The notes under the pieces are model-generated. The model had not been told where the DNA came from. It was given only the letters and a program-made list of their open reading frames with translations, and did not search any database. From Rhizobium sp. CB3090 (GTDB lineage Bacteria; Pseudomonadota; Alphaproteobacteria; Rhizobiales; Rhizobiaceae): a stretch of 64,000 nt of DNA. Positions 1 through 64,000 of the stretch are shown here, piece by piece. The stretch covers positions 1,364,001-1,428,000 of the forward strand of contig NZ_CP121663.1 in the NCBI RefSeq assembly GCF_029714285.1, written 5' to 3'. A program made the translations under genes and the position numbers. Numbering within the stretch: position 1 is the stretch's first letter; every line of letters starts with the position of its first letter.

Positions 1-1004
1 TCCAGACGATGCTGCGGCTCGAAGCCCAGCAATTCGCGTGCCTTGGAAATATCGGCGAAGCAGTTGCGAATATCGCCGGACCGCGCTTTGCCTGTGATAT
101 TCGGCTGGATGTCCGGAAATCCCATGGCGTCGGCCAGCATTGTAGCGACGTCGGCGATCATGTAGGCGTTGCCGCTTCCGACATTGATGACATGGCCGGC
201 CGCCTGTGGCCGCTCCAATGCAAGCCGGAACGCGCGGGCGACATCCAGCACATGCACGAAATCGCGTCGCTGCCTGCCATCCTCGAAAATGGTCGGCGGC
301 TGACCGTTAATCAGGCGGGAGGCAAAATTCGCAAGGACTCCCGTATAAGGATTGGATAGGGCCTGACCGGCGCCAAAGACATTGAACAGGCGCAGCGCAA
401 CTGCTTCGGTGGCATAAGCCTCGGCAAAAATGAGCACCTGGCGTTCCTGGACGAATTTTGTCAGCGCATAGATGGAGGCGAGATCGACCGGCTTTTCCTC
501 GTCCGTCGGAACCGGCACCAGGGCTTCGCCGTTCGGGCCGAGCGGATCCCATCGACCTTCTTTGGTCAGCCCGCCGTTTCTGCGGATATGGCCAAAACGT
601 TCGCCGGCGCGCGAGACATACGCACCCTCGCCATACACGCTCATGGAGGAAGCGACTACGATGCGCCGGACCGGCATGCCGATCATGGCATCGAGAAGAA
701 CAGCGGTCCCCAAATCATTCGTGCCGACATAACGAGCGATTTCATACATGGACTGGCCAACTCCGACCTCGGCGGCAAGATGGATTACGGCATCCACATC
801 CTTCAGCGCCCGCCGGATGGCCGCCTTATCCCGCACATCGGCGTGGATGATCTCGAGCGAACCAGACAAATCAAGGTCGGCATCGGCATGCACTTGATCG
901 ATCAGGGCATCGAAAATGCGGACTTCATGTCCATTGGAGAGAAGCTCTTCCGCGACATGGCGGCCGATAAAGCCGCAGCCACCAGTGATAAGAACAAGCG
1001 CCAT
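1..1004 (-). CDS. NAD-dependent epimerase/dehydratase, 3' end beyond window
   Basis: The reading frame is open from the ATG at 1004 to the left edge, so the C-terminus is missing. The N-terminus carries the Rossmann motif TGGCGFIG (residues 6-13), then LAAEVGVGQS, a SSMSVYGEG segment and YALTK with the catalytic Tyr and Lys of extended SDR enzymes. This is the UDP-glucose/GDP-mannose epimerase family, which acts on nucleotide sugars in the cytoplasm; the substrate cannot be read from sequence. It diverges from the dehydrogenase at 1284 and an EcfG-like promoter lies upstream at 1050-1074. A surface-polysaccharide or glycolipid role is inference from the sugar-modifying neighbours. Confidence 0.88.
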   Translation of the reverse strand, partial: MALVLITGGCGFIGRHVAEELLSNGHEVRIFDALIDQVHADADLDLSGSLEIIHADVRDKAAIRRALKDVDAVIHLAAEVGVGQSMYEIARYVGTNDLGTAVLLDAMIGMPVRRIVVASSMSVYGEGAYVSRAGERFGHIRRNGGLTKEGRWDPLGPNGEALVPVPTDEEKPVDLASIYALTKFVQERQVLIFAEAYATEAVALRLFNVFGAGQALSNPYTGVLANFASRLINGQPPTIFEDGRQRRDFVHVLDVARAFRLALERPQAAGHVINVGSGNAYMIADVATMLADAMGFPDIQPNITGKARSGDIRNCFADISKARELLGFEPQHRL

Positions 1005-1049
1005 AGTTCACCTGAAGCTGTGGATTTTCTAGGGTTTCGACCGCCTCCC

Positions 1050-1074
1050 AACCATAGACCTCAAGGAATGTTCC
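1050..1074 (-). promoter_or_regulatory. EcfG-type promoter for the epimerase
   Basis: On the minus strand GGAAC (1074-1070) is followed after 16 bases by GGTT (1053-1050), matching the general-stress sigma consensus GGAAC-N16/17-CGTT (also written GGAAC-N18-TT). The ATG lies 46 bases beyond the -10. The -35 is embedded in a perfect 9-bp inverted repeat at 1060-1079. Confidence 0.6.
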
Positions 1075-1079
1075 TTGAG
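1060..1079. promoter_or_regulatory. 20-bp palindrome overlapping the -35
   Basis: CTCAAGGAA-TG-TTCCTTGAG is a perfect 9-bp inverted repeat with a 2-base centre in the divergent intergenic region. It covers the -35 of the leftward promoter, so a dimeric regulator bound here could control the epimerase gene. No regulator gene is adjacent. Confidence 0.5.
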
Positions 1080-1200
1080 CTATGACATCTTTATCTTCCT
1101 TGACTTTATCTATGACTTCTCTGCCGGGCCCGTGATTGCGGAGTTCCAAGGCGTGGCGGACATGTCGAAGTGCCGAGCTTCTTCATCAACGACTTCTTCT

Positions 1201-1225
1201 GGAACAACACCGGCTCGTCGCCGTT
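1201..1225 (+). promoter_or_regulatory. EcfG-type promoter for the MDR dehydrogenase
   Basis: GGAAC (1201-1205), 16 bases, CGTT (1222-1225): an exact match to the EcfG/RpoE2 consensus, 58 bases before the chosen ATG at 1284. It stands back to back with the leftward promoter at 1050-1074. Confidence 0.65.
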
Positions 1226-1283
1226 AGACGCACGCCGGATTGTTCCTTCAGCCTGTGGAGCTCAATGCTGGCAGGAGGAGACG

Positions 1284-2273
1284 ATGAGCCAATTTCCATC
1301 TCCTGGGGCGCAAGCGATGAAAGCTGCCGTCGTTACCGGGCCTGGTCGATTGCGGATCGACGAAGTTCCCCTCCCCCAACCGCGTCGCCACCAGGTTCGC
1401 ATTCGACTCGAAGGCTGCGGCGTCTGCGCCTCCAATCTAGTGCCATGGGCCGGACCCGAATGGATGCAGTTTCCCACCGAGCCCGGCGGTCTGGGGCATG
1501 AGGGCTGGGGCGTGATTGACGCCGTCGGTGACGATGTCCGCGATCTTCGCATCGGCGATCGCGTGGCTTCGTTGGGCCATCATGCCTACGCAATGTACGA
1601 TGTCGCTGACGAGCACGCTGTCTTCCCTCTTCCCGGCGCCTTTGACGGGTTGGCCTTTCCAGGTGAACCGCTGGGTTGTGCCATGAACATTTTCAAACGG
1701 AGCGAGATCGTCGCAGGGCAGACCGTTGCAATCGTCGGCATCGGCTTTCTGGGTTCCCTCTTGGTGCAGCTTTGCGCGAGGGCCGGCGCACACGTCATCG
1801 CCATCTCCCGGCGGCGATCATCTCTCGAATGGGCAAGGCAAGCGGGCGCCTCCGAAATCATCCCGATGGAAGATCATTGGCACATCATCGAACAGGTGAA
1901 GCAGCTCACGGATAGCCATCTGTGCGATCGCGTCATTGAGGCCGTCGGGAAGCAATGGCCGCTCGATCTGGCAGCGGAACTGACGCGTGAGCGTGGCCGG
2001 CTCGTCATAGCAGGCTACCACCAGGATGGACCGCGTACCGTCAACATGCAATTGTGGAACTGGCGTGGTCTCGATGTCGTCAATGCCCACGAGCGGGACC
2101 TGACCATCTACGTCCAAGGCATTCGCGATGCTGTTACGGCCATTCGATCCGGCGCGCTGGATCCTTGGCCTCTGTTGACTCACCGCTTCCCCTTGGAGCG
2201 GCTGGACGAAGCGCTGAATACGGCTCGGGATCGTCCGGACGGATTTCTCAAGGCGCTGGTGGTTTACCCATGA
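1284..2273 (+). CDS. Zinc-type MDR alcohol dehydrogenase
   Basis: A 329-residue medium-chain dehydrogenase/reductase. The start is set by AGGAGGAG at 1273-1280; an upstream in-frame ATG at 1170 would place the promoter inside the gene. Visible are the zinc-binding region with GCGVCASN and GLGHEGWG, a GDRVA turn and the Rossmann segment VAIVGIGFLGSLLVQLC. The four-cysteine structural-zinc lobe of classical ADHs is absent. It probably oxidises a secondary alcohol or polyol with NAD(P). Its stop overlaps the next start (ATGA), so it is co-translated with a Gfo/Idh/MocA enzyme, a pairing typical of polyol or inositol metabolism. Substrate unknown. Confidence 0.88.
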   Translation: MSQFPSPGAQAMKAAVVTGPGRLRIDEVPLPQPRRHQVRIRLEGCGVCASNLVPWAGPEWMQFPTEPGGLGHEGWGVIDAVGDDVRDLRIGDRVASLGHHAYAMYDVADEHAVFPLPGAFDGLAFPGEPLGCAMNIFKRSEIVAGQTVAIVGIGFLGSLLVQLCARAGAHVIAISRRRSSLEWARQAGASEIIPMEDHWHIIEQVKQLTDSHLCDRVIEAVGKQWPLDLAAELTRERGRLVIAGYHQDGPRTVNMQLWNWRGLDVVNAHERDLTIYVQGIRDAVTAIRSGALDPWPLLTHRFPLERLDEALNTARDRPDGFLKALVVYP

Positions 2274-3316
2274 CCGAAATTGCCGCTGCCGCAGATCGCA
2301 TCCAAAGACGTTCGGCTCGTCCGAGAGTGGGCTTCCTCGGCGTCGGCTGGATCGGCCGCCACCGGATGCAAGCGATGTTGGAGAGCGGTATGGTCGAGGC
2401 GACGGCGATCTGCGATCCTTCGCCGGAGATGGCGATGGAGGCGCAGAAGCTCGCGCCGGACGCCCTGATTGTACCGTCGCTCGATGCGTTGCTGGATCTT
2501 TCTCTAGATGGCCTCGTCATCGCCACGCCGAGCGCACTGCATGCGCAGCAAGCGATCGAAGCGGCGCAACGGGGAGTTGCCGTCTTTTGCCAAAAGCCGC
2601 TCGGTCGGACAAGAAGCGAAGTGGAAGCGGTGGTTGATGCAGCCCGCGCGGCCGACAGGCTCTTATGCATCGACCTATCTTATCGCCATACGGCGGGCAT
2701 GCGCCTGGTCCGCGAACTCGTCCGTTCGGAAGCGATCGGCAGAGTGTTTGCCGCGGACCTGACCTTTCACAATGCCTATGGGCCCGACAAGGCGTGGTTT
2801 TACGACAAGGCGCTGTCGGGCGGCGGCTGCGTTATGGACCTTGGTATTCATTTGGCCGATCTTGCGCTTTGGACGCTGGACCATCCACAAGTTGATGCAG
2901 TTGAAAGCACGCTCTTTCGGGAAGGCAGACCTGTTTCTCCGGAGAGCGGCGAAGTTGAGGATTTCGCCGCGGCGACGATCACGCTTACGACCGGGGTTGT
3001 TGTCCGTCTGATCTGTTCTTGGCGCCTTCACGCGGGTCGCGAGGCTGTCATCAGCGCCAATTTCTATGGGACGAAAGGCGGGGCGGCCCTGCACAATGTC
3101 AACGGATCTTTTTACGACTTCGTTGCCGAGCATTATCGCGGGACGCAGACTGAAGTGTTGAGCTCGCCTCCGGACGCATGGGGAGGCCGTGCTGCTGTCG
3201 ATTGGGCCAGGCGCCTTGCGGCTGGCGGAACCTATGACAGCGAATGCGAAGAGTTGATTGCGGTAAGCGCTCTCCTCGACAGGATTTATGGCAACACATC
3301 CGATCATTCGCCATGA
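2270..3316 (+). CDS. Gfo/Idh/MocA family oxidoreductase
   Basis: A 348-residue protein starting on the ATGA overlap with the preceding dehydrogenase. The N-terminal NAD(P) fold shows GFLGVGWIGRHR and the family signature CQKPLGRT (usual form EKP), followed by the C-terminal alpha/beta domain with GGGCVMDLGIHLADL, where the usual catalytic His is present. The family oxidises or epimerises sugars and inositols. The two-gene operon suggests successive steps on one substrate, but none can be named. Confidence 0.9.
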   Translation: MTEIAAAADRIQRRSARPRVGFLGVGWIGRHRMQAMLESGMVEATAICDPSPEMAMEAQKLAPDALIVPSLDALLDLSLDGLVIATPSALHAQQAIEAAQRGVAVFCQKPLGRTRSEVEAVVDAARAADRLLCIDLSYRHTAGMRLVRELVRSEAIGRVFAADLTFHNAYGPDKAWFYDKALSGGGCVMDLGIHLADLALWTLDHPQVDAVESTLFREGRPVSPESGEVEDFAAATITLTTGVVVRLICSWRLHAGREAVISANFYGTKGGAALHNVNGSFYDFVAEHYRGTQTEVLSSPPDAWGGRAAVDWARRLAAGGTYDSECEELIAVSALLDRIYGNTSDHSP

Positions 3317-3470
3317 CTTCACAGGGGAATAATCAATCGCCGTGCACGTCGCCGCATTGCATCTGGGTTTTGCCGGCCACCCATCCCTTCCAAACACTCC
3401 CAATTCGGCGACTTAAACTCCGGCTCCAATATCATGGTCTACTGCCGGCGATGGCTAAAAGGAGGTACAG

Positions 3471-4397
3471 ATGGGAACGGCGCGTGCTGCTGCGCGCATA
3501 TCGATTTGGCTTTCCGTTGTAGCGGTATTTGCCCTTGCGGCGATCTGGATCGTGACCGAACCTGTCGCGCCGATTGCCGAAGATGATCCGCGCCTTCTGC
3601 GCGGAGACGATCCCGCAAGGGGCAAGCTTATTTTTGCTGCCGGAGACTGTGCCTCGTGCCACGCCACGCCCGGTCAGGGCGATCGGTTGCGTCTGGGCGG
3701 CGGGCTTGCACTGGCGTCGCCTTTCGGCACCTTCCGCGCGCCCAACATATCGCCGGACCCTGCCGACGGCATCGGCGCCTGGAGCCCTGCGAATTTTGCC
3801 AATGCGATGTTGGGCGGCGTCTCGCCGCATGGAGAGCATTATTACCCGGTTTTTCCCTATACCAGCTTTACCGGAATGCGGCTTGCCGACATAGCGGACC
3901 TCTGGGCCTATCTCAAAACACTGCCCGCCGTTTCCGGACGCCCCCCTCCGCATGATCTGTTCGTTCTGTTTCGCATCCGCCGCCTGCTTGGGCTCTGGAA
4001 ATTAGTGTTTTTCCGCCAGGGCTATTCGCAGGCGCACGTGACGGGTGATGTCGTTCTGGATCGTGGCGGCTATCTGGTGGAAACCGTCGGTCATTGCGCG
4101 GAATGTCATTCCTCCCGCAACATGTTTGGCGCGATCCGTCCCTCGACGCGCTTTGCCGGCGGACCCGATCCCGAAGGCATTGGTTTCGTTCCCAACATTA
4201 CGCCAAGCCGCCTCGGGAACTGGTCCGAAGCAGACATCGCCGAAATGCTGAAAAACGGCAACACGCCGGATCACGGACGCGTGGGGTCGTCAATGGCGGA
4301 TGTCGTCACCAACACAGCCACGCTGCGGCAAAGCGATCGCGATGCGATCGCACGCTACGTCAAATCTCTACCGCCACGGCCGACGCCCCATCCGTAA
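3471..4397 (+). CDS. Membrane-anchored diheme cytochrome c
   Basis: A 308-residue protein with AAGGAGG just upstream, an N-terminal membrane helix (about residues 10-28) and two class I cytochrome c domains with CASCH (60-64) and CAECH (209-213). Candidate axial Met residues are near 136 and 275. This is the architecture of cytochrome subunits of periplasmic flavin dehydrogenases (gluconate 2-dehydrogenase type) and of oxidase-feeding c-type cytochromes. It converges on the caa3 operon, ending 7 bases from the stop of the cytochrome c on the other strand. It may donate electrons to that oxidase, or serve the GMC dehydrogenase at 41.5 kb, which has no cytochrome gene of its own; both are inference. 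Confidence 0.9.
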   Translation: MGTARAAARISIWLSVVAVFALAAIWIVTEPVAPIAEDDPRLLRGDDPARGKLIFAAGDCASCHATPGQGDRLRLGGGLALASPFGTFRAPNISPDPADGIGAWSPANFANAMLGGVSPHGEHYYPVFPYTSFTGMRLADIADLWAYLKTLPAVSGRPPPHDLFVLFRIRRLLGLWKLVFFRQGYSQAHVTGDVVLDRGGYLVETVGHCAECHSSRNMFGAIRPSTRFAGGPDPEGIGFVPNITPSRLGNWSEADIAEMLKNGNTPDHGRVGSSMADVVTNTATLRQSDRDAIARYVKSLPPRPTPHP

Positions 4398-4403
4398 AGA
4401 ACA

Positions 4404-4820
4404 TCAGCGCGCGTAGAGGTAGGCCGCTAGATCGCGCGCTTCCTGCTCGGTAATTCCCGTGGTCGGCATTGCAGTATTGGGTGTGAAAGCCTGAGGCGAG
4501 ACGATCCAGCGCACCAGATTGTCGCCACTGTTGTCGACAACACCCGCTATGTAGACGCGCTCCCTCATATTCGTCAGGGGTGCGGCGACCTTGCCGTCCG
4601 CACCGGCAATCCCCGGGATAGTATGGCAGCCGGTGCAGCCATATCGGCGAAAGATGGGCGGAGCTTTCGACGGATCGCCGCCCGTGAGTGTGCGCGCCAC
4701 CTCACGGCGCTGCCGCGTCTCCTGTATCATGACGCCGGTAGCAAACGCCGCCGACAATGCGACAATCATCGCCGCCAGCCAGACGCCGCGATATGTCTCA
4801 AGGGCGGAGAGGCTGGACAT
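4404..4820 (-). CDS. Membrane-anchored monoheme cytochrome c
   Basis: A 138-residue protein with one N-terminal membrane helix (about residues 12-31) and one CTGCH heme site (62-66); TAMPTTGIT near the C-terminus supplies the likely Met ligand. It is the last gene of the leftward oxidase operon and its start overlaps the end of ctaG by 23 bases. It is probably an electron carrier to the caa3 oxidase on the periplasmic face. Confidence 0.88.
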   Translation of the reverse strand: MSSLSALETYRGVWLAAMIVALSAAFATGVMIQETRQRREVARTLTGGDPSKAPPIFRRYGCTGCHTIPGIAGADGKVAAPLTNMRERVYIAGVVDNSGDNLVRWIVSPQAFTPNTAMPTTGITEQEARDLAAYLYAR

Positions 4821-5793
4821 GCCCGCTCCTTCTGCCGGCAGTGGAAATCCACAGTGCCGCCATCGTCAATGCGGCGCCGGCATAGATGGTTCCCGCCGGC
4901 ACCCACATGACTATTCCGGCCAGTTGCTGATCTTCCAAGGGTGTCAAATTCCACGCTTGCGCAACGCTTGTCTGGGCGATGTAGAGGACCCTCGGGGCAA
5001 GAGCCATCAGAGCGCCCAGAGCGGAGGTGTGGAGCATCGTCACGATGAGGTGCCAAGCGGCGACCCCGTAATTGCATCGCCAGCATATTGACCACCAGAA
5101 CAGAATGGCGGTGATAAAGAAGCAGACATGCTGCAATCGATGCAGCGTGATATTGGTCACGGCCGCGTCGAAAAGCGCAGGCGCATGCCAGGCCCAGATG
5201 ACGGCACCATGCAGCAGCGTGGCATTGAGCCCGGCCGTCGACCATCTCCAGCCGATCCGAATAGTACTGGTCTTCATAAATCGGCCCGCGCTGTGCCTCA
5301 GCGGGGCCGGAAGACCCCAAAGCAGCGCGCCTGCCGGCCGCGCCAGGACGATCATCGGTGCGGCAACCGCCATGAGGATCTCGTGCTCGATCATATGTGC
5401 GAAGAAAAGATGCTCGCCGAGCCAATGCAATGGTGAAATCAGCGCGCCCACGAGGGCAAGCCAGCCGAACCAAAAACATGCTGCCCGCCGCAGCATAACC
5501 GGCCGACCGCGCCGCGCCCGTCGCCTCAGAATAAAGGACCCATAGGCAAAAAGCAGGCCGGTAACGCAGATCGGGATCGCAATCCATGGGTCGAAGGTCC
5601 ATGCGGGCTGAAGACCATGCTCGCCTATCTCATGTGCCGACGCCGCTTTCGGTGCGATCGTCGATAAGAGAGATAGCCATAGGACACTTCCGGAAAAGCT
5701 CCATAGCCGCTTTCCGTCGGGGGCTCGCAGAAAACTATCGGTTGGAGCAGTTCCGCGACTCCGGGAGGCGCTGACGCATTCTAGCGCTGGCAT
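4798..5793 (-). CDS. ctaG: CtaG/caa3-type oxidase assembly protein
   Basis: A polytopic membrane protein of the caa3_CtaG family (331 residues from the ATG at 5793, which overlaps the stop of the preceding gene). An N-terminal hydrophobic segment ends in AASAHE, and further helices include FFAHMIEHEILMAVAAP with the conserved His/Glu residues of the family, and a WWSICW segment. The family acts in copper delivery to caa3-type oxidases. Its place after subunit III in a compact oxidase operon supports this. The long open frame extending upstream to 6204 is read-through over coxO/coxP and was not used. Confidence 0.85.
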   Translation of the reverse strand: MPALECVSASRSRGTAPTDSFLRAPDGKRLWSFSGSVLWLSLLSTIAPKAASAHEIGEHGLQPAWTFDPWIAIPICVTGLLFAYGSFILRRRARRGRPVMLRRAACFWFGWLALVGALISPLHWLGEHLFFAHMIEHEILMAVAAPMIVLARPAGALLWGLPAPLRHSAGRFMKTSTIRIGWRWSTAGLNATLLHGAVIWAWHAPALFDAAVTNITLHRLQHVCFFITAILFWWSICWRCNYGVAAWHLIVTMLHTSALGALMALAPRVLYIAQTSVAQAWNLTPLEDQQLAGIVMWVPAGTIYAGAALTMAALWISTAGRRSGHVQPLRP

Positions 5794-6089
5794 GCTTCGA
5801 TAAGCCACGAGCCGACCCCCTGAAGAATGAGCGCAAAGGCAAAGATCAGTCCCGTGAGAAAGCTGAGCTCGGAGAGAAAAAGCGCCGTGCGGACCTTCGT
5901 CGACGCCCGGCTGACACGCGAGACCGAGGCACTGCCGATCGCCAGCAAGATTGCTGCCGCGGGTGCAAGTACCGTCGACGGCATTTTGCTGCCGCAGTCG
6001 GAATAAGGCAGAATCTGTCCAAGCTGCGTGTTGATGGCCCAGCTCAGGGGAGCAAGGATCAGACCGCCATATCTTGCCGCCGTCGTCAT
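5781..6089 (-). CDS. coxP: Small oxidase-operon membrane protein (CoxP-like)
   Basis: A 102-residue protein with about three hydrophobic segments, starting on a TGATG overlap with the subunit III gene and ending 13 bases inside ctaG. By position it matches the short last cox gene in alternative CoxMNOP-type operons of rhizobia. Sequence recognition alone is weak; the symbol rests on operon order. Confidence 0.7.
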   Translation of the reverse strand: MTTAARYGGLILAPLSWAINTQLGQILPYSDCGSKMPSTVLAPAAAILLAIGSASVSRVSRASTKVRTALFLSELSFLTGLIFAFALILQGVGSWLIEACQR

Positions 6090-6691
6090 CACAGCCTTGG
6101 CACCCAATAAATGCACAGATACAAAGGAATCCACGCGGCCACGACAAAGTTCCAATAGAGGGCATTGTCATGCACATCGCCATAGCGGCGTGGGTTATCG
6201 GCATGACGGGAAAACATCAGGCAAGTCAAAACCAGCGTATCGATCAGATCGGTAACGATGTGCGTGGTGTGAAGGCCAAGCATGACCCAAACGATGGAGC
6301 CATAGGCATTGTCGTCCCAGCGAACCGCGAGAACCGTGAACTCGAAGGCGCGGAATATCAGAGGCAGCACTCCCAAAATCGACATGACGATGAGCCCGAT
6401 GCGGACGCGTCTGAGATCCTGCTGGCGTGCACGCCGCGATAGGACGAGATTTGGCACTATGCTTGCCAACAACAGCACGGTCAGGCATGTTCCAGGCCAA
6501 AGGCCGGGTGCAGGGGCATCGATCGGCCAAGTCTTGGCGAGGCTCATTAGATAAAAATAAACGGCAATCGCCAGGCCGAAGCCGGAGCCTTCGATTAGCA
6601 TGAATGCGAGGGTTCCCCACCATGTTGGGCTCGCCGTCCCCATGCCGTGGAGCGGAAGCTTTGAAACGTCGAGGGTAACGCGCTCTTTCAA
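6089..6691 (-). CDS. coxO: Heme-copper oxidase subunit III
   Basis: A 200-residue polytopic protein. I place the start at the TTG at 6691, which overlaps the stop of subunit I (TTGA) and has GGAGGA upstream; no ATG fits. The N-terminus has SPTWWGTLAFMLIEG (the Trp-Gly/Glu segment of subunit III), and the C-terminal half has GLHTTHIVTDLIDT and a YWNFVVAAWIPLY segment typical of the family. It is a core but non-catalytic oxidase subunit. Confidence 0.9.
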   Translation of the reverse strand: MKERVTLDVSKLPLHGMGTASPTWWGTLAFMLIEGSGFGLAIAVYFYLMSLAKTWPIDAPAPGLWPGTCLTVLLLASIVPNLVLSRRARQQDLRRVRIGLIVMSILGVLPLIFRAFEFTVLAVRWDDNAYGSIVWVMLGLHTTHIVTDLIDTLVLTCLMFSRHADNPRRYGDVHDNALYWNFVVAAWIPLYLCIYWVPRL

Positions 6692-8601
6692 GACTCGTCC
6701 TCCGGCACCTGCTTGGGCCAGAACCAGCCGATCAGCGCAATGGCGATCGGGATCGATCCCCAAACGACTGCCCAAGGAGAGAAAATCGACCAAATGAGCA
6801 TGATTGTGGTGGCGATGGCAGAGAGGAGCGGCCATATCGAATTTCTGGGTGATGACTCGCGCGCCTCAGCCTGTGCTTCGACAAGGCTGCTGACGATGAG
6901 TTCGCGCCGATCCGTCCGAAGTCCGGTGGCGACCGTCAGCTCGTCAGGTTCGCTCCACAAGGGATCGCGCGCGGCAACGACTGGAATGCGGGCGAAATTG
7001 AAACAGGCCGGCGGCGACGAGGTCGCCCATTCAAGCGTTGAGGCTCCCCAGGGATTGGCTCCGGCGGGCGCCCCTGATCGGGCACTGCGCAGCACGTCGA
7101 CGAAGAAAATGAAAAAACCCGAGGCAAGAACGAGCGCGCTTGCGCTGACAAAAAGATTCATGCCTGCCCACGGCATTTCGGGTTGATAGGTATAGATGCG
7201 CCGCGGCATGCCCTCCAGACCCAATATATGCATCGGAAAGAACGTCATGTTGAAGCCGATGAAGATGAGCGCGAATGCAAAGCGTCCGAGGGTTTCGCTC
7301 ATCATGTGCCCGGTCATCTTGGGAAACCAGTAGTAGATGGCGCCAAGCAGGGGAAAGACGGCACCGCCGATGAGTACGTAGTGAAAGTGCGCCACCACGA
7401 AATATGTGTCGTGAACCTGCGTGTCGAATGGCACCGAAGCGACCATGACGCCGGTCAGTCCTCCGATGACGAAAGTGACGATAAAGCCGATAACGAACAA
7501 AAACGGTGTCTTGAATTGCGGCCGACCGTCCCAAAGAGTGGCGAGCCAGCAGAATATCTGGACGCCGGCAGGAATGGCGATCGTCATGCTCGAGGCGGTG
7601 AAGAAGCTTTCGCCGACCTGCGGCAGGCCGACGACGAACATGTGATGCACCCACAGTCCGAAGGCCAATACCGCGGTGGAAATAAGCGCCATGACCAGGG
7701 GAAGATACCCGAACAGAGGCCGTCGCGCGAAGGTGGAGACGATCGACGACACCATTCCGACGGCCGGAAGAAAGATGATGTAGACCTCTGGATGACCGAA
7801 GAACCAGAACAGATGCTGCCATAGCAGCACGTCGCCGCCTTCGGCCGGATTGAAGAAATGCGTGCCAACGAGACGGTCGAGGATCAGCGACGAGCTTGCA
7901 AACATGATCGCCGGCATGGCCATGATGATCAGGAAAGAGGTCACCAGCATTGCCCAGACGAAGAGCGGAATGCGGTCGAGTGACATGCCCGGCGCTCGCT
8001 GCTTGAACACCGTCACGACGATCTCGACCGCCACTGCCAAAGCGGAGAGCTCCGTGAACGTGATCATCTGAGCCCATATGTCGGCCCGTTTGCCTGCGCC
8101 GAATTGCGGACCCGAAAGAGGCACATAGGCAAACCATCCGACATCGGGTGCTGTGTCGAGTGCAAAGGCGATCCATAGCAGCAAGCCGCCGGCGAGAAAT
8201 ATCCAATAGGAAAAGGCGTTCAGGCGCGGGAACGCGATGTTGCGTGTTCCGACCATCAACGGCACGAGATAAACGCCCATGGCCTCCATGACCGGAACGG
8301 CAAAGAGGAACATCATCGTCGATCCATGCATCGTGAAGATCTGATTGTAGCGATCAGGCCCGATGAAGCGGGCTTCCGGCTGCGCGAGCTGCAGGCGCAT
8401 GGCAAGGGCAAGAAGTCCGCCCAGTATCAGAAAGACGAAGGCCGTAATGATATAGCGCCGTCCGATGATCTTATGATCGACAGTTGTAAGCGCACCCCAT
8501 ATGCCGCGCGGGGTCTCCCAGGTCTCGGAAAGGCGGCGTTCGAGCTCGCCCTCGTCCAAATCGAAGATGCGCTGTTCTGCCAAACCCGCGTCGCCAGTCA
8601 T
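6688..8601 (-). CDS. coxN: caa3-type cytochrome c oxidase subunit I
   Basis: A 637-residue catalytic subunit starting on the ATGA overlap with subunit II; about twelve core helices plus C-terminal extra helices. Heme and copper ligands are intact: His92, His270 with Glu272 and Tyr274 (HPEVY), His319-His320, and His405/His407 (AHFHY). Two normally conserved proton-channel positions differ: the D-channel entry Asp is Asn121 (TRNIAFPR where GAPDMAFPR is usual) and the K-channel Lys is Gln348 (PAGVQIF for PTGIKIF). Dioxygen reduction is likely, but proton pumping may be altered. The order resembles the alternative CoxMNOP oxidase of Bradyrhizobium. Confidence 0.95.
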   Translation of the reverse strand: MTGDAGLAEQRIFDLDEGELERRLSETWETPRGIWGALTTVDHKIIGRRYIITAFVFLILGGLLALAMRLQLAQPEARFIGPDRYNQIFTMHGSTMMFLFAVPVMEAMGVYLVPLMVGTRNIAFPRLNAFSYWIFLAGGLLLWIAFALDTAPDVGWFAYVPLSGPQFGAGKRADIWAQMITFTELSALAVAVEIVVTVFKQRAPGMSLDRIPLFVWAMLVTSFLIIMAMPAIMFASSSLILDRLVGTHFFNPAEGGDVLLWQHLFWFFGHPEVYIIFLPAVGMVSSIVSTFARRPLFGYLPLVMALISTAVLAFGLWVHHMFVVGLPQVGESFFTASSMTIAIPAGVQIFCWLATLWDGRPQFKTPFLFVIGFIVTFVIGGLTGVMVASVPFDTQVHDTYFVVAHFHYVLIGGAVFPLLGAIYYWFPKMTGHMMSETLGRFAFALIFIGFNMTFFPMHILGLEGMPRRIYTYQPEMPWAGMNLFVSASALVLASGFFIFFVDVLRSARSGAPAGANPWGASTLEWATSSPPACFNFARIPVVAARDPLWSEPDELTVATGLRTDRRELIVSSLVEAQAEARESSPRNSIWPLLSAIATTIMLIWSIFSPWAVVWGSIPIAIALIGWFWPKQVPEDES

Positions 8602-9596
8602 CTGAGGCTGTCCATGTAAGCGGTGATTTGCCGCAACTCGTTGCTGGAAAGTGGAACCATGGGCATGTTGTTGCCTGGCTTCAGCGTTTGGGGATCGGCA
8701 ATCCATGCGGCGAGAGCGCCGCGTGTATTGTCGAGAAGCCCGGCTGCGATGGTCTGTCTGCTGGCAATATGGGTCAAATCCGGACCGGTGGTTCCCGACG
8801 CCTCGGTACCACGAATGCTGTGGCATGCGGCGCAAGGCTTAGCCATGAAAACGGCCTTGCCGGCGACAGCCTCACCGTCACTTGGCGTCCGTGCCTCACT
8901 GCGCTGGTCAGCCGCCCAGCGGTCGAAGCTGGCGTTGTCTTCGGCGATCACGAACAACGCCATGTGGCTGTGCTGGAGCCCGCAGAATTCCGCGCATTGG
9001 CCGCGGTAGATGCCGGGCCGATCCGCCCGAAGGATCAACACGTTCCGCCTGCCCGGAATGAGATCTCGCTTGCCGGTCAGGCTGGGCACCCAGAAGGAAT
9101 GGATGACATCCGCCGCCTCAAGCTCGAGGCGAATATCGGTGCCGACGGGAATATGCAGCTCGTTGGCCGTTTGAAATGCCTTGGCGGGATCGGGCTCATC
9201 ATAGATGAATTGCCACCACCATTGCTGGGCGCGGACCTTGATCGTGACAGGCGCGCTTTCCGGCCGGCCTAAGCTGCCTGTCGCATAGAAGCTCGCGATG
9301 GTCAGCCCGGTTATGACGAACACTGTAGCGGCGGCGGCTGACAGGACCACTCTTCCCATTCTGCGCTCCGTCTCGGGCGCTGCTTCCCCCGGCGACCGGT
9401 AGGCGCGCAGCAGAGACCAAGCGAGGACGATCATGACCATGATCCAGATAATCGCGCAGAGCACCACCGTCCCGACAATCAGATATTTGAGATGGAGTGC
9501 AGGTTCGGCCTGTGCATTCAGGACCGATTGCATGCCGTTGCATCCCGTCAGCGGCATTGCGAGAAATAGCGCAGTCACATAAGCGACGCTCCTCAA
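8598..9596 (-). CDS. coxM: caa3 oxidase subunit II with fused cytochrome c
   Basis: A 332-residue protein: lipoprotein-like signal ending LTGC, two membrane helices, a cupredoxin domain with the CuA ligands (His in VIHSFWVPSL, and CAEFCGLQHSHM), then a C-terminal cytochrome c domain with CAACH and a Met in NNMPMVPL. The fusion defines caa3-type oxidases: the heme domain passes electrons from soluble cytochrome c to CuA. It overlaps both neighbours by ATGA junctions, so subunits are probably translationally coupled. Confidence 0.95.
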   Translation of the reverse strand: MRSVAYVTALFLAMPLTGCNGMQSVLNAQAEPALHLKYLIVGTVVLCAIIWIMVMIVLAWSLLRAYRSPGEAAPETERRMGRVVLSAAAATVFVITGLTIASFYATGSLGRPESAPVTIKVRAQQWWWQFIYDEPDPAKAFQTANELHIPVGTDIRLELEAADVIHSFWVPSLTGKRDLIPGRRNVLILRADRPGIYRGQCAEFCGLQHSHMALFVIAEDNASFDRWAADQRSEARTPSDGEAVAGKAVFMAKPCAACHSIRGTEASGTTGPDLTHIASRQTIAAGLLDNTRGALAAWIADPQTLKPGNNMPMVPLSSNELRQITAYMDSLR

Positions 9597-10213
9597 GGCA
9601 TAGGTCCTTGTTGCGGATTGGGGGCGACCGGTCCTTCATGGAAGAGGATCGAGGCCGGCGCCCGATTTTCAGCCGGACGGGTCTGCTTGTCGTCATTGCG
9701 GCTCGGCGCACCCATCTTGGCCGAATAGGCGCCGATCGTCTGGATATAGCCCGCAAGCTGCCAGATCTGATCAATGGTCATTTTATCGCGAAATGCCGGC
9801 ATGCCGTGAGGCCGCCCATCCCGGATTGAGGCAGCGATCGAAGCGATGCCTGGGCCGTAAAACCACCAGCCGTCGAGAAAGGAAGGTCCCGCCGCACCGC
9901 GTCCATCGCCATGGCAAGATGAGCAACCGAACCAGGAATAAAGCCGTTTGCCCTGGCTGAGATCATAGGCATTCTGCGCGAACGGCTTGCCGAGAGCGAA
10001 ATAGACTTCGGGCGGCGTGCCGTTGAAGCCACCGGGCATCATGCGCAATATCTCAAGAGCGGAAGCAACTGGAGGGTCCGTACGATACTGTCGCGCCTCC
10101 CTCATACCGCCGATCAAGACTGAAAGGCCGAGAGCCAGCAAGAACAAGGTGGCCAGCAAGGCACGCAAAAGGATTTTTCCGAACGTTTCCAAGGAGATAT
10201 GGGCCGCGTGCAT
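9593..10213 (-). CDS. Membrane-anchored monoheme cytochrome c, first gene of oxidase operon
   Basis: A 206-residue protein with one N-terminal membrane helix (about residues 14-36) and one cytochrome c domain with CSSCH (97-101); HGMPAFRDKM supplies the probable Met ligand. A Pro/Ala-rich tail follows the heme domain. It leads the leftward oxidase operon and its stop overlaps the start of subunit II. Probable electron donor to the oxidase; upstream at 10308-10334 is a palindromic EcfG-like promoter. Confidence 0.88.
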   Translation of the reverse strand: MHAAHISLETFGKILLRALLATLFLLALGLSVLIGGMREARQYRTDPPVASALEILRMMPGGFNGTPPEVYFALGKPFAQNAYDLSQGKRLYSWFGCSSCHGDGRGAAGPSFLDGWWFYGPGIASIAASIRDGRPHGMPAFRDKMTIDQIWQLAGYIQTIGAYSAKMGAPSRNDDKQTRPAENRAPASILFHEGPVAPNPQQGPMP

Positions 10214-10307
10214 GAAGGCGCCTCAACGGCGGACTGCATTGTCGGAACGGATCACGCATATGGGCAGCAGCTTTTCAGCCATTGTCAAAATCCTTGTCAG
10301 CTACAAA

Positions 10308-10334
10308 GGAACCCTCAACGGGCGCTTCGGTTCC
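10308..10334. promoter_or_regulatory. Palindromic EcfG-type promoter, cox operon
   Basis: GGAACC (10308-10313), 15 bases, GGTTCC (10329-10334). Because it is an inverted repeat, GGAAC-N16-GGTT reads on both strands. The minus-strand copy sits 97 bases before the first gene of the oxidase operon. The plus-strand copy would face the gene at 10700, which has its own closer site. The rest of 10214-10699 holds no gene I can support. Confidence 0.5.
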
Positions 10335-10615
10335 CAAGTCCGAGCGGGCGAAAGCGGCACCCGGCATGAACGAGCTTGGCTCGCTGCAATGTCAGCCGTC
10401 CCGCGCAGCGCAAATCGAGGCAGCCGCGCCCTCTTTTGTCGTCGGCGCACCTCGTTAGCGTCAAAATTTTGCGGACCAGCCGAAAGCTCTCTCCCGATCA
10501 TTCGATTGCCATCTAGGTTGTGAGCTATCGAGGCTTTCGGCAGACGTTGGATCAAAAACGAGCTGCAACCGAAAGTCGCCAGAATGACCGCGCCGCGACT
10601 TCATCATATATTTGT

Positions 10616-10636
10616 GGATCATATTTTCGATGATCC
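10616..10636. repeat. Inverted repeat upstream of HhH gene
   Basis: GGATCAT, 7 bases, ATGATCC: perfect 7-bp arms immediately upstream of the -35 at 10638. It could be an operator; nothing in the window identifies a regulator. Confidence 0.35.
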
Positions 10637-10637
10637 C

Positions 10638-10662
10638 GGAACTTGAACGCATCACTGTGGTT
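10638..10662 (+). promoter_or_regulatory. EcfG-type promoter for the HhH protein
   Basis: GGAAC (10638-10642), 16 bases, GGTT (10659-10662), 37 bases before the ATG at 10700. It argues against the earlier in-frame ATG at 10643, which would lie between the -35 and -10. Confidence 0.6.
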
Positions 10663-10699
10663 TGGCTTTATTCCAAACGTAGATGACAGGCTGGCGTTG

Positions 10700-10963
10700 A
10701 TGCAATCGTCTGAAAATGGTGCCGCAGGCCCTCAGGACGAGGATACGGATCTCGCGACAGCAAGCGCTCTTCCCCCGTGGGTCGTCCGAGCTCTCGCAGC
10801 CAATGGCATTACCCGACTGAGCACAATGACCACTATGACGGATCAGCAATTGCTTGCGCTCAAGGGCATTGGGCACGAATCGGTCAGGCTTATAAGAGCA
10901 GCGACGAAGGCTGCCGAGGAGCGCGACGGCCCGGAAAAGAACGGCATTTCAAAGAGCGACTAG
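10700..10963 (+). CDS. Small helix-hairpin-helix protein
   Basis: An 87-residue protein. After an acidic N-terminus the core reads LPPWVVRALAANGI, a threonine-rich turn, and LLALKGIGHESVRLIRAA, a helix-hairpin-helix of the type in the RNA polymerase alpha C-terminal domain (LKNLGRKS-like). DNA or protein binding is therefore likely. The start is chosen from promoter position; no strong ribosome site is visible. Its 3' end overlaps the convergent gene by 15 bases. Confidence 0.7.
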   Translation: MQSSENGAAGPQDEDTDLATASALPPWVVRALAANGITRLSTMTTMTDQQLLALKGIGHESVRLIRAATKAAEERDGPEKNGISKSD

Positions 10964-12697
10964 AAGCCGGAGCCGACGGAGATAGTGCGACAGCGTTCTT
11001 TCGATGCGTGCACGCTCCGAGCTGCCTTCGCTTGCCGAAGCCATCGACCACAGTCCAATCTGAAAACCGAGATACGCTGCTTCAAAAACAGCAAGAATGC
11101 CCTCGTCGAGGTTTGCGTCAGTGTCGGCTATGACGATTTCGACCAACCGGTCTCGCTCGCTCGTCGAGAGATCGAACTCGACGCAGGCGCCTGCCAGATC
11201 CCAGGCAATGGGTTGACAGCCGATCAGATCATGTGCTCCGTTGTGATCAAGCGCGTCCGTCTTCAAAAGCCGGCCGTCGTCGGTGGCCAGCCATTCCCAG
11301 CGATGAAGACGATTGTCCGTATCGACGGGATGCAGGTGCCGGACAAGGTGATTTTTCTGTTGCATAATCCATGCAAGCCGCTCTGCAGCATCAACACCTG
11401 CCGCTTCCTCCACATTCGTCGCTGCCATCCGACAAAGTGTTTCAAAGGAGGCGCCGCCATGTGGCGCCGGAAGATGGCGGGCGCGAAATGCAAGATAACT
11501 GCCGATCCTCGCGAGGATTTCGTGCTTATGCATCCCTGCCGTTTCGATGGGGCGGCCGTCAATCCATTCTTCCACAAGGAAGCCATGACACATGCCGGTA
11601 ACAGGCGGCGTAAAACCTGCTTCATGCAGTAATGATCCCCGTCTAACCTTCTGCGCATCATTCCTGCTCAGCCCGGCGAACTTCACGTGCCAGCTATGAT
11701 CGACCGCAGTCGCCAGGAACTTCAGCTTCTCCATCTGCCTGTGGCTCGGCGGCCAGTCTTGTGCGTTGTCGTAGCGGAGTGCGCGCCAATTCCCGCCGGA
11801 AATATCGCGCCAGTCCTCGATGCGGCTGCCGACCAGCTCGCCAACCCAGCTCTTCAGGTTGCGCGCATTAGATCCGGTATTGATAACCAGGTCTTCAACC
11901 TGAACAACGTGCTTCGACCGCGCTTGCCATCGCTCCCGCTGCGCATTATCGGCATGTGCCCCTGGACCGCCTTTGTGGCTCGGGAAAAAATGAATGCGAG
12001 ATCGGTTCACCCCATTGGCTTCCAGCCATTCTGCGACGCTGGCAAACGAGCTGCCGGAGAGCCCCGGTCCCTCATCGACGACTGCAAACGTCAGATCGGG
12101 CCTGGCAACGATCCGTTTGGTAAGAACGGGGTTGATTTTCAACTGCCTGTGAAAGGGATGGCCGATGGGCCGCAGCGAGAATGCCGGCCGAGCTCCCAAT
12201 GCGGCGGCCACCAGTGCGGCAAGGCTTGAGCCGATGCTGCGAATACCGATGACAACGGTGTCGGGCGGCAAATGCGATCGTAAGGCCGCCTCGAGATAGC
12301 TCTCCGGATAAACGGCGTAGAAGGAATATCCCTCGGCCCGCTTCATGCGCAGCGTCCCGACATGATCGAGGTGCCGAAGCAGCGCCGAGACATCGGTGGA
12401 AAGGGGCAGATCTCCCGCGAACTGTTCCTGCCATGATCCCAGGATGGCCCTTGCCTGCGCAAGCAACAGTTCGGCACCGGTATCCTGGACGGCGGAGATG
12501 CTATCGGCGCCGTGGCGTTCGAATTCGCGATCGGCCAAGCCCTGAACGAGTTCTCCCGTCTCTATGAACGTTTGAACCAGCAGCTCGTGGCGAAGGCGTC
12601 CCGGCTGCGCTTGTCTGCAGGCTAGCATCGCCTTTTCGATACCCTGCAGAACATCGGCCGGCCGAGCGATCCGTTCGATATCACCATAGACCAACAT
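10949..12697 (-). CDS. PRTase-like domain fused to APH-like kinase domain
   Basis: A 582-residue protein with AGGA upstream of its ATG. Residues about 100-270 look like a phosphoribosyltransferase: GIRSIGSSLA (151-160) as phosphate loop and FAVVDEGPGLSGSS (204-217) in place of the acidic PRPP motif. Residues about 330-560 look like a degenerate APH/choline-kinase fold: Lys339, Asp461-Asn462, and DLIGCQPIAWDLAGA (490-504) with a metal-binding-type Asp500. I know of no assigned function. It diverges from inositol-phosphate synthase, which suggests a phosphorylated sugar, inositol or nucleotide substrate; this is inference. Confidence 0.75.
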   Translation of the reverse strand: MLVYGDIERIARPADVLQGIEKAMLACRQAQPGRLRHELLVQTFIETGELVQGLADREFERHGADSISAVQDTGAELLLAQARAILGSWQEQFAGDLPLSTDVSALLRHLDHVGTLRMKRAEGYSFYAVYPESYLEAALRSHLPPDTVVIGIRSIGSSLAALVAAALGARPAFSLRPIGHPFHRQLKINPVLTKRIVARPDLTFAVVDEGPGLSGSSFASVAEWLEANGVNRSRIHFFPSHKGGPGAHADNAQRERWQARSKHVVQVEDLVINTGSNARNLKSWVGELVGSRIEDWRDISGGNWRALRYDNAQDWPPSHRQMEKLKFLATAVDHSWHVKFAGLSRNDAQKVRRGSLLHEAGFTPPVTGMCHGFLVEEWIDGRPIETAGMHKHEILARIGSYLAFRARHLPAPHGGASFETLCRMAATNVEEAAGVDAAERLAWIMQQKNHLVRHLHPVDTDNRLHRWEWLATDDGRLLKTDALDHNGAHDLIGCQPIAWDLAGACVEFDLSTSERDRLVEIVIADTDANLDEGILAVFEAAYLGFQIGLWSMASASEGSSERARIERTLSHYLRRLRLLVAL

Positions 12698-12785
12698 CTC
12701 GTGGTTTTCCTATCCCGCTGGCTTTATCGAACGTGCAAGGAGGGTGATTGATCCCGCTGCGCCACTTGGCCGGCCGAAAATTTCG

Positions 12786-12810
12786 GGAACAGATGCCGTG
12801 TTCATTTGTT
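12786..12810 (+). promoter_or_regulatory. EcfG-type promoter for inositol-phosphate synthase
   Basis: GGAAC (12786-12790), 16 bases, TGTT (12807-12810), 32 bases before the ATG at 12843. Confidence 0.55.
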
Positions 12811-12842
12811 TGGGCCAAGCTTTGTAGATGCCGGAGTTTGAT

Positions 12843-13946
12843 ATGCAGTCTCAACCGATCCGCGTCGGCCTGATCGGGGTCGGCAATTGTGCCTCGTCCC
12901 TGGTTCAGGGATTAACCTATTACCGCGACGCTCAAGGCAACGAACCCGTTCCGGGGCTCATGCACGTTGAGCTTGGAGGTTATCATGTGCACGACATCGA
13001 AATATCGGCGGCTTTCGACGTATCAGCCTCGAAAGTCGGGCGCGATGTCGCCGAGGCAATCTACGCTGCGCCAAATAATACCCATCGCTTTGCCGATGTT
13101 CCAGCTTCGGGCGTAACGGTACAACGTGGCAAGACACTCGACGGTATAGGCCGATATCTGCGCGACGAAATAGAACCGTCGCCGCAGCCGGTGGCGGATG
13201 TCGCCGAAATCCTGCGTCAGACGCAGACGGATATTGTCGTATCCTACCTGCCGGTCGGCTCGGAAGAGGCGACGAAATGGTATGCCGAACAGGCGCTTAC
13301 AGCTGGCTGCGCCTTCATCAACTGCATTCCCGTTTTCATCGCCTCTCGGCCGGAGTGGCAGCGCCGGTTCGCGGAGCGCTGCCTCCCCATTATTGGTGAC
13401 GACATCAAGAGTCAGATCGGCGCAACCATCTTGCACAGGATACTGGTGAACCTGTTCCGTGAACGTGGCGTGCACCTTGATCGCACCTATCAGCTCAATT
13501 TCGGCGGCAATACCGATTTTCTGAATATGCTCGAACGGGAGCGGCTGGAATCGAAGAAAATCTCAAAGACGCAGTCGGTGATGAGTCAGATGGATATTCC
13601 GCTGTCTGCCGACAATGTCCATGTCGGACCGAGCGACCATGTTCCTTGGCTTTTGGACAGAAAATGGGCGTACATCAGACTGGAGGGCACGACATTCGGC
13701 GGCGTGCCGCTTAATGCCGAGCTCAAGCTTGAGGTGTGGGACTCTCCCAATTCCGCCGGGGTGGTTATCGACGCTATACGCTGTGCGAAATTGGCGCTCG
13801 ACCGAGGCATTGGCGGCGCTCTGATCGGTCCGTCCAGCTATTTCATGAAATCTCCGCCGCAGCAATTCACCGACGATGAGGCGCGCCGCCGCGCCAAGGC
13901 ATTCATCGACAATGTAGAGGATGAACTGCGTGGGGCGGCGGAATGA
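12843..13946 (+). CDS. ino1: Inositol-3-phosphate synthase
   Basis: A 367-residue protein converting glucose 6-phosphate to myo-inositol 3-phosphate with internal NAD. The start at 12843 has GGAG 6 bases upstream; the ATG at 12828 lacks one. The Rossmann motif [15 protein letters not shown] opens the protein, and [32 protein letters not shown] and [12 protein letters not shown] are hallmark segments of prokaryotic synthases. It is translationally coupled (ATGA) to a histidine phosphatase, which might act on the product or on a related phosphate ester. Inositol made here could feed a compatible solute, phosphoinositide or glycan; undecided. Confidence 0.93.
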
Positions 13947-14545
13947 CGGTTACATTCTTTCTCGTTCGCCATGCTGCTCACGACAATCTCAGCAGTTACC
14001 TCGCAGGGCGGGCGACAAGGATCATGCTCGGACCTGCCGGACGGGAACAAGCCGCGAGGCTCGCGCAGCGGCTTGCGCGCGAGAGGATCGATAAAATCTA
14101 CACCAGTCCGCGGGAGCGCGCGTACGAAACCGCCACAGCGATCGCCTCCGCGTGCCGCCTCGATCCGCCGGAAACTCACGACGCCTTGGACGAAGTAGAC
14201 TTCGGCTCTTGGACCGGAAAAAGCTTCGATGTTCTCAATCGCGATGAACAGTGGCAGCGTTGGAACATGCAGCGCGGTCTGGCGCAAACACCGGGCGGCG
14301 AAAACATGCTGGACGTTCAGCGGAGAATGTTCGGCCTGATCCACAGCCTCGCGGGAAGAAGCGAGGACGACAGGAGAATCGTCCTGGTCTCCCACTGCGA
14401 CGTCATCAAGACAGTAGTCAGCCATGTGCTTTGCGCGTCACTTGATGCCTGGGCTCGGATGGAGGTGGCGCCGGGCTCTATAACGATCCTCGTCATGGGG
14501 AATTGGGGCGCAAAAATCATCACGCTCAATGAAATGATCTCCTGA
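13943..14545 (+). CDS. Histidine phosphatase (phosphoglycerate mutase-like)
   Basis: A 200-residue protein beginning LVRHAAHDN, with Arg-His of the catalytic RH motif near residue 8-9 (the usual Gly is Ala), a second Arg in [11 protein letters not shown], the catalytic Glu region VDFGSWTGK, and the second catalytic His in [10 protein letters not shown]. It overlaps ino1 by four bases. Phosphatase rather than mutase activity is likely from its length and context; a sugar or inositol phosphate is the probable substrate. Confidence 0.88.
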
Positions 14546-14566
14546 GGCGACAAACGGAAGAAGTCG

Positions 14567-15529
14567 ATGATTGAAGCTGCAATGATCTGGAACGAGCCGA
14601 ACAATAAATCGCATTGGGATCCGGAGATCGATCCGGAATGGCGTCGCTTTGCCCATATGAGCATGCTCGCCGCCGACGCGATCGGCACAGCCAACTCAAA
14701 TCTGACAAAGGTTCTGGGTGGAATTTCACCGATCGATCCTGCCTTCATGACCCTCATGAAGGATTATGGCGTGTTGGACCATATGGATGCCGTAGCTGTT
14801 CACGGTTTTCCTTTGGACTGGAACCTGTGGCAGATCCAAGAATGGCCCGAAAAGATTGAGGAGATACGGGCGGTCACCCATTTGCCGATCTGGGTCAGCG
14901 AGGTCGGCGTCTCCACCTTCGGCGCGGAGGAAGTTCAGCTTTGGGGCCTGAAGCGAACCGCGGAGCTGCTGAAGGGCAAGGTCGAACGGTGCCACTGGTA
15001 CAGCCTCTATGATCTTCCCCGGGAGTGGGAGGCAACCACCCGCCATCGCGAGGCCGAGGGTTCCTCCTATTATCGCCATTACTATATGGGAATCCTGCGC
15101 CAGGACGGCAGCCCGAAGCTGGCACTGAAGGAGTTTGCCGATCATACGCCCACGCTTGGGCTGGTGCAGTGGTTCCATTTCGAAGATCCTCGCCTTGACG
15201 AGGCAGTCGGCTGGATGAAAAGGCTCGGCGTCAGATCCGTCAGGACGGGCCTTTCCTGGGCAGACCGCTTTCGACCCAACGCACTTGACTGGTTCGACCG
15301 GCAGATGCGTGCGCTTGAGGATTTCGATGTCACGGTGACGTTCTGCTTCACCCCGGAACACCGCGGCATTGCTCCGCACCATACCAGCGCCCCGCTGATT
15401 GCCGAGGAATTCGCGGAATTTTGTAGCGAAATGATAAACCGCTACGCGCCACGACAGCGCCGCATGGGCACCGAGCGGATTGCCGCCTCCTTGCGGTTGG
15501 AGCAGGCCTCAATCGCCCTCGGCGCCTGA
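14567..15529 (+). CDS. Glycosidase-like TIM-barrel protein with unusual segment order
   Basis: A 320-residue protein. The N-terminus starts almost at the acid/base motif (IWNEPN, residues 7-12), with a nucleophile-like Glu in WVSEVGVSTFG about 100 residues later, resembling GH39/GH5-clan xylosidases. From about residue 195 the protein reads like the first strands of a similar barrel (LGVRSVRTGLSW, then FDVTVTFCFTPEH), so the order appears permuted or the protein is a cut tandem barrel. The substrate is unknown; the operon with ino1 and the phosphatase suggests an inositol- or sugar-containing product. Its end overlaps the convergent gene by 21 bases. Confidence 0.7.
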   Translation: MIEAAMIWNEPNNKSHWDPEIDPEWRRFAHMSMLAADAIGTANSNLTKVLGGISPIDPAFMTLMKDYGVLDHMDAVAVHGFPLDWNLWQIQEWPEKIEEIRAVTHLPIWVSEVGVSTFGAEEVQLWGLKRTAELLKGKVERCHWYSLYDLPREWEATTRHREAEGSSYYRHYYMGILRQDGSPKLALKEFADHTPTLGLVQWFHFEDPRLDEAVGWMKRLGVRSVRTGLSWADRFRPNALDWFDRQMRALEDFDVTVTFCFTPEHRGIAPHHTSAPLIAEEFAEFCSEMINRYAPRQRRMGTERIAASLRLEQASIALGA

Positions 15530-16924
15530 GCGTGCAATTCCATTGATGACACGTCCGATCGGGCCGCGGGAATAGGCAAAACCATGATAGAAGGACAGCA
15601 CCATTCTCGCCCATGCCAGGTAAAGCTGCGGATGACCAAGCAGGCGTGCGAGCCAGAAAACGCGGTGGCTCCAAAGGCTAATGGCATAGCGCATGCGGTA
15701 GATCATCCTGCGGCGCCAAGTTAGACCGCCGCTCCCGGCGACGACCCTTTTGCGAGGCCGCAGGCCCAGCCGCAGCCATGTCAGCCGGAACGCGAGACCC
15801 TCGCGCCGCTGTCGAAAACCAGCCGCCTGCGTAGCGACGACAAACGCGGTATCGACCGGCGACAAGGCAATACGCCGCGATGCCATACCGCCGGCGACGA
15901 GATCCAGCAGCGCTGGAGAGCGAACAATCACGACATTGGTCCCTCGCCCATCTACCGTATAGGGCTGCGCCCAAGCATCGCCAAAAGCGATGTCGGCCGT
16001 CTCGGCAACCACGTCGTCGCAGAAATTGCATGCCGGATTTTGAAAGAAGCCGGCTCCCCAGTCGCCGTCTGCCAAATGCCACCAATCGCGTCCGACGACG
16101 TCTCCGCTGCGGAGCTTCATTTGCGCGCGATACCAGTTCGCCGGCCGGTCGGGGCATTTTGCCCGATAGTCGAAGCGTTCGACATCGCCGATTCTCTGGC
16201 CCATCTGCCAAGCAAAGCTTTCAGCCATGCGCGCGCTTTTCATATGGCCGCAAAAAAGGCCGAGCGTGAAAACGATGCGCTCATTCAATATCGGGTCATT
16301 GGCGCATGACAATCTCACGGCCTTGATAAAACAAGGTATGCCTACAATGGCGTATCGCCCGGGCGTCGTCCTGATCGTCCCGAGCACCTCGGCCAGATCG
16401 ACTGGATAATATCGCGATTTCGCGCCCGCCTTCAGGTCGGCTAGGCTGCGCGACAGCGTGTAGCGAAACAGACGGTCGCTGCCTCGGCTTTCGATGACAT
16501 GCGCTACGGCATCGACCAGTCCCCGCCGCAGCATCTCGGCCGCAACCCATGTGACGAGACCGCCGGAACTGCCGTTGCGGCGAAAGTCTCCCTCTTCGAC
16601 ATGGCCGACAAAGGCTTTTTCGAACCGCCCCAGCAAGGGATCATTATTGGGCGAGTCCGCAAAGTGCCGGGCCGCCAACTCGTCCTCGTTTTCCGCAGCA
16701 GGCGAGAACGGGCAAATGCGGGAAAACGCCGTCTGGTCTGACTGCCGAAGGTTCGCGCCTTTTGGCTTTAGCTGTCCGTATCGATCGAATTGCATCTGTG
16801 GTGCCGATGTTGGCGACCACATCATGCAAGCCCCACATCCTATGCAAAGCCCGGAGCGAACAATGTCGCTGGGATTCAGTGGTGGCGGATAACCGATCGT
16901 CCTGGAGGTGTTAGCAAACGACAT
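15509..16924 (-). CDS. Coenzyme F420 hydrogenase/dehydrogenase beta-subunit-like protein
   Basis: A 471-residue iron-sulfur flavoprotein of the FrhB/FpoF family. It has a ferredoxin-type cluster motif CIGCGAC near residue 28 with a later Cys in ICPFSP, RRNGSSGGLVTWV, GIPCFIKAVRL, LFCGHMKSARM, and NPACNFCDD. Rhizobia do not use F420 for hydrogen metabolism; members of this family beside polysaccharide pyruvyl transferases occur in exopolysaccharide loci with undefined redox roles. The gene overlaps the pyruvyl transferase gene by 14 bases. Confidence 0.85.
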   Translation of the reverse strand: MSFANTSRTIGYPPPLNPSDIVRSGLCIGCGACMMWSPTSAPQMQFDRYGQLKPKGANLRQSDQTAFSRICPFSPAAENEDELAARHFADSPNNDPLLGRFEKAFVGHVEEGDFRRNGSSGGLVTWVAAEMLRRGLVDAVAHVIESRGSDRLFRYTLSRSLADLKAGAKSRYYPVDLAEVLGTIRTTPGRYAIVGIPCFIKAVRLSCANDPILNERIVFTLGLFCGHMKSARMAESFAWQMGQRIGDVERFDYRAKCPDRPANWYRAQMKLRSGDVVGRDWWHLADGDWGAGFFQNPACNFCDDVVAETADIAFGDAWAQPYTVDGRGTNVVIVRSPALLDLVAGGMASRRIALSPVDTAFVVATQAAGFRQRREGLAFRLTWLRLGLRPRKRVVAGSGGLTWRRRMIYRMRYAISLWSHRVFWLARLLGHPQLYLAWARMVLSFYHGFAYSRGPIGRVINGIARSGAEGD

Positions 16925-18065
16925 GGTGCAAATAGGCGCTCGAATTAAGACGTAGGATAGCGATGCGTCGCCCGATTGTGGGATTTAGAGGGTGTTCAAG
17001 TGCCGCATCGAGCTGCGCGAACACGCCAGCTTCCGACATGAAATGTGCTTGTGCGCCCGCAATTTCGGCTAGATCGCGCAATTTGTTGCCGCGATAGTCG
17101 GAAAACACGCAGGCGAACGGCTTCTCGTAAACGAGAGAGAAGACGCAGCCGTGAAAGAAATTGGTCACCACGGCTTTGGCCGACCCCATGAACTGTGCGA
17201 ATTCGTCCGGGCCTGCATCGATCCACTGCCGATCAGCCCAGTCGTTGCGATAGCCGATGCTGATCAGGCAATAGCCTCTGGCATCAGCCCAGCCGCGAAC
17301 GGCCTTCTGGAACCATTCGGGGAAACCATGGCCATAGACGGCGATATAACGCCCGTTCTCATCGGTTCGGGTCGCCAAAAGCGGCTGCGGGAATTGCAGG
17401 CAAGGGTCGAGCACAAGCTCGGGTTCGAGGGCAAGCGCCTCACGTATGAGGCGCGCCGAATTGAGATCTCGTACGGAAATGCGGGAGAACCTCCGCAATC
17501 GTTCGCTCCAAAGACCTTGTAGCCTTTCCTGCGATGCAAAATTCCCGAATGTCGCAGCATAGGAAATCAGACGGTCCGCATTCAGCCCTTCTCCATAGAA
17601 GACCGTGCATCCGCCATACCACGGATGCTTGAGGTTCCAGACTTCGTCGCTGCCGACGATTACCAGCCCAAACCGCCCAGCCTGGGCCGGATCATTGAGC
17701 GGAAAAGGATGTGAGAGCGGCAATCGGCCGATAGCGTCGAAGAATTTGCGCGTTTTTCTCTTATTGAAGGCATAATCAGTGCGCGGAGCCGTCATAGGAA
17801 GCAATGGATTGAGCGCACAACGCCATTCTGCGCGATCTGTCGACGGCGAGCTGTAATCGAGTAGAACCGCATCGACACCCATGGATGACAGCCCTTCCAA
17901 CAAACAACGGGTTTGCCAATAGGATCCATAGTTAATGCAGCGGTGAAACGTCAGGATGCCGACGTTCTCACGGCGGCCATTTGTCGTTGCGTCTATAGTA
18001 TTCATGGCGTCCGCGGATGAATTGCTGGTCGGCGAGAAGCGAACGAGATCGGACATCGTGCTCAC
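16911..18065 (-). CDS. Polysaccharide pyruvyl transferase family protein
   Basis: A 384-residue cytoplasmic protein of the CsaB/WcaK family, which transfers pyruvate from PEP to sugar residues of surface glycans. Visible are the N-terminal GILTFHRCINYGSYWQT, VIVGSDEVWNLKHPW, and the C-terminal VVTNFFHGCVFSLVYEKPF, where His in the NFFHG segment is usual in the family. First gene of a two-gene leftward unit with the FrhB-like protein; an EcfG-like site lies 82 bases upstream. Confidence 0.88.
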   Translation of the reverse strand: MSTMSDLVRFSPTSNSSADAMNTIDATTNGRRENVGILTFHRCINYGSYWQTRCLLEGLSSMGVDAVLLDYSSPSTDRAEWRCALNPLLPMTAPRTDYAFNKRKTRKFFDAIGRLPLSHPFPLNDPAQAGRFGLVIVGSDEVWNLKHPWYGGCTVFYGEGLNADRLISYAATFGNFASQERLQGLWSERLRRFSRISVRDLNSARLIREALALEPELVLDPCLQFPQPLLATRTDENGRYIAVYGHGFPEWFQKAVRGWADARGYCLISIGYRNDWADRQWIDAGPDEFAQFMGSAKAVVTNFFHGCVFSLVYEKPFACVFSDYRGNKLRDLAEIAGAQAHFMSEAGVFAQLDAALEHPLNPTIGRRIAILRLNSSAYLHHVVC

Positions 18066-18146
18066 AATCGGGAAGTAAACAGGACAGACCCGTCGATAGC
18101 GAGCGGCTGCGATCTTCCGTTCTCACGATCCACAGGACCAACATCG

Positions 18147-18171
18147 AACCGGATGCGAGGACAATTGTTCC
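18147..18171 (-). promoter_or_regulatory. EcfG-type promoter for the pyruvyl transferase unit
   Basis: On the minus strand GGAAC (18171-18167), 16 bases, GGTT (18150-18147), 81 bases before the ATG at 18065. The 18066-18342 gap otherwise holds only this and the opposing site at 18290. Confidence 0.5.
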
Positions 18172-18255
18172 TGAGGCGCGCTACAGCCGCGCGCCGGCCG
18201 GCGGAAAGGAGAATCGAGCAGACGGAGAATTGTGTGTTGCGGGCGTCCGGCATAG

Positions 18256-18576
<321 letters not shown>

Positions 18577-18649
18577 GGCCGCCCCCCTGCCTGCGGCAAG
18601 ATGATTGCTGCCGTCGGGCCATCCTGATCCTCACGTTGCGCGGACATCG

Positions 18650-18790
18650 ATGTCGGGCAACGAGCGGAAGATGATCCGTGGCTCGTCAGACGGTTGCGAA
18701 TGACCGCTGCATTGACGACCCGCAAATCGGCGCTCACAAAAATATGGTCGAGCCTCATCAAAGGATAGCGTGAACACGGGAGGCGCCTAA
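18650..18790 (-). pseudogene. EEP-family phosphatase (YbhP-like) C-terminal remnant
   Basis: On the minus strand the frame reads RYPLMRLDHIFVSADLRV and then, after a one-base-type frame change, RATDHLPLVA: together the C-terminal signature of endonuclease/exonuclease/phosphatase proteins (RLDHIFVS...SDHLPLVA). No N-terminal part is left upstream. In E. coli relatives of this gene lie beside clsB and ybhN, and here a ybhN-like gene and a phospholipase D remnant follow, so the fragment is a relic of such a locus. Confidence 0.6.
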
Positions 18791-18839
18791 TCGTTCCGCC
18801 TCCATGAGACGCCGTACCGCTCGCGGGGAAAGATCGACG

Positions 18840-19880
18840 ATGTCTTCGAAAAGTCTGGTCTGGAATAGCTTATTTGCCGCCGCGATATGCCTTGCCGCTT
18901 TCCTGCTGTACCGCATTCTGCATCGGTATAGCATCCATGACATCTCAGCTTCGCTTCACTACATCCCGTTCTCTCATCTCTGCCTCGCGCTCACCTGTGC
19001 AGCCGCCTCCTATTTTTGCCTCACCGGATTCGACTTCCTTGCAATCCTGTCGCTCGGCAAGTCCCTCCCATATCGGAAGGTTGCGCTCGCGTCCTTCATC
19101 AGTCTGTCGATGGGCCATAATATCGGCTTCGCAGGATTGAGCAGCGGCGCGTTTCGCTACCGCTATTATTCACGCTGGGGTTTGACAGCCGAGGAGGTCG
19201 CGAAGTTGGTTCTGTTTTCCGGCGCGACGGTCGGCCTTGGGCTGATCACGCTTGCCGGTTTCGCCTTGCTTTTAAATCCGCAGGATGCGGCAGGCCTCTT
19301 GCGATGGAATTCCGAATGGTTTCGAGCAGCGGGCGGCGCCATCATCACCCTTCCGATCGCCTATGTCATGCTTGCCGCTTTTCTGCGGCGACGGTTCCAT
19401 CTCTGGCGCTGGACCTTTGAACTGCCCGATGTTTCCTTTGCAGTTCTGCAGGTGGGTATGGGAGCCTTGAATTTCCTTTTGGTGTCGGCATGTCTCCATC
19501 AGTTGCTTTCGGCTTTCGCCGACATCGCGTTCTCGCGATCGGTTACAGCTTTCGTACTCGGCAATTCAGCCGTTCTTGCCACCCATGTGCCCGGCGGTCT
19601 CGGCGTATTGGAAACAGCGGTTGCCTACGTCGCCCCCGATGCCGCCTCAATCGGCGCCTTAATTGCATTTCGCTGTGTCTATTTTCTTCTCCCGCTCGTG
19701 CTCGGTACGATGCTTTTCATCATCAGCGAAATCGTGTTTCGCAGGCATGCCGGCGAAAGGAAAACGACCCATGAGGCGATTGACGAGGACGCGCAGCGAT
19801 TGTCCGAGCGACCGAACCGGGTCGAAGAGAGCAGTTCCGAAGATCGGTCCCTCTTTTTTATCAGTCGGGACAACGGATAG
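18840..19880 (+). CDS. YbhN/UPF0104-type integral membrane protein
   Basis: A 346-residue polytopic protein related to the membrane domain of lysylphosphatidylglycerol synthases. The start at 18840 has GGGGAAAG upstream. About eight hydrophobic segments, GHNIGFAGLSSGAFRYRYY and the ATHVPGGLGVLETA segment (a core family motif) are visible. The last 40 or so residues, after FRRHAGERK, are hydrophilic and lie antisense to a phospholipase D remnant, so the tail is probably not original. Role: lipid translocation or modification, unproven. Confidence 0.85.
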   Translation: MSSKSLVWNSLFAAAICLAAFLLYRILHRYSIHDISASLHYIPFSHLCLALTCAAASYFCLTGFDFLAILSLGKSLPYRKVALASFISLSMGHNIGFAGLSSGAFRYRYYSRWGLTAEEVAKLVLFSGATVGLGLITLAGFALLLNPQDAAGLLRWNSEWFRAAGGAIITLPIAYVMLAAFLRRRFHLWRWTFELPDVSFAVLQVGMGALNFLLVSACLHQLLSAFADIAFSRSVTAFVLGNSAVLATHVPGGLGVLETAVAYVAPDAASIGALIAFRCVYFLLPLVLGTMLFIISEIVFRRHAGERKTTHEAIDEDAQRLSERPNRVEESSSEDRSLFFISRDNG

Positions 19881-20234
19881 CAGAGATCCGGATTGGACAT
19901 TGAGTTCGTCGATCGCGGCTATGAGTGAGCCCTTGCACAGGCGACCGAGATATTCGGCAATAAGCAGATTGCGCAGCTGTGCGATTGCGAGCCGATGGTC
20001 GGCCTGGCTTGCTTCAAAGAGAATATCGCATTCCGTGTCGAGACCTTCCGAACGATGGTTGAGGTTTGACGAGCCGATACGCAGCAGATTGTCGTCGGAA
20101 ATCAGAAGTTCCGAATGTGCAAGCAGTTCAGCATGCTCGTTGCCATCGCGAATGACCGGATGAAAAACGCGCAGCCGCTTGTAGCGCTCAAAAGCCTGAA
20201 GCTGCAGCGGAACAAGTCCTCTGCCCCACAGTTC
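19659..20234 (-). pseudogene. Phospholipase D/cardiolipin synthase C-terminal remnant
   Basis: The minus frame from 20234 to the TAA at 19659 has no usable start but reads RLRVFHPVIRDGN, HSELLISDD, RIGSSNLNHRSEGLDTECD: the second HKD module of the cardiolipin synthase/PLD family. The catalytic Lys of HxK is Glu (HSE), and an in-frame TAG (20237-20235) cuts the frame where the first half should continue. It is therefore a dead C-terminal half. Its 3' part overlaps the end of the ybhN-like gene on the other strand. Confidence 0.75.
20209..20233 (+). promoter_or_regulatory. Possible EcfG-type promoter for DUF72 gene
   Basis: GGAAC (20209-20213), 16 bases, AGTT (20230-20233), only 8 bases before the ATG at 20242, which would make the message nearly leaderless. 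It lies within the phospholipase remnant, so it may be chance. Confidence 0.35.
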
Positions 20235-20241
20235 CTATCGC

Positions 20242-21192
20242 ATGACGGAAACTCGTGCGATCAGGATCGGCATCTCGGGATGGACCTACAGGCCCTGGCG
20301 CGGCGTCTTTTATCCTAAGGGTCTCCCCCAGAGGCAGGAACTCGCCTACGCATCGCGGCAATTCGCCTCGATAGAAATCAACGGCACCTTTTACGGCTTG
20401 CAGCGCCCTTCCTCTTTCGGAAGCTGGCGGGAAGAAACCCCGGACGATTTCGTCTTTGCGGTAAAAGGTTCGCGCTACATTACCCATATGAAAAAGCTTC
20501 GCGACGTCGAAACCCCGCTTGCCAACTTCTTCGCCTCAGGGCTGTTGCGCCTCGGCCCTAAGCTCGGGCCGATCCTCTGGCAGTTTCCGCCGCATTTGAA
20601 GTTCGACCCTTCGCTCTTTGCCGCCTTTTTGAAGCTCCTACCTCTAGACACCATCGCAGCGGCAAGGCTGGCGGCAAAGCATGATGACCGGCTGAATGGT
20701 CGCGATTGGATCGAGCCAGAAGGAAAAAGACCGATCCGCCATGCGGTCGAAATTCGACATGAAAGCTTTGCAAGCCCTGAATTCATCGAGATGCTGCGCG
20801 AGAGTCGCGTCGCACTGGTCTGCGCCGACACGGTCGAATGGCCTTTGCTGATGGATGTCACCTCTGACTTCGTGTACTGCCGCCTCCATGGCTCCGAGCA
20901 ACTTTATGTCAGTGGATATGACGAGAAAGCCCTCGCCGTGTGGGCACAAAGGATAGACGCCTGGGCTCATGGCAGGGAACCGGCAAATGCCAACCGCGTG
21001 CTTGCACCGCTCAAGCGATCCCCACACGACCGTGATGTCTATGTGTATTTCGACAACGACGCAAAGGTGCGCGCACCGGTGGACGCACAGGCGCTAACCC
21101 AGCGGCTTGGAATAGCGGCCGGATCGCAGAAATCACCCGCTCGGAAGCGATCGGAACTCACCGAAGACCATACACATCGGGCAGTACCGTGA
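20242..21192 (+). CDS. DUF72 (YecE-like) protein
   Basis: A 316-residue TIM-barrel protein. Family features: IGISGWTYRPWRGVFYP at the N-terminus, FASIEINGTFYGLQRPSSF, FVFAVKGSRYITHMKKL, LGPILWQFPP, and the C-terminal YVYFDNDAKVRAPVDA. The biochemical function of DUF72 is not established, though the fold resembles metal-dependent isomerases/endonucleases. It stands alone; a basic tail follows the barrel. Confidence 0.9.
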   Translation: MTETRAIRIGISGWTYRPWRGVFYPKGLPQRQELAYASRQFASIEINGTFYGLQRPSSFGSWREETPDDFVFAVKGSRYITHMKKLRDVETPLANFFASGLLRLGPKLGPILWQFPPHLKFDPSLFAAFLKLLPLDTIAAARLAAKHDDRLNGRDWIEPEGKRPIRHAVEIRHESFASPEFIEMLRESRVALVCADTVEWPLLMDVTSDFVYCRLHGSEQLYVSGYDEKALAVWAQRIDAWAHGREPANANRVLAPLKRSPHDRDVYVYFDNDAKVRAPVDAQALTQRLGIAAGSQKSPARKRSELTEDHTHRAVP

Positions 21193-21303
21193 TCGGTACT
21201 CGCAATGGGCGCTCAGCGTGAGCTTCCGGTCATAGCCGAGGATCCACGCGAAGCATCTCTCGGAGCATGATCGCAGCAGGTGTATTTTCCTTAAAATGAG
21301 GAG

Positions 21304-21513
21304 ATGAAGGTGTCACACGATCAACGGCAAGTCCCATATGGTGGAGGCAAAAATGCCCAAACAGTCAATGGAATCCGGCACGGCGGGATGGATGACGGAA
21401 TGCAAGATTCAAAACGGAAAAAGCGCGCGGCTGTAGTGGCCGATCCCAAAAACCGACTGGTCGACGGCGAGATTGATCCTGGGACGAAAGAGCTGAAGCC
21501 GGACAGAAAATAG
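21304..21513 (+). CDS. Possible small hydrophilic protein
   Basis: A 69-codon frame, strongly charged, with the C-terminal part AAVVADPKNRLVDGEIDP. GAGGAG lies too close to the first ATG; a start at a later Met is possible. I do not recognise a family. It may be a real small stress protein or chance. Confidence 0.35.
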   Translation: MKVSHDQRQVPYGGGKNAQTVNGIRHGGMDDGMQDSKRKKRAAVVADPKNRLVDGEIDPGTKELKPDRK

Positions 21514-21965
21514 CTTCCGGCCGTGAATATGCCGTGCCGACATCTGGCTGCCTTGCAGCCGGGAACAAATGTTTCGCTATAAGTTTGAGCGCGGCGGCAG
21601 GTCGCTTGTGACTGCCGGCCTGCCTGGATCCTCCTCCAGGGTGGACCCCATCGACGGCATCTCGGGCCCCGTCCATAGGGGTCTTGCCCGCCTTGAAATC
21701 GCGAGAGTGTCGATCACCGCGATATCGCGTCATATCTGCAGAAATTCCTGAATTATCTCTGGGCGCGCTCCGGCATCCCTGGATGCGACCATGGGCATGC
21801 CGGCAGAAGCTGCTTGCCGGCATTAATCAGGCGGCAGAGAAAGCAGGCGTTGCAGTCGCGCAACAATATGCGTCATCACGCCTGTTTCGGCAAATCAGCT
21901 AAGCATCGTGTCGCGGTTGCTGAATCGTCACTCAATCTTACACCCGTGCAGAGACGAGCATTGTC
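21514..21965. other. No gene seen
   Basis: The reading frames here are short and without family motifs or ribosome sites. Probably degraded sequence. Confidence 0.5.
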
Positions 21966-22823
21966 CTACAGGATCGGCTTGCCGCCGGTGACGGCGATCG
22001 TTGCGCCGGAAACGTAACTCGACAATGGATCTGCAAGCATGACGTAGGTCGTTGCAAGCTCGGCCGGCTGTGCAGGCCGCTTCATGGGCACCTGCTTGCC
22101 AAAGTTTTCGACCGCTTCCGCAGGCAAGGTGGAGGGAATGAGCGGCGTCCAGACAGGCCCGGGTGCGACGGCGTTGACGCGAATTCCTCTTTCCGCAAGT
22201 AGCTGGGCAAGGCCCGCGGTAAAGTTCTGGATAGCGCCCTTGGTGGTCGCATAGGCGAGCAGGGTTGGGTTCGGATTGTCGGAGTTGATCGAAGCCGTGT
22301 TTATGATAGCGCTGCCTGGTTTCATATGTGCGACAGCCGCCTTAGTCAGATAGAACATGGCATGAATATTGACCTTGAAGGTCAATTCCCATTCCTGATC
22401 GCTGATATCCGGAATGTCGTGGAAACTCGCCTGGTGGGCGGCATTGTTGACCAAAATATCGAGCCCGCCGAGTTCGGCCACCGCTCTGTCGATGATAGAG
22501 CGGCAATGTTGAGGATCCTGAATATCGCCGGCAACAAGAACGGCCTTGCGACCTGCCTGCTCCACCCAGCGCTGTGTCTCCTGAGCATCCTTGTGCTCAT
22601 CAAGATAAGCGATAAGAAGATCGGCTCCCTCCCGAGCGAAGGCGATTGCGACGGCTCGGCCGATGCCGCTATCGCCGCCGGTGATGATCGCTTTCCTGCC
22701 CTCAAGCCGACCAGAGCCCCTGTAGGAGTGTTCGCCGTGATCCGGGACCGGTTTCATTTCGGGGGTGCGACCCGGCATCGGCTGAGGTTGTGACGGAAAT
22801 GGCGGGCTGGGATGGGTAGCCAT
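21966..22823 (-). CDS. SDR-family oxidoreductase (stress-type, YhdF/GSP39-like)
   Basis: A 285-residue classical SDR with an approximately 40-residue Pro-rich extension typical of stress-associated members. AGAAGGAGC precedes the ATG. Motifs: TGGDSGIGRA (cofactor loop), NNAA, Ser in NTASINS, YATTK (catalytic Tyr/Lys) and VAPGPVWTPL. The physiological substrate is unknown. A well-placed EcfG-like promoter (22856-22880) supports stress expression. Confidence 0.92.
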   Translation of the reverse strand: MATHPSPPFPSQPQPMPGRTPEMKPVPDHGEHSYRGSGRLEGRKAIITGGDSGIGRAVAIAFAREGADLLIAYLDEHKDAQETQRWVEQAGRKAVLVAGDIQDPQHCRSIIDRAVAELGGLDILVNNAAHQASFHDIPDISDQEWELTFKVNIHAMFYLTKAAVAHMKPGSAIINTASINSDNPNPTLLAYATTKGAIQNFTAGLAQLLAERGIRVNAVAPGPVWTPLIPSTLPAEAVENFGKQVPMKRPAQPAELATTYVMLADPLSSYVSGATIAVTGGKPIL

Positions 22824-22855
22824 GGCTTGCTCCTTCTAAATTGGATTTCTTTCTC

Positions 22856-22880
22856 AACCAGCAAGCAACGGCTAGGTTCC
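22856..22880 (-). promoter_or_regulatory. EcfG-type promoter for the SDR gene
   Basis: On the minus strand GGAAC (22880-22876), 16 bases, GGTT (22859-22856), 32 bases before the ATG at 22823. Confidence 0.6.
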
Positions 22881-23118
22881 CGCAACGGACAAAATAGGCG
22901 GACGCAAACAGCGGTGTCCAAGAACATTCGAGCCGGCCAACGTTCGAAACAACCCAGTTGGTCGAAAGGAAATGCATGCGGCGTTTCAAGGACAATGTAG
23001 TCATCGTCATCTGCGGGTTAGGCATGGGAGAATGGAAAAATCAGAATGACTCCTCTCGTAAGAGGGAAGAAATAGTGCCTGCGTCGGACTTTCCGCAGTT
23101 TTGACCATCGCGCAATCG

Positions 23119-23844
23119 CTAAATTTCCAGCAGCGCATAGGGCTTTCCGGTCGGCTTTTCGACGTCGGCGGCGACATTAAAGACGGGGGCACCCCTCGGT
23201 GTATGGCCTTCATAGATTCCGCGATGCGCATGACCATGAACGACGGCATCGACTTTGAAACGATCAATCGTCTCGGCAAGGCGGGACGATCCAAGAAACG
23301 GAAAGATCTCCGGCGGTTCGCCTTCGACCGTTTCGGGTATCGGTGCGTAGTGGAGGACGACCATCGACCGCGCTGCCCGCACCTGTCGCATGGCATTTTC
23401 CAGCCGCATCGACTCTTCGACGCTTTCGGCGACCATAGCTTTGATAGCCGGCTCGCCGAACGAGCCAAGCATGTGGCGCCCGAAGCCGCCGGCGAAGCCT
23501 TTCACCCCGACGAAACCAACCCCATCGATTTCGACGGTGTTACCATTCAGCAGCTTGACGCCCGCATCGGCCAGAATGGCCGAAATCTCGTCAACACATC
23601 CACTTTCGTAATCATGGTTTCCAAGCACGGCGATGACGGGCACGGTGCAGTTGCGCAGATCCGCAGCCAGCAATTCCGCCTCCTTGGGCTTGCCGAGATC
23701 GGTGAGATCGCCCGCGATCACCAGGACATTGGCTGCCAAGGAGATTTCGGAAAAGAGCGCCTTGTGCGATTGCTCGCCATGCTCCTTGACATGAAGATCG
23801 GCCACGGCGGCAATCTTCAGTTTTGCCGCGTTTTCATCGCTCAT
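23119..23844 (-). CDS. Calcineurin-like metallophosphoesterase
   Basis: A 241-residue protein with the full dimetal set: ADLHV (Asp, His), AGDLTD, LGNHD, and VVHGHAHRG. It hydrolyses phosphomono- or diesters; the substrate is unknown. The start overlaps the stop of the upstream nucleotidyltransferase gene, with AAGGAGGAG before the ATG, so both form one operon. Confidence 0.9.
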   Translation of the reverse strand: MSDENAAKLKIAAVADLHVKEHGEQSHKALFSEISLAANVLVIAGDLTDLGKPKEAELLAADLRNCTVPVIAVLGNHDYESGCVDEISAILADAGVKLLNGNTVEIDGVGFVGVKGFAGGFGRHMLGSFGEPAIKAMVAESVEESMRLENAMRQVRAARSMVVLHYAPIPETVEGEPPEIFPFLGSSRLAETIDRFKVDAVVHGHAHRGIYEGHTPRGAPVFNVAADVEKPTGKPYALLEI

Positions 23845-24647
23845 TCCGGCTTCTCCTCCTTGCTGCTCAATTCACCGTCGCCGCCGACGTCGGCAAAGCC
23901 CCATTCCTTTACGTCGATTTCGAAATCGACATCTGAATACATACGCCCGCGGCATATCTTCACCTGCGGCAATGGCAGGTCGCGCTGTGCTTTCAACCGA
24001 TCGAGGAGCTCGTCCATCAGCCAATCGGGAACCTTGTCGCGCTCCGAGGGATAAATCCAACGAAAATTCAAGAGCTGAATAAGCAGCACCTCCCAATTCG
24101 TCTCGAGATATCCAAGGAGGTTGCGCCAGTTGATCTCGTCATGCGCCTTCAAGATCACATGCGCTATGTCGGCGCCGTCATACCGATGGCGAAGCTGCAC
24201 GAAGCATTTTGACCAGACCAGCTCGGTCGGCCCGATGATGCGTATCAGGTGACCGCACATCGTTATCTGCCGTGAAGCTTCAAACCATTCGTCGCCGACG
24301 GGCATTGTTCCGTTCGACGAGGCGAAGATCACGTCGAAGAAATGTGGGCCTTTGAAGATCTTGCCGAGCCAGCGCTCGTCCTTAACCTCGACTGCATAAC
24401 CCCGGCTCTGGAAATACGAGAGAATGCGGGGGTAGTCGCCGGCCTTGCAAAAAATATCGAAATCCTTCGTCGCGCGTGAGATTCCAGTATAGGCGGAGAC
24501 GGCATGGGTGCCGGCGACGAGAAAAGGAATTTGAGATTCGACGAGCTTGTCGATCACCTCGGCAACGAACAGCTCGGTATTCGGATCGATAAGCTGGGGG
24601 ACAGCCTTTGCGGTCATCGGCACATTGTCCGTCTCATCAGCATTCAT
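23841..24647 (-). CDS. Nucleotidyltransferase-fold protein
   Basis: A 268-residue protein. The N-terminal half reads FLVAGTHAVSAYTGISRATKDFDIF, the GG/GS-x-D-x-D site of minimal nucleotidyltransferases in degenerate form. A long C-terminal region, including HRYDGADIAHVI, has no known motif. Coupled by a 4-base overlap to the phosphoesterase; an opposing pair (transfer and removal of a nucleotide or phosphate) is possible but not shown. An EcfG-like site lies at 24700-24724. Confidence 0.8.
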   Translation of the reverse strand: MNADETDNVPMTAKAVPQLIDPNTELFVAEVIDKLVESQIPFLVAGTHAVSAYTGISRATKDFDIFCKAGDYPRILSYFQSRGYAVEVKDERWLGKIFKGPHFFDVIFASSNGTMPVGDEWFEASRQITMCGHLIRIIGPTELVWSKCFVQLRHRYDGADIAHVILKAHDEINWRNLLGYLETNWEVLLIQLLNFRWIYPSERDKVPDWLMDELLDRLKAQRDLPLPQVKICRGRMYSDVDFEIDVKEWGFADVGGDGELSSKEEKPE

Positions 24648-24699
24648 ATCCGTCGTACCATTTCTATCGCGACTGCCTTGCGGCTGCCCCTAAAATCTC

Positions 24700-24724
24700 A
24701 ACACCGACGGCCAAGGGTTGTTCC
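24700..24724 (-). promoter_or_regulatory. EcfG-type promoter for the nucleotidyltransferase operon
   Basis: On the minus strand GGAAC (24724-24720), 16 bases, TGTT (24703-24700), 52 bases before the ATG at 24647. Confidence 0.5.
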
Positions 24725-25315
24725 ATGAAAGCATATGCCCGACGATAATTCAGTCACGCCTGCCTTCGATCATCCATGGCGGCGTCACCAACCAATGCGG
24801 CAAGCAAAAGGTACTGGCGACGGCTCGGGCCAGCGTTCGATCGGCTTCTCAGCGCCGACAAGACAAGATCGGCAGAAAATCGCGATGGGCAACTAAGATT
24901 TCGGGTTTTTTCGGGGCGTATGGAGGGCAATCGGCATCTTCTCGACCGACTGCAAGGCCTGCGTCACACCTTCGGTTTTTCCAAATCGGAGGGTTCTGGG
25001 GCAAAGAGTTTGCCAGCCACGGATCGTTCATCCGCTACGAGTTCGCGTTCGGCACGGCGCCAGTGTGTCGGATGCCGACCCGTCGGCCTGCCCTCTTTCT
25101 CCGATATTTGGTGGGCACGTAGGCGTATCTTGTGTTGCAGTGCTTCCGACATGGTCTGCCCCATCGGCAAGTGATCAAATCCTGATTTCCTGCGGTGAGC
25201 GCGGCCTCTGCCAAAAGCCTTCAATGACGGATTTGCTTCACCATCCGTCACCATGTCGATGCTTATGCTGTAACATCGGATACCTCAAACCTGCTTTTTG
25301 AAGCGCAGGCTCGCG
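24725..25315. other. No gene seen
   Basis: Several overlapping short frames exist on both strands but none shows a family motif, ribosome site or coherent composition. Confidence 0.5.
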
Positions 25316-25534
25316 TTACTTATCGCCACGCCGATTGGCGGCATGATCATGATATTGTTCCGTCTGGACATTTTTGGCGTCCAGCCCCCGACGTTTCGAA
25401 TGCTGGGCCTTATCCCTGTTGGAAAGAACGGCATTTTCCTCAACACGATCATCGTCGAGCGTGGATCGTGCACCCGATGCATCGCCTTTTCCTTGAGCAC
25501 CTTGGCCGATATGTTTCTTGCCTGCATGGGCCAT
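25316..25534 (-). CDS. Small conserved hydrophilic protein (MAHAGKKH type)
   Basis: A 72-residue protein starting at the second of two close ATGs (25534), which has AAAGGA six bases upstream. The sequence MAHAGKKHIGQGAQGKGD, then VLSNRDKAQHSKRRGLDAK and VQTEQYHDHAANR, resembles short rhizobial proteins of unknown function. No membrane segment or cysteine. It follows the YbhB-like remnant and may be read from the EcfG-like promoter at 25849-25873. Confidence 0.65.
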   Translation of the reverse strand: MAHAGKKHIGQGAQGKGDASGARSTLDDDRVEENAVLSNRDKAQHSKRRGLDAKNVQTEQYHDHAANRRGDK

Positions 25535-25569
25535 TGTCATTCCTTTCGAGTTGGTCCCAACTAAGCGGC

Positions 25570-25776
25570 TCATGCCGTCTGATAAGTACCGACGATACTG
25601 GTTTCGGCTAGGACATATTTCTTTGCCTCCGCCCACATAGCGCTCACTCCGGCCGCCTCGGGAATTGCCAGACTCGGCGCATCCAGGATCGCAAGGCGGA
25701 ATACATAGTGATGCGCCGGTCGCCTCGCGGCGGGTGCGGACTATCGTAACGGGCCTGACTGAAGTCTGACCCGTTC
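25570..25776 (-). pseudogene. YbhB/YbcL (PEBP) family C-terminal remnant, frameshifted
   Basis: The minus strand reads SDFSQARYDSPHPPRGD and then, after a frame change near 25710-25722, HHYVFRLAILDAPSL continuing to VLAETSIVGTYQTA and a stop at 25570. Both parts match the C-terminal half of the phosphatidylethanolamine-binding-like YbhB family (PCPPRG...HRYVF...VLAEA.LVGTY). The N-terminal half is gone. Confidence 0.65.
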
Positions 25777-25848
25777 GAGATTGAGAATATTTCGAGCCCA
25801 CACGGATCGCTTTGGATCCGCGTTGGGGATCCGCGTTGTTCGAAACCG

Positions 25849-25873
25849 AACCATTCGAACATCTCATTGTTCC
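25849..25873 (-). promoter_or_regulatory. EcfG-type promoter upstream of YbhB remnant
   Basis: On the minus strand GGAAC (25873-25869), 16 bases, GGTT (25852-25849). It now precedes the broken YbhB-like gene and then the small gene at 25534. Confidence 0.5.
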
Positions 25874-25876
25874 CGC

Positions 25877-26314
25877 AGCATCGCCGTTCGGTATGTCAGC
25901 TCTACTGCATGCTTAAATTGTCGGCGCCGTTCATTACCTCGAGGCATTCGACTTATGCCATCACCGGAACATGCGTCTCCTTCCAGAGTTGTCCCTCCGG
26001 CAACAGACCACGCCGGATCGAGGCCACCGGCTCGCTCGCCAGCTTCGTGATGGGATGGCGTCATTTGTTGGTGCGCCCACGCTGCCGGGGATTGACGCCG
26101 CCTTGGGGCGTTGCGTCGTTGGCGACATCTCCGACAACGGTGTTGTCGCCGCCGCCGCTGACATTATGATCGGTTCGCAATTGATCGGGTCCATTGCGGC
26201 TGCAGCTTCTATCCACAGCTAAGACGGTTTCCCGTATCGATAGATTTTCCGATGCAACAAAGGTCCTATTTATAAGTTCGGTCATTAAACTCTCCAGGAA
26301 ACAGGAGGTCAGTG
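25877..26314. other. No gene seen; possible EcfG-like site
   Basis: No supported coding region. GGAAC (25966-25970), 16 bases, AGTT (25987-25990) occurs on the plus strand, 325 bases before the next gene; it may be chance. Confidence 0.4.
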
Positions 26315-26668
26315 ATGACCGTAATCGTGTTCCCCAAAACCGAGGGAAAAGACGGCGGGCCTACTGCGGAGTTCCTCACGGCAGACAATGACGGACGGCA
26401 GATGTTGCGCTTTTTTGCCGACTATAGATTCGACGGCAGGCCTTTCAGCGTCAGTTTCTGGGCTTACAACATGCAAGATGCCGAGCGGCGCGTCGCCAGC
26501 ATGCGACGCAATCTCTGTCTGGAAGGGCAGCTTCTTTTACGGGGTGAGATCGACTTCCCGTACGCCCCACCCGGCAAGGGCGATGTCCCCCGCGACAAGG
26601 GCGACGGATCGACCCTTTCCATTCGCGCGATTTGGCGTCACCTCCTCGCCCTGTGCCACGCCAATTAA
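26315..26668 (+). CDS. Hypothetical protein
   Basis: A 117-residue protein with a strong AGGAGG six bases before the ATG. The middle part (MLRFFADYRFDGRPFSVSFW, then DAERRVASMRRNL) looks like a compact alpha/beta domain; the tail is Gly/Asp/Lys-rich. No family is recognised. Confidence 0.6.
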   Translation: MTVIVFPKTEGKDGGPTAEFLTADNDGRQMLRFFADYRFDGRPFSVSFWAYNMQDAERRVASMRRNLCLEGQLLLRGEIDFPYAPPGKGDVPRDKGDGSTLSIRAIWRHLLALCHAN

Positions 26669-26745
26669 CCTCTGCATCAGTACGCGATAGTCACCGGTTT
26701 GGTTGATACTCGCATCCGGCGCGGGAACAATGTGCGCTCTACGTG

Positions 26746-26938
26746 GTCTGCAGGAGTACGCGAAAGGGCTTTATTTGATGATCGAAGGCCGGCCTTTTCA
26801 TGTAATACGGCATATCCGTCAGACAGCATGCCAGACGCGGAGCATTGGCTCCACGCGGAAGTGGAGCGTGAAATCCTTGAGAGAACGCGTAGTTCCCGTG
26901 ACTGCATCCAGGACGATTGCCCACCGACAAAGGTCTAA
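26746..26938 (+). pseudogene. Possible DUF2934-type fragment
   Basis: One frame reads VRERALFDD and a neighbouring frame YLMIEGRP, and the first resumes as MPDAEHWLHAEVEREIL. The pattern RERAY...GRP...LEHWLQAERE is the core of DUF2934. It would need two frame changes, so it is at best a decayed copy. Confidence 0.3.
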
Positions 26939-26961
26939 AATCACTCGCCATTCACAAATTA

Positions 26962-28308
26962 TCACTGATGAGCCGCGATAACGCGCCAAACGGTATTTCC
27001 GACATCGTCGGCGACCAGCAGTCCGCCGGCTTTGTCGATGGCGAGCCCGACCGGACGACCCCGGGCCTGGTTATCGGCATTGAGAAAGCCGGTCACGACG
27101 TCTTGTGGCATGCCGCTTGGACGTCCGTCTTTGAACGGTATGAAGACGACCTTGTATCCGTTGAAACCATAACGGTTCCAGCTGCCATGTTCCCCGACGA
27201 ACGCGCCGCCTCGATAGGCATCCGGCAAATTGGAGCCCGTATAAAACACCATGCCCAGCGGGGCGACATGCGAGCCAAGTGCATAGTCTGGAACGATTGC
27301 CTTGGCGACCAGATCGGGTCGTTGCGGCATCACGCGGGGATCGACGTTCTTGCCGAAATAACTGTACGGCCAACCATAGAAGCCACCTTCTTTGACGGAG
27401 GTCATATAGTCCGGAACCAGATTGGGGCCCAGTTCGTCGCGCTCGTTGACGACTGTCCAGAGTGCATGCGTCTGCGGCTCCCAGGTCAGTCCGTTCGGGT
27501 TTCTCAAGCCCTCCGCAAACAGGTGCGAACGCCCGGTTGCGCGGTCGACCACCAGTATTGCTGCGCGGTTCTTCTCCGCTTCCATACCGTTTTCGGTGAT
27601 ATTGCTGTTGGAGCCGACGCCCACGTAAAGCAGCGACCCGTCAGGGCTTGCAAGGAGGCTCTTCGTCCAATGATGGTCGATCGGACCGCCGGGCAGATCC
27701 ACAAGCTTTGTGCCCGCTTCGGTGATCTTCGTTTCTCCCGGCTTGTAGGGATAGCGCATGATCGCATCGGTATCGGCCACGTAAAGATCGTTGCCGACCA
27801 GCGCCACGCCAAAGGGGGAATGGAGATGGTCGATGAAGACATCCCTCACTTCCGCCTTGCCGTCGCCATCTGCATCGCGCAGCAGAGTAATGCGATTGCT
27901 GTTTTGATTGCCACCGCCGCCGGAGGTCGCCATCGCCTCGATTAGATCCATGACGAAGTCCTTGGGCCGTCTGACGGAGGGCGCTGGCGGGGCGATCGAT
28001 TCAACGACCAGCATGTCCCCGTTCGGCAGGACATACAGCGAACGGGGATGCTCGAGTCCCGTTGCAAGCGCCTGCACCTGCAGTCCCGCCGCGACCGTAG
28101 GCTTTTCGCCTTCCTTCCATCCGACGACTCTGGCAACATGCAAGGGAGGGATCAGATATTGGGTTAAAGCCGGGAGGACGGGGTTGCCACCCACCTGGCC
28201 GTTGGGGTCCGGGTCATCGCGGCCACAGCCGGCAAGGATCGCCAAGGTGATGCAGAGGAAAACGCTGCTTGGCCTCGATATCGCAGAGCCGAGGGAATTG
28301 TCAGACAT
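26962..28308 (-). CDS. PQQ-dependent sugar (sorbosone-type) dehydrogenase, lipoprotein
   Basis: A 448-residue exported protein with a lipoprotein signal (ILAGC near residue 28) and a six-bladed beta-propeller of the glucose/sorbosone dehydrogenase family. Features: ATGLEHPRSLYVLPNGDMLVVE, FGVALVGNDLYVADT, LLYVGVGSNSNI, GLRNPNGLTWEP, and GEHGSWNR. It would oxidise an aldose or aldehyde in the periplasm with PQQ and pass electrons to the respiratory chain. It starts on a TGATG overlap with a DUF2231 membrane protein, a common partner. Confidence 0.9.
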   Translation of the reverse strand: MSDNSLGSAISRPSSVFLCITLAILAGCGRDDPDPNGQVGGNPVLPALTQYLIPPLHVARVVGWKEGEKPTVAAGLQVQALATGLEHPRSLYVLPNGDMLVVESIAPPAPSVRRPKDFVMDLIEAMATSGGGGNQNSNRITLLRDADGDGKAEVRDVFIDHLHSPFGVALVGNDLYVADTDAIMRYPYKPGETKITEAGTKLVDLPGGPIDHHWTKSLLASPDGSLLYVGVGSNSNITENGMEAEKNRAAILVVDRATGRSHLFAEGLRNPNGLTWEPQTHALWTVVNERDELGPNLVPDYMTSVKEGGFYGWPYSYFGKNVDPRVMPQRPDLVAKAIVPDYALGSHVAPLGMVFYTGSNLPDAYRGGAFVGEHGSWNRYGFNGYKVVFIPFKDGRPSGMPQDVVTGFLNADNQARGRPVGLAIDKAGGLLVADDVGNTVWRVIAAHQ

Positions 28309-28757
28309 CAGTCGGCCACTCCCACACGGTAGCGATAGACGAGCGACCAGCCCATCCAGCCAGTGAAAAGCATGAGAAGCACAACCACCGCGGAGAGAAT
28401 GAGGCCGGTAGGCACGACCGATGTCCAGGCGTCGCGGCTATGAATGAGCGCATTGAAGAATGACAGGATCAGGACAATAGCATTGCCGATGAGATGCAAC
28501 CAAGCATGGCTCTTGTCGCGAATCAAACGATTACTCAGAAAATCGATGAGGCCCGCGATTGCTGCAAGAATGCCCATTAAAAGCCCTGCCAATAGCAGCC
28601 AGGCCGAAAAATCCGCCCACATGATGTCGGCAGTTCGCCAATACGCTAAGTCGGTCACCAGCGCTCCCGTAAAGCAAACGATGGGGAAGGGAACAAGCAT
28701 TGGATGGATTGGGTGTTTGGCGAGCCTGACCGTCGCGCGAAGGCTTTGATCTGTCAT
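28308..28757 (-). CDS. DUF2231 membrane protein
   Basis: A 149-residue protein with four hydrophobic segments and the family start HPIHPMLVPFPIVCF. His residues at the membrane entry (HPIHP) and in SHAWLHLIGN could bind heme, as is suspected for the family. Its coupling to a PQQ-type dehydrogenase suggests an electron-transfer role, by inference. Confidence 0.9.
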   Translation of the reverse strand: MTDQSLRATVRLAKHPIHPMLVPFPIVCFTGALVTDLAYWRTADIMWADFSAWLLLAGLLMGILAAIAGLIDFLSNRLIRDKSHAWLHLIGNAIVLILSFFNALIHSRDAWTSVVPTGLILSAVVVLLMLFTGWMGWSLVYRYRVGVAD

Positions 28758-28793
28758 GGCTAATCTTCCAGAGTTGTCTATATAGCCTTATCA

Positions 28794-28818
28794 AACAACC
28801 TCGCGAACTACTTGTTCC
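28794..28818 (-). promoter_or_regulatory. EcfG-type promoter for DUF2231/sugar dehydrogenase
   Basis: On the minus strand GGAAC (28818-28814), 16 bases, TGTT (28797-28794), 36 bases before the ATG at 28757. Confidence 0.5.
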
Positions 28819-28939
28819 CGGTCTCATGATCCCCGGGCGTCTGATAGCTATGGAGCGAGAGCGAGGCGGATCAGAGGTCTAGCTAGAGAACAATACGGTT
28901 GAGCGCCACGAATATTTGTCCGCCAAGACCGCTCATCTG

Positions 28940-28964
28940 GGAACATCCGGCGCACAAGGCTGTT
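28940..28964 (+). promoter_or_regulatory. EcfG-type promoter, plus strand
   Basis: GGAAC (28940-28944), 16 bases, TGTT (28961-28964). The next solid gene is the PPOX-like one at 29327; between them lies a cryptic coding-like stretch. Confidence 0.45.
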
Positions 28965-28989
28965 TTGTCGCCGAGAAGTCGCCCGATCC

Positions 28990-29291
28990 TTCCACAAAAA
29001 GGACAATGGTTCTCTCATTGCGAATGCAAAGGATGAACGACGCAAAAGCGAAAATTCGGAAAACGCCGGAAAGGCGGATCTCTTGAAATTGGCCGTGAAG
29101 CGGCCGGTCAAACTGAGGGTAAGATCGACGCGCGGTCGAAACATGCTGAGGAGATTGCGCCTGACAACGTGGTCCTCACCAACATCATGAAGGAGGCGGC
29201 GCGCCAGCGCCGCGACACCTTCGTGGTCGATAGCGATCTTGAGGATGAACATCAACGTGAAGCCGCGCCGGGCACGCGCGAACAAGATTGA
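28990..29291 (+). other. Cryptic, possibly frameshifted small gene
   Basis: Downstream of the promoter one frame reads KDNGSLIANAKDERRKSENS and, after a shift near 29080, another reads SLEIGREAAGQTEGKIDARS, continuing to the TGA at 29291 with RDTFVVDSDLEDEHQ. The polar composition looks protein-like but no single frame with a start spans it. A broken gene, a sequencing indel or chance are all possible. Confidence 0.3.
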
Positions 29292-29326
29292 CGGCCGTTG
29301 GAGGTCTCTCCCCGCAGGAGTTTGAT

Positions 29327-29806
29327 ATGACAGAATATGACGATGCCGCCCATGTTTGGGATCTCATCGAAAAGATCGGCTTCTGCATGCTGACCACGCA
29401 ATCAGGGCGCGATCTACGCGCGCGGCCGATGGCCGCCTATGCCGAGCGCATGGAAAATGCCATTTATTTCCTGACCGACGCCGCAAGCCACAAGGACGAA
29501 GAGATCGTCCGCTGGCCAAACGTCTGCCTGACGTTCGCGGATATCAAGGGGCAAAAATATGTCTCAGTATCAGGTATCGCCGAGATCATGAATGATCGCG
29601 AACGCGTTGAAGAACTGTGGGGAACGCCGGCAAAGGCGTGGTGGGACAGCTCTAACGACCCATCGATCCGCGTGCTCAAAGTCACGCCGTCCTTTGCAGA
29701 ATACTGGGACAGCCCGGGAACGGTGATGAGTTACATAAAGATGGCCGCGGCGGCGATCTCCAGCTCGAAGCCGAACATGGGCGACAACGCGAAGGTTGAG
29801 CTCTGA
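29327..29806 (+). CDS. Pyridoxamine 5'-phosphate oxidase-like stress protein
   Basis: A 159-residue split-barrel flavin-binding protein of the general stress protein 26 type. GCAGGAG lies seven bases before the ATG at 29327. Features: IGFCMLTTQSGRDLRARPM, AIYFLTDAASHKDEEI, VCLTFADIKGQKYVSVSG, and WWDSSNDPSIRVLKVTP. It likely binds FMN, FAD or F420-like cofactors; the substrate is unknown. Confidence 0.9.
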   Translation: MTEYDDAAHVWDLIEKIGFCMLTTQSGRDLRARPMAAYAERMENAIYFLTDAASHKDEEIVRWPNVCLTFADIKGQKYVSVSGIAEIMNDRERVEELWGTPAKAWWDSSNDPSIRVLKVTPSFAEYWDSPGTVMSYIKMAAAAISSSKPNMGDNAKVEL

Positions 29807-30043
29807 CGACGCCCATCTCGGCATGCGCTGCATCAGCCGGACAGCCCACTCGGCGAGATCGGAATATTCCGCTCGATTCAGGCCTCGCTCACCCCTGCCC
29901 GGCAGGGCTGAGCCCTATGTCTCCAAACATGGATAGGAAGTGAATGTTCCGGCGAACCCGGTTCCGCAGCAGGACACATCGCATCCCCTCAGCCTATGCG
30001 GGCTAATGCTCTTTAGATGTTGATGGGCTTCCCGCAGCCGCGC

Positions 30044-30068
30044 GGAACATTGGGTGACGACGGCCGTT
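30044..30068 (+). promoter_or_regulatory. EcfG-type promoter for DUF3008 gene
   Basis: GGAAC (30044-30048), 16 bases, CGTT (30065-30068): an exact consensus match, 34 bases before the ATG at 30103. The rest of 29807-30102 shows nothing. Confidence 0.7.
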
Positions 30069-30102
30069 CTTTTTTGAGGATCGCTGTCTTAGGAGAACAG
30101 AT

Positions 30103-30291
30103 ATGCCAGCAAAGTCGAAGTCGCAGCAGATGGCCGCAGGCGCGGCACTCTCAGCAAAAAGGGGCGAGAAGAAGAAGAGCGAATTGAAGGGCGCCTCAAA
30201 AAGCATGGTCAATTCGATGAGCGAAAAGGAGCTCCGCGACATGGCCTCGACGAAACGGAAGGGCAAGCCAGAACACGCCTCGAAATCGTAA
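30103..30291 (+). CDS. DUF3008 family small basic protein
   Basis: A 62-residue Lys/Ser-rich protein with AGGAG upstream. The sequence MPAKSKSQQMAAGAALSAK, then LKGASKSM and SEKELRDMASTKRKGKPEH, is diagnostic for DUF3008. Function unknown; often stress-induced in rhizobia. Confidence 0.9.
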   Translation: MPAKSKSQQMAAGAALSAKRGEKKKSELKGASKSMVNSMSEKELRDMASTKRKGKPEHASKS

Positions 30292-30667
30292 CTCGGAGCC
30301 CTCCGCAGGTCGCAGCATCCCGGCGTCTTCCTGCGTACGGCCGGCAATCATGCTGCTGCCGAGTTGCGGAAGAAGGTGCAACTCGGAGCAACGCGGTAGA
30401 CGAAGGCGGATGGCTCACTTGTGCTGTCTTCTTCCGCCCGCCTGACGATCTGCCGCGGCCAGCGAGCGCCAAGGCCTGGCAACGGCAGCCGCCGAAGGAG
30501 TTCCAGCCGACAGCGATCACAATATTGTCGCTCGCGCTTCGGATCGACGTGCCGGTTACGCCCGGCCCGAACGCATTTTGCCATTAGCATCTTTTTGCGA
30601 GGTTTGCCGTTATCCCATTCAAGCCGGGATCAACCAAGCGCATGCAAGTGCGGTCAGGTGTGCGATC
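30292..30667. other. No gene seen
   Basis: Only short frames without ribosome sites or motifs. No EcfG-type site was found facing the next gene. Confidence 0.5.
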
Positions 30668-31054
30668 GTGAAATTCGTGTTGTTTGCATTCTTGCTCGTG
30701 GCCATCGCATCCTGTTCGAATGAACAGGAGCAAAGCAGACGGAAGATGCGCACGATTCTGTCCTGGAGCGCGACAGCCGGCATGATCATCGATGCAAGCC
30801 AGAAGTCCCTGGTCCCCGAAGGCTTCACAAAACTTTCACTGGCTCGATGCCGAAGCGAAATCGACAGTCTTTCACAACAGCTGGCCCAAACCTCCCAGCA
30901 GGATTTGAGCGCGCAAGCGGCTGGACTGAACAAGATAATCGAGGCTGCCGAGGAGGACATCGACAGCGGCCGCCGTGATGACGCTTCAAAGCACATCGCC
31001 GATTTGCAGCGCATGGAGGAGAATCTGAAGGCCCGATCCGGAGCCGCTCAATGA
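30668..31054 (+). CDS. Small lipoprotein of unknown function
   Basis: A 128-residue protein from a GTG at 30668, chosen because it gives a clean lipoprotein signal (VKFVLFAFLLVAIASC). The mature part is helical and rich in Gln, Ser and charged residues (SQQLAQTSQQDLSAQ), so a periplasmic coiled helical domain is likely. The stop overlaps the Nramp-like gene start (ATGA), so it may be an accessory of that transporter. Confidence 0.65.
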   Translation: MKFVLFAFLLVAIASCSNEQEQSRRKMRTILSWSATAGMIIDASQKSLVPEGFTKLSLARCRSEIDSLSQQLAQTSQQDLSAQAAGLNKIIEAAEEDIDSGRRDDASKHIADLQRMEENLKARSGAAQ

Positions 31055-32268
31055 AGAGGATGCTGCAGATTGCCCTCGGGGTGGTGACAAGTATCGGCGG
31101 CTTTCTCGAGACCGGAAACATCGCAACGGCAAGTCAGGCGGGGGCAGCCTATGGATATGGCCTGCTTTGGGCGTTCATCCTGGGGACAATATGCATAATT
31201 TTCCTGGTGGAAATGTCCGGCCGTTTTGCCATCGCCAGCCACTATACGATCATGGACGGCATTCGGCACCGTTTTGGTTCCAATGTCTTTCTCCTCACGC
31301 TTGCAATTAGCATACTGGTCAACCTGATGGTGCTCACCGCCGAAATTGGCGGCGTTTCGCTCGCATTGCAGTTCGTGACTGGGCTTGGCTGCCAATGGTG
31401 GGCGCTGCCGGCGACCTTGGCAGTCTGGCTTCTGCTCTGGCGAGGCACGTTCGGCCTTATAGAAAACGGCGTGTCGCTCCTGGGGCTTCTGGCGATCTGC
31501 TTTGTCGTCGCGCTGTTCGTCATGGATACACCATGGTACCAAGTCACAACGCAGATGGTGCCGACGTCTTCGATCCGCGATCCGCTGCATTACGGTTTCA
31601 TTGCTACAAGTATCCTGGGCGCGGTGATCTCGCCCTATCTGTTTTTCTTCTATTCTTCCGGAGCAATCGAGGAGGCATGGGATAAGAGCTATTTTGCCCC
31701 CAATCGCGCCATCGCCACGCTCGGCATGAGCTTCGGCGCGGTCATTTCGATGGCAATCCTGATCCTGGCGGCGATGATCTTTCCGGCCAAAGGTATAGAG
31801 AATGTGGAAGGATATGAGCAAATCGCAATGATCCTTCTTCCTGCCTTTGGCAAATGGGGTTTCTATCTGTTTGCCGTCTCCCTGTTGATAACCTGTTTTG
31901 GCGCCGCGCTCGAAGTAAGCCTCGCGCAGGCCTACGTCGTCGCGCAAGGCTTCGGATGGAACTGGTCGGAAAATGCCAAGCCTCAGGACAATCCGGCCTT
32001 CAGTCTTGTCTACACCGGATCGCTTATGATTGCGGTCATACCGATTCTTGCCGGTATCGATCCGCTTCAGATGACCATCTTTTCAATGGCCATCACCGCT
32101 GTCAGCCTGCCCTTCGGAGCCGTCCCGTTCCTGGTCTTGATGAACGACCCGGCCTACGTAGGCGAGCACCGCAACGGATGGATCGCGAACGTCGCCGTCG
32201 TTCTTATCATCGCCATGGCGTTCATCCTTTCGATCATAACCATACCGCTTCAGATTTTCGGAGGTTGA
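31051..32268 (+). CDS. Nramp-related transporter with altered metal site
   Basis: A 405-residue LeuT-fold membrane protein with about eleven helices, aligned to the Nramp family by SIGGFLETGNIATASQAG in helix 1 and GAVISPYLFFFYSSGA in helix 6. The metal-binding DPGN is ETGN (residues 20-23) and the helix 6 A-x-x-M-P-H is AVISPY (191-196), so the transition-metal-selecting Met is Ser. Transport of manganese or iron is thus doubtful; magnesium or another ion is possible. The operon continues with two PRC-barrel proteins. Confidence 0.85.
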   Translation: MKRMLQIALGVVTSIGGFLETGNIATASQAGAAYGYGLLWAFILGTICIIFLVEMSGRFAIASHYTIMDGIRHRFGSNVFLLTLAISILVNLMVLTAEIGGVSLALQFVTGLGCQWWALPATLAVWLLLWRGTFGLIENGVSLLGLLAICFVVALFVMDTPWYQVTTQMVPTSSIRDPLHYGFIATSILGAVISPYLFFFYSSGAIEEAWDKSYFAPNRAIATLGMSFGAVISMAILILAAMIFPAKGIENVEGYEQIAMILLPAFGKWGFYLFAVSLLITCFGAALEVSLAQAYVVAQGFGWNWSENAKPQDNPAFSLVYTGSLMIAVIPILAGIDPLQMTIFSMAITAVSLPFGAVPFLVLMNDPAYVGEHRNGWIANVAVVLIIAMAFILSIITIPLQIFGG

Positions 32269-32269
32269 T

Positions 32270-32620
32270 ATGCATCTCATTCGCGACGTCCTCGATAAGC
32301 AGGTAATCGATCGAAACGGAGCCCGAATAGGAAAAGTCGACGGAATTGTCCTGTCGGTTGCCGATGACGCGCCACCGAAGGTCGCTTTCATCGAGATGGG
32401 CGCCCTGACGCTGCTGCGTCGATTAAACCATAGATTGCATACCTGGGTGCTGGCAAGTTTGCAGCGAAGCCCGGCGCCCTATCGGATAACATGGTCCAAG
32501 GTCCGGGACGTGGTCGTCGACATCGAGGTCGATATCGACGACCAGGGCACGCCCCTTGAGCTATGGCAGAAGTGGCTCAGACAACATATTCTGCGCTACA
32601 TCCCCGGAGGGCGGTCATGA
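32270..32620 (+). CDS. PRC-barrel domain protein 1
   Basis: A 116-residue soluble protein. The N-terminal half is a PRC barrel (LDKQVIDRNGARIGKVDGIVL), and the C-terminal half includes YRITWSKVRDVVVDIEVDID. PRC barrels bind RNA, proteins or charged ligands; similar domains sit in MgtE-N/CBS proteins found beside Nramp-like transporters. It overlaps the second PRC gene by ATGA. Confidence 0.8.
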   Translation: MHLIRDVLDKQVIDRNGARIGKVDGIVLSVADDAPPKVAFIEMGALTLLRRLNHRLHTWVLASLQRSPAPYRITWSKVRDVVVDIEVDIDDQGTPLELWQKWLRQHILRYIPGGRS

Positions 32621-32910
32621 GGGAGGTCCATCTCGAGCTTCTTCTGGGAAAGCAGGTCTATGACCTCAACGGTCAACCGATCGGCCGGATCGAGGAGGTC
32701 AAGGTGGAGGAACGAGATTCGGACGTCTTGGTGACAGAATATCACCTCGGAGCCTTGGGACTGTTGGAGAGGCTCGCCGCGACGGCGATTGTGCACGCTT
32801 TGTTGCGACCGTTCGGACTGGAGCGGGAGCATCACGTGCACATTGTTCCATGGCATGATCTAGATTTGACAGATCCGGAGCATTTGAAACTCCGTCGTCG
32901 GAGCAATTAG
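32617..32910 (+). CDS. PRC-barrel domain protein 2
   Basis: A 97-residue protein with the same beginning (LLLGKQVYDLNGQPIGRIEEVKV) and an end of the same kind (HIVPWHDLDLTDPEHL). It is clearly a paralogue of the preceding protein, and the pair probably forms a complex, perhaps a cytoplasmic regulator of the Nramp-like transporter. Confidence 0.8.
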   Translation: MREVHLELLLGKQVYDLNGQPIGRIEEVKVEERDSDVLVTEYHLGALGLLERLAATAIVHALLRPFGLEREHHVHIVPWHDLDLTDPEHLKLRRRSN

Positions 32911-33242
32911 AGGTAAATTACGAAGCGGCATTCCATCGGTGATCACACGCAGACGAGCTATATCCGAAGCTGCGCCCCTGAGGCTCAGACGACACGGACG
33001 AAAGAACAGGCGAATTCGTAAAGCATAGGTCCTCTGCGCTCCGGTTTTCGGTCCCGGACCGGTGGCGACTTGCTGCTCATGGAGTTCTTCTTCATTGGCC
33101 GTGTGAGGTTTCGTGCGCCATCTGCCGGTAATCGGTTCGGTGGCTGTGCTGAGATCAACGCCACTGCTCCAGCAATACGGTCAATCAACTGACCAAAGAG
33201 CGATCCAGGGCTCGGCATCGCCGCCGAGCCAAACCGATTTGC
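32911..33242. other. No gene seen
   Basis: No frame with a ribosome site or recognisable motif; end of the Nramp operon. Confidence 0.5.
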
Positions 33243-33395
33243 CTATGGCATTTTCGACGATGTTGCGCTGGCCGGTCCGTTAGGCTGCCCAGGATGCACA
33301 CCAAAGGTCAAATAGGCAGCAATGGCGCAAGCGATTAAGAAGATCGTGGCAACGAAAATCATCATGCGCCGATAGGCGCGAGGCTGACGGTCCAT
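33243..33395 (-). CDS. 50-residue single-helix membrane protein
   Basis: A short frame with AGGA repeats before the ATG at 33395. It encodes a basic N-terminus (MDRQPRAYRRMM), one hydrophobic helix (IFVATIFLIACAIAAYLTFG) and a short Pro/Gly-rich tail. Such proteins are common but unannotated in rhizobia. Function unknown. Confidence 0.6.
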   Translation of the reverse strand: MDRQPRAYRRMMIFVATIFLIACAIAAYLTFGVHPGQPNGPASATSSKMP

Positions 33396-33692
33396 TTTCC
33401 TATTTTCCTATCCTCATTGATTGCGGTGGTGCCGCGTGGGCATGACAAACCACAACAATGTCGATGAGCATGATCGCAGTGCCAAACCGTATGCTGCCCG
33501 TTTTGTTTCAAACTGGGAGCATGCCGGCGGCGGAAACGATGAAACAGAATGATTTCGGCGGAACGCGATTGCAGCGACTATTTCACTCGCCTCGATGATA
33601 GATCCCCAAGGAGCCACCGCCGTCGCTTTTTTTGCCGCTGAATATCGCACTTCGCTGCAAACGAAGTTTGCTTCCGATCATCCAGTCGTTCC
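33396..33692. other. No gene seen
   Basis: No supported coding region; leads to the promoter at 33693. Confidence 0.5.
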
Positions 33693-33717
33693 GGAACCAA
33701 GACGGGAAGTGCCCGTT
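33693..33717 (+). promoter_or_regulatory. EcfG-type promoter for DUF982 operon
   Basis: GGAAC (33693-33697), 16 bases, CGTT (33714-33717): exact consensus match, 22 bases before the ATG at 33740. Confidence 0.7.
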
Positions 33718-33739
33718 CTTAGGGCAGAGGAAATACGAC

Positions 33740-33982
33740 ATGTCCAAACATTTGTGGAATCGCCCGGTGACAGTCGCCACCAAGCAGCTTGATCACTACG
33801 TAACCATCAACGACACCGAAGAGGCACTTGAGTTCCTCCTTCGCGAATGGCCCAAAGACAAATGCGATCGCATGCATGCGGCGGCCAAGAAGATCCTGAT
33901 CAGGGCCTCCCGCAGCAAGGGGGCCGTAGACGAAGCTTGCGATGCATTTTTGGCGGCAGCCCTCGCGCAGGCATATTGGTGA
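33740..33982 (+). CDS. DUF982 family protein
   Basis: An 80-residue protein with AGAGGAA before the ATG. The core YVTINDTEEALEFLLREWP and the C-terminal ACDAFLAAALAQA are the DUF982 pattern, a family expanded in Rhizobiales. Function unknown. It heads a likely operon with the SDR and GH15 genes. Confidence 0.9.
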   Translation: MSKHLWNRPVTVATKQLDHYVTINDTEEALEFLLREWPKDKCDRMHAAAKKILIRASRSKGAVDEACDAFLAAALAQAYW

Positions 33983-34011
33983 AACAATGACCGGCCGGGA
34001 GCCCGAACGAA

Positions 34012-35016
34012 ATGTCTAGCCGCAATCATCCTGTGGTCGTGATCACCGGCGCTTCTGCTGGTGTGGGACGTGCTGTTGTACGGCGGTTTTCGGGCGAAGG
34101 AGCGAAGATAGCGCTGATCGCTCGCGGCCGCGATGGCCTTGATGCGACCGCCCGCGAGGTGGAAGACGCTGGTGGGACCGCTCTCGTGTTGCCATGCGAT
34201 GTCGCGGATGCGGGCGCCGTTGAACACGCTGCAGAGGCAGTTGAAGACACCCTTGGCCCGATCGACATCTGGATCAACGTCGCCTTCGCCGGCATCCTTT
34301 CCCGTTTCATCGATATCGCGCCGGAAGACTACAGGCGCGTAACGGATGTCACCTATCATGGCCAGGTCAATGGCACCCGGGCTGCGTTGAAGCGCATGCT
34401 GCCCCGCAACCGTGGTTCAATCGTGCTCACCGGCTCGGCACTTGCCTATAGAGGGATTCCCCTGCAGTCGGCCTATTGCGGCGCTAAACATGCGATCCAG
34501 GGTTTTCAGGATGCCTTACGGGCCGAGCTGTTTCATGCGCGCAGCCGCGTCCACGTTTCGATGGTGCAACTGCCAGGCGTCAACACGCCTCAGTTCGATT
34601 GGATCAAGACCAATCTTCCCATGAAACCGAAGCCCGCAAGCCCACCTTACCAGCCGGAGGTCGCCGCGGAGGCTATCCATTTCGCAGCCTTTCACAGGCG
34701 TAAGCAAATCATGGTTGGCCTGTCGACCCTGGAAGCCATTTGGGGAGATCGCCTAGCCTCGTCGCTTCTGGATCGTTACCTCGGCCGCACCGGGTTCAAG
34801 GGTCAGCAGGATGCGGAACGGATAGCCTATAACCGCCAGGACAATCTGTGGCAGCCGGTGCCCGGAGACCATGGTGCACATGGTCGCTTCGATGCCGAGG
34901 CTCGAAGCTTCAGCCTGCAACTCCTTTTAACGATGAAGCGCAATTGGCTTGTTGCCGGCGTTTTGGCGGCAGGACTTGGTGCGCTTGTCTCACGCCGAGG
35001 CCGAGGGCTGCAATGA
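34012..35016 (+). CDS. SDR-family oxidoreductase with C-terminal membrane segment
   Basis: A 334-residue protein: TGASAGVGRAVV (cofactor loop), a VAFAG in place of NNAG, Ser in VLTGSALAY, YCGAK (Tyr/Lys), and PGVNTP. A C-terminal hydrophobic stretch (WLVAGVLAAGLGALV) may anchor it to the membrane. It is translationally coupled to the GH15 gene. Substrate unknown. Confidence 0.9.
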   Translation: MSSRNHPVVVITGASAGVGRAVVRRFSGEGAKIALIARGRDGLDATAREVEDAGGTALVLPCDVADAGAVEHAAEAVEDTLGPIDIWINVAFAGILSRFIDIAPEDYRRVTDVTYHGQVNGTRAALKRMLPRNRGSIVLTGSALAYRGIPLQSAYCGAKHAIQGFQDALRAELFHARSRVHVSMVQLPGVNTPQFDWIKTNLPMKPKPASPPYQPEVAAEAIHFAAFHRRKQIMVGLSTLEAIWGDRLASSLLDRYLGRTGFKGQQDAERIAYNRQDNLWQPVPGDHGAHGRFDAEARSFSLQLLLTMKRNWLVAGVLAAGLGALVSRRGRGLQ

Positions 35017-36878
35017 GAGCGTGGCGTCCCGACAGCATCGAAGGGCACGCCATGCTTTCCGACGGACAGGCTGCCGCTCTCGTTTACGAGGATGGCACGA
35101 TCGATTGGCTGTGCATGCCTCGGTTCGATAGCGCAGCCTGTTTCGCCGCGCTCCTCGGCACCTGCGACAACGGTGGTTGGTGGCTGCATCCGGTCGCTTC
35201 GGTAACGGGCCGGCGTCGGCGCTATGTAGATGAAACGCTGGTTCTCGAGACGGTATTCGAGACAGATGAGGGAGAGGTTGCGGTCATCGATTTCATGCCC
35301 GTCGAACGCGGCCAGGCGCCGGATATCGTGCGCATCGTCGAGGGCCGCCGCGGCACAGTCGAAATGATCTCGGAACTGGCGCTGCGTTTTGACAACGGTC
35401 GAATTCATCCGCTAATGCGGACGCAGTCCGAGAGAGAAATGTTGGCGATTGCCGGACCGAATGCGGTCATCCTGCGTTTCGACGCACCGATCAAAATCAA
35501 TGATCGAGCTTTCGAAAGTCGGTTCTGGGTCAAAACGGGGGAACGCCGGACGTTGACGATGACGTGGTTCAGAAGCTTCGATCCGGTTCCGGACCACTTC
35601 AAGCCACAAGAAGCGCTCGACGACGCCCTACGCTACTGGCGAGGCTGGTCGAAAAAATCGACCTATCGCGGCGAAGCCGAGCGAATGGTCAAGCGCTCGC
35701 TTTTGACACTCAAGGGTCTGATCCACGCTTCCACGGGCGGCATAATTGCAGCCGCCACTGCATCGCTGCCGGAATGCCCGGGCGGTGGACGCAACTGGGA
35801 CTATCGCTATTGTTGGCTGCGCGACGCGACCTTCACACTCATGGCTTTCATGCACACGGGCCACGAGGATGAGGCTCGAGAATGGATTGCCTGGTTGCGG
35901 CGGGCGCTCGCCGGCGAACCGATCGATATCCAACCCTTCTACCGCGTCGACGGTGAGCGTCATCTTCTCGAATGGCAGGCCGATTGGTTGCCGGGTTTCA
36001 AAGGCGCGCAGCCGGTGCGCTTTGGCAATGCTGCCGTCAGTCAACTGCAACTCGATCTTTACGGCGAAGTCATCGACGCGATCTGTGTCGCGCGCCGGTA
36101 TGGGCTGATCGACGACGGAGCGGATATTGTGCGCCTGCTTGCCGACACCTTGGAAAACATCTGGACCGAACCGGACGCCGGCATATGGGAGAGCCGTGGC
36201 CATCCAAGGCAACACGTCTATTCGAAGGCAATGTGCTGGGTCGCCTTCGACCGTGCATCGCGGCTGATGGAGGAGACACCAGGCGAAGCACGACGCGCCG
36301 ATCGCTGGCGCCGCCTTGCCGACTGCATTCGCCCGGAGCTCATGGAAAAGGGCGTCGATGCCCAGCGCGGAACCTTTACCCGCGCCTATGACGACAAAGC
36401 TTTGGATGCGGCTGTTTTGCGTCTTCCGATCGTCGGCTTTATTGATGCCAATGATGAATGCATGCGCAAGACCGTTGCCGCAATCGAAGAGAATTTGTGC
36501 CACAACGGATATGTCTACCGGTACTCGACCGACAACACCGATGACGGCGCGGCCGGTGAAGAAAGCAAGTTTCTTGCGGTTGGCTGCTGGCTGGCGGACG
36601 TATATTCAATGCAGGGCCGGCATGATGATGCGCATCGCCTCTTCGAAGCCATGCTCGCTGCAAGCAATGATCTGGGGCTTTTGAGCGAACAATATCGGCC
36701 TGACGAGAAGTCCGCCGCTGGCAATTTCCCGCAGGCTTTGTCGCATGTCGCCTTGATCAATACCGCTCTTACCATCAACAGTGGCGGCTCTCCGCCGCGC
36801 CTTCGCCTCCAAAAAAGTATTCCCGCAGACGGGCTTGAAGCCCCACATCAGGGCAAAGACTCAGTTTCCCATTCATAG
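35013..36878 (+). CDS. GH15 glycoside hydrolase (trehalase/glucoamylase type)
   Basis: A 621-residue cytoplasmic-looking protein with an N-terminal beta domain (IEGHAMLSDGQAAALV, GTIDWLCMPRFDS) and an (alpha/alpha)6 barrel. Catalytic regions: GGRNWDYRYCWLRDATFTL, the Glu in EESKFLAVGCWLADV, and the second Glu in LLSEQYRPD. GH15 proteins of this length are mostly bacterial trehalases or glucan glucohydrolases; trehalose turnover fits a stress locus. Confidence 0.9.
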   Translation: MRAWRPDSIEGHAMLSDGQAAALVYEDGTIDWLCMPRFDSAACFAALLGTCDNGGWWLHPVASVTGRRRRYVDETLVLETVFETDEGEVAVIDFMPVERGQAPDIVRIVEGRRGTVEMISELALRFDNGRIHPLMRTQSEREMLAIAGPNAVILRFDAPIKINDRAFESRFWVKTGERRTLTMTWFRSFDPVPDHFKPQEALDDALRYWRGWSKKSTYRGEAERMVKRSLLTLKGLIHASTGGIIAAATASLPECPGGGRNWDYRYCWLRDATFTLMAFMHTGHEDEAREWIAWLRRALAGEPIDIQPFYRVDGERHLLEWQADWLPGFKGAQPVRFGNAAVSQLQLDLYGEVIDAICVARRYGLIDDGADIVRLLADTLENIWTEPDAGIWESRGHPRQHVYSKAMCWVAFDRASRLMEETPGEARRADRWRRLADCIRPELMEKGVDAQRGTFTRAYDDKALDAAVLRLPIVGFIDANDECMRKTVAAIEENLCHNGYVYRYSTDNTDDGAAGEESKFLAVGCWLADVYSMQGRHDDAHRLFEAMLAASNDLGLLSEQYRPDEKSAAGNFPQALSHVALINTALTINSGGSPPRLRLQKSIPADGLEAPHQGKDSVSHS

Positions 36879-36945
36879 CGCTGCCAGCGCTTCGGGTAGC
36901 GGCAATGTAGCTCGCGGACAGTCTGCGACTTTTTGTCTTCGAGCA

Positions 36946-36970
36946 GGAACATTCTCAAGGTCGGACTGTT
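36946..36970 (+). promoter_or_regulatory. EcfG-type promoter for the TPP-enzyme cluster
   Basis: GGAAC (36946-36950), 16 bases, TGTT (36967-36970), 33 bases before the ATG at 37004. Confidence 0.55.
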
Positions 36971-37003
36971 CGAGGCACATCTGAATTCTCTATGGAGCGC
37001 AAC

Positions 37004-38794
37004 ATGGCGATGACGGTTGGCGATTTCATTGTAGGGCGCCTGCTGGAGTGGGGTGTGCGTCGGATGTTTGGTTATCCCGGCGACGGCATCAACGGTATGT
37101 TTGGAGCTCTGAACCGCGCAAAAGACAAGATCTCATTCGTGCAAGCCCGGCATGAGGAAATGGCCGCATTTATGGCTTCCGCCTATGCCAAGTTCTCCGG
37201 TGAGCTCGGCGTCTGTATCGCCACGTCCGGTCCTGGTGCCGCTCATCTGGTGACAGGTCTTTATGATGCCAGACTGGACCACCAACCGGTTCTGGCGATC
37301 GTCGGCCAACAAGCCCGCCGCGCAATAGGCGGTCACTACCAACAGGAAGTCGACCTTGCCGCGTTGTTCAAGGACGTCGCGGGCGATTTCGTTCATCAGG
37401 CGACGATGCCCGCGCAGGTGCGGCATCTGGTTGATCGTGCAATACGGATCGCCCTGGCCAATCGAACCGTAACAGCTATCATCCTGCCCAGTGACCTTCA
37501 GGAAACGCCCTACGAGGAACCACCTCGCAAGCATGGAACGATACATTCGGGCATCGGTTTCAACCCGCCGCGCGTCGTTGCGCACATAGACGATCTCAAG
37601 GCTGCGGCCAATATTCTGAACCGTGGCAAAAAGATTGCCATCCTTGTCGGCGCCGGCGCACTGAAGGCGACCGATGAGGTAATCGAGGTGTCGGACCGCC
37701 TTGGGGCCGGCGCAGCTAAGGCGCTCCTGGGAAAGGCCGCATTGCCGGACGATCTTCCCTGGGTCACCGGGTCGATCGGCCTGCTAGGCACAAAGCCATC
37801 CTGGGACCTGATGCGGGATTGCGATACCCTCCTGATGATCGGATCGGGCTTCCCCTACTCCGAATTCCTACCTGAGGAAGGTCAGGCGAAAGCCATTCAG
37901 ATCGATATCGCTCCCAGCATGCTGTCGTTGCGCTATCCGATGGACGTCAACCTTGTCGGTGATGCTGCCGAAACCCTTAAAGCACTTTTGCCGCTCCTCA
38001 ATCAGAAAGACGATAAGTGGCGCAAGGAAATCAAAAAGAATATCTCGGACTGGTGGGACACGCTGAAAGAGCGCGCGCTTGTCGACGCAAATCCCGTCAA
38101 TCCTCAACGCATAACATGGGAACTCTCGCCTCGCCTTCCGGAGCGGGTCATTCTTACCAGCGACTCCGGCTCCTGCGCCAATTGGTACGCGCGCGATCTG
38201 AAGATGAAGCGCGGGATGATGGCTTCACTGTCGGGCGGACTGGCATCGATGGGGGCAGCCGTACCCTATGCGATCGCTGCAAAATTTGCGCATCCCGATC
38301 GCCCCGTCATCGGCCTGGTCGGCGATGGGGCCATGCAGATGAACAACATGGCCGAATTGATCACCGCGGCAAAATACTGGCAGGACTGGACGGATCCGCG
38401 TTTCATCATCTGTGTCTTCAACAATGAAGACCTCAATCAGGTGACATGGGAGCAGCGCGTCATGGAAGGCGATCCGAAGTTCGACGCGTCGCAGAACATT
38501 CCGAACGTTCCCTATCATCGTTTCGCCGAGCTCATCGGGCTGAAAGGAATATATGTCGACCGGGCGGATAACGTCGGTCCGGCATGGGATGAAGCCCTGG
38601 CGGCAGAACGTCCTGTCGTTCTCGAGGTGAAGACCGATCCGGAAGTGCCGCCTCTACCGCCGCACATCACCTTCGAACAGATGCAGCATATCACCGAAGC
38701 TTTGATGAAGGGCGATCCGCACGAAGCCGGCATTATCAAAGGTACCGCGAAACAGCTCCTTCGTGCGCTTTTGCCCGGCGGAGAGGATAAATGA
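37004..38794 (+). CDS. Thiamine-pyrophosphate enzyme, pyruvate oxidase/dehydrogenase-like
   Basis: A 596-residue protein (start at 37004 with GGAG six bases upstream; the ATG at 36992 is also possible). Three TPP-enzyme domains: the catalytic Glu in ARHEEMAAFMASAYAKF, a central domain with KIAILVGAGAL, and the cofactor motif GDGAMQMNNMAEL...FNNEDLN. It resembles quinone-dependent pyruvate dehydrogenases and is not an acetolactate synthase by context. It decarboxylates a 2-oxo acid; which one is unknown. Translationally coupled to the enolase-superfamily gene. Confidence 0.88.
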   Translation: MAMTVGDFIVGRLLEWGVRRMFGYPGDGINGMFGALNRAKDKISFVQARHEEMAAFMASAYAKFSGELGVCIATSGPGAAHLVTGLYDARLDHQPVLAIVGQQARRAIGGHYQQEVDLAALFKDVAGDFVHQATMPAQVRHLVDRAIRIALANRTVTAIILPSDLQETPYEEPPRKHGTIHSGIGFNPPRVVAHIDDLKAAANILNRGKKIAILVGAGALKATDEVIEVSDRLGAGAAKALLGKAALPDDLPWVTGSIGLLGTKPSWDLMRDCDTLLMIGSGFPYSEFLPEEGQAKAIQIDIAPSMLSLRYPMDVNLVGDAAETLKALLPLLNQKDDKWRKEIKKNISDWWDTLKERALVDANPVNPQRITWELSPRLPERVILTSDSGSCANWYARDLKMKRGMMASLSGGLASMGAAVPYAIAAKFAHPDRPVIGLVGDGAMQMNNMAELITAAKYWQDWTDPRFIICVFNNEDLNQVTWEQRVMEGDPKFDASQNIPNVPYHRFAELIGLKGIYVDRADNVGPAWDEALAAERPVVLEVKTDPEVPPLPPHITFEQMQHITEALMKGDPHEAGIIKGTAKQLLRALLPGGEDK

Positions 38795-39882
38795 CGTCTT
38801 CGCCATCTATCGATCGCCTCGAATGCGCTACATATAAAATACCGACCGATGCCCCCGAAGGAGACGGCACCTTCGAATGGGATTCGACGACGATGGTATT
38901 GGTACAGATTTGGGCCGGCAGCCATCGCGGTATTGGATATACCTACGCGGATGCGGCCGCCGCTGGCCTGGTCGCAACACTAAAGGACGCCGTGATAGGA
39001 TCGGAATGTTTCGATATTCCCTCCATTCACAAGCGCCTGGCAAGCAAGGTCCGCAATTCCGAGCGATCTGGTATTGCCGCTTGTGCGATCTCAGCCATCG
39101 ATGTCGCATTGTGGGATCTCAAGGCGCGCTGTCTGGATCTACCGCTCTTTATGCTTTTAGGCGCTGCCCGGAAATCAATTCCAGTCTACGGCAGCGGCGG
39201 CTTCACGACATATTCGGATAAGCGGCTACGAGATCAACTTTCCGCTTGGATCGGCGAAGATGGCTGCCATGCCGTGAAAATGAAGATCGGCGCCGACGCT
39301 AAACGAGATCCTGGGCGCATTGCTGTCGCAAGGGACGCAATCGGCGAAGCCGAGCTTTTCATCGACGCAAACGGTGCCTTCACGCCCCAATCGGCAGTGC
39401 GTTTCGCATCTGTCATCAAGGCGGCTGGAGTGCGCTGGTTCGAGGAGCCTGTGAGTTCCGACGACGAAGCAGGTTTGAATTTTGTCCGCCATCGAACGCC
39501 AGCATCAATGGAGATTGCTGCAGGAGAATATATCTACACACTCGATGACGCCCGTCATCTGATCGAAGCGAAGGCCATCGATGTCCTGCAGGCCGATGTC
39601 ACCCGATGCGGCGGGATCAGCGGTTTTTTGAAAATCAGCGCCCTATGTGAGGCCTTCCACATCGATTTATCCGGTCACTGCGCTCCTTCGGTGCATCTCC
39701 ATGTCGCTTGTGGTGCTGCTTGGTTGCGACATCTGGAATGGTTTCACGATCATGTCCGAATTGAACAGATGCTTTTCGAGGGTGCCCCCGCAATCTCTGG
39801 CGGGATGATCAAGCCGGATCCATCTCAACGGGGAAACGGCCTTGAATTCAAGTTTCAGGATGCCGAAAAATTCAAGATCTGA
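38791..39882 (+). CDS. Enolase-superfamily (mandelate racemase/muconate-lactonizing) enzyme
   Basis: A 363-residue protein with KMK (Lys163-Lys165), metal ligands Asp192, Glu218 (WFEEP) and Glu246 (AGEY), Asp269 and His296 (SGHCAPSVH). A Lys/His base pair on opposite faces suggests racemase or sugar-acid dehydratase activity. Together with a GMC dehydrogenase it fits oxidation of a sugar to an acid followed by dehydration; inference only. Confidence 0.88.
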   Translation: MTSSPSIDRLECATYKIPTDAPEGDGTFEWDSTTMVLVQIWAGSHRGIGYTYADAAAAGLVATLKDAVIGSECFDIPSIHKRLASKVRNSERSGIAACAISAIDVALWDLKARCLDLPLFMLLGAARKSIPVYGSGGFTTYSDKRLRDQLSAWIGEDGCHAVKMKIGADAKRDPGRIAVARDAIGEAELFIDANGAFTPQSAVRFASVIKAAGVRWFEEPVSSDDEAGLNFVRHRTPASMEIAAGEYIYTLDDARHLIEAKAIDVLQADVTRCGGISGFLKISALCEAFHIDLSGHCAPSVHLHVACGAAWLRHLEWFHDHVRIEQMLFEGAPAISGGMIKPDPSQRGNGLEFKFQDAEKFKI

Positions 39883-39895
39883 CGAGAGATCACCG

Positions 39896-40873
39896 ATGAG
39901 ACAACTCGTTCAATCTCTGAATAAGCCGCGGCAGCCCGCGGAATTGTTGCCAGCCTTCGCCAGCCTTGCCGAGATTGTAAGCCGAACGGATGCTCTGCAA
40001 TTGCGGCGAAAAGAGCCGGACCGCGGAAAGGATCTTGCAGTCATTACGGGGAGACAGCTCAATGGTGCGGCAGCGATTCTGGCATTGTCGGTCCTGGTTG
40101 ACAGTGCTGTGGAACACTATCGCGGTAGCTTTCAAAATAAGGTTATGTACGCGCCCCTTGCTGTCTCTTCGCTAACGCTCATTACCAGTCTGGCCGGCAT
40201 CGCCGACCGACAACCGAAGCGCCATCCGGTGCGCGACACAATCTATGCATTCGCTGGTATCACTGGGTTAGCCGGCCTCGGTTTTCACGCCTATAATATT
40301 CTCAAACGTCCCGGCGGTCTTTCATGGCTGAACCTTTTCTATTCTGCTCCCATCGGAGCGCCGATAGCGCTTCTGCTATCCGGCGGCTTTGGCAGGGCTG
40401 CAGAAAAAGTTCGCGACACATCCATGGGCAAATTGCCAACGATCATAGGCTTGCCCGCAGGCATGATCTTGACTGTCGCCGCCTGTCTTGGACTGCTCGG
40501 CACCGTTGGCGAAGCTGCGCTGTTGCACTTTCGAGGGGCGTTCCAGAATCGGGCAATGTATCTGCCCGTAACCATCCCACCGACAGCGGCAATCTTGCTC
40601 GGCCGCTGTCTTTTTGCGACAGGCCGGAGCGCATCGCATTTGGCTCGTATTGCTTTGAAGATCACCTCGGCGCTCGGTTTGGCTGGAGCCGGATTCCATA
40701 TCTACGGAGTTTCCCGCAACATGGGCGGGTGGCGCAACTGGTCTCAGAATGTTTTGAATGGGCCGCCGATCCCCGCGCCTCCAAGCTTCACCGGACTTGC
40801 CATTGCCGGGCTTGCTGCTCTTTCCTTGCTGGAAGTGGAGAAAAATCGTGAAGGATCGCTACCCCGGATATGA
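39896..40873 (+). CDS. Membrane protein with exact-offset internal duplication
   Basis: A 325-residue protein of unknown family. After a 50-residue hydrophilic lead there are two copies of a roughly 105-residue membrane unit at a constant offset of 137 residues: EHYRGSFQNKVMYAPL (73-88) versus LHFRGAFQNRAMYLPV (210-225), and GLAGLGFHAY (124-133) versus GLAGAGFHIY (261-270). His74/His211 and His131/His268 fall at identical positions and near helices. It lies between the sugar-acid enzyme and the flavoprotein subunits, which overlap its end by 26 bases. A membrane anchor or b-heme/quinone-reactive subunit is a hypothesis. Confidence 0.85.
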   Translation: MRQLVQSLNKPRQPAELLPAFASLAEIVSRTDALQLRRKEPDRGKDLAVITGRQLNGAAAILALSVLVDSAVEHYRGSFQNKVMYAPLAVSSLTLITSLAGIADRQPKRHPVRDTIYAFAGITGLAGLGFHAYNILKRPGGLSWLNLFYSAPIGAPIALLLSGGFGRAAEKVRDTSMGKLPTIIGLPAGMILTVAACLGLLGTVGEAALLHFRGAFQNRAMYLPVTIPPTAAILLGRCLFATGRSASHLARIALKITSALGLAGAGFHIYGVSRNMGGWRNWSQNVLNGPPIPAPPSFTGLAIAGLAALSLLEVEKNREGSLPRI

Positions 40874-41495
40874 CGTACTGCGCAAGCGAGGCGGTGTGTC
40901 CTGGAACGACAAGACACGCACGGTCATCGAAGAGCGAACGGCCATTGACCCCGTCGCGCATGAACATCTCGACGCGATCGAGTGGAGAACTTTGGTCGCC
41001 ATCTGCGACCGCATCATTCCTCAGAATGTCCGTCACGAAACTCCTGTGCCAATTGCCGCCATGATCGACAGCAAGCTTACCGAGAGCGCCTCCGAAGGCT
41101 ATCGTGATGCGAGATTGCCGCCGCTGTCCATTGCCTGGAAGCAGGGATTGGCGGCCATCGAAGACGAAGCAAAACTTCGTTCGAGGCGGTCGTTCGCGGG
41201 TATTTCCGATGCCGAAAAAGATGCATTGCTGACCCACATATCCCGCGGATATGTTCGGTCGCCGCTTTGGTCCGGCCTTCCTGCCGACGTCTTCTTTTCG
41301 AAACGCCTGTTACACGACATCGTCTCGGCCTATTACGCGTTTCCGGCGGCCTGGAACGAGATCGGCTTCGGTGGGCCGGCTAGCCCACGAGGATATGTGC
41401 GGCTAGGCTTTGACCGTCGCGACCCGTGGGAGGCTTCGGAAGCAAAGCCCGGTCAGGAAGTGCAGGCAAGGCGCGAAAATGCCCGGATACGATGA
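40848..41495 (+). CDS. Gluconate 2-dehydrogenase subunit 3-like protein
   Basis: A 215-residue protein from a GTG at 40848 with GGAG upstream. The core (EWRTLVAICDRIIPQN, AAMIDSKL, YYAFPAAWNEIGFGGPASPRGY) is the gamma/small subunit of membrane-bound flavin dehydrogenases. It lacks an obvious Tat signal. It partners the GMC large subunit, whose start it overlaps by 17 bases. Confidence 0.88.
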   Translation: MKDRYPGYDVLRKRGGVSWNDKTRTVIEERTAIDPVAHEHLDAIEWRTLVAICDRIIPQNVRHETPVPIAAMIDSKLTESASEGYRDARLPPLSIAWKQGLAAIEDEAKLRSRRSFAGISDAEKDALLTHISRGYVRSPLWSGLPADVFFSKRLLHDIVSAYYAFPAAWNEIGFGGPASPRGYVRLGFDRRDPWEASEAKPGQEVQARRENARIR

Positions 41496-43131
41496 CCCGA
41501 TGCAGACGCCGCGCGCGATCGGAGGCAGAGCGCCGGATGTCTTTCGGCACGGCGGCTGGGTCCCGATGCGGGAATATAGCGATGATGAGCCCGTGGATTT
41601 CGCCATCGTAGGCACCGGCGCCGGCGGGGGCACGTTGGCGTGCAAGCTGGCGGAATATGGCTTCTCCGTCGTTGCTTTCGACGCCGGTCCCTATTTTCGT
41701 CCGCTTGAGGACTTTGCATCTGACGAAACCCACCAATCCAAGCTTTATTGGACTGACGAACGGCTGGTCGACGGCGAAAATCCGCTACAGCTCGGCGCCA
41801 ATAATTCGGGCAAAGCGGTCGGCGGATCGACCGTGCACTTCGCGATGGTCTCGCTGCGCTTTCGTCCCGAATGGTTCAAGTCGAAAACGCTCCTCGGCTA
41901 CGGAGCAGATTGGCCTCTCGACTGGCGGGAAATGTGGTCTTACTACCGCGAAGTCGAATTGGCGCTCGGCATATCCGGCCCCATTCACTATCCTTGGGGA
42001 CCGAGCCGTCCACGCTATCCCTACCGGCCGCATGAATTGAATGCTGCTGCTCTCGTCCTGGCCCAAGGCGCTGACGCCATGGGCATCAAATGGACGCCCA
42101 CGCCAATAGCCACATTGTCTGCCCCGCGCGGACCTGCGCCTCCCTGTGTCTATCGGGGAATGTGTGTGATCGGTTGTTCGACCAATGCCAAGCGCAGTGT
42201 CCTCGTCACCTGGCTTCCAAGAGCTCTTACGGCCGGAGCGGAGATCCGCGATCTCGCGATGGTCGGGAGGATCGAACACGACCAGGGAGGCCGGGTAACA
42301 GGCGTGCTTTATCAACGCGATGGAAACTGGCGCTTTCAAAAGGCGCGTAATGTGGTCGTTGCCGGTTACGCTATAGAGACCCCGCGCCTGTTGCTGAATT
42401 CCAAGAGCGCCAAATACCCTCATGGGCTGGCAAATAGCTCGGGCCTAGTGGGAAAGAACTTGATGGTCCAATCCAACCAGGCCGTATGGGGCACAAAAGA
42501 GCAGGAAATCCGCTCGTATAAGGGACCACCATCGCTCGCCATAACGGAGCACTGGAATTACACCGAGGAGGGAAAGGACTTCTTCGGGGGCTATTGCTAC
42601 ATGAGTCAGGGACCGCTTCCGATCGTTTGGGCGAACACCCTTGCAGCAAAGAGGGGACTCTGGGGTCAGGCACTTGCCGACGAAATGGAGAAATACAACC
42701 ATCAGGTCGGCCTGAAGATGGTAGGCGAGTGCCTTCCACAAGAGAGGAACGAGATAACGCTAACCGACGCACGAGACCAATATGGTCTGCCGATCCCGCG
42801 CGTAACCTATTCCTATTGCGATAACGACAAGCGATTGATCCGTCATGCGCTCAATTTCATGGGCGCAGCCTTGTATGCGGCAGATGCGCGTGACATTTGG
42901 GAGGAACTGGACGACACCTGCCATATGCATGGCACTGCCCGTATGGGAGACGATCCTCGAACCAGTGTCGTTGATGCCGATTGCCGCTGCTGGGACATCG
43001 ACAATCTTTGGATCTGCGATGGCTCGGTGTTTCCAACAGTAGGCGGCGTTAATCCCTCCCTCACGATCCAAGCAATTGCCTGCCGCACGGCAGATCGCAT
43101 TCGTTCGCTGGCTAAGAGGGGCGAACTGTAA
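41479..43131 (+). CDS. GMC-family FAD oxidoreductase, large dehydrogenase subunit
   Basis: A 550-residue flavoprotein with ADP-binding VDFAIVGTGAGGGTLACKL near residue 40, NSGKAVGGSTVHFA, cysteine pairs in PPCVYRGMCVIGC that may hold an Fe-S-type or structural site, and C-terminal HMHGTARMGDD with NPSLTIQA. It is the gluconate/sorbitol-dehydrogenase type large subunit. The usual third subunit, a multiheme cytochrome c, is missing from the cluster; a diheme cytochrome occurs at 3.5 kb. Confidence 0.9.
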   Translation: MPGYDDPMQTPRAIGGRAPDVFRHGGWVPMREYSDDEPVDFAIVGTGAGGGTLACKLAEYGFSVVAFDAGPYFRPLEDFASDETHQSKLYWTDERLVDGENPLQLGANNSGKAVGGSTVHFAMVSLRFRPEWFKSKTLLGYGADWPLDWREMWSYYREVELALGISGPIHYPWGPSRPRYPYRPHELNAAALVLAQGADAMGIKWTPTPIATLSAPRGPAPPCVYRGMCVIGCSTNAKRSVLVTWLPRALTAGAEIRDLAMVGRIEHDQGGRVTGVLYQRDGNWRFQKARNVVVAGYAIETPRLLLNSKSAKYPHGLANSSGLVGKNLMVQSNQAVWGTKEQEIRSYKGPPSLAITEHWNYTEEGKDFFGGYCYMSQGPLPIVWANTLAAKRGLWGQALADEMEKYNHQVGLKMVGECLPQERNEITLTDARDQYGLPIPRVTYSYCDNDKRLIRHALNFMGAALYAADARDIWEELDDTCHMHGTARMGDDPRTSVVDADCRCWDIDNLWICDGSVFPTVGGVNPSLTIQAIACRTADRIRSLAKRGEL

Positions 43132-43447
43132 GCACTTTGGCAGACGGCTTCGCGGCGATGGCCAACCAACCGCTTTCGCCTTTAAAAATCTTGCTTCGCA
43201 GTATCAACGAAGTCCGAAAACCAAATTGAACACGCCATCCTCTCGCGCAACCGCTATCATCGCACTCTGCCGTCTGTGTGGCGTCAAGGAACGCTCTCTC
43301 TGATCGTTGAGAGACTTGGTGCCGCGCATCATTTCGATGAAGTGCTTTCGTGTGAATAGGCATGGAATAAGGGGTCTGACTCACTTTCGATGATGTTCGG
43401 GATTCTGCTGGCTTGATTTCTGAAGGAGAATCAGGCCATGTGAGCTC
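43132..43447. other. No gene seen
   Basis: No supported coding region; transition to the transposase remnant. Confidence 0.5.
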
Positions 43448-43910
43448 ATTTTCGACTTTCCGATCTTATCCCTGCCGAGTTGGACGTGTCGGCGGTACAT
43501 TCTGGCCCGGACGTAATCGTCGTCGCCGCATATCGTCGGTCCCGAGATTGAAGATGTCGCTATCCTCGGATGATTGCCGATCTGCCGTGCGCGGGCCGGA
43601 GGATCGCATTGCACCTCACCGTCCGACGTTTCGTTTGTAGTGCCGCCCACTGCCGCCGAAAGATTTTTGCCGAGCGCTTCGGTGACGGTGTGATCCGTCC
43701 CATGGCTCGCCGAACAGCCCGTCTGGACTGCCTCGTTCGGCATCTTGCTCTCGCACTGGGTGGTCGCCCGGCGGCGCGCTTTGCGGATCGTCTAGGATTG
43801 CCGGTGAGCAATGATACGCTGCTGCGAACCGTTCGCCGATATGATCGCCCGCCGCCAACGCCACCGAGCGTCAATGACTTACCGTGCCTTACGATTGGCG
43901 TGTTAAAGCG
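43448..43910 (+). mobile_element. ISL3-family transposase remnant
   Basis: One frame reads FRLSDLIPAELDVSAVHSGP and stops at the TGA near 43550; the next frame continues IADLPCAGRRIALHLTVRRF, FVCSAAHCRRKIFAERF, PMARRTARLDCLVRHLALAL and SNDTLLRTVRRY. This is the zinc-finger and HTH part of an ISL3-type transposase. The catalytic region is missing after about 43910 and no terminal repeats were identified. Confidence 0.7.
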
Positions 43911-44188
43911 AATCCAGGGCCTTTCCGCCCGTTATGGCACGAGCGGTCGGATTGGCTGTGCGCGAGGCGCTGACAGGCCAGACATATGATCAGAACCGAG
44001 CTTTGGGCCAGCCGGTCATTGATACGCAACGTATCGGTCGATTGCATGGCCCAATGAATTTGAGGGCGGTTATAAATCCTAAATGGGCGAGCGCCCACCT
44101 ACCATCAAAGCAAGAATTTGGCGAGAACATATCGTTCATCGCCGGAAGGAAGATGACAACGAACGTCTTCTATATATGGAGTCGATGC

Positions 44189-44400
44189 TCATTTAGGACG
44201 AATAGCCGCGTTCAGCGTCCTCTCTGCAGCCACAGTTTTTATTTGCGCACGCAGAGCCTTGCCAATCTCCTCGGGCTCAGAGGCACTTATCCAGACCCTG
44301 CCCTCCTGATCCACAGACAGTCGCACCTTGAAGTCTGAATTTGACGGAAGTCGCAATCCATTGCCGCAATTGGGCGCGGCAAGGTTCTGCCAAGCCTATC
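44189..44400 (-). other. Cryptic coding-like stretch
   Basis: The minus frame without a start codon reads SDFKVRLSVDQEGRVWISA, then EEIGKALRAQIKTVAAERT to the TGA at 44191-44189. Composition is protein-like but no family is known; probably the end of a lost gene. Confidence 0.3.
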
Positions 44401-44412
44401 ACCTATTTCTCC

Positions 44413-45285
44413 TCATGCTGGTTCTAGCCGATGACGGCGCCATGCGGCTGGCGGCTCGTCGGTCATCCTGCGGAAAAAACGTGAGAAATACGCAGGGTCG
44501 TCAAAGCCTACTTCGCGGCCGATATCCTCGACAGAGCGAATGGTGAATAATAGCAGCCGCTTGGCTTCCAGCAATCGCCGTTCCAATATCAATTCCTTCA
44601 CTGACCGCCCGAAGATTTCGCGGGCTGCCTTGTCGAGGAGATGCGGTGTAGTTGCGAGCAGCTCCACATATGTCCCGACCGGCCAATCCTTCTTATAATG
44701 AAGATCGACCTCGCGACGCAGCGCCAGACCGAGCGAAGCGGTTGCCGAGGTGGACGGCAATGCCATGCGGCCGCCGATGCGGCCAATCAAGGACAATACG
44801 ACGCCGATTAGCCCGCCCAGAACCTTCTCGCTTTCCGTGCCCCGCTCTCGATATTCTTCAGCAATCATGTCGAGAAGCGCACCGAGCTTCGACCATACCG
44901 GATTCGATGGCTGACCGGCCAGGAAAATCGGAACGTCGAGGCTGAGATCTACCTGTGGCGCAAGCGCCTTCAACATGTCGTCCGAAACCGAGACCACAAT
45001 GGCGTCCGATGTGTCCTCGACATCAAACCCATGCACCACGTTACTCGGGACAAAGCTGATCGCCGGAGCAGAAAAATTCCAAGTCTCATCTTCTATTCGA
45101 TAGGTTCCGCCGCCTTGAAACCAAAAGGTGATCTGCCCCATCAGCGGATGTTGGTGGGGCGCAACATGGCCGAAATGCAGCGTTTTTCGCTCCATCACCG
45201 TTTCGACATGCAAAAATCCCACCTCAAGCGAACGGCTCGGCTCGCCATAGACAAAGAAATTCGGGACTTCGTTTCGCATCGTCAT
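44413..45285 (-). CDS. hpaA: AraC-family regulator of the hpa genes (HpaA-like)
   Basis: A 290-residue regulator: N-terminal cupin-type sensing domain (HFGHVAPHQHPLMGQITFWFQGGG) and a C-terminal double HTH with TPHLLDKAAREIFGRSVKEL and VGFDDPAYFSRFFRRMTDEPPAAWR. AraC regulators of this type (HpaA) sense 4-hydroxyphenylacetate and activate the hydroxylase genes; the divergent hpaB gene supports the assignment. The 91-bp gap carries an inverted repeat at 45353-45368. Confidence 0.8.
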   Translation of the reverse strand: MTMRNEVPNFFVYGEPSRSLEVGFLHVETVMERKTLHFGHVAPHQHPLMGQITFWFQGGGTYRIEDETWNFSAPAISFVPSNVVHGFDVEDTSDAIVVSVSDDMLKALAPQVDLSLDVPIFLAGQPSNPVWSKLGALLDMIAEEYRERGTESEKVLGGLIGVVLSLIGRIGGRMALPSTSATASLGLALRREVDLHYKKDWPVGTYVELLATTPHLLDKAAREIFGRSVKELILERRLLEAKRLLLFTIRSVEDIGREVGFDDPAYFSRFFRRMTDEPPAAWRRHRLEPA

Positions 45286-45352
45286 ACTGGAAAAAGTACC
45301 AGCGAATTGCCTCCTTTGTCCATGGCTTGACTGCTGGGAAGCGCGTAACTTT

Positions 45353-45368
45353 CCTTAACACATTAAGG
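45353..45368. promoter_or_regulatory. Inverted repeat at the hpaB ribosome site
   Basis: CCTTAA-CACA-TTAAGG, with the right arm ending in the ribosome binding site before the ATG at 45377. A related palindrome (TTAACGTGTTAA) lies before hpaF at 57250-57261, so this may be an operator or a translational switch. Confidence 0.5.
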
Positions 45369-45376
45369 GAGGAGCA

Positions 45377-46942
45377 ATGATGCGAGCTGAAGATCATCGC
45401 AGCGATAAAACCCGTCCATTCACCGGCGCCGAATATCTGGAAAGCTTGCGCGACGGCCGCGAAGTCTACATCAATGGCGAACGCGTCGCGGATGTGACAG
45501 CGCATCCCACAATGCGCAATTCCGCGCGCTCTATCGCACGCATGTATGATGCGCTGCACGACGAAAAGTCCAGGGAACGCCTGACCTCGCCGACCGATAC
45601 GGGATCCGGCGGCTATACTCATAAATACTTCCGGGTAGCGAAATCTTCCGCCGAGCTTGTCGCGCAGCAAGGCGCCATCGCCGACTGGGCGCGCATGTCC
45701 TACGGCTGGATGGGCCGCACGGCTGACTACAAAGCGGCCCTCATGAACACGCTCGGCGCCAATGCCGATTGGTACGGGCCGTTCAAGGACAATGCGCTCT
45801 CCTGGCATAAGCGCGCGCAGGAATCCGTGCTCTTCATGAACCACGCGATCGTCAATCCGCCGATCGACCGTCACAAGCCGGCCGATGCCGTCAAGGACGT
45901 CTTCGTCCATATCACCAAGGAAACTGATGCCGGCATCTATGTCTCCGGCGCCAAAGTGGTGGCGACATCCTCGGCCCTCACCCACTACAATTTCCTTGCC
46001 CAGAGCTCGGCGACGGTTACGGAAGACCCGTCGCTATCGGTCATGTTCATCGTTCCGATGAATGCGCCGGGCATCAAGATGTTCTGCCGCGTCTCCTATG
46101 AGCAGACCGCCAATACCGTGGGACATCCCTTCGACTATCCGCTCTCGTCACGCTTCGACGAAAACGACGCGATCCTCGTGCTCGACAACGTCTTCGTGCC
46201 CTGGGAGGATGTGCTGGTCCTGCGCGATGCGGCCAAGATCCTGTCCTTCCACCCAGCCTCTGGATTTATGCATGGCTATTGCTTCCAGGGCTGCACGCGT
46301 TTCGCCGTCAAACTCGATTTCATCGCCGGGCTGCTCGCCAAGGCACTGCGCGCGACCGGCGGCGATGCCTTCCGGGGTAATCAGGCCGCACTTGGCGAAG
46401 TCATCGCGTTTCGCCACATGTTCTGGTCTTTCTCCAACGCGATGGCCTACAATCCGCAGCCCTGGGCCAATGGCGCGGTGCTGCCGAACATGGAAGCCGC
46501 CCTTTCCTACCGCACCTTCATGTCGGAGGCCTATCCGCGTGTCATCGAAACGGTGCGCAAGGTCGTCGCCTCGGGCCTCATCTACCTGCCCTCCTCGGTC
46601 AAGGACTTCGGCAATCCGGAGATCGACCGCTATCTCGCGCAATATGTGCGCGGCTCCAACGACATGGGCCACATCGAACGCATCAAGATCATGAAACTGC
46701 TGTGGGATGCGACCGGCACCGAATTCGGCGGACGGCATGCGCTTTACGAGCTCAACTATGCCGGAGCGCCGGAAGAAGTCCGCCTGCAGGTGCTCAAGGG
46801 TGCAGAGCGCGGCGGCCGGTTGAAGGAGATGGAAGCCCTCGTCGATCGTTGCATGAGCGACTATGACGAAAACGGCTGGACTGGAGACACCTGGCTCCCG
46901 CCGCTTGGGCAGGCCTCCCCCATCCGCAATGCCGCCGAGTGA
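45377..46942 (+). CDS. hpaB: 4-hydroxyphenylacetate 3-monooxygenase, oxygenase component
   Basis: A 521-residue FADH2-dependent hydroxylase that converts 4-hydroxyphenylacetate to homoprotocatechuate. AGGGAGGAGC precedes paired ATGs. Family features: FTGAEYLESLRDGREVYING at the start, VHITKETDAGIYVSGAKVVAT, SVMFIVPMNAPGIKM, and GSNDMGHIERIKIMKLLWDA near the end. It needs reduced flavin from HpaC, encoded next. Confidence 0.95.
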   Translation: MMRAEDHRSDKTRPFTGAEYLESLRDGREVYINGERVADVTAHPTMRNSARSIARMYDALHDEKSRERLTSPTDTGSGGYTHKYFRVAKSSAELVAQQGAIADWARMSYGWMGRTADYKAALMNTLGANADWYGPFKDNALSWHKRAQESVLFMNHAIVNPPIDRHKPADAVKDVFVHITKETDAGIYVSGAKVVATSSALTHYNFLAQSSATVTEDPSLSVMFIVPMNAPGIKMFCRVSYEQTANTVGHPFDYPLSSRFDENDAILVLDNVFVPWEDVLVLRDAAKILSFHPASGFMHGYCFQGCTRFAVKLDFIAGLLAKALRATGGDAFRGNQAALGEVIAFRHMFWSFSNAMAYNPQPWANGAVLPNMEAALSYRTFMSEAYPRVIETVRKVVASGLIYLPSSVKDFGNPEIDRYLAQYVRGSNDMGHIERIKIMKLLWDATGTEFGGRHALYELNYAGAPEEVRLQVLKGAERGGRLKEMEALVDRCMSDYDENGWTGDTWLPPLGQASPIRNAAE

Positions 46943-46952
46943 GGCCTTTGCC

Positions 46953-47465
46953 ATGGAGGAGCAACTCTCGAAAACCGAATTCCGCAACGCCATGGCGCGG
47001 GTCTGCGCGCCGGTCAACGTGATCACCACCAACGGCCCTGCCGGCCGCGGCGGCTTCACCGCGACCGCCATGTGCAGCGTCACTGACGAGCCGCCGACCT
47101 TACTGGTCTGCATGAACAGCCGCTCGGCACAGACGGACCTCTTTTTCGAAAACCGCCGCTTTTGCGTCAACGTCCTGACGCAGGAGCACAAGGAACTGGC
47201 CGGCTATTTCGCCGGCCAGCGCACAGACATGGACGACCGTTATGCCGCTGCGGAATGGATCGACTTCCGTTCCGGCAGCCAGGCGCTTTCCGACGCGATC
47301 GTCTCCTTCGATTGCCGCCTGACGGAGGCGCGCCTCGTCGGCACGCACCATATCTTCATCGGCGAAGTGATGGATATTCGCAGTCGCAAGGATGGGCACG
47401 CCCTTCTTTATTTCGACCGTAACTATGTGCATGTGCCGACTCAGTCAGGCAGTTTCGGCGGATAG
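46953..47465 (+). CDS. hpaC: 4-hydroxyphenylacetate 3-monooxygenase, flavin reductase
   Basis: A 170-residue reductase (start at 46953 after GAGTGAGG; 46929 is possible). NVITTNGPAGRGGFTATAM, SVTDEPPTLLVCMNSRS, FCVNVLTQEHKELAGYFAGQ and GTHHIFIGEVMDI are diagnostic. It reduces FAD with NADH for HpaB. A strong terminator follows at 47504. Confidence 0.94.
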   Translation: MEEQLSKTEFRNAMARVCAPVNVITTNGPAGRGGFTATAMCSVTDEPPTLLVCMNSRSAQTDLFFENRRFCVNVLTQEHKELAGYFAGQRTDMDDRYAAAEWIDFRSGSQALSDAIVSFDCRLTEARLVGTHHIFIGEVMDIRSRKDGHALLYFDRNYVHVPTQSGSFGG

Positions 47466-47503
47466 ACTTCACCTGCATGGCAGGTAATCACGAGAAACAA
47501 AAG

Positions 47504-47532
47504 CAGGGTGCCGACGATCGCGCGGCACCCTG
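47504..47532. terminator. Bidirectional intrinsic terminator
   Basis: A perfect 10-bp stem (CAGGGTGCCG/CGGCACCCTG) with a 9-base loop, followed on the plus strand by TTTGTATAAAAA and preceded by AAACAAAA, so U-rich tails exist on both strands. It separates hpaC from the convergent aldehyde dehydrogenase gene. Confidence 0.8.
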
Positions 47533-47557
47533 TTTGTATAAAAAAAGCATCCTGTCG

Positions 47558-49036
47558 TCAGAGCTGGATCCACGCCGTCTTCAGATCCACGTATTTGTCA
47601 AACGCATGCAGCGACTTGTCGTGGCCGTTACCCGATTGCTTGACGCCGCCAAGCGGCACGCTGTTATCAGCGCCGCCATAGGTGTTGACATGGACGACGC
47701 CGGCGCGGATTCCCCGCACTATCCGATGGGCGCGCGACAGGTTCGACGTCCAGACGGCGGAAGCCAGACCATAGTCGGTGGCATTGGCGATCTGCAGGGC
47801 TTCGGCTTCCGTCTCGAAGGGAATGACCGACAGGATAGGCCCGAACACCTCCTCGCGTGCCAAAGTCATTGACGGGGTGACATCGAAGACGGTCGGTCGC
47901 ATGTAATAGCCCCCGGTTTCCTCGAGAATGCGCGAGCCGCCGGTGCGCAACGATGCGCCCTCCGACATCGCCTGCGCGACATAGCCGAGGTCCTTCTTCA
48001 ACTGGATCTCGCTGGAAATGGCGCCTGCTTCCGTCGTCAACTGCAGGGGATCGCCGACCTTCATGCTCTCGGCAATGCGCGCGACCTTCTCCGAGAAGGC
48101 GGCATAAATCGACTTTTCGACCAGCAGCCGGGAACCGGCGACGCAGACCTGCCCGGAATTGCGGAAGATACCATAGGCCGACACCTTGGCCGCCTGATCG
48201 AGGTCCGGCGCATCGGCAAAGACGATGTTCGGGGATTTGCCCCCAAGCTCCAGATAGACGCGCTTCAGGTTTGAGCATGCTGAATATTCCAGAAGTCGCC
48301 GACCGATCGGGCCGGAACCGGTGAAGGCGAGCACGTCGACATCCATATGCAGTCCCAGCGCCTCGCCGCAGATGGCGCCGCGCCCGGTGACCACGTTGAA
48401 CACGCCATCAGGCAAGCCGGCCTCGGCGCAAATTTCGGCAAGCTTGAGAAGCGTCAACGACGCGCCTTCGGCGGGTTTCAGCACGACGGAATTGCCCGCG
48501 GCAAGCGCCGGGGCAATCTTCCAAGCGCCGATCATCATCGGGAAATTCCACGGCACGATGGCGGCTACGACGCCGATGGGCTCGCGGTGGACCAGGCCCA
48601 GAATATTCTCTGCCGTCGGCGCAATCTCGCCATAGACCTTGTCGATTGCCTCGGCATAGTAGCGGAACGTGCCTGCGGCACTCCCGGGCTCGGCCCTCAG
48701 GGCCATCGAGATTTCCGTGCCGTTGTCGCGGACGCCGAGCACCGCGAGTTCGAGCGCATTCTTCTCGATCAGCTCGGCGATCTTCAGTAGCACCTTCTTG
48801 CGCTCCGCCGGCGCTGCTTTCGACCAACTGCCCTTTTCAAAGGCATGCCGGGCAGCCTTGACCGCAAGATCGACATCTTCCCTATCGGCATCGGCGATGG
48901 TGGTCAGCCTTGTACCGTCGATCGGCGAGATGACATCCATGACGGCGCCGCTGACAGACTGGCGCCATGCGCCGCCGATAAACAATGCCTGCGGGGAAAC
49001 GGGTAGTGCCCGGAGCTGGTCGATCTTGTCCTGCAT
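47558..49036 (-). CDS. NAD(P)-dependent aldehyde dehydrogenase (PuuC-like)
   Basis: A 492-residue enzyme with VPWNFPMMIGAWKIAPALAAG, the general-base Glu in LELGGKSPNIVFADA and catalytic Cys in NSGQVCVAGSRLL. Closest in appearance to gamma-glutamylaminobutyraldehyde/phenylacetaldehyde-type dehydrogenases. In this locus it most likely oxidises 4-hydroxyphenylacetaldehyde (or the dihydroxy form) to the acid used by HpaB or HpaD. Co-oriented with the permease gene. Confidence 0.92.
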   Translation of the reverse strand: MQDKIDQLRALPVSPQALFIGGAWRQSVSGAVMDVISPIDGTRLTTIADADREDVDLAVKAARHAFEKGSWSKAAPAERKKVLLKIAELIEKNALELAVLGVRDNGTEISMALRAEPGSAAGTFRYYAEAIDKVYGEIAPTAENILGLVHREPIGVVAAIVPWNFPMMIGAWKIAPALAAGNSVVLKPAEGASLTLLKLAEICAEAGLPDGVFNVVTGRGAICGEALGLHMDVDVLAFTGSGPIGRRLLEYSACSNLKRVYLELGGKSPNIVFADAPDLDQAAKVSAYGIFRNSGQVCVAGSRLLVEKSIYAAFSEKVARIAESMKVGDPLQLTTEAGAISSEIQLKKDLGYVAQAMSEGASLRTGGSRILEETGGYYMRPTVFDVTPSMTLAREEVFGPILSVIPFETEAEALQIANATDYGLASAVWTSNLSRAHRIVRGIRAGVVHVNTYGGADNSVPLGGVKQSGNGHDKSLHAFDKYVDLKTAWIQL

Positions 49037-49055
49037 CTCATTTTCTCACAAAGAG

Positions 49056-49078
49056 GGTGGCGGGTCTTCCCCGCCACC
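49056..49078 (-). terminator. Intercistronic hairpin
   Basis: A perfect 9-bp stem (GGTGGCGGG/CCCGCCACC) with a 5-base loop between permease and aldehyde dehydrogenase. The minus-strand tail is only weakly U-rich, so partial termination or mRNA stabilisation is likely. Confidence 0.5.
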
Positions 49079-49093
49079 ACGATTGGAACCGCT

Positions 49094-50548
49094 TCAGGCT
49101 TCCTGGCCGGCACCGAGGCGCGCAAAGCCTGCCGCATCCGAAGACTTCAGGCGGGCCGCTGCGATAAGCCCGATGACTGCAGCGATCAGCACGAGGCCCG
49201 GCAACAACACCGCGAGCACGCCATTGGCACCGGCGATCGCCCCGAAGTTCGCCGAGATATAATAGACGAGCGCCAGAAGGATCAGCCCCGTCACGATCGG
49301 CAAGACCTTGACTGCCAATGCGTTGCGTTCCAGTCCAGGATTGCGGGTGAAGAACACGACGATCGAGAAGGCGGTGAACGCCATCAGCAGAATGATTGCC
49401 AGCGTGGCGACATTGGTGAGCCAGGAGAAGAGCGCCAGCACCGGATCCTGACCGGTCGCTGCAAAGAGCGCGACCACAAGCACGGCGATAACGGTCTGGA
49501 TGATCGAGCCGACATGCGGGCTCTGGAAGATCGGATGCGTGACGCCGACCGATTTCGGCAACAGGCCCTCGCGACCCGCAACATACATATAACGTGCCAC
49601 ACCATTGTGGAACGCAAGGACGCCGGCAAAGAGGCTGGTGATGAAGAGAACGCTCATCACGACCGTAATCCAATGGCCGACATAGCGCTCGGCAAGGCCG
49701 AAGAGGAACGTGGTCGGATCGGCAAGGCCCTGCAGTGCCGGAACGAGCTTGTCGACGCCAGCACCATTCACCATCAGCCAGGAGGTCAGCATATAGAAGA
49801 GGCCGATGATGAGAACGGAAATATAGGTTGCGCGCGGCACGGTCTTTTCCGGTTCGCTAGCTTCTTCGCTGTAGATGGTCGTTGCCTCGAAGCCGATAAA
49901 GGCGGCGAAGCAGAACAGGAGACCGATGGCCGGCGTTCCGCTCCAGAAGGCCGCCGGGGTGAAAGGTGCTGCGGAGAGGCCGGCATCGCCACCTTGGACG
50001 AAAATAGCGGCGTCGATGATGAGCACGACCAGATATTCGAGAATGACGAGCACCGTCAGCACCTTGGCCGATAGATCGACGCGTCGGTAGCCAAAAACGG
50101 CAACGAAGACGATGCCGACAAAGCTCCAAACCCACCAGGGAAGGTCAAGGCCGAGCTGTTCGGCAAAAAAGCCCTTTGTTGCCGCCCCGAAAAGCCCGAG
50201 AACGCCAACCTGCATGGCATTATAGGCGAGGATGGCGATCAGCGCGGCGGCGCCGCCCATGAGGCCGCCGAGACCCTGGGCCGTGTAGGCGTAGAAGGCG
50301 CCGGCGTTGCGGATATGGCGCGCCATCGCGACATAGCCGACGGAAAACAGCAATAGAATACCCGTGACCAACAGAAAGGTCAGCGGGATGCCCGGCCCGT
50401 TGCCAAGCATCATCGAAAGCGGCACGCCGCCAGCAACCGCGGTGAGCGGCGCTGCGGCCGAGACCACCAGAAAGGTAACGGCACCGACGCCGAGGCTATT
50501 TTTGCGCAACTGGTTTTCAGCCGGCCCTTGTGAATTTTGTGTGTTCAT
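49094..50548 (-). CDS. APC-superfamily amino acid/amine permease
   Basis: A 484-residue protein with about twelve hydrophobic segments; LGVGAVTFLVVSAAAPLTAV at the start, GFEATTIYSEEASEPEKTVPRATY (APC signature) and GVARYMYVAGREGLLPKSVG. It probably imports the amine or aromatic amino acid that this locus degrades. The ATG at 50548 has AGGGGAA rather far upstream. Divergent from the IclR regulator gene. Confidence 0.88.
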   Translation of the reverse strand: MNTQNSQGPAENQLRKNSLGVGAVTFLVVSAAAPLTAVAGGVPLSMMLGNGPGIPLTFLLVTGILLLFSVGYVAMARHIRNAGAFYAYTAQGLGGLMGGAAALIAILAYNAMQVGVLGLFGAATKGFFAEQLGLDLPWWVWSFVGIVFVAVFGYRRVDLSAKVLTVLVILEYLVVLIIDAAIFVQGGDAGLSAAPFTPAAFWSGTPAIGLLFCFAAFIGFEATTIYSEEASEPEKTVPRATYISVLIIGLFYMLTSWLMVNGAGVDKLVPALQGLADPTTFLFGLAERYVGHWITVVMSVLFITSLFAGVLAFHNGVARYMYVAGREGLLPKSVGVTHPIFQSPHVGSIIQTVIAVLVVALFAATGQDPVLALFSWLTNVATLAIILLMAFTAFSIVVFFTRNPGLERNALAVKVLPIVTGLILLALVYYISANFGAIAGANGVLAVLLPGLVLIAAVIGLIAAARLKSSDAAGFARLGAGQEA

Positions 50549-50862
50549 CTGCGTTCGTTCCCCTTGTTGAGAATATCCGATCATCGCTGCGATTGCGCGC
50601 AGGCGACCTCCACCAAAAACCGGACTGACGAACGGGGCTGATGCTTTTGTTGATTTTGCCGCCGTCAGCGCTTAAGGTTCATTATTTGAACCATAGCTTC
50701 AAATATAGACTTGCAAACATTCCCTGCCTCTGTCAAGTTATTTCGCATGTTAAGTATCTTGGGTCGCTGCTCGTGCCGCGGCGCAGGGTCAGCGATCTGA
50801 TGGACGGAAAGCTTCGGCCGGACGCAGGAAATCAGAAGCTGGCCAACCCAAGAGGAGGAACG
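50549..50862. promoter_or_regulatory. Divergent control region of permease and iclR-type gene
   Basis: AT-richer than its surroundings. It contains the palindrome GGTTCA-TTATT-TGAACC at 50676-50692 and a TGTTAAG half-site at 50748-50754 resembling the TTAAC palindromes before hpaB and hpaF. The natural regulator to test is the IclR-type protein at 50863. Confidence 0.5.
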
Positions 50863-51696
50863 ATGAGCACGATCGGAAAGGCGCTTTCATTGCTGGATAC
50901 CCTGTCACGGCTGGACAAGGAGGCGGGCCTCACCGACATCGCCCGCTTGTGCACGCTGGACAAGGCAACCGCACGCCGCTTTCTGGTGGAACTGGAAAAA
51001 CACGGCTTCGTCGAGCAGGACCCGGATACGCGCCGCTATCGCATCGGCTCGGCGCCGGTTCGCCTCGCACGCATTCGCGAAGCACGCTTTCCGCTGTTGC
51101 GGGTCGCGATCCCGTTCATCAAGTCGCTCGCCGAATCGTCGACTGAAACGGTGCATCTTTCGGAATTCTCCGGTGGGCAGCTCTCGACCATCCATGTGGA
51201 GGATTCGCCGCGCGCGCACCGCATCATGATCGATGTCGGCAGCCTCCTGCCCTTTCATGCCACGGCCTCCGGCCTTGCTTTCCTGGCATTCTGCCCGCGG
51301 ATAGAGATCGACAAAGCGCTCGGAAAGACGCTCGAGAAATTTACCGATCACACCGTTGTCGACCCTCAGCGCGTGCGCAATCTGCTTGATGAGACGGCAG
51401 CGCGCGGCTTTTCTATCAGCGACCAAGGTCTCGAAGCCGGCGTCATCAGCACGGCGGCGCCGATCCGCACGCCCAACGGCCATCCGATCGGCTGCGTTGC
51501 CGTCGCCGCCCCGCTTTCGCGCACCACAAAGGCAACCATCCATGAATTCGGTGCGCAGGCAGTTACTGCAGCCAATGCAATCTCAGAAAAATATTACGGG
51601 TCGGAAAGACCCATGGGAACCAGTCCAAAGTCAGGAGGACAGATTGATGAGCCCCGAGGCTTCCCCGCCAAAGATACTCGTCATCGGAACCGGTGA
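50863..51696 (+). CDS. IclR-family transcriptional regulator
   Basis: A 277-residue regulator; AGGAGGAA sets the start at 50863. N-terminal winged HTH (GLTDIARLCTLDKATARRFLVELEKHG split over residues 21-47) and C-terminal effector domain (DQGLEAGVISTAAPIR, GCVAVAAPLSR). IclR proteins sense aromatic or small acid effectors. Its end overlaps the next gene by 50 bases, so it probably controls the long operon it leads as well as the divergent permease. Confidence 0.92.
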   Translation: MSTIGKALSLLDTLSRLDKEAGLTDIARLCTLDKATARRFLVELEKHGFVEQDPDTRRYRIGSAPVRLARIREARFPLLRVAIPFIKSLAESSTETVHLSEFSGGQLSTIHVEDSPRAHRIMIDVGSLLPFHATASGLAFLAFCPRIEIDKALGKTLEKFTDHTVVDPQRVRNLLDETAARGFSISDQGLEAGVISTAAPIRTPNGHPIGCVAVAAPLSRTTKATIHEFGAQAVTAANAISEKYYGSERPMGTSPKSGGQIDEPRGFPAKDTRHRNR

Positions 51697-52900
51697 CACC
51701 AAATGCGACGAACTGCAATTCATGGCATCCATCATCCAGGAAGCCGGCGGCCAGCCGGCCATGGTCGATGTCAGCATTCTCGGCGATCCACCCTATAGAC
51801 CGGATTACTCCAAGCACGACGTTGCGAACGCTGCCGCAACCTCGATCGAGGCAATCGCCGAAAGCGGCGATGAAAACAGCGCCATGGCGGCCATGGCAAA
51901 GGGTGCGGCGACGCTGACCCGCCGCCTCTATGAAGACGGATTGGTCGACGGCGTCATCGTGCTCGGCGGCTCCATGGGCACGGATCTGGCGCTCGATGTC
52001 GCCGCCGTCCTGCCGCTCGGCGTTCCTAAATTTGTAGTTTCGACCATCGCTTACTCCCATCTCATTCCGCCCGAACGCATCGCGCCTGACCTGATGATGA
52101 TCCTGTGGGCCGGCGGTCTCTATGGCCTCAACAGCATCTGCCGCTCGGTCCTCTCGCAGGCCTGCGGTGCGGTCGTCGGTGCTGCAAAGCACGGCACCAA
52201 GCCGGATCGCAAACGCCCGCTTGTCGGCATGACATCGCTCGGTTCCTCCTGCCTGAAATATATGAAGTATATACGCCCTGAACTGGAAAAACGCGGCTAT
52301 GACGTCGCCGTATTCCATTCCACCGGTATGGGCGGACGCGCCTATGAAGCGATCGCTTCGAAGGGTGACTTTGCCGCCGTCTTCGATTTCTGCATACAGG
52401 AGGTCAGCAATCATCATTACGGCAGCGTCGTCACGTCCGGGCCGGACAGGCTCGAAAATGCCGGACGCGCCGGCATTCCGCAGATCGTTGCACCCGGCGC
52501 GGTCGACATGGTCGATCTTCAGGCGTGGCAGGCCCTGCCGGAGATTTTCGTCGATCGCCCGTATCACGCCCATAACCGGCTGATCGGATCGGTGACGACA
52601 TCGCCGGAGGGACGACGGGAGGTCGCCCGGTTGATCGGGCAGAAACTGCAACGCGCCGGTGCGAAGGTCGCTTTCCTGCTGCCGACCGAAGGACTGCAGG
52701 AATGGGACAAACCGGATGAGCCGCTGCATGATCCGGAAGGCCTCGAAGCTTTCATAGACGAAATGCGCCGGGCCATTCCGCCCACCGTCACGCTGCAGGA
52801 AGTCGATTCCCATATCAACGCGCCCGCCTTCTCGGCCGCCGCACTCGCCATATTCGATCAATGGGTGGCCGAGGGCGTCATTCCGGAGGGACGGCTGTGA
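51647..52900 (+). CDS. Tm-1-like ATP-binding (UPF0261) protein
   Basis: A 417-residue protein with AGGAGG before its ATG. Family features: VIGTGDTKCDELQFMA, VLGGSMGTDLALDV, VSTIAYSHLIPPERIAPDLM, GMTSLGSSCLKYMKYI, and VAPGAVDMVDL. The plant member Tm-1 binds ATP and viral replicase; bacterial roles are unknown, and the family is often paired with a PEP-hydrolase-like TIM barrel that is absent here. It may ligate or activate a pathway intermediate. Confidence 0.88.
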   Translation: MSPEASPPKILVIGTGDTKCDELQFMASIIQEAGGQPAMVDVSILGDPPYRPDYSKHDVANAAATSIEAIAESGDENSAMAAMAKGAATLTRRLYEDGLVDGVIVLGGSMGTDLALDVAAVLPLGVPKFVVSTIAYSHLIPPERIAPDLMMILWAGGLYGLNSICRSVLSQACGAVVGAAKHGTKPDRKRPLVGMTSLGSSCLKYMKYIRPELEKRGYDVAVFHSTGMGGRAYEAIASKGDFAAVFDFCIQEVSNHHYGSVVTSGPDRLENAGRAGIPQIVAPGAVDMVDLQAWQALPEIFVDRPYHAHNRLIGSVTTSPEGRREVARLIGQKLQRAGAKVAFLLPTEGLQEWDKPDEPLHDPEGLEAFIDEMRRAIPPTVTLQEVDSHINAPAFSAAALAIFDQWVAEGVIPEGRL

Positions 52901-53547
52901 CAACAGACCGCGCTCTTATCCTCGACTTCGGCGGCGTCGTCACCCGCACCCTGTTCGAAACGCATGACATCACCGAACGCACGCTCCGCCTTCCCAAGGG
53001 ATCGCTGACCTGGCTCGGCCCGTTCGACACGACGACGGACCCGCTCTGGGTGGCGATGCAGAACCGCGAGATCACCGAGCGCGACTATTGGCTCACACGC
53101 GCCAGCGAAGTCGGCAAGCTGGTCGGCGAGACCTGGACCGACATGCAGACCTTCGTGCGCCGGGCGCGCGGCGCCGAACCGGAACTGGTTCTTCGTCCGG
53201 AAGCGCGCGACGCCATCCTGCGCACCAAGGAGGCCGGCCTGAAACTGGCAATCCTGTCGAACGAACTCGATCTCTTCTACGGCGTCGAGTTCCGCCAGCG
53301 TTTTCCGTTGATCGACCTCTTCGACGTCATCGTCGATGCCACATATACGAAGATCCTCAAGCCCGATCCCCGTTCCTACGAGCTCGTTCTTTCCGAGCTC
53401 GACCTGCCGCGGGAGGCCTGCGTCTTCGTGGACGACCAGAAGAAAAACATCGAGGGCGCCGAAGCCGTGAACCTGCCTCACGTGCATTTCGATGTGACCC
53501 GCCCCGCTGAAAGCTATGCCCGCGCACTTGCCATGCTGGGGCTCTAA
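52897..53547 (+). CDS. HAD-superfamily hydrolase
   Basis: A 216-residue protein from a GTG overlapping the previous stop (GTGA). HAD motifs: LILDFGGVVT (the second Asp of DxD is Gly), LAILSNELD, Lys in KILKPDP, and VFVDDQKKNI. The DFGG form is common in HAD phosphatase-like proteins of the epoxide-hydrolase N-domain/haloacid type. Possible role: removing phosphate from a pathway intermediate. Confidence 0.88.
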   Translation: MTTDRALILDFGGVVTRTLFETHDITERTLRLPKGSLTWLGPFDTTTDPLWVAMQNREITERDYWLTRASEVGKLVGETWTDMQTFVRRARGAEPELVLRPEARDAILRTKEAGLKLAILSNELDLFYGVEFRQRFPLIDLFDVIVDATYTKILKPDPRSYELVLSELDLPREACVFVDDQKKNIEGAEAVNLPHVHFDVTRPAESYARALAMLGL

Positions 53548-53563
53548 ACCAAGAGGAATCGAC

Positions 53564-54919
53564 ATGCGTGAAACCAATTTCATCATCGAAAACAACGCCC
53601 GTCACCTGTGGCATCCGATGGCTCATCCCGCGGAAATGCAGGCCAATCCGCCGCGCATCATCAATTCCGGCGAAGGCGTTGAGATCGTCGATATCCATGG
53701 CAGGAAGGTGCTGGACGCGGTCGGCGGCCTCTGGAACGTCAACCTCGGCTATTCCTGCGAGCCGGTGAAGAAGGCGATCCGCGACCAGCTCGACGAGCTG
53801 CCCTATTATTCGACCTTCCGCGGCACGACGAACTCGCCGCTGATCGAACTCTCCTACGAGCTTGCCGAATGGTTCAAGCCGGATGGCCTCAGCCGTTCCT
53901 TCTTCACCTCCGGCGGCTCGGATTCAGTCGAAACCTGCCTACGGCTGGCGCGTCAGTACCATAAGGTCAATGGCCAGCCGGAGCGCACCAAATTCGTCGC
54001 GCTGAAGAAGGGCTATCACGGCACGCATTTCGGCGGCGCCTCCGTCAACGGCAACCAGAACTTTCGCCGCAACTACGAGCCGCTGCTGCCGGGCGTCATC
54101 CACCTGCCCGCTCCCTTTACCTATCGCAACCCGTTCAACACGACCGACGGCGCGGAGATTGCGGCTGCCATCGGCAGGCTCTTCGAGGATGAAATCGCCT
54201 TCCAGGGTGCCGATACCATCGCCGCGCTAATCGTCGAGCCGGTGCTTGGCGCCGGCGGCGTCATCGTTCCGCACGAGACCTTCCTGCCGCTGATGCGCGA
54301 TATCTGTGATCGGCACGGCATCCTGCTGATCGCCGACGAAGTGATCACGGCCTTCGGCCGCACCGGTGCCTGGACCGGATCGCGCCTCTGGGGCGTCCAG
54401 CCGGACCTGATGTCGACCGCAAAGGCGATCACCAACGGTTATTTCCCCTTCGGAGCCGTGATGATCGGAGACAAGGTGGCGCAGGTTTTCGAGAGCAACA
54501 AGAGTGCGGTCGGCAGCATTGGTCACGGCTACACCTATTCCGGCCACCCGGTCGGTGCGGCCGCAGCCCTTGCCACATTGAAGGAAACCAAGCGGCTCAA
54601 CGTCGCGGCCAACGCGGCGGCGCGCGGTGAAGAGCTGCTGGCCGGCCTGAAGAAGCTGCAGGACAAGCATGAGCTGGTAGGCGACGTGCGTGGCAAGGGC
54701 TTGATGTGCGCTCTCGAACTTGTCAGCCACCGCGCGAAGAAGAGCGGTGCTGCCAAGGATGTCGTGCAGAAGGTTCAGGATGCGACCTATGACGCCGGCG
54801 TTCTGATCCGCACCTCGGGCGTGAACGTCATCATGTCGCCGCCGCTGATCGTGACCGCCGAGAATGTTCAGACTATCTTGACCGCGCTCGACGCAGGTCT
54901 CGCCGCGGCGAGGGGCTGA
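53564..54919 (+). CDS. Class III omega-aminotransferase
   Basis: A 451-residue PLP enzyme; AAGAGGAA precedes the ATG. Motifs: HLWHPMAHP, FFTSGGSDSVETCLRLAR (phosphate-binding loop), LIADEVITAFGRTG (PLP Asp), and the Schiff-base Lys in STAKAITNGYFPFGAV. It resembles amine:pyruvate/putrescine-type aminotransferases and could deaminate tyramine, dopamine or a related amine to the arylacetaldehyde. Confidence 0.93.
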   Translation: MRETNFIIENNARHLWHPMAHPAEMQANPPRIINSGEGVEIVDIHGRKVLDAVGGLWNVNLGYSCEPVKKAIRDQLDELPYYSTFRGTTNSPLIELSYELAEWFKPDGLSRSFFTSGGSDSVETCLRLARQYHKVNGQPERTKFVALKKGYHGTHFGGASVNGNQNFRRNYEPLLPGVIHLPAPFTYRNPFNTTDGAEIAAAIGRLFEDEIAFQGADTIAALIVEPVLGAGGVIVPHETFLPLMRDICDRHGILLIADEVITAFGRTGAWTGSRLWGVQPDLMSTAKAITNGYFPFGAVMIGDKVAQVFESNKSAVGSIGHGYTYSGHPVGAAAALATLKETKRLNVAANAAARGEELLAGLKKLQDKHELVGDVRGKGLMCALELVSHRAKKSGAAKDVVQKVQDATYDAGVLIRTSGVNVIMSPPLIVTAENVQTILTALDAGLAAARG

Positions 54920-54921
54920 TC

Positions 54922-56205
54922 ATGTCCGATAACGCAACCCTCATCGCGCGCCGCGAACGACTTCTCGGCCGAAACATGTCGCTCTTCTATGATGATCCGG
55001 TGCATCTGGTACGCGGCGAAGGCGTTTGGCTCTGGGATGCCGATGGCCGCAAATATCTCGATTGCTACAACAATGTGCCGCATGTCGGCCATTGTCATCC
55101 CCGCGTGGTGGAAGCGATCACGCAGCAGGCCTCCACGCTGAATACGCATACCCGCTACCTGCATGAAGGCATTCTCGACTATGTCGAGCGGCTGACGGCG
55201 ACTTTCGACAAGAGCCTTAATGCCGCGATCCTGACCTGCACGGGCAGCGAAGCGAACGACGTGGCGCTACGTATGGCGCAGGCAGTGACAGGTAAGACCG
55301 GCGTCATCGCCACGAACCACACCTATCATGGCAATACGACCGCCGTGTCGCAGCTATCGACCCGCATGCCGCCGCTCGGAGGCTTCGGCGGCCATGTCCG
55401 GCATGTACCGGCGCCGGACAGCTACCGTCCGTTTGGCGGTGAAGGCGGCGACGCCTTTGCTGCGATATTTGCAGCCGAAGTCGAAAAGGCGATCGCCTCG
55501 CTTCAGGATAGCCCGCACGGCTTCTCGGCCATCATCATCGATCCATTCTTTGCCAATGAAGGCTTTCCGGATCTGCCGCCGGGCTTTCTCGACAAGACCG
55601 TTGCAGCCGTGCGCAAGGCCGGCGGTCTGGTGATCACCGACGAGGTGCAGCCCGGCTTCGGCCGCACAGGCTCGCACATGTGGGGCCATCAGCGCGCCGG
55701 TATCGTTCCCGATATTGTCACGCTCGGCAAGCCGATGGCCAACGGCCATCCGGTCGGCGGCGTCATTGCCAATGTCGATACGATAAATGCCTTCCGCAAA
55801 GCATTCCGCTACTTCAACACCTTCGGCGGCAATCCGGTCTCCTGTGCGGCGGCGATGGCCGTGCTCGATGTCATCGAGGATGAAAGCCTCGTCGAGAATG
55901 CCCTCAATGTCGGCGAATACACGCGTGACGCCTTCAAGAGGCTTGCCGAGAAACATTCGATCATCGGCGATGTGCGCGGCAGCGGCCTCTTCATGGGCAC
56001 CGAATTCGTGCTCGACAAAGAAACGAAGGAGCCTGCCACCGCTCAGGCGACCCGGATCGTCAACGCCATGCGCGAGCGCGGCGTGCTGATGGGCAAGATT
56101 GGCATTCACCAATGCGCCACAAAGATTCGCCCGCCGATGCCATTCTCCAAGGACAATGCCGACTTCATGTTGTCGATCTTCGACGACGTGTTATCCGGCC
56201 TGTGA
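54922..56205 (+). CDS. Class III PLP enzyme, amino-alcohol-phosphate phospho-lyase type
   Basis: A 427-residue enzyme whose motifs match the AGXT2L/ethanolamine-phosphate phospho-lyase subgroup more than transaminases: YLDCYNNVPHVGHCHP, TCTGSEANDVALRMA, ITDEVQPGFGRTGSHMWG, VPDIVTLGKPMANGHPVGGV (with the Schiff-base Lys) and YFNTFGGNPVSCA. Such enzymes release ammonia and phosphate from a phosphorylated amino alcohol to give an aldehyde. The gene just downstream encodes an APH-fold kinase, the expected partner. An ordinary aminotransferase cannot be excluded. Confidence 0.85.
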   Translation: MSDNATLIARRERLLGRNMSLFYDDPVHLVRGEGVWLWDADGRKYLDCYNNVPHVGHCHPRVVEAITQQASTLNTHTRYLHEGILDYVERLTATFDKSLNAAILTCTGSEANDVALRMAQAVTGKTGVIATNHTYHGNTTAVSQLSTRMPPLGGFGGHVRHVPAPDSYRPFGGEGGDAFAAIFAAEVEKAIASLQDSPHGFSAIIIDPFFANEGFPDLPPGFLDKTVAAVRKAGGLVITDEVQPGFGRTGSHMWGHQRAGIVPDIVTLGKPMANGHPVGGVIANVDTINAFRKAFRYFNTFGGNPVSCAAAMAVLDVIEDESLVENALNVGEYTRDAFKRLAEKHSIIGDVRGSGLFMGTEFVLDKETKEPATAQATRIVNAMRERGVLMGKIGIHQCATKIRPPMPFSKDNADFMLSIFDDVLSGL

Positions 56206-56212
56206 GGCTGAT

Positions 56213-57232
56213 ATGGCTGATCAGTTGCCGCAGACCATCCGCGATGCTTTGCAGAAGCGTGCGCTGGAGGCACTCGACCATTGGCCGGTGCAGGCCCACG
56301 AACCTCTCCTGATGAAATATCGGGAGAATGCCGTCTTCCGCATTACTCTCGAAGATGGAAAGTTCGCGGCCCTGCGGCTGCATCGGCCGGGCTATCATGA
56401 CGAGACAAGCCTGCGCTCGGAGCTGCAATTCATGGCCGCCCTCAAGCTCGGCGGTCTCGACGTGCCGAGCCCGGTTCCGACGAGCAATGAGCAGAGCCTC
56501 ATTCTCCTGCCGGCCAACAAGCTTTTTCCCGAACAGCATGCCGACGTGGTGAGCTGGATCGACGGCGTTCCGCTTGGGCAAAGCGGTATGCCGCTGTCGC
56601 AATCGGCTAATACGCAGGCGGATATCTTCTTCCGCATCGGCCACGGCATGGCCATCATGCACGAGCTTGCCGATGCCTGGGAGACACCAGAGCACTTTCG
56701 CCGTCCAGCATGGGACGCCGAAGGCTTGCTCGGAGAAAAGCCGCTCTGGGGACGCTTCTGGGATTGCCCGGGGCTTCCTCCCCAAAGCATTGCCGTACTT
56801 TCAACATTGCGCGATGAGCTGCGCCAGGCGCTTACGGCGATATCTCCAGGCGACCTGGACTACGGATTGATCCATGCCGATCTCGTGCGGGAAAATATCT
56901 TCCTGACGGAAAACGAAAGCAAAGTTGCCTTCATCGATTTCGACGATGCAGGGCATGGCTTCCGCCTCTTCGATCTCGCGACGACCCTGCTGAAAAACCG
57001 CAACGAGCCGGCCTATCCGGCAATCGAGAAAGCGCTGATATCAGGCTATCGCAGCCGACGTGTGTTTTCCGACGCGGCACTGGCGAGCCTGCCGCTCTTC
57101 ATGGTGCTGAGGAACCTCACCTATATCGGATGGCTTGCCGAACGCGCGGAAATTCCTGGCGCGGCAGAGCGCCTGTCCCATTACGTCGCTGAAAGTTTGG
57201 AGATGGCAAGAAAGCTCAATAAGGCAGCTTGA
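56213..57232 (+). CDS. APH-fold small-molecule kinase (hydroxylysine/amino-alcohol kinase-like)
   Basis: A 339-residue phosphotransferase. FAALRLHRPGYHD carries the ATP-site region, HADLVRENIFL is the catalytic HxDxxxxN loop, and FIDFDDAGHGFRLFDLA the metal-binding Asp. It resembles hydroxylysine kinase and bacterial proteins encoded beside or fused to class III phospho-lyases. I infer that it phosphorylates a hydroxyl beta to an amine, preparing the substrate for the preceding enzyme. Confidence 0.82.
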   Translation: MADQLPQTIRDALQKRALEALDHWPVQAHEPLLMKYRENAVFRITLEDGKFAALRLHRPGYHDETSLRSELQFMAALKLGGLDVPSPVPTSNEQSLILLPANKLFPEQHADVVSWIDGVPLGQSGMPLSQSANTQADIFFRIGHGMAIMHELADAWETPEHFRRPAWDAEGLLGEKPLWGRFWDCPGLPPQSIAVLSTLRDELRQALTAISPGDLDYGLIHADLVRENIFLTENESKVAFIDFDDAGHGFRLFDLATTLLKNRNEPAYPAIEKALISGYRSRRVFSDAALASLPLFMVLRNLTYIGWLAERAEIPGAAERLSHYVAESLEMARKLNKAA

Positions 57233-57249
57233 CATCCTCCATATAATTG

Positions 57250-57261
57250 TTAACGTGTTAA
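57250..57261. promoter_or_regulatory. TTAAC palindrome upstream of hpaF
   Basis: TTAAC-GT-GTTAA, in the 54-base gap between kinase and hpaF and 25 bases before the ATG. It is similar to TTAAC-AC-ATTAA inside the repeat before hpaB. Confidence 0.45.
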
Positions 57262-57286
57262 GTAATTGGGAGTTCGGGAGGACTTC

Positions 57287-57673
57287 ATGCCACATCTCGC
57301 CATCGAATATTCGGCCAATCTGCAGGGTCGTGCCGACATCGGCGCGCTCTGCGATCGGCTGTTGAAGACGGTCCTCGAGACCGGCCTTTTCGAGGTCGGT
57401 GCCGTGCGCGTGCGCGCCTTTCGCGCCGATCACTACGCAATCGCCGACAAGCTGCCCGAGAATGCCTTCGTCGATCTGAACTTCCGCATTGGGAAAGGTC
57501 GCACGGACGAAGAGAAAAAGCGCGCCGGCGAAGCGATCTTTGCCGCGGCCGTCGACGTTCTCGGCCCCCTCTTCGAGACGCCGCATTTCGCCCTCTCGCT
57601 GGAAATCCGCGAGATCGATGCGGAACTGAGCTGGAAGAAGAACGCCATCCATCCGCGGCTGCGCGGCAAGTAA
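57287..57673 (+). CDS. hpaF: 5-carboxymethyl-2-hydroxymuconate delta-isomerase
   Basis: A 128-residue tautomerase-superfamily protein with GGGAGGA upstream. Pro2 becomes the catalytic Pro1 after Met removal (MPHLAIEYSAN). FVDLNFRIGKGRT and FALSLEIREID are typical of CHMI. It isomerises the product of HpaE in the homoprotocatechuate meta pathway. Confidence 0.93.
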   Translation: MPHLAIEYSANLQGRADIGALCDRLLKTVLETGLFEVGAVRVRAFRADHYAIADKLPENAFVDLNFRIGKGRTDEEKKRAGEAIFAAAVDVLGPLFETPHFALSLEIREIDAELSWKKNAIHPRLRGK

Positions 57674-57714
57674 TAATCCCTTCGCGGGACGACAAAACAT
57701 CAAAGGAATAGACG

Positions 57715-59232
57715 ATGTCCAAACTGCAGGAAAACATCGCAAAGGCGGAAACCTATCTTGCCCGGTTCAAGGAGCGCGGCGTCCTGAACCGCATCAATGG
57801 CGAGGATGTGCCTGGTGACGATGGTTCCAGCTTCGAGACGATCTCGCCCGTCGATCTGAAGCCGATCGCCACCGTCGCCCGCGGCAAGGTGGCCGATATC
57901 GACCGCGCGGCAAGAGCCGCAAAGGCCGCCTTTGCCGAATGGGCCGCCATGCCCGGCGAGGCGCGCAAGAAGCTCCTGCACAAAATCGCCGACGCGATCG
58001 TCGCTCGCGCCGAAGAGATCGCCTTCGTTGAATGCATGGATACCGGACAGTCGCTGAAGTTCATGGCCAAGGCAGCCCTGCGCGGGGCCGAGAACTTCCG
58101 CTTCTTCGCCGACCGCGCACCGGAGGCCCGGGATGGCAAGGCGCTGCGCGCCGAAGGCCAGATGAACCTGACGACGCGCGTGCCGATCGGCCCCGTCGGC
58201 ATCATCACGCCCTGGAATACGCCCTTCATGCTGTCGACCTGGAAGATCGCGCCGGCGCTTGCCGCCGGATGCACCATCGTTCACAAGCCGGCCGAATTCT
58301 CGCCGCTGACCGCGCGTCTGCTGGTGGAAATTGCCGAGGAAGCCGGCCTGCCGAAGGGTGTCTGGAATCTTGTCAACGGCTTTGGCGAGGATGCCGGCCG
58401 CGCGCTGACGGAACATCCGTTGATCAAGGCGATCGGCTTCGTTGGCGAAAGCCGCACCGGCTCGATGATCATGAAGCAGGGCGCAGACACGCTGAAGCGC
58501 GTGCATTTCGAGCTCGGCGGCAAGAACCCGGTCATCGTCTTTGCCGATGCCGATCTCGAGCACGCGGCCGACGCCGCCGTCTTCATGATTTATTCGCTGA
58601 ATGGCGAACGCTGCACCTCGTCCTCGCGCCTGCTGGTCGAGGAAAGTGTCTACGACAAGTTCACCAACCTCGTCGCCGAGAAGGCCAAGCGCATCAAGGT
58701 CGGTCATCCGCTGGATCCGGAAACCGTCATCGGCCCGCTCGTGCATCCGGTGCATGAACAGAAGGTACTGGAATATATTGAGATCGGCCGATCGGAGGGC
58801 GCAACGCTCGCCGCCGGCGGCGAGAAGGTCAACGGCCCGGGCGGCGGTTGCTATGTCTCCCCCACCCTGTTCACCGGTGCCAACAACCAGATGCGCATCG
58901 CCCAGGAAGAAATCTTCGGGCCGGTGCTGACCGCCATCGCCTTCAAAGACGAGGCCGATGCGCTCGCCCTTGCCAACGATGTCCAATACGGCCTGACCGG
59001 CTACCTGTGGACGTCGGATGTGACCCGCGCCTTCCGTTTCACCGATCATCTCGAAGCCGGGATGATCTGGGTGAACTCGGAAAACATCCGCCATCTGCCG
59101 ACCCCCTTCGGCGGGGTCAAGAGCTCCGGCATCGGCCGCGACGGCGGCGACTGGTCTTTCGATTTTTACATGGAAACCAAGAACATCGCCTTCGCCACCA
59201 AGCCGCACGCCATTCAGAAACTCGGCGGCTGA
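57715..59232 (+). CDS. hpaE: 5-carboxymethyl-2-hydroxymuconate semialdehyde dehydrogenase
   Basis: A 505-residue NAD-dependent ALDH with TPWNTPFMLSTWKIAPALAAG, general base Glu in FELGGKNPVIVFADA and catalytic Cys in NGERCTSSSRLL. The C-terminal VKSSGIGRDGGDWSFDFYME is the HpaE form. It oxidises the ring-cleavage semialdehyde to the dicarboxylate. Confidence 0.94.
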   Translation: MSKLQENIAKAETYLARFKERGVLNRINGEDVPGDDGSSFETISPVDLKPIATVARGKVADIDRAARAAKAAFAEWAAMPGEARKKLLHKIADAIVARAEEIAFVECMDTGQSLKFMAKAALRGAENFRFFADRAPEARDGKALRAEGQMNLTTRVPIGPVGIITPWNTPFMLSTWKIAPALAAGCTIVHKPAEFSPLTARLLVEIAEEAGLPKGVWNLVNGFGEDAGRALTEHPLIKAIGFVGESRTGSMIMKQGADTLKRVHFELGGKNPVIVFADADLEHAADAAVFMIYSLNGERCTSSSRLLVEESVYDKFTNLVAEKAKRIKVGHPLDPETVIGPLVHPVHEQKVLEYIEIGRSEGATLAAGGEKVNGPGGGCYVSPTLFTGANNQMRIAQEEIFGPVLTAIAFKDEADALALANDVQYGLTGYLWTSDVTRAFRFTDHLEAGMIWVNSENIRHLPTPFGGVKSSGIGRDGGDWSFDFYMETKNIAFATKPHAIQKLGG

Positions 59233-59262
59233 GCCGACCGCGCGTATAAAGAGGAGGAACAA

Positions 59263-60243
59263 ATGCCCCTGCCGAAACCCAATCTCTATCCGCCCTTCAA
59301 CATCGTGCGCCTCAGCCATGTCGAATTCGGCGTCACCGATCTCGCCAAGTCCCGCGCCTTCTATGTCGACACGCTCGGCCTGCAGGTGACGGACGAGACC
59401 GCGGACACGATTTACCTGCGGGCGATGGAGGAACGTGGCCATCACTGCATCGTGCTGAAAAAGTCCGACAAGGCCGAAGCCCGCGATCTCGGCTTCAAGG
59501 TGTTCGGCGACGAGGATCTTGACAAGGCTGCGCATTTCTTCAAGGGCAAGGACCTGCCGGTGGAGTGGGTCGAGCGCCCCTACCAGGCGCGGACCTTCCG
59601 AACGCGCGACCCGCATGGCATTCCCCTCGAATTCTATTCGAAGATGGACCGCCTGCCGCCGATCCACCAGAGATACGCGCTCTACAAGGGCGTGAAGCCG
59701 CTGCGCATCGACCACTTCAACTGCTTCTCGACCAATGTCGATGAAAGCGTCGCCTTCTACAACGAACTCGGCTTCCGCGTGACCGAATATACCGAGGACG
59801 AGGAAACCGGCCGCCTCTGGGCCGCCTGGACGCATCGCAAGGGCGGCGTCCATGACATCGCCTTTACCAACGGCCGCGGTCCGCGCCTGCACCACACCGC
59901 ATTCTGGGTGCCGACGCCGCTCAACATCATCGACCTGCTCGACTTGATGGCGACCACCGGCTGGGTTGCCAATATCGAGCGCGGTCCAGGCCGTCACGGC
60001 ATCTCCAACGCCTTTTTCCTCTACATTCTCGATCCGGACGGCCATCGTATCGAGATCTATTGCTCGGATTATCAGACCGTCGATCCCGATCTGGAGCCGA
60101 TCAAGTGGGACCTCAAGGATCCGCAGCGCCAGACATTGTGGGGCGCGCCCGCTCCCAAATCCTGGTTCGAACATGGTAGCCTGTTTGCCGGTGCGGAAGT
60201 GGCCGAGCCTGATTTGAAGGCACAGCCGATTATCGCGCCTTAA
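59263..60243 (+). CDS. hpaD: Homoprotocatechuate 2,3-dioxygenase, type I extradiol
   Basis: A 326-residue vicinal-oxygen-chelate enzyme with AGGAGGAA before the ATG. Two VOC modules; the catalytic one has metal ligands His151 (IDHFNCFS), His210 or His211 (RLHHTAFWV) and Glu264 (IEIYCSDY), offset by a few residues from the Fe/Mn enzymes of Brevibacterium and Arthrobacter. It cleaves the ring of 3,4-dihydroxyphenylacetate, the central step of this locus. Confidence 0.95.
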   Translation: MPLPKPNLYPPFNIVRLSHVEFGVTDLAKSRAFYVDTLGLQVTDETADTIYLRAMEERGHHCIVLKKSDKAEARDLGFKVFGDEDLDKAAHFFKGKDLPVEWVERPYQARTFRTRDPHGIPLEFYSKMDRLPPIHQRYALYKGVKPLRIDHFNCFSTNVDESVAFYNELGFRVTEYTEDEETGRLWAAWTHRKGGVHDIAFTNGRGPRLHHTAFWVPTPLNIIDLLDLMATTGWVANIERGPGRHGISNAFFLYILDPDGHRIEIYCSDYQTVDPDLEPIKWDLKDPQRQTLWGAPAPKSWFEHGSLFAGAEVAEPDLKAQPIIAP

Positions 60244-60254
60244 GCGTTACCCTT

Positions 60255-60282
60255 GAGAGCGGGCAGGAAAACGCCCGCTCTC
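60255..60282 (+). terminator. Hairpin between hpaD and semialdehyde dehydrogenase
   Basis: A perfect 10-bp stem (GAGAGCGGGC/GCCCGCTCTC) with an 8-base loop but no U-tract. It may attenuate or stabilise the message within the operon rather than terminate it fully. Confidence 0.55.
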
Positions 60283-60311
60283 ATCAACGTTCGCGAGGCG
60301 AGGAAACAGTC

Positions 60312-61766
60312 ATGAAATTGAAAGACACAACATTGTTCCGGCAAGCCGCATTGGTCGGCGACGAGTGGATCGAAGCCGATCCATCCAATGCGATCAGGGT
60401 CGACAATCCGGCGACGGGCGAGATCATCGGCCTTGTTCCCAATCTGGGGGCTGCGGAAACCAAGAAGGCGATTGCCGCAGCCGAACTTGCACAGAAAGAA
60501 TGGGCAACCCGCACCGCCAAGGAGCGCTCCGGGATCCTGCGGCGCTGGTTCGAGCTGATGATGGAAAACCAGGACGACCTCGGACGCATCCTGACGACCG
60601 AACAGGGCAAGCCGCTTCCTGAGGCCAAGGGCGAAATCGCCTATGGCGCAAGCTTTGTCGAATGGTTCGCCGAAGAGGCCCGCCGTGTCTATGGCGACAT
60701 CATCCCCGGCCACCAGAAGGACAAGCGTATTCTGGTGTTGAAGCAGCCGATCGGCGTGGTCGCGGCAATTACCCCCTGGAACTTCCCGAACGCCATGATC
60801 ACCCGCAAGGCCGGCCCTGCCTTTGCCGCCGGCTGCGCCATGGTCTTGAAGCCTGCCTCGCAGACGCCGTTCTCGGCGATCGCGATTGCGGTGCTTGCCG
60901 AACGCGCCGGCCTCCCCAAGGGCCTCTTCAGTGTACTGACCGGCTCAGCCCGCGCCATCGGCGGCGAGATGACGGCAAGCCCGGTCGTGCGCAAGCTGAC
61001 CTTCACCGGCTCGACCGAGGTGGGCGCCGAGCTCTATAAGCAGAGCGCGCCGACCATCAAGAAACTCGGGCTGGAGCTCGGCGGCAATGCGCCCTTTATC
61101 GTATTTGACGATGCTGACCTCGATGCCGCCGTCGAAGGGGCGCTGATCGCCAAGTTCCGCAACAACGGCCAGACCTGCGTCTGCGCTAACAGGCTCTATG
61201 TGCAGGACGGAGTCTACGATGCCTTTGCCGAAAAACTCTCCAAGGCCGTCGGCACGCTCAAGACCGGCAATGGCTTCGACAACGGCATCAATCTCGGCCC
61301 GCTGATCGACGAGGCAGCCCTTGCTAAAGTCGAGGAACATATTGCCGATGCGCTTTCCAAAGGCGGTCGCGTCGTTACCGGCGGTCACCGCCATCAGCTC
61401 GGCGGACGTTTCTATGAAGCGACCGTGCTGGCCGATGTCACGCCGACGATGGCTGTCGCCAGAGAAGAGACCTTCGGGCCGGTGGCTCCCCTCTTCCGCT
61501 TCAAGGATGAGGCGGATGTCATCGCTCAGGCCAACGACACCGAATTCGGCCTTGCCTCCTACTTCTACGCCAAGGATCTCGCCCGCGTCTTCAGGGTCGC
61601 CGAAGCGCTGGAATATGGCATGGTCGGTGTCAATACCGGCCTGATCTCGACGGCCGAAGCCCCCTTCGGCGGCGTCAAGCTCTCCGGCCTTGGCCGCGAG
61701 GGTTCGCGCTACGGCATCGAGGAGTTCACTGAAATCAAATATGTCTGCCTCGGCGGCGTCGTCTGA
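60312..61766 (+). CDS. gabD: Succinate-semialdehyde-type dehydrogenase
   Basis: A 484-residue ALDH: TPWNFPNAMITRKAGPAFAAG, Glu in LELGGNAPFIVFDDA, Cys in NGQTCVCANR, and the C-terminal LSGLGREGSRYGIEEF typical of GabD. The homoprotocatechuate pathway ends in pyruvate and succinic semialdehyde, so this enzyme can carry the latter into the TCA cycle. Confidence 0.92.
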   Translation: MKLKDTTLFRQAALVGDEWIEADPSNAIRVDNPATGEIIGLVPNLGAAETKKAIAAAELAQKEWATRTAKERSGILRRWFELMMENQDDLGRILTTEQGKPLPEAKGEIAYGASFVEWFAEEARRVYGDIIPGHQKDKRILVLKQPIGVVAAITPWNFPNAMITRKAGPAFAAGCAMVLKPASQTPFSAIAIAVLAERAGLPKGLFSVLTGSARAIGGEMTASPVVRKLTFTGSTEVGAELYKQSAPTIKKLGLELGGNAPFIVFDDADLDAAVEGALIAKFRNNGQTCVCANRLYVQDGVYDAFAEKLSKAVGTLKTGNGFDNGINLGPLIDEAALAKVEEHIADALSKGGRVVTGGHRHQLGGRFYEATVLADVTPTMAVAREETFGPVAPLFRFKDEADVIAQANDTEFGLASYFYAKDLARVFRVAEALEYGMVGVNTGLISTAEAPFGGVKLSGLGREGSRYGIEEFTEIKYVCLGGVV

Positions 61767-61922
61767 GGTCAAGGGAAGGCCCGAGATAAAGCATAACCCA
61801 TCCCTGGTTCAGTCTCATGGCGAGGCGGCCGCATTTGAAATGCTCAGCCAGCTATTCGCCGTGGGAATTGCGCAAGGGATGACACAGCGCCGAAACAACG
61901 CAGTACCAAATAGGGACGATAT
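61767..61922. other. Intergenic gap inside hpa run
   Basis: 156 bases without a supported gene; no terminator stem with U-tract seen, so the decarboxylase may still be in the same transcript. Confidence 0.4.
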
Positions 61923-63329
61923 ATGGATAGCGAAGAATTCCGTCATTGGTCTCGAAAAGTCGCCGACTGGGGCACCGATTATCGCGCGGGCCTGCGCGAG
62001 CGGCCGGTACGGGCACAGACGAAACCTGGCGATATCGCCCGGCAAATCGCCGATTCAGCACCGGAAGCGGGCGAGGAGATGGAAGCGATCTTCGCCGATT
62101 TCGAGCGCATCATCCCGGATGGTCTAACGCACTGGCAGCATCCTCGCTTCTTCGCCTATTTCCCGGCGAATGCTGCGCCGGTCTCGGTGATCGCAGACTA
62201 TCTCGTCACCTCCATCGCCGCCCAGTGCATGCTATGGCAGACCTCGCCGGCGGCGACTGAGCTTGAAACTTGCGTGGTCGGCTGGCTGCGACAAGCTATG
62301 GGACTTCCGGACGGTTTTGCCGGCCTCATCCAGGATTCCGCCTCGACTGCGACGCTCGCCGCCGTACTGGTGATGCGCGAAAAGGCCCTCGGCTGGAAGG
62401 GCAACAGCGAGGGGCTTTCAGCGCAAAAGGCCGTACGCGTCTACGCCTCAAAACAAGTGCACACCTCCATTGACCGGGCGATCTGGATAGCCGGCATCGG
62501 CGAGGCAAATCTGGTACGCATTCCCACCAAAGGCCCGCTCAATGGCATGGACCCCGAAGCGCTGGATGCCGCGATCAAGGCCGACCTTGCCGCCGGCCAT
62601 ATCCCGGCCGGCATCATCGCCTGCACCGGCGGCACCTCGATCGGCGCCTGCGACCCGATCCGCGCGGTTGCTGAAGTCGCGAAGGCGCACGGGCTCTACC
62701 TGCATGTCGACGCCGCCTGGGCCGGTTCCGCGATGATCTGCCCCGAGTTCCGCAAGCTTTGGGACGGCGTCGAGGCCGCGGACTCCATCGTCTTCAACCC
62801 TCACAAATGGCTCGGTGCCAATTTCGACTGCTCGGTACAGTTCATCCGCAGTCCGGAAGACCAGGTACGCACGCTCGCCATCCAGCCGGAATATCTGAAG
62901 ACGCACGGCCATGACGGTATCATCAACTATTCCGAATGGTCCGTGCCGCTCGGCCGTCGGTTTCGCGCGCTGAAACTCTGGTTTCTTATGCGCTATCACG
63001 GGCTTGAAGGGCTGCGTACCATGATCCGCAACCATGTGGCCTGGTCGCAAGAGCTGGCTAAACGGCTTGCCGCCGAACCGGATTTCGAACTCGTCAGCGA
63101 GCCGGTGCTGTCGCTCTTTTCCTTCCGCCATAAAGGTGGTGAGGACGTCGACCGCCACAACATTGCACTGGTCAACGCCATCAACGACGATGGCCGCATC
63201 TATCTCACGCAAACCCGCGTCGACGGGCGTATCGCTATCCGCTTCCAGGCAGGCCAGTTCGAGATGACCCGCGATGACGCCGACACGGCCTTCACGGTGA
63301 TCACCGAGATTGCCCGCAGCTTGACATAG
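61923..63329 (+). CDS. Group II PLP decarboxylase (aromatic-L-amino-acid type)
   Basis: A 468-residue enzyme of the AADC/tyrosine decarboxylase family: WQHPRFFAYFPANAAPVSVI, LIQDSASTATLAAVLVMR, LHVDAAWAGSAM (PLP Asp) and FNPHKWLGANFDCS with Schiff-base Lys295. It probably decarboxylates tyrosine, DOPA or a related amino acid to an amine, which links aromatic amino acids to the amine branch of this locus. The exact substrate cannot be read. Confidence 0.9.
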   Translation: MDSEEFRHWSRKVADWGTDYRAGLRERPVRAQTKPGDIARQIADSAPEAGEEMEAIFADFERIIPDGLTHWQHPRFFAYFPANAAPVSVIADYLVTSIAAQCMLWQTSPAATELETCVVGWLRQAMGLPDGFAGLIQDSASTATLAAVLVMREKALGWKGNSEGLSAQKAVRVYASKQVHTSIDRAIWIAGIGEANLVRIPTKGPLNGMDPEALDAAIKADLAAGHIPAGIIACTGGTSIGACDPIRAVAEVAKAHGLYLHVDAAWAGSAMICPEFRKLWDGVEAADSIVFNPHKWLGANFDCSVQFIRSPEDQVRTLAIQPEYLKTHGHDGIINYSEWSVPLGRRFRALKLWFLMRYHGLEGLRTMIRNHVAWSQELAKRLAAEPDFELVSEPVLSLFSFRHKGGEDVDRHNIALVNAINDDGRIYLTQTRVDGRIAIRFQAGQFEMTRDDADTAFTVITEIARSLT

Positions 63330-63338
63330 GAGACCATT

Positions 63339-64000
63339 TTGACCGAACGGCCCCGCCTCGCCAGCTTTTCCCACCGCGGCACCCTGAAATATGGTCTCGT
63401 CAAGACCGATGGTGTCGTCGACCTCTCTGCCCGCCATGGCGCGACATGGCCGACGCTGCGCGAAGTGATCGAGGCCGGTCGTCTCGATCAACTCGCCGAG
63501 GAAGCCAAGGACTTGAAGCCGGATTTCGCGCTTGACGACATCCGCTTCGAAATTCCCATTCCGTCGCCGGAAAAGATCATTTGCGTCGGGGTCAATTTCC
63601 CCGACCGCAATGAGGAATACAAGGATGGCCAGGCGGCACCTTCCAATCCCTCGCTGTTCATCCGCTTTCCGCGCTCCTTCACCGGACACGACCAGCCGCT
63701 GATCCGGCCGCCGGAAAGCCCGCAGCTCGACTATGAAGGCGAGATAGTCATTGTTATCGGCAAGGGTGGCCGCCGGATCGCGGAAGCCGATGCCTTCTCC
63801 CATATCGCCGCCCTGTCGCTCTGCAACGAAGGCACGATCCGAGATTGGGTGCGCCATGCGAAGTTCAACGTCACCCAGGGCAAGAACTTCGATCGCACGG
63901 GCGCGATCGGCCCCTGGCTGATCCCCTTCACGGATGCTGCGCAGCTTGAAGACATCGAACTCACGACCCGCGTCAATGGCGAAGTTCGCCAGAGCGACCG
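63339..64000 (+). CDS. hpaG: FAA hydrolase-family enzyme (HpaG-like), 3' end beyond window
   Basis: The frame begins at a TTG (63339) with AGGAGA five bases upstream and is open to the right edge (220 codons). IICVGVNFPDRNEEYKDG, the metal-binding DYEGEIVIVIGK, and GYT-equivalent NEGTIRDWVRHAKFNVTQGK show the fumarylacetoacetate hydrolase fold of 5-oxopent-3-ene-tricarboxylate decarboxylase / HHDD isomerase. The step after HpaF is expected here. HpaH and HpaI would be sought beyond 64 kb. Confidence 0.88.
   Translation, partial: MTERPRLASFSHRGTLKYGLVKTDGVVDLSARHGATWPTLREVIEAGRLDQLAEEAKDLKPDFALDDIRFEIPIPSPEKIICVGVNFPDRNEEYKDGQAAPSNPSLFIRFPRSFTGHDQPLIRPPESPQLDYEGEIVIVIGKGGRRIAEADAFSHIAALSLCNEGTIRDWVRHAKFNVTQGKNFDRTGAIGPWLIPFTDAAQLEDIELTTRVNGEVRQSD

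Follow-up and report, generated by a model that had tools for sequence, protein, structure and literature searches.

What does a pair of adjacent genes for a class III PLP enzyme and an APH-fold kinase contribute to a homoprotocatechuate cluster? The window analysed here, a stretch of 64,000 nucleotides from Rhizobium sp. CB3090, carries such a pair between an omega-aminotransferase gene upstream and hpaF-hpaE-hpaD downstream. An initial annotation had read the two products as a kinase and a phospho-lyase acting on octopamine- or noradrenaline-type amines. Both genes and their placement were confirmed, and the three motifs quoted for the PLP enzyme were all found in its translation.

The pair and its gene cluster

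The genes are tightly packed: two bases separate the end of the omega-aminotransferase gene from the lyase start, and seven lie between lyase and kinase (Table 1). All of HpaB/C, HpaD, E, F, G, H and I are present in the homoprotocatechuate cluster, HpaH and HpaI lying just beyond the window end after HpaG. We assigned hpaC, hpaE and hpaF by gene order and because they match genes annotated in R. binae at 88-92% identity; hpaG, hpaH and hpaI are 88-93% identical to theirs.

Table 1. Features of the cluster, with positions counted from the first base of the window
Feature	Position	Strand	Basis or remark
Copy of the TTAACGTGTTAA palindrome with one mismatch, before hpaB	45355..45366	.	
HpaB, 4-hydroxyphenylacetate 3-hydroxylase	45377..46942	+	Pfam
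HpaC-type flavin reductase	46863..47465	+	coordinates of the reading frame; order and R. binae identity
Aldehyde dehydrogenase, proposed arylacetaldehyde oxidation	47558..49036	-	
APC-family permease, proposed amine uptake	49094..50584	-	
IclR-type regulator, divergent from permease and aldehyde dehydrogenase	50641..51696	+	coordinates of the reading frame
UPF0261 / Tm-1-like ATP-binding module protein, predicted	51647..52900	+	profiles; start by analogy with R. binae
HAD-IA phosphatase-like module protein	52897..53547	+	profiles; start by analogy with R. binae
Omega-aminotransferase (PRK07481), class III; proposed substrate a beta-deoxy amine (tyramine/dopamine type)	53561..54919	+	profile matches
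Class III PLP enzyme, putative phospho-lyase	54922..56205	+	ATG 54922, TGA 56203-56205; 427 aa
APH-fold kinase	56213..57232	+	ATG 56213, TGA 57230-57232; 339 aa
Palindrome TTAACGTGTTAA, candidate HpaR/MarR operator before hpaF	57250..57261	.	sequence
HpaF, 5-carboxymethyl-2-hydroxymuconate isomerase	57287..57673	+	order and R. binae identity
HpaE, 5-carboxymethyl-2-hydroxymuconate semialdehyde dehydrogenase	57715..59232	+	order and R. binae identity
HpaD, VOC-type 3,4-dihydroxyphenylacetate 2,3-dioxygenase	59263..60243	+	TIGR02295, 420.2 bits, above cut-off
GabD-type succinate-semialdehyde dehydrogenase	60312..61766	+	profile
Aromatic amino acid decarboxylase	61923..63329	+	best solved relative DOPA decarboxylase 7xin
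HpaG-like FAA hydrolase	63351..64000	+	continues past the window end

The tight spacing ends after the kinase, where a gap of 54 bases before hpaF holds the palindrome, which was seen before hpaF in four of eight aligned rows, namely the four that reach that far. Given this gap and its palindrome, the hpa genes may have an operator and promoter of their own. In two Ruegeria and in Pseudosulfitobacter, hpaR adjoins the module or the pair.

Enzyme families of the two proteins

The PLP enzyme matches the Pfam family Aminotran_3 (257.8 bits). Its best solved relatives are the phospholyase 5g4i (402 bits) and ETNPPL (6tor, 361 bits), whereas other solved class III enzymes score at most 203 bits. 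In a tree, the window lyase groups with both, with an ultrafast bootstrap of 100 for 20 separate lyase-type proteins (98 when the fused paralogue L002 is added), and the clade stands apart from 13 other class III proteins of the same genome and from the window aminotransferase. An active-site signature of R11, N50, N51, H54, N74, T/S77, R78 and K270 is common to the window lyase, 5g4i and ETNPPL; in the window lyase it comprises the NNVxHVGH motif (50-57), N74/T77/R78 and the predicted Schiff-base lysine K270. Neither the window aminotransferase nor any of the genome's 13 other non-fused class III proteins has the N50-N51 pair, which is present in the fused L002; individual signature residues such as R11 or R78 turn up in some of the 13, L003 having R78. 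These comparisons support a phospho-lyase type for the PLP enzyme, as the initial annotation had proposed; an omega-transaminase identity was rejected on the tree, in which the enzyme does not group with class III transaminases, the outcome that the initial annotation had named as refuting its reading.

The kinase matches the Pfam family APH (86.8 bits) and retains intact catalytic motifs, HADLVREN (HxD) and IDFDD (DxD). Of 148 kinases compared, all fit the second motif but only 119 the pattern used for HxD, a point against the proposed role. Among solved structures the best match is 6ef6, at 140 bits against 38 for a homoserine kinase, and the two NCBIfam models for homoserine kinase (ThrB alt) score 46.7 bits against a cut-off of 271 and 38.2 against 255.9, so that this identity was rejected. 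The structure 6ef6, whose record name is aminoglycoside phosphotransferase, is presumably the 1-amino-2-propanol kinase that belongs to the RMM microcompartment in Mycobacterium smegmatis; it is the nearest solved relative, yet distant in sequence and different in setting and substrate. The relationship supports a partner kinase of the amino-alcohol type, in line with the initial annotation.

Database names for such proteins include 'aspartate aminotransferase family protein' and 'homoserine kinase', and would fit a true transaminase, a second one for tyramine or dopamine, lying beside an unrelated homoserine-kinase-like protein. The tree and scores, the distribution of N50-N51 and the kinase's preference for 6ef6 all argue against this arrangement, which we regard as very improbable.

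Recurrence and genomic context

Loci were called module loci when at least two of the aminotransferase, aldehyde dehydrogenase, UPF0261 and HAD genes lay near the lyase, with marker identity thresholds set by hand; the kinase was not a selection criterion. Dereplication on the first 300 lyase residues reduced 77 loci to 71 non-redundant ones, with lyases 57-94% identical, and a kinase of the same family lies within 11 kb of the lyase in all 71. Because the arrangement recurs in 71 loci, each with its kinase this close, it is not a chance one. UPF0261, itself one of the four selection genes, occurs in 69 of these loci, an IclR gene in 64, the HAD gene in 35 and an APC-family permease in 21. In the lyase tree, 22 non-module lyases are scattered in the same grade as the 72 module tips. 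One locus survey took 50 of 76 loci, module and non-module (42 isolates and 8 MAGs, chosen by hand), and a kinase match was sought without success in 17 of 165 loci surveyed. L195 and L058 look like one assembly (G253 = G339), their contigs being equally long and hmgA lying at the same place.

The constant kinase bears on a reading in which the lyase dehydrates the free amino alcohol and the kinase serves some other purpose. According to PMC8154272, PbfA, the (R)-1-hydroxy-2-aminoethylphosphonate ammonia-lyase, is a PLP enzyme of class III whose substrate, an amine with a beta-hydroxyl, needs no prior phosphorylation; it loses water, not the phosphate proposed for the window lyase. The window lyase reaches 215.6 bits on the PbfA NCBIfam model, below the cut-off of 525, and with a family kinase within 11 kb of every module lyase we give this reading hardly any weight.

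An hpa gene lies within 11 kb of the module lyase in 34 of 71 loci (20 of 56 once the rhizobial clade is set aside) and within 11 kb of the paralogous lyase in 0 of 47; the other 37 module loci have no hpa gene within that distance, some of their stretches ending at contig edges. Genome co-occurrence was assessed by Fisher tests that ignore genome kinship. In an even sample of Rhodobacterales, 20 of the 22 genomes with the module carry HpaD of either type, as do 59 of the 222 without it (P = 3e-9), while the paralogous lyase clade of the same sample showed no link (8 of 30 against 71 of 214). In an even sample of Hyphomicrobiales, VOC-type HpaD was present in 6 of 8 module genomes against 33 of 288 (P = 8e-5), and in five of those eight genomes it lay no more than 5 kb away. 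The Rhodobacterales locus was taken for 58 of 60 lyase-bearing genomes, leaving out G370 and G408 (55 and 51% identical). For the 31 Hyphomicrobiales, 19 and the Rhizobium genome itself were covered and the other 11 (49-52% identical) counted as non-module; second copies in G046, G080, G136 and G180 were left out, and G253 = G339, with HpaD in two pieces, was scored absent in the Hyphomicrobiales test. These statistics support a link between the pair and aromatic catabolism in Hyphomicrobiales and Rhodobacterales, and single loci in Granulosicoccaceae, Sphingobium and Paenarthrobacter support it there too.

The downstream route varies across genomes and the kinase and lyase stay constant. Two module genomes without an above-cut-off HpaD have a flavin monooxygenase, hmgA and fahA (homogentisate) adjoining the module, and a third has the flavin monooxygenase alone. 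In Mesorhizobium AR07, paaX-pcaF-paaABCDE follow the pair; hpc genes and hpaR lie near it in Sphingobium, and tyramine oxidase and aldehyde dehydrogenase genes in Phyllobacterium. Twelve plasmid matches to the lyase among 60 listed were opened, 11 of them annotated: six have an hpa gene (H6, H29, H39, H53, H55 and H56) and five have none in the stretch (H50, H51, H58, H59 and H60). Plasmids of R. pomeroyi, Gemmobacter and Leisingera carry lyase, kinase and aminotransferase with no hpa gene in the stretch, and pairs in Pseudomonas mandelii, an E. coli plasmid, Chelatococcus, Comamonadaceae and Paracoccus have no aromatic neighbours. The lyase occurs in 16 of 370 gammaproteobacterial genomes, of which G341 (L070) alone has an aromatic marker; the other 15 stretches, several ending at contig edges, show no hpa, paa or hmg marker, and the aromatic link in this class is weak. 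A remark in the initial annotation that enterobacterial hpa clusters lack the pair held for E. coli, the one species searched: at the DNA level 3 of 5426 genomes matched, each on a plasmid and with 10-14% of the query covered, and no chromosome did.

The gene for 5g4i is AAur_pTC20101, on plasmid pTC2 of Paenarthrobacter aurescens TC1. This phospholyase (5g4i/5g4j, A1RDF1) reportedly acts on phosphoethanolamine, the substrate on which it was tested. It shares the hallmark residues of the window lyase but is 44% identical to it. Its locus resembles the window in having genes for a kinase, a permease and a phenylacetaldehyde dehydrogenase (feaB) nearby, with hpaE, hpaH, hpaI and feaB within 12 kb, and differs in that Tm-1-like and HAD markers are absent from the stretch. 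The 35 kb around it, where the gene table is incomplete, contain no annotated hpaD. Among the relatives of 5g4i, seven of 12 listed were opened (H61-H65, H71 and H72), and hpa, paa or tyramine-oxidase genes lie close by in four of the seven, 5g4i included.

These comparisons could also suit a kinase and phospho-lyase of general use, for ethanolamine or 1-amino-2-propanol, found in catabolic islands by chance. Module lyases have the same hallmark positions as the paralogous clade, 5g4i and ETNPPL, so an ethanolamine-phosphate lyase is compatible with the sequence; the presumed substrate of 6ef6 and the 37 module loci without a nearby hpa gene point the same way. The substrate reported for 5g4i and the missing hpaD around its gene weigh against an aryl substrate. 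Against the general reading, the HpaD association is absent for the paralogous lyase clade, and the neighbours belong to three different arylacetate routes. Because of the association test with the paralogous clade as control, we dropped simple ethanolamine metabolism as first choice and consider it quite unlikely.

A proposed route for arylethanolamines

The enzyme families, intact motifs, gene order and a conserved, statistically associated context were computed directly, and with them in hand we think that the pair is probably the entry step for beta-hydroxylated aromatic amines, taking an arylethanolamine through its O-phosphate to an arylacetaldehyde. We infer the substrate, the order of steps and the roles of the aminotransferase and decarboxylase as follows. 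The kinase would transfer phosphate from ATP to the benzylic hydroxyl of octopamine, noradrenaline or relatives. The PLP enzyme would hold the amine as an external aldimine, take the proton next to the nitrogen and expel the beta-phosphate, and hydrolysis of the enamine would yield arylacetaldehyde and ammonia. The module aldehyde dehydrogenase could then form (hydroxy)phenylacetate for degradation by HpaBC and HpaDEFGHI, or in other genomes by the homogentisate or phenylacetyl-CoA route, while the omega-aminotransferase would feed beta-deoxy amines (tyramine, dopamine) into the same aldehyde.

Phospho-lyase chemistry is already known for ethanolamine and hydroxylysine. ETNPPL and PHYKPL (AGXT2L1/2) share the proposed chemistry with the window lyase, and ETNPPL, the one of the two that was compared, also its hallmark motifs; they differ in being animal enzymes with small or amino acid substrates. 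Extracts of P. aeruginosa (PAO) reportedly convert octopamine to 4-hydroxyphenylacetaldehyde through an 'octopamine hydrolyase', whose possible independence of ATP would count against the route, and synephrine dehydratase is an activity of an Arthrobacter. Both resemble the proposed pair in the overall conversion of a phenethanolamine to 4-hydroxyphenylacetaldehyde, and to our knowledge both are orphan activities with no gene assigned. A 4-hydroxybenzylic phosphate is expected from general chemistry to be labile, which also counts against it. In open-licence literature we found no description of an arylethanolamine kinase or phospho-lyase, an absence that is weak evidence. A side-chain step before HpaB is plausible, since wild-type AbHpaBC is reported in PMC10816480 to be inactive on octopamine.

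The octopamine/noradrenaline route of the initial annotation is supported in part, by the lyase type, the kinase type and the aromatic-catabolism link; on the aryl group itself the active-site motifs are silent, as hallmark residues pointing to an aryl side chain were sought there and none was found. Module and paralogous lyases differ most at positions 149, 168, 133, 366 and 296, none a hallmark position, and of these 133 and 296, which adjoin invariant motifs, could matter.

The same kinase-lyase chemistry might instead serve another aromatic amino alcohol or a beta-hydroxy amino acid, such as beta-hydroxytyrosine or dihydroxyphenylserine ahead of their decarboxylation, or an amine with an O- or N-methyl group that is processed first. 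The window cluster and 8 of 71 module loci contain a gene for an aromatic amino acid decarboxylase, and demethylation is hinted at by FAD/GCV_T sarcosine-dehydrogenase-like genes (6 of 71) and by P450-like genes, whose clusters span 7 and 6 loci. These extra genes are absent from most module loci, unlike the ever-present kinase, and the solved phospho-lyases of the window lyase's subgroup take terminal amines, so we consider such a substrate unlikely.

With arylethanolamines as the preferred substrates, the chances seem about even that a phosphorylation-dependent route operates in alphaproteobacteria, a few gammaproteobacteria and at least one actinomycete, feeding three arylacetate pathways according to ring hydroxylation. 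If so, the chemistry of ethanolamine and hydroxylysine breakdown would extend to neurotransmitter-type amines, two genes labelled 'aspartate aminotransferase' and 'homoserine kinase' in databases would acquire a function, the crystal structure 5g4i would gain a likely physiological substrate, and the orphan octopamine- and synephrine-degrading activities would be supplied with genes. It would also become possible to test directly, in culturable laboratory strains, which enzyme strips octopamine of its beta-hydroxyl and nitrogen, a long-standing question: Rhizobium tropici CIAT 899 (lyase 93% identical), Sinorhizobium fredii NGR234 (87%) and Ruegeria pomeroyi DSS-3 (lyase and kinase SPO_RS21625/21630). 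Plant- and sea-dwelling bacteria could, by this route, destroy adrenergic and octopaminergic amines.

The kinase–lyase pair in its locus

The genome of Rhizobium sp. CB3090 comprises 6.49 Mb in four contigs, the window lying at 1364001–1428000 of the 1.77-Mb contig C2. Its gene order bears out the initial annotation, which placed a class III PLP enzyme (the lyase), directly followed by a kinase, between an omega-aminotransferase and hpaF-hpaE-hpaD. Intergenic gaps are 2 bases (aminotransferase–lyase), 7 bases (lyase–kinase) and 54 bases (kinase–hpaF). The motif TTAACGTGTTAA gave 2 matches, one of them the one-mismatch copy before hpaB, against 0.26 expected, with at least 2 matches in 3 of 100 shuffles, and was seen before hpaF in 4 of 8 aligned rows, namely those extending that far. 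The palindrome-bearing 54-base gap, the copy before hpaB and these rows indicate that the hpa genes may be transcribed separately from the upper module.

Features of the window locus and of two other loci
Feature	Location	Strand	Remark
One-mismatch copy of TTAACGTGTTAA	window 45355–45366		candidate HpaR/MarR operator, before hpaB
hpaB, hpaC		+	left of permease and aldehyde dehydrogenase
APC permease, aldehyde dehydrogenase		−	
IclR regulator		+	first in order
UPF0261 (Tm-1-like)	window 51647–52900	+	second
HAD phosphatase-like, omega-aminotransferase		+	third, fourth
Class III PLP enzyme (lyase)	window 54922–56205	+	fifth
APH-fold kinase	window 56213–57232	+	sixth
Palindrome TTAACGTGTTAA	window 57250–57261		candidate HpaR/MarR operator, kinase–hpaF gap, before hpaF
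hpaF, hpaE, hpaD, gabD, aromatic amino acid decarboxylase, hpaG		+	in this order after kinase
hpaH, hpaI			immediately beyond window end
L002, second phospho-lyase-like domain	G000:C1:3755062–3756330	−	1026-aa open frame, NNV signature
L218, FAD plus GCV_T protein	L218:2695–5250	−	852 aa, sarcosine/dimethylglycine dehydrogenase-like
L218, Metallo-beta-lactamase-fold protein and PRK08132-type flavin monooxygenase	L218:8066–10781	+	

The closest relatives of the lyase are from Rhizobium species (94–95% identity). Among solved structures it matched the phospholyase 5g4i (402 bits) and the ethanolamine-phosphate phospho-lyase 6tor (361 bits), with the next enzyme at 203 bits. In a maximum-likelihood tree of lyase-type proteins, 5g4i, 6tor, the genome's 14 remaining class III proteins and the window aminotransferase, the lyase fell beside 5g4i and 6tor and not with true transaminases, which supports its proposed phospho-lyase type. 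Ultrafast bootstrap was 100 for the group of 20 separate lyase-type proteins and 98 when the fused paralogue L002 was included. An N50 N51 V52 stretch is common to the lyase, 5g4i, 6tor and L002; the N-N pair is absent from the window aminotransferase and from the 13 remaining class III proteins of the genome, and R78 is not exclusive, being present in one of those 13 (L003). These hallmark residues fail to tell module lyases from the paralogous clade described below or from ethanolamine-phosphate lyases. The fused frame of L002 resembles the PRK06148 fused family. The kinase retains HADLVREN and IDFDD and matched 6ef6 best (140 bits, against 46 for amicoumacin kinase and 38 for homoserine kinase). 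We take 6ef6 to be an aminopropanol kinase; its record title says only 'aminoglycoside phosphotransferase'.

Conservation of the module and association with HpaD

We gathered 165 lyase loci (80 named, 6 from plasmid records and 79 from stretches of two even genome samples) and defined module lyases as those having, within 10.5 kb, two or more of the genes for aminotransferase, aldehyde dehydrogenase, UPF0261 and HAD. The 77 module lyases form a broad grade with 22 non-module lyases interspersed, and a separate clade of 47 lyases (support 0.98) contains no module member. After redundancy removal, all 71 module loci carry a family kinase within 11 kb. UPF0261 accompanies 69 of the 71, IclR 64, HAD 35 and an APC permease 21, the UPF0261 and HAD counts overlapping with the selection genes; a tripartite tricarboxylate transporter permease lies near 37. 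The UPF0261 protein may itself be an enzyme, as yet unrecognised, in the pathway served by the pair.

An hpa gene occurs within 11 kb at 34 of 71 module loci (20 of 56 when the rhizobial clade is set aside) and was not found within that distance at the other 37, which counts against an aromatic link. None of the 47 paralogous loci has one within 11 kb; these adjoin pncB-type (37/47) and pncA-type (28/47) genes, named by reading sequences. This clade (L061, L157, L167 and 44 further loci) has a conserved setting, mostly with a kinase and without an aromatic-gene link.

Genome-wide, the module tracks the ring dioxygenase HpaD. Among 244 evenly drawn Rhodobacterales genomes, 22 with a module lyase, VOC-type HpaD is present in 18/22 module genomes versus 52/222 others (p 8e-8), and VOC- or LigB-type in 20/22 versus 59/222 (p 3e-9), both ignoring genome kinship. 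The paralogous clade, as a control in the same order, showed no association (8/30 versus 71/214). For VOC-type HpaD only, Hyphomicrobiales excluding the own genome gave 6/8 versus 33/288 (p 8e-5, kinship again ignored), with HpaD at most 5 kb away in 5 of the 8. In a match-selected set, without matched background, HpaD exceeded the cut-off in 41 of 50 genomes.

The two Rhodobacterales module genomes lacking either HpaD type are G318 (Kandeliimicrobium) and G319 (Frigidibacter). In G318 a flavin monooxygenase (PRK08132), homogentisate dioxygenase and fumarylacetoacetase adjoin the module; in G319 an 89% identical monooxygenase does, with hmgA elsewhere. In G332 (Natronohydrobacter), with HpaD not above the cut-off, hmgA, fahA and the monooxygenase (71%) adjoin it, and G413 has both HpaD and the homogentisate set nearby. 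As hmgA is widespread (11 of 12 handles, two apparently one assembly), only its position counts as evidence. The monooxygenase would, we infer, produce homogentisate. Metallo-beta-lactamase-fold and PRK08132-type genes like those of L218 occur in L219, L221 and L245, adjoining module copies or close to them, accompanied by hmgA/fahA in L218, L219 and L221, and are candidates for the hydroxyphenylacetate-to-homogentisate step.

FAD plus GCV_T proteins, also found in L075, L087, L089, L092, L155 and L194, lie close to 6 of the 71 module lyases and are candidate N-demethylases for synephrine- or adrenaline-type amines. Two clusters of P450-like proteins close to the module (7 and 6 module loci, for example L144 and L095; named by reading the sequence) possibly act in O-demethylation.

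Pairs beyond the module and the proposed reaction

Outside the module clade, the Paenarthrobacter TC1 lyase is 5g4i itself, with hpaE/hpaH/hpaI and phenylacetaldehyde dehydrogenase near the pair; hpaD is not annotated across the surrounding 35 kb. Pairs also lie next to paaX-pcaF-paaABCDE (Mesorhizobium AR07), next to tyramine oxidase and an aldehyde dehydrogenase (Phyllobacterium), and in the vicinity of hpc genes with hpaR (Sphingobium). Aromatic genes were not found near the pairs of an E. coli plasmid, P. mandelii and Chelatococcus, three of the seven 5g4i relatives opened, so the lyase family is broader than the aromatic function. Gammaproteobacteria carry a lyase at E 1e-100 or better in 16 of 370 genomes; none of 15 newly fetched short stretches, several stopping at contig edges, held an hpa, paa or hmg marker. 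Hpa genes are present at L070 (G341) and, from the named set, L086. Plasmids of R. pomeroyi, Gemmobacter and Leisingera carry lyase, kinase and aminotransferase, with no hpa gene in the stretch. Related pairs at L229, L131 and L213 adjoin histone-deacetylase-like and deacylase or hydrolase genes, at L229 also ectoine utilisation genes, which suggests additional amino-alcohol substrates.

The aromatic-linked pairs would all yield an arylacetaldehyde, formed by kinase and beta-phospho-lyase from an arylethanolamine. We infer the identity of the aryl group, roles for the aminotransferase, UPF0261 and HAD proteins, and natural utilisation of octopamine or noradrenaline. Para-hydroxybenzylic phosphates are expected on general chemical grounds to be labile; in that case the phosphate intermediate may be channelled within the pair, or the pair may favour other ring patterns. 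The class III enzyme PbfA transforms its hydroxylated amine with no phosphorylation beforehand (PMC8154272, 2021). The proposed reaction would follow the mechanism of ETNPPL/PHYKPL-type phospho-lyases and their partner kinase; acting on arylethanolamines, it would extend that known mechanism to a new class of substrates.
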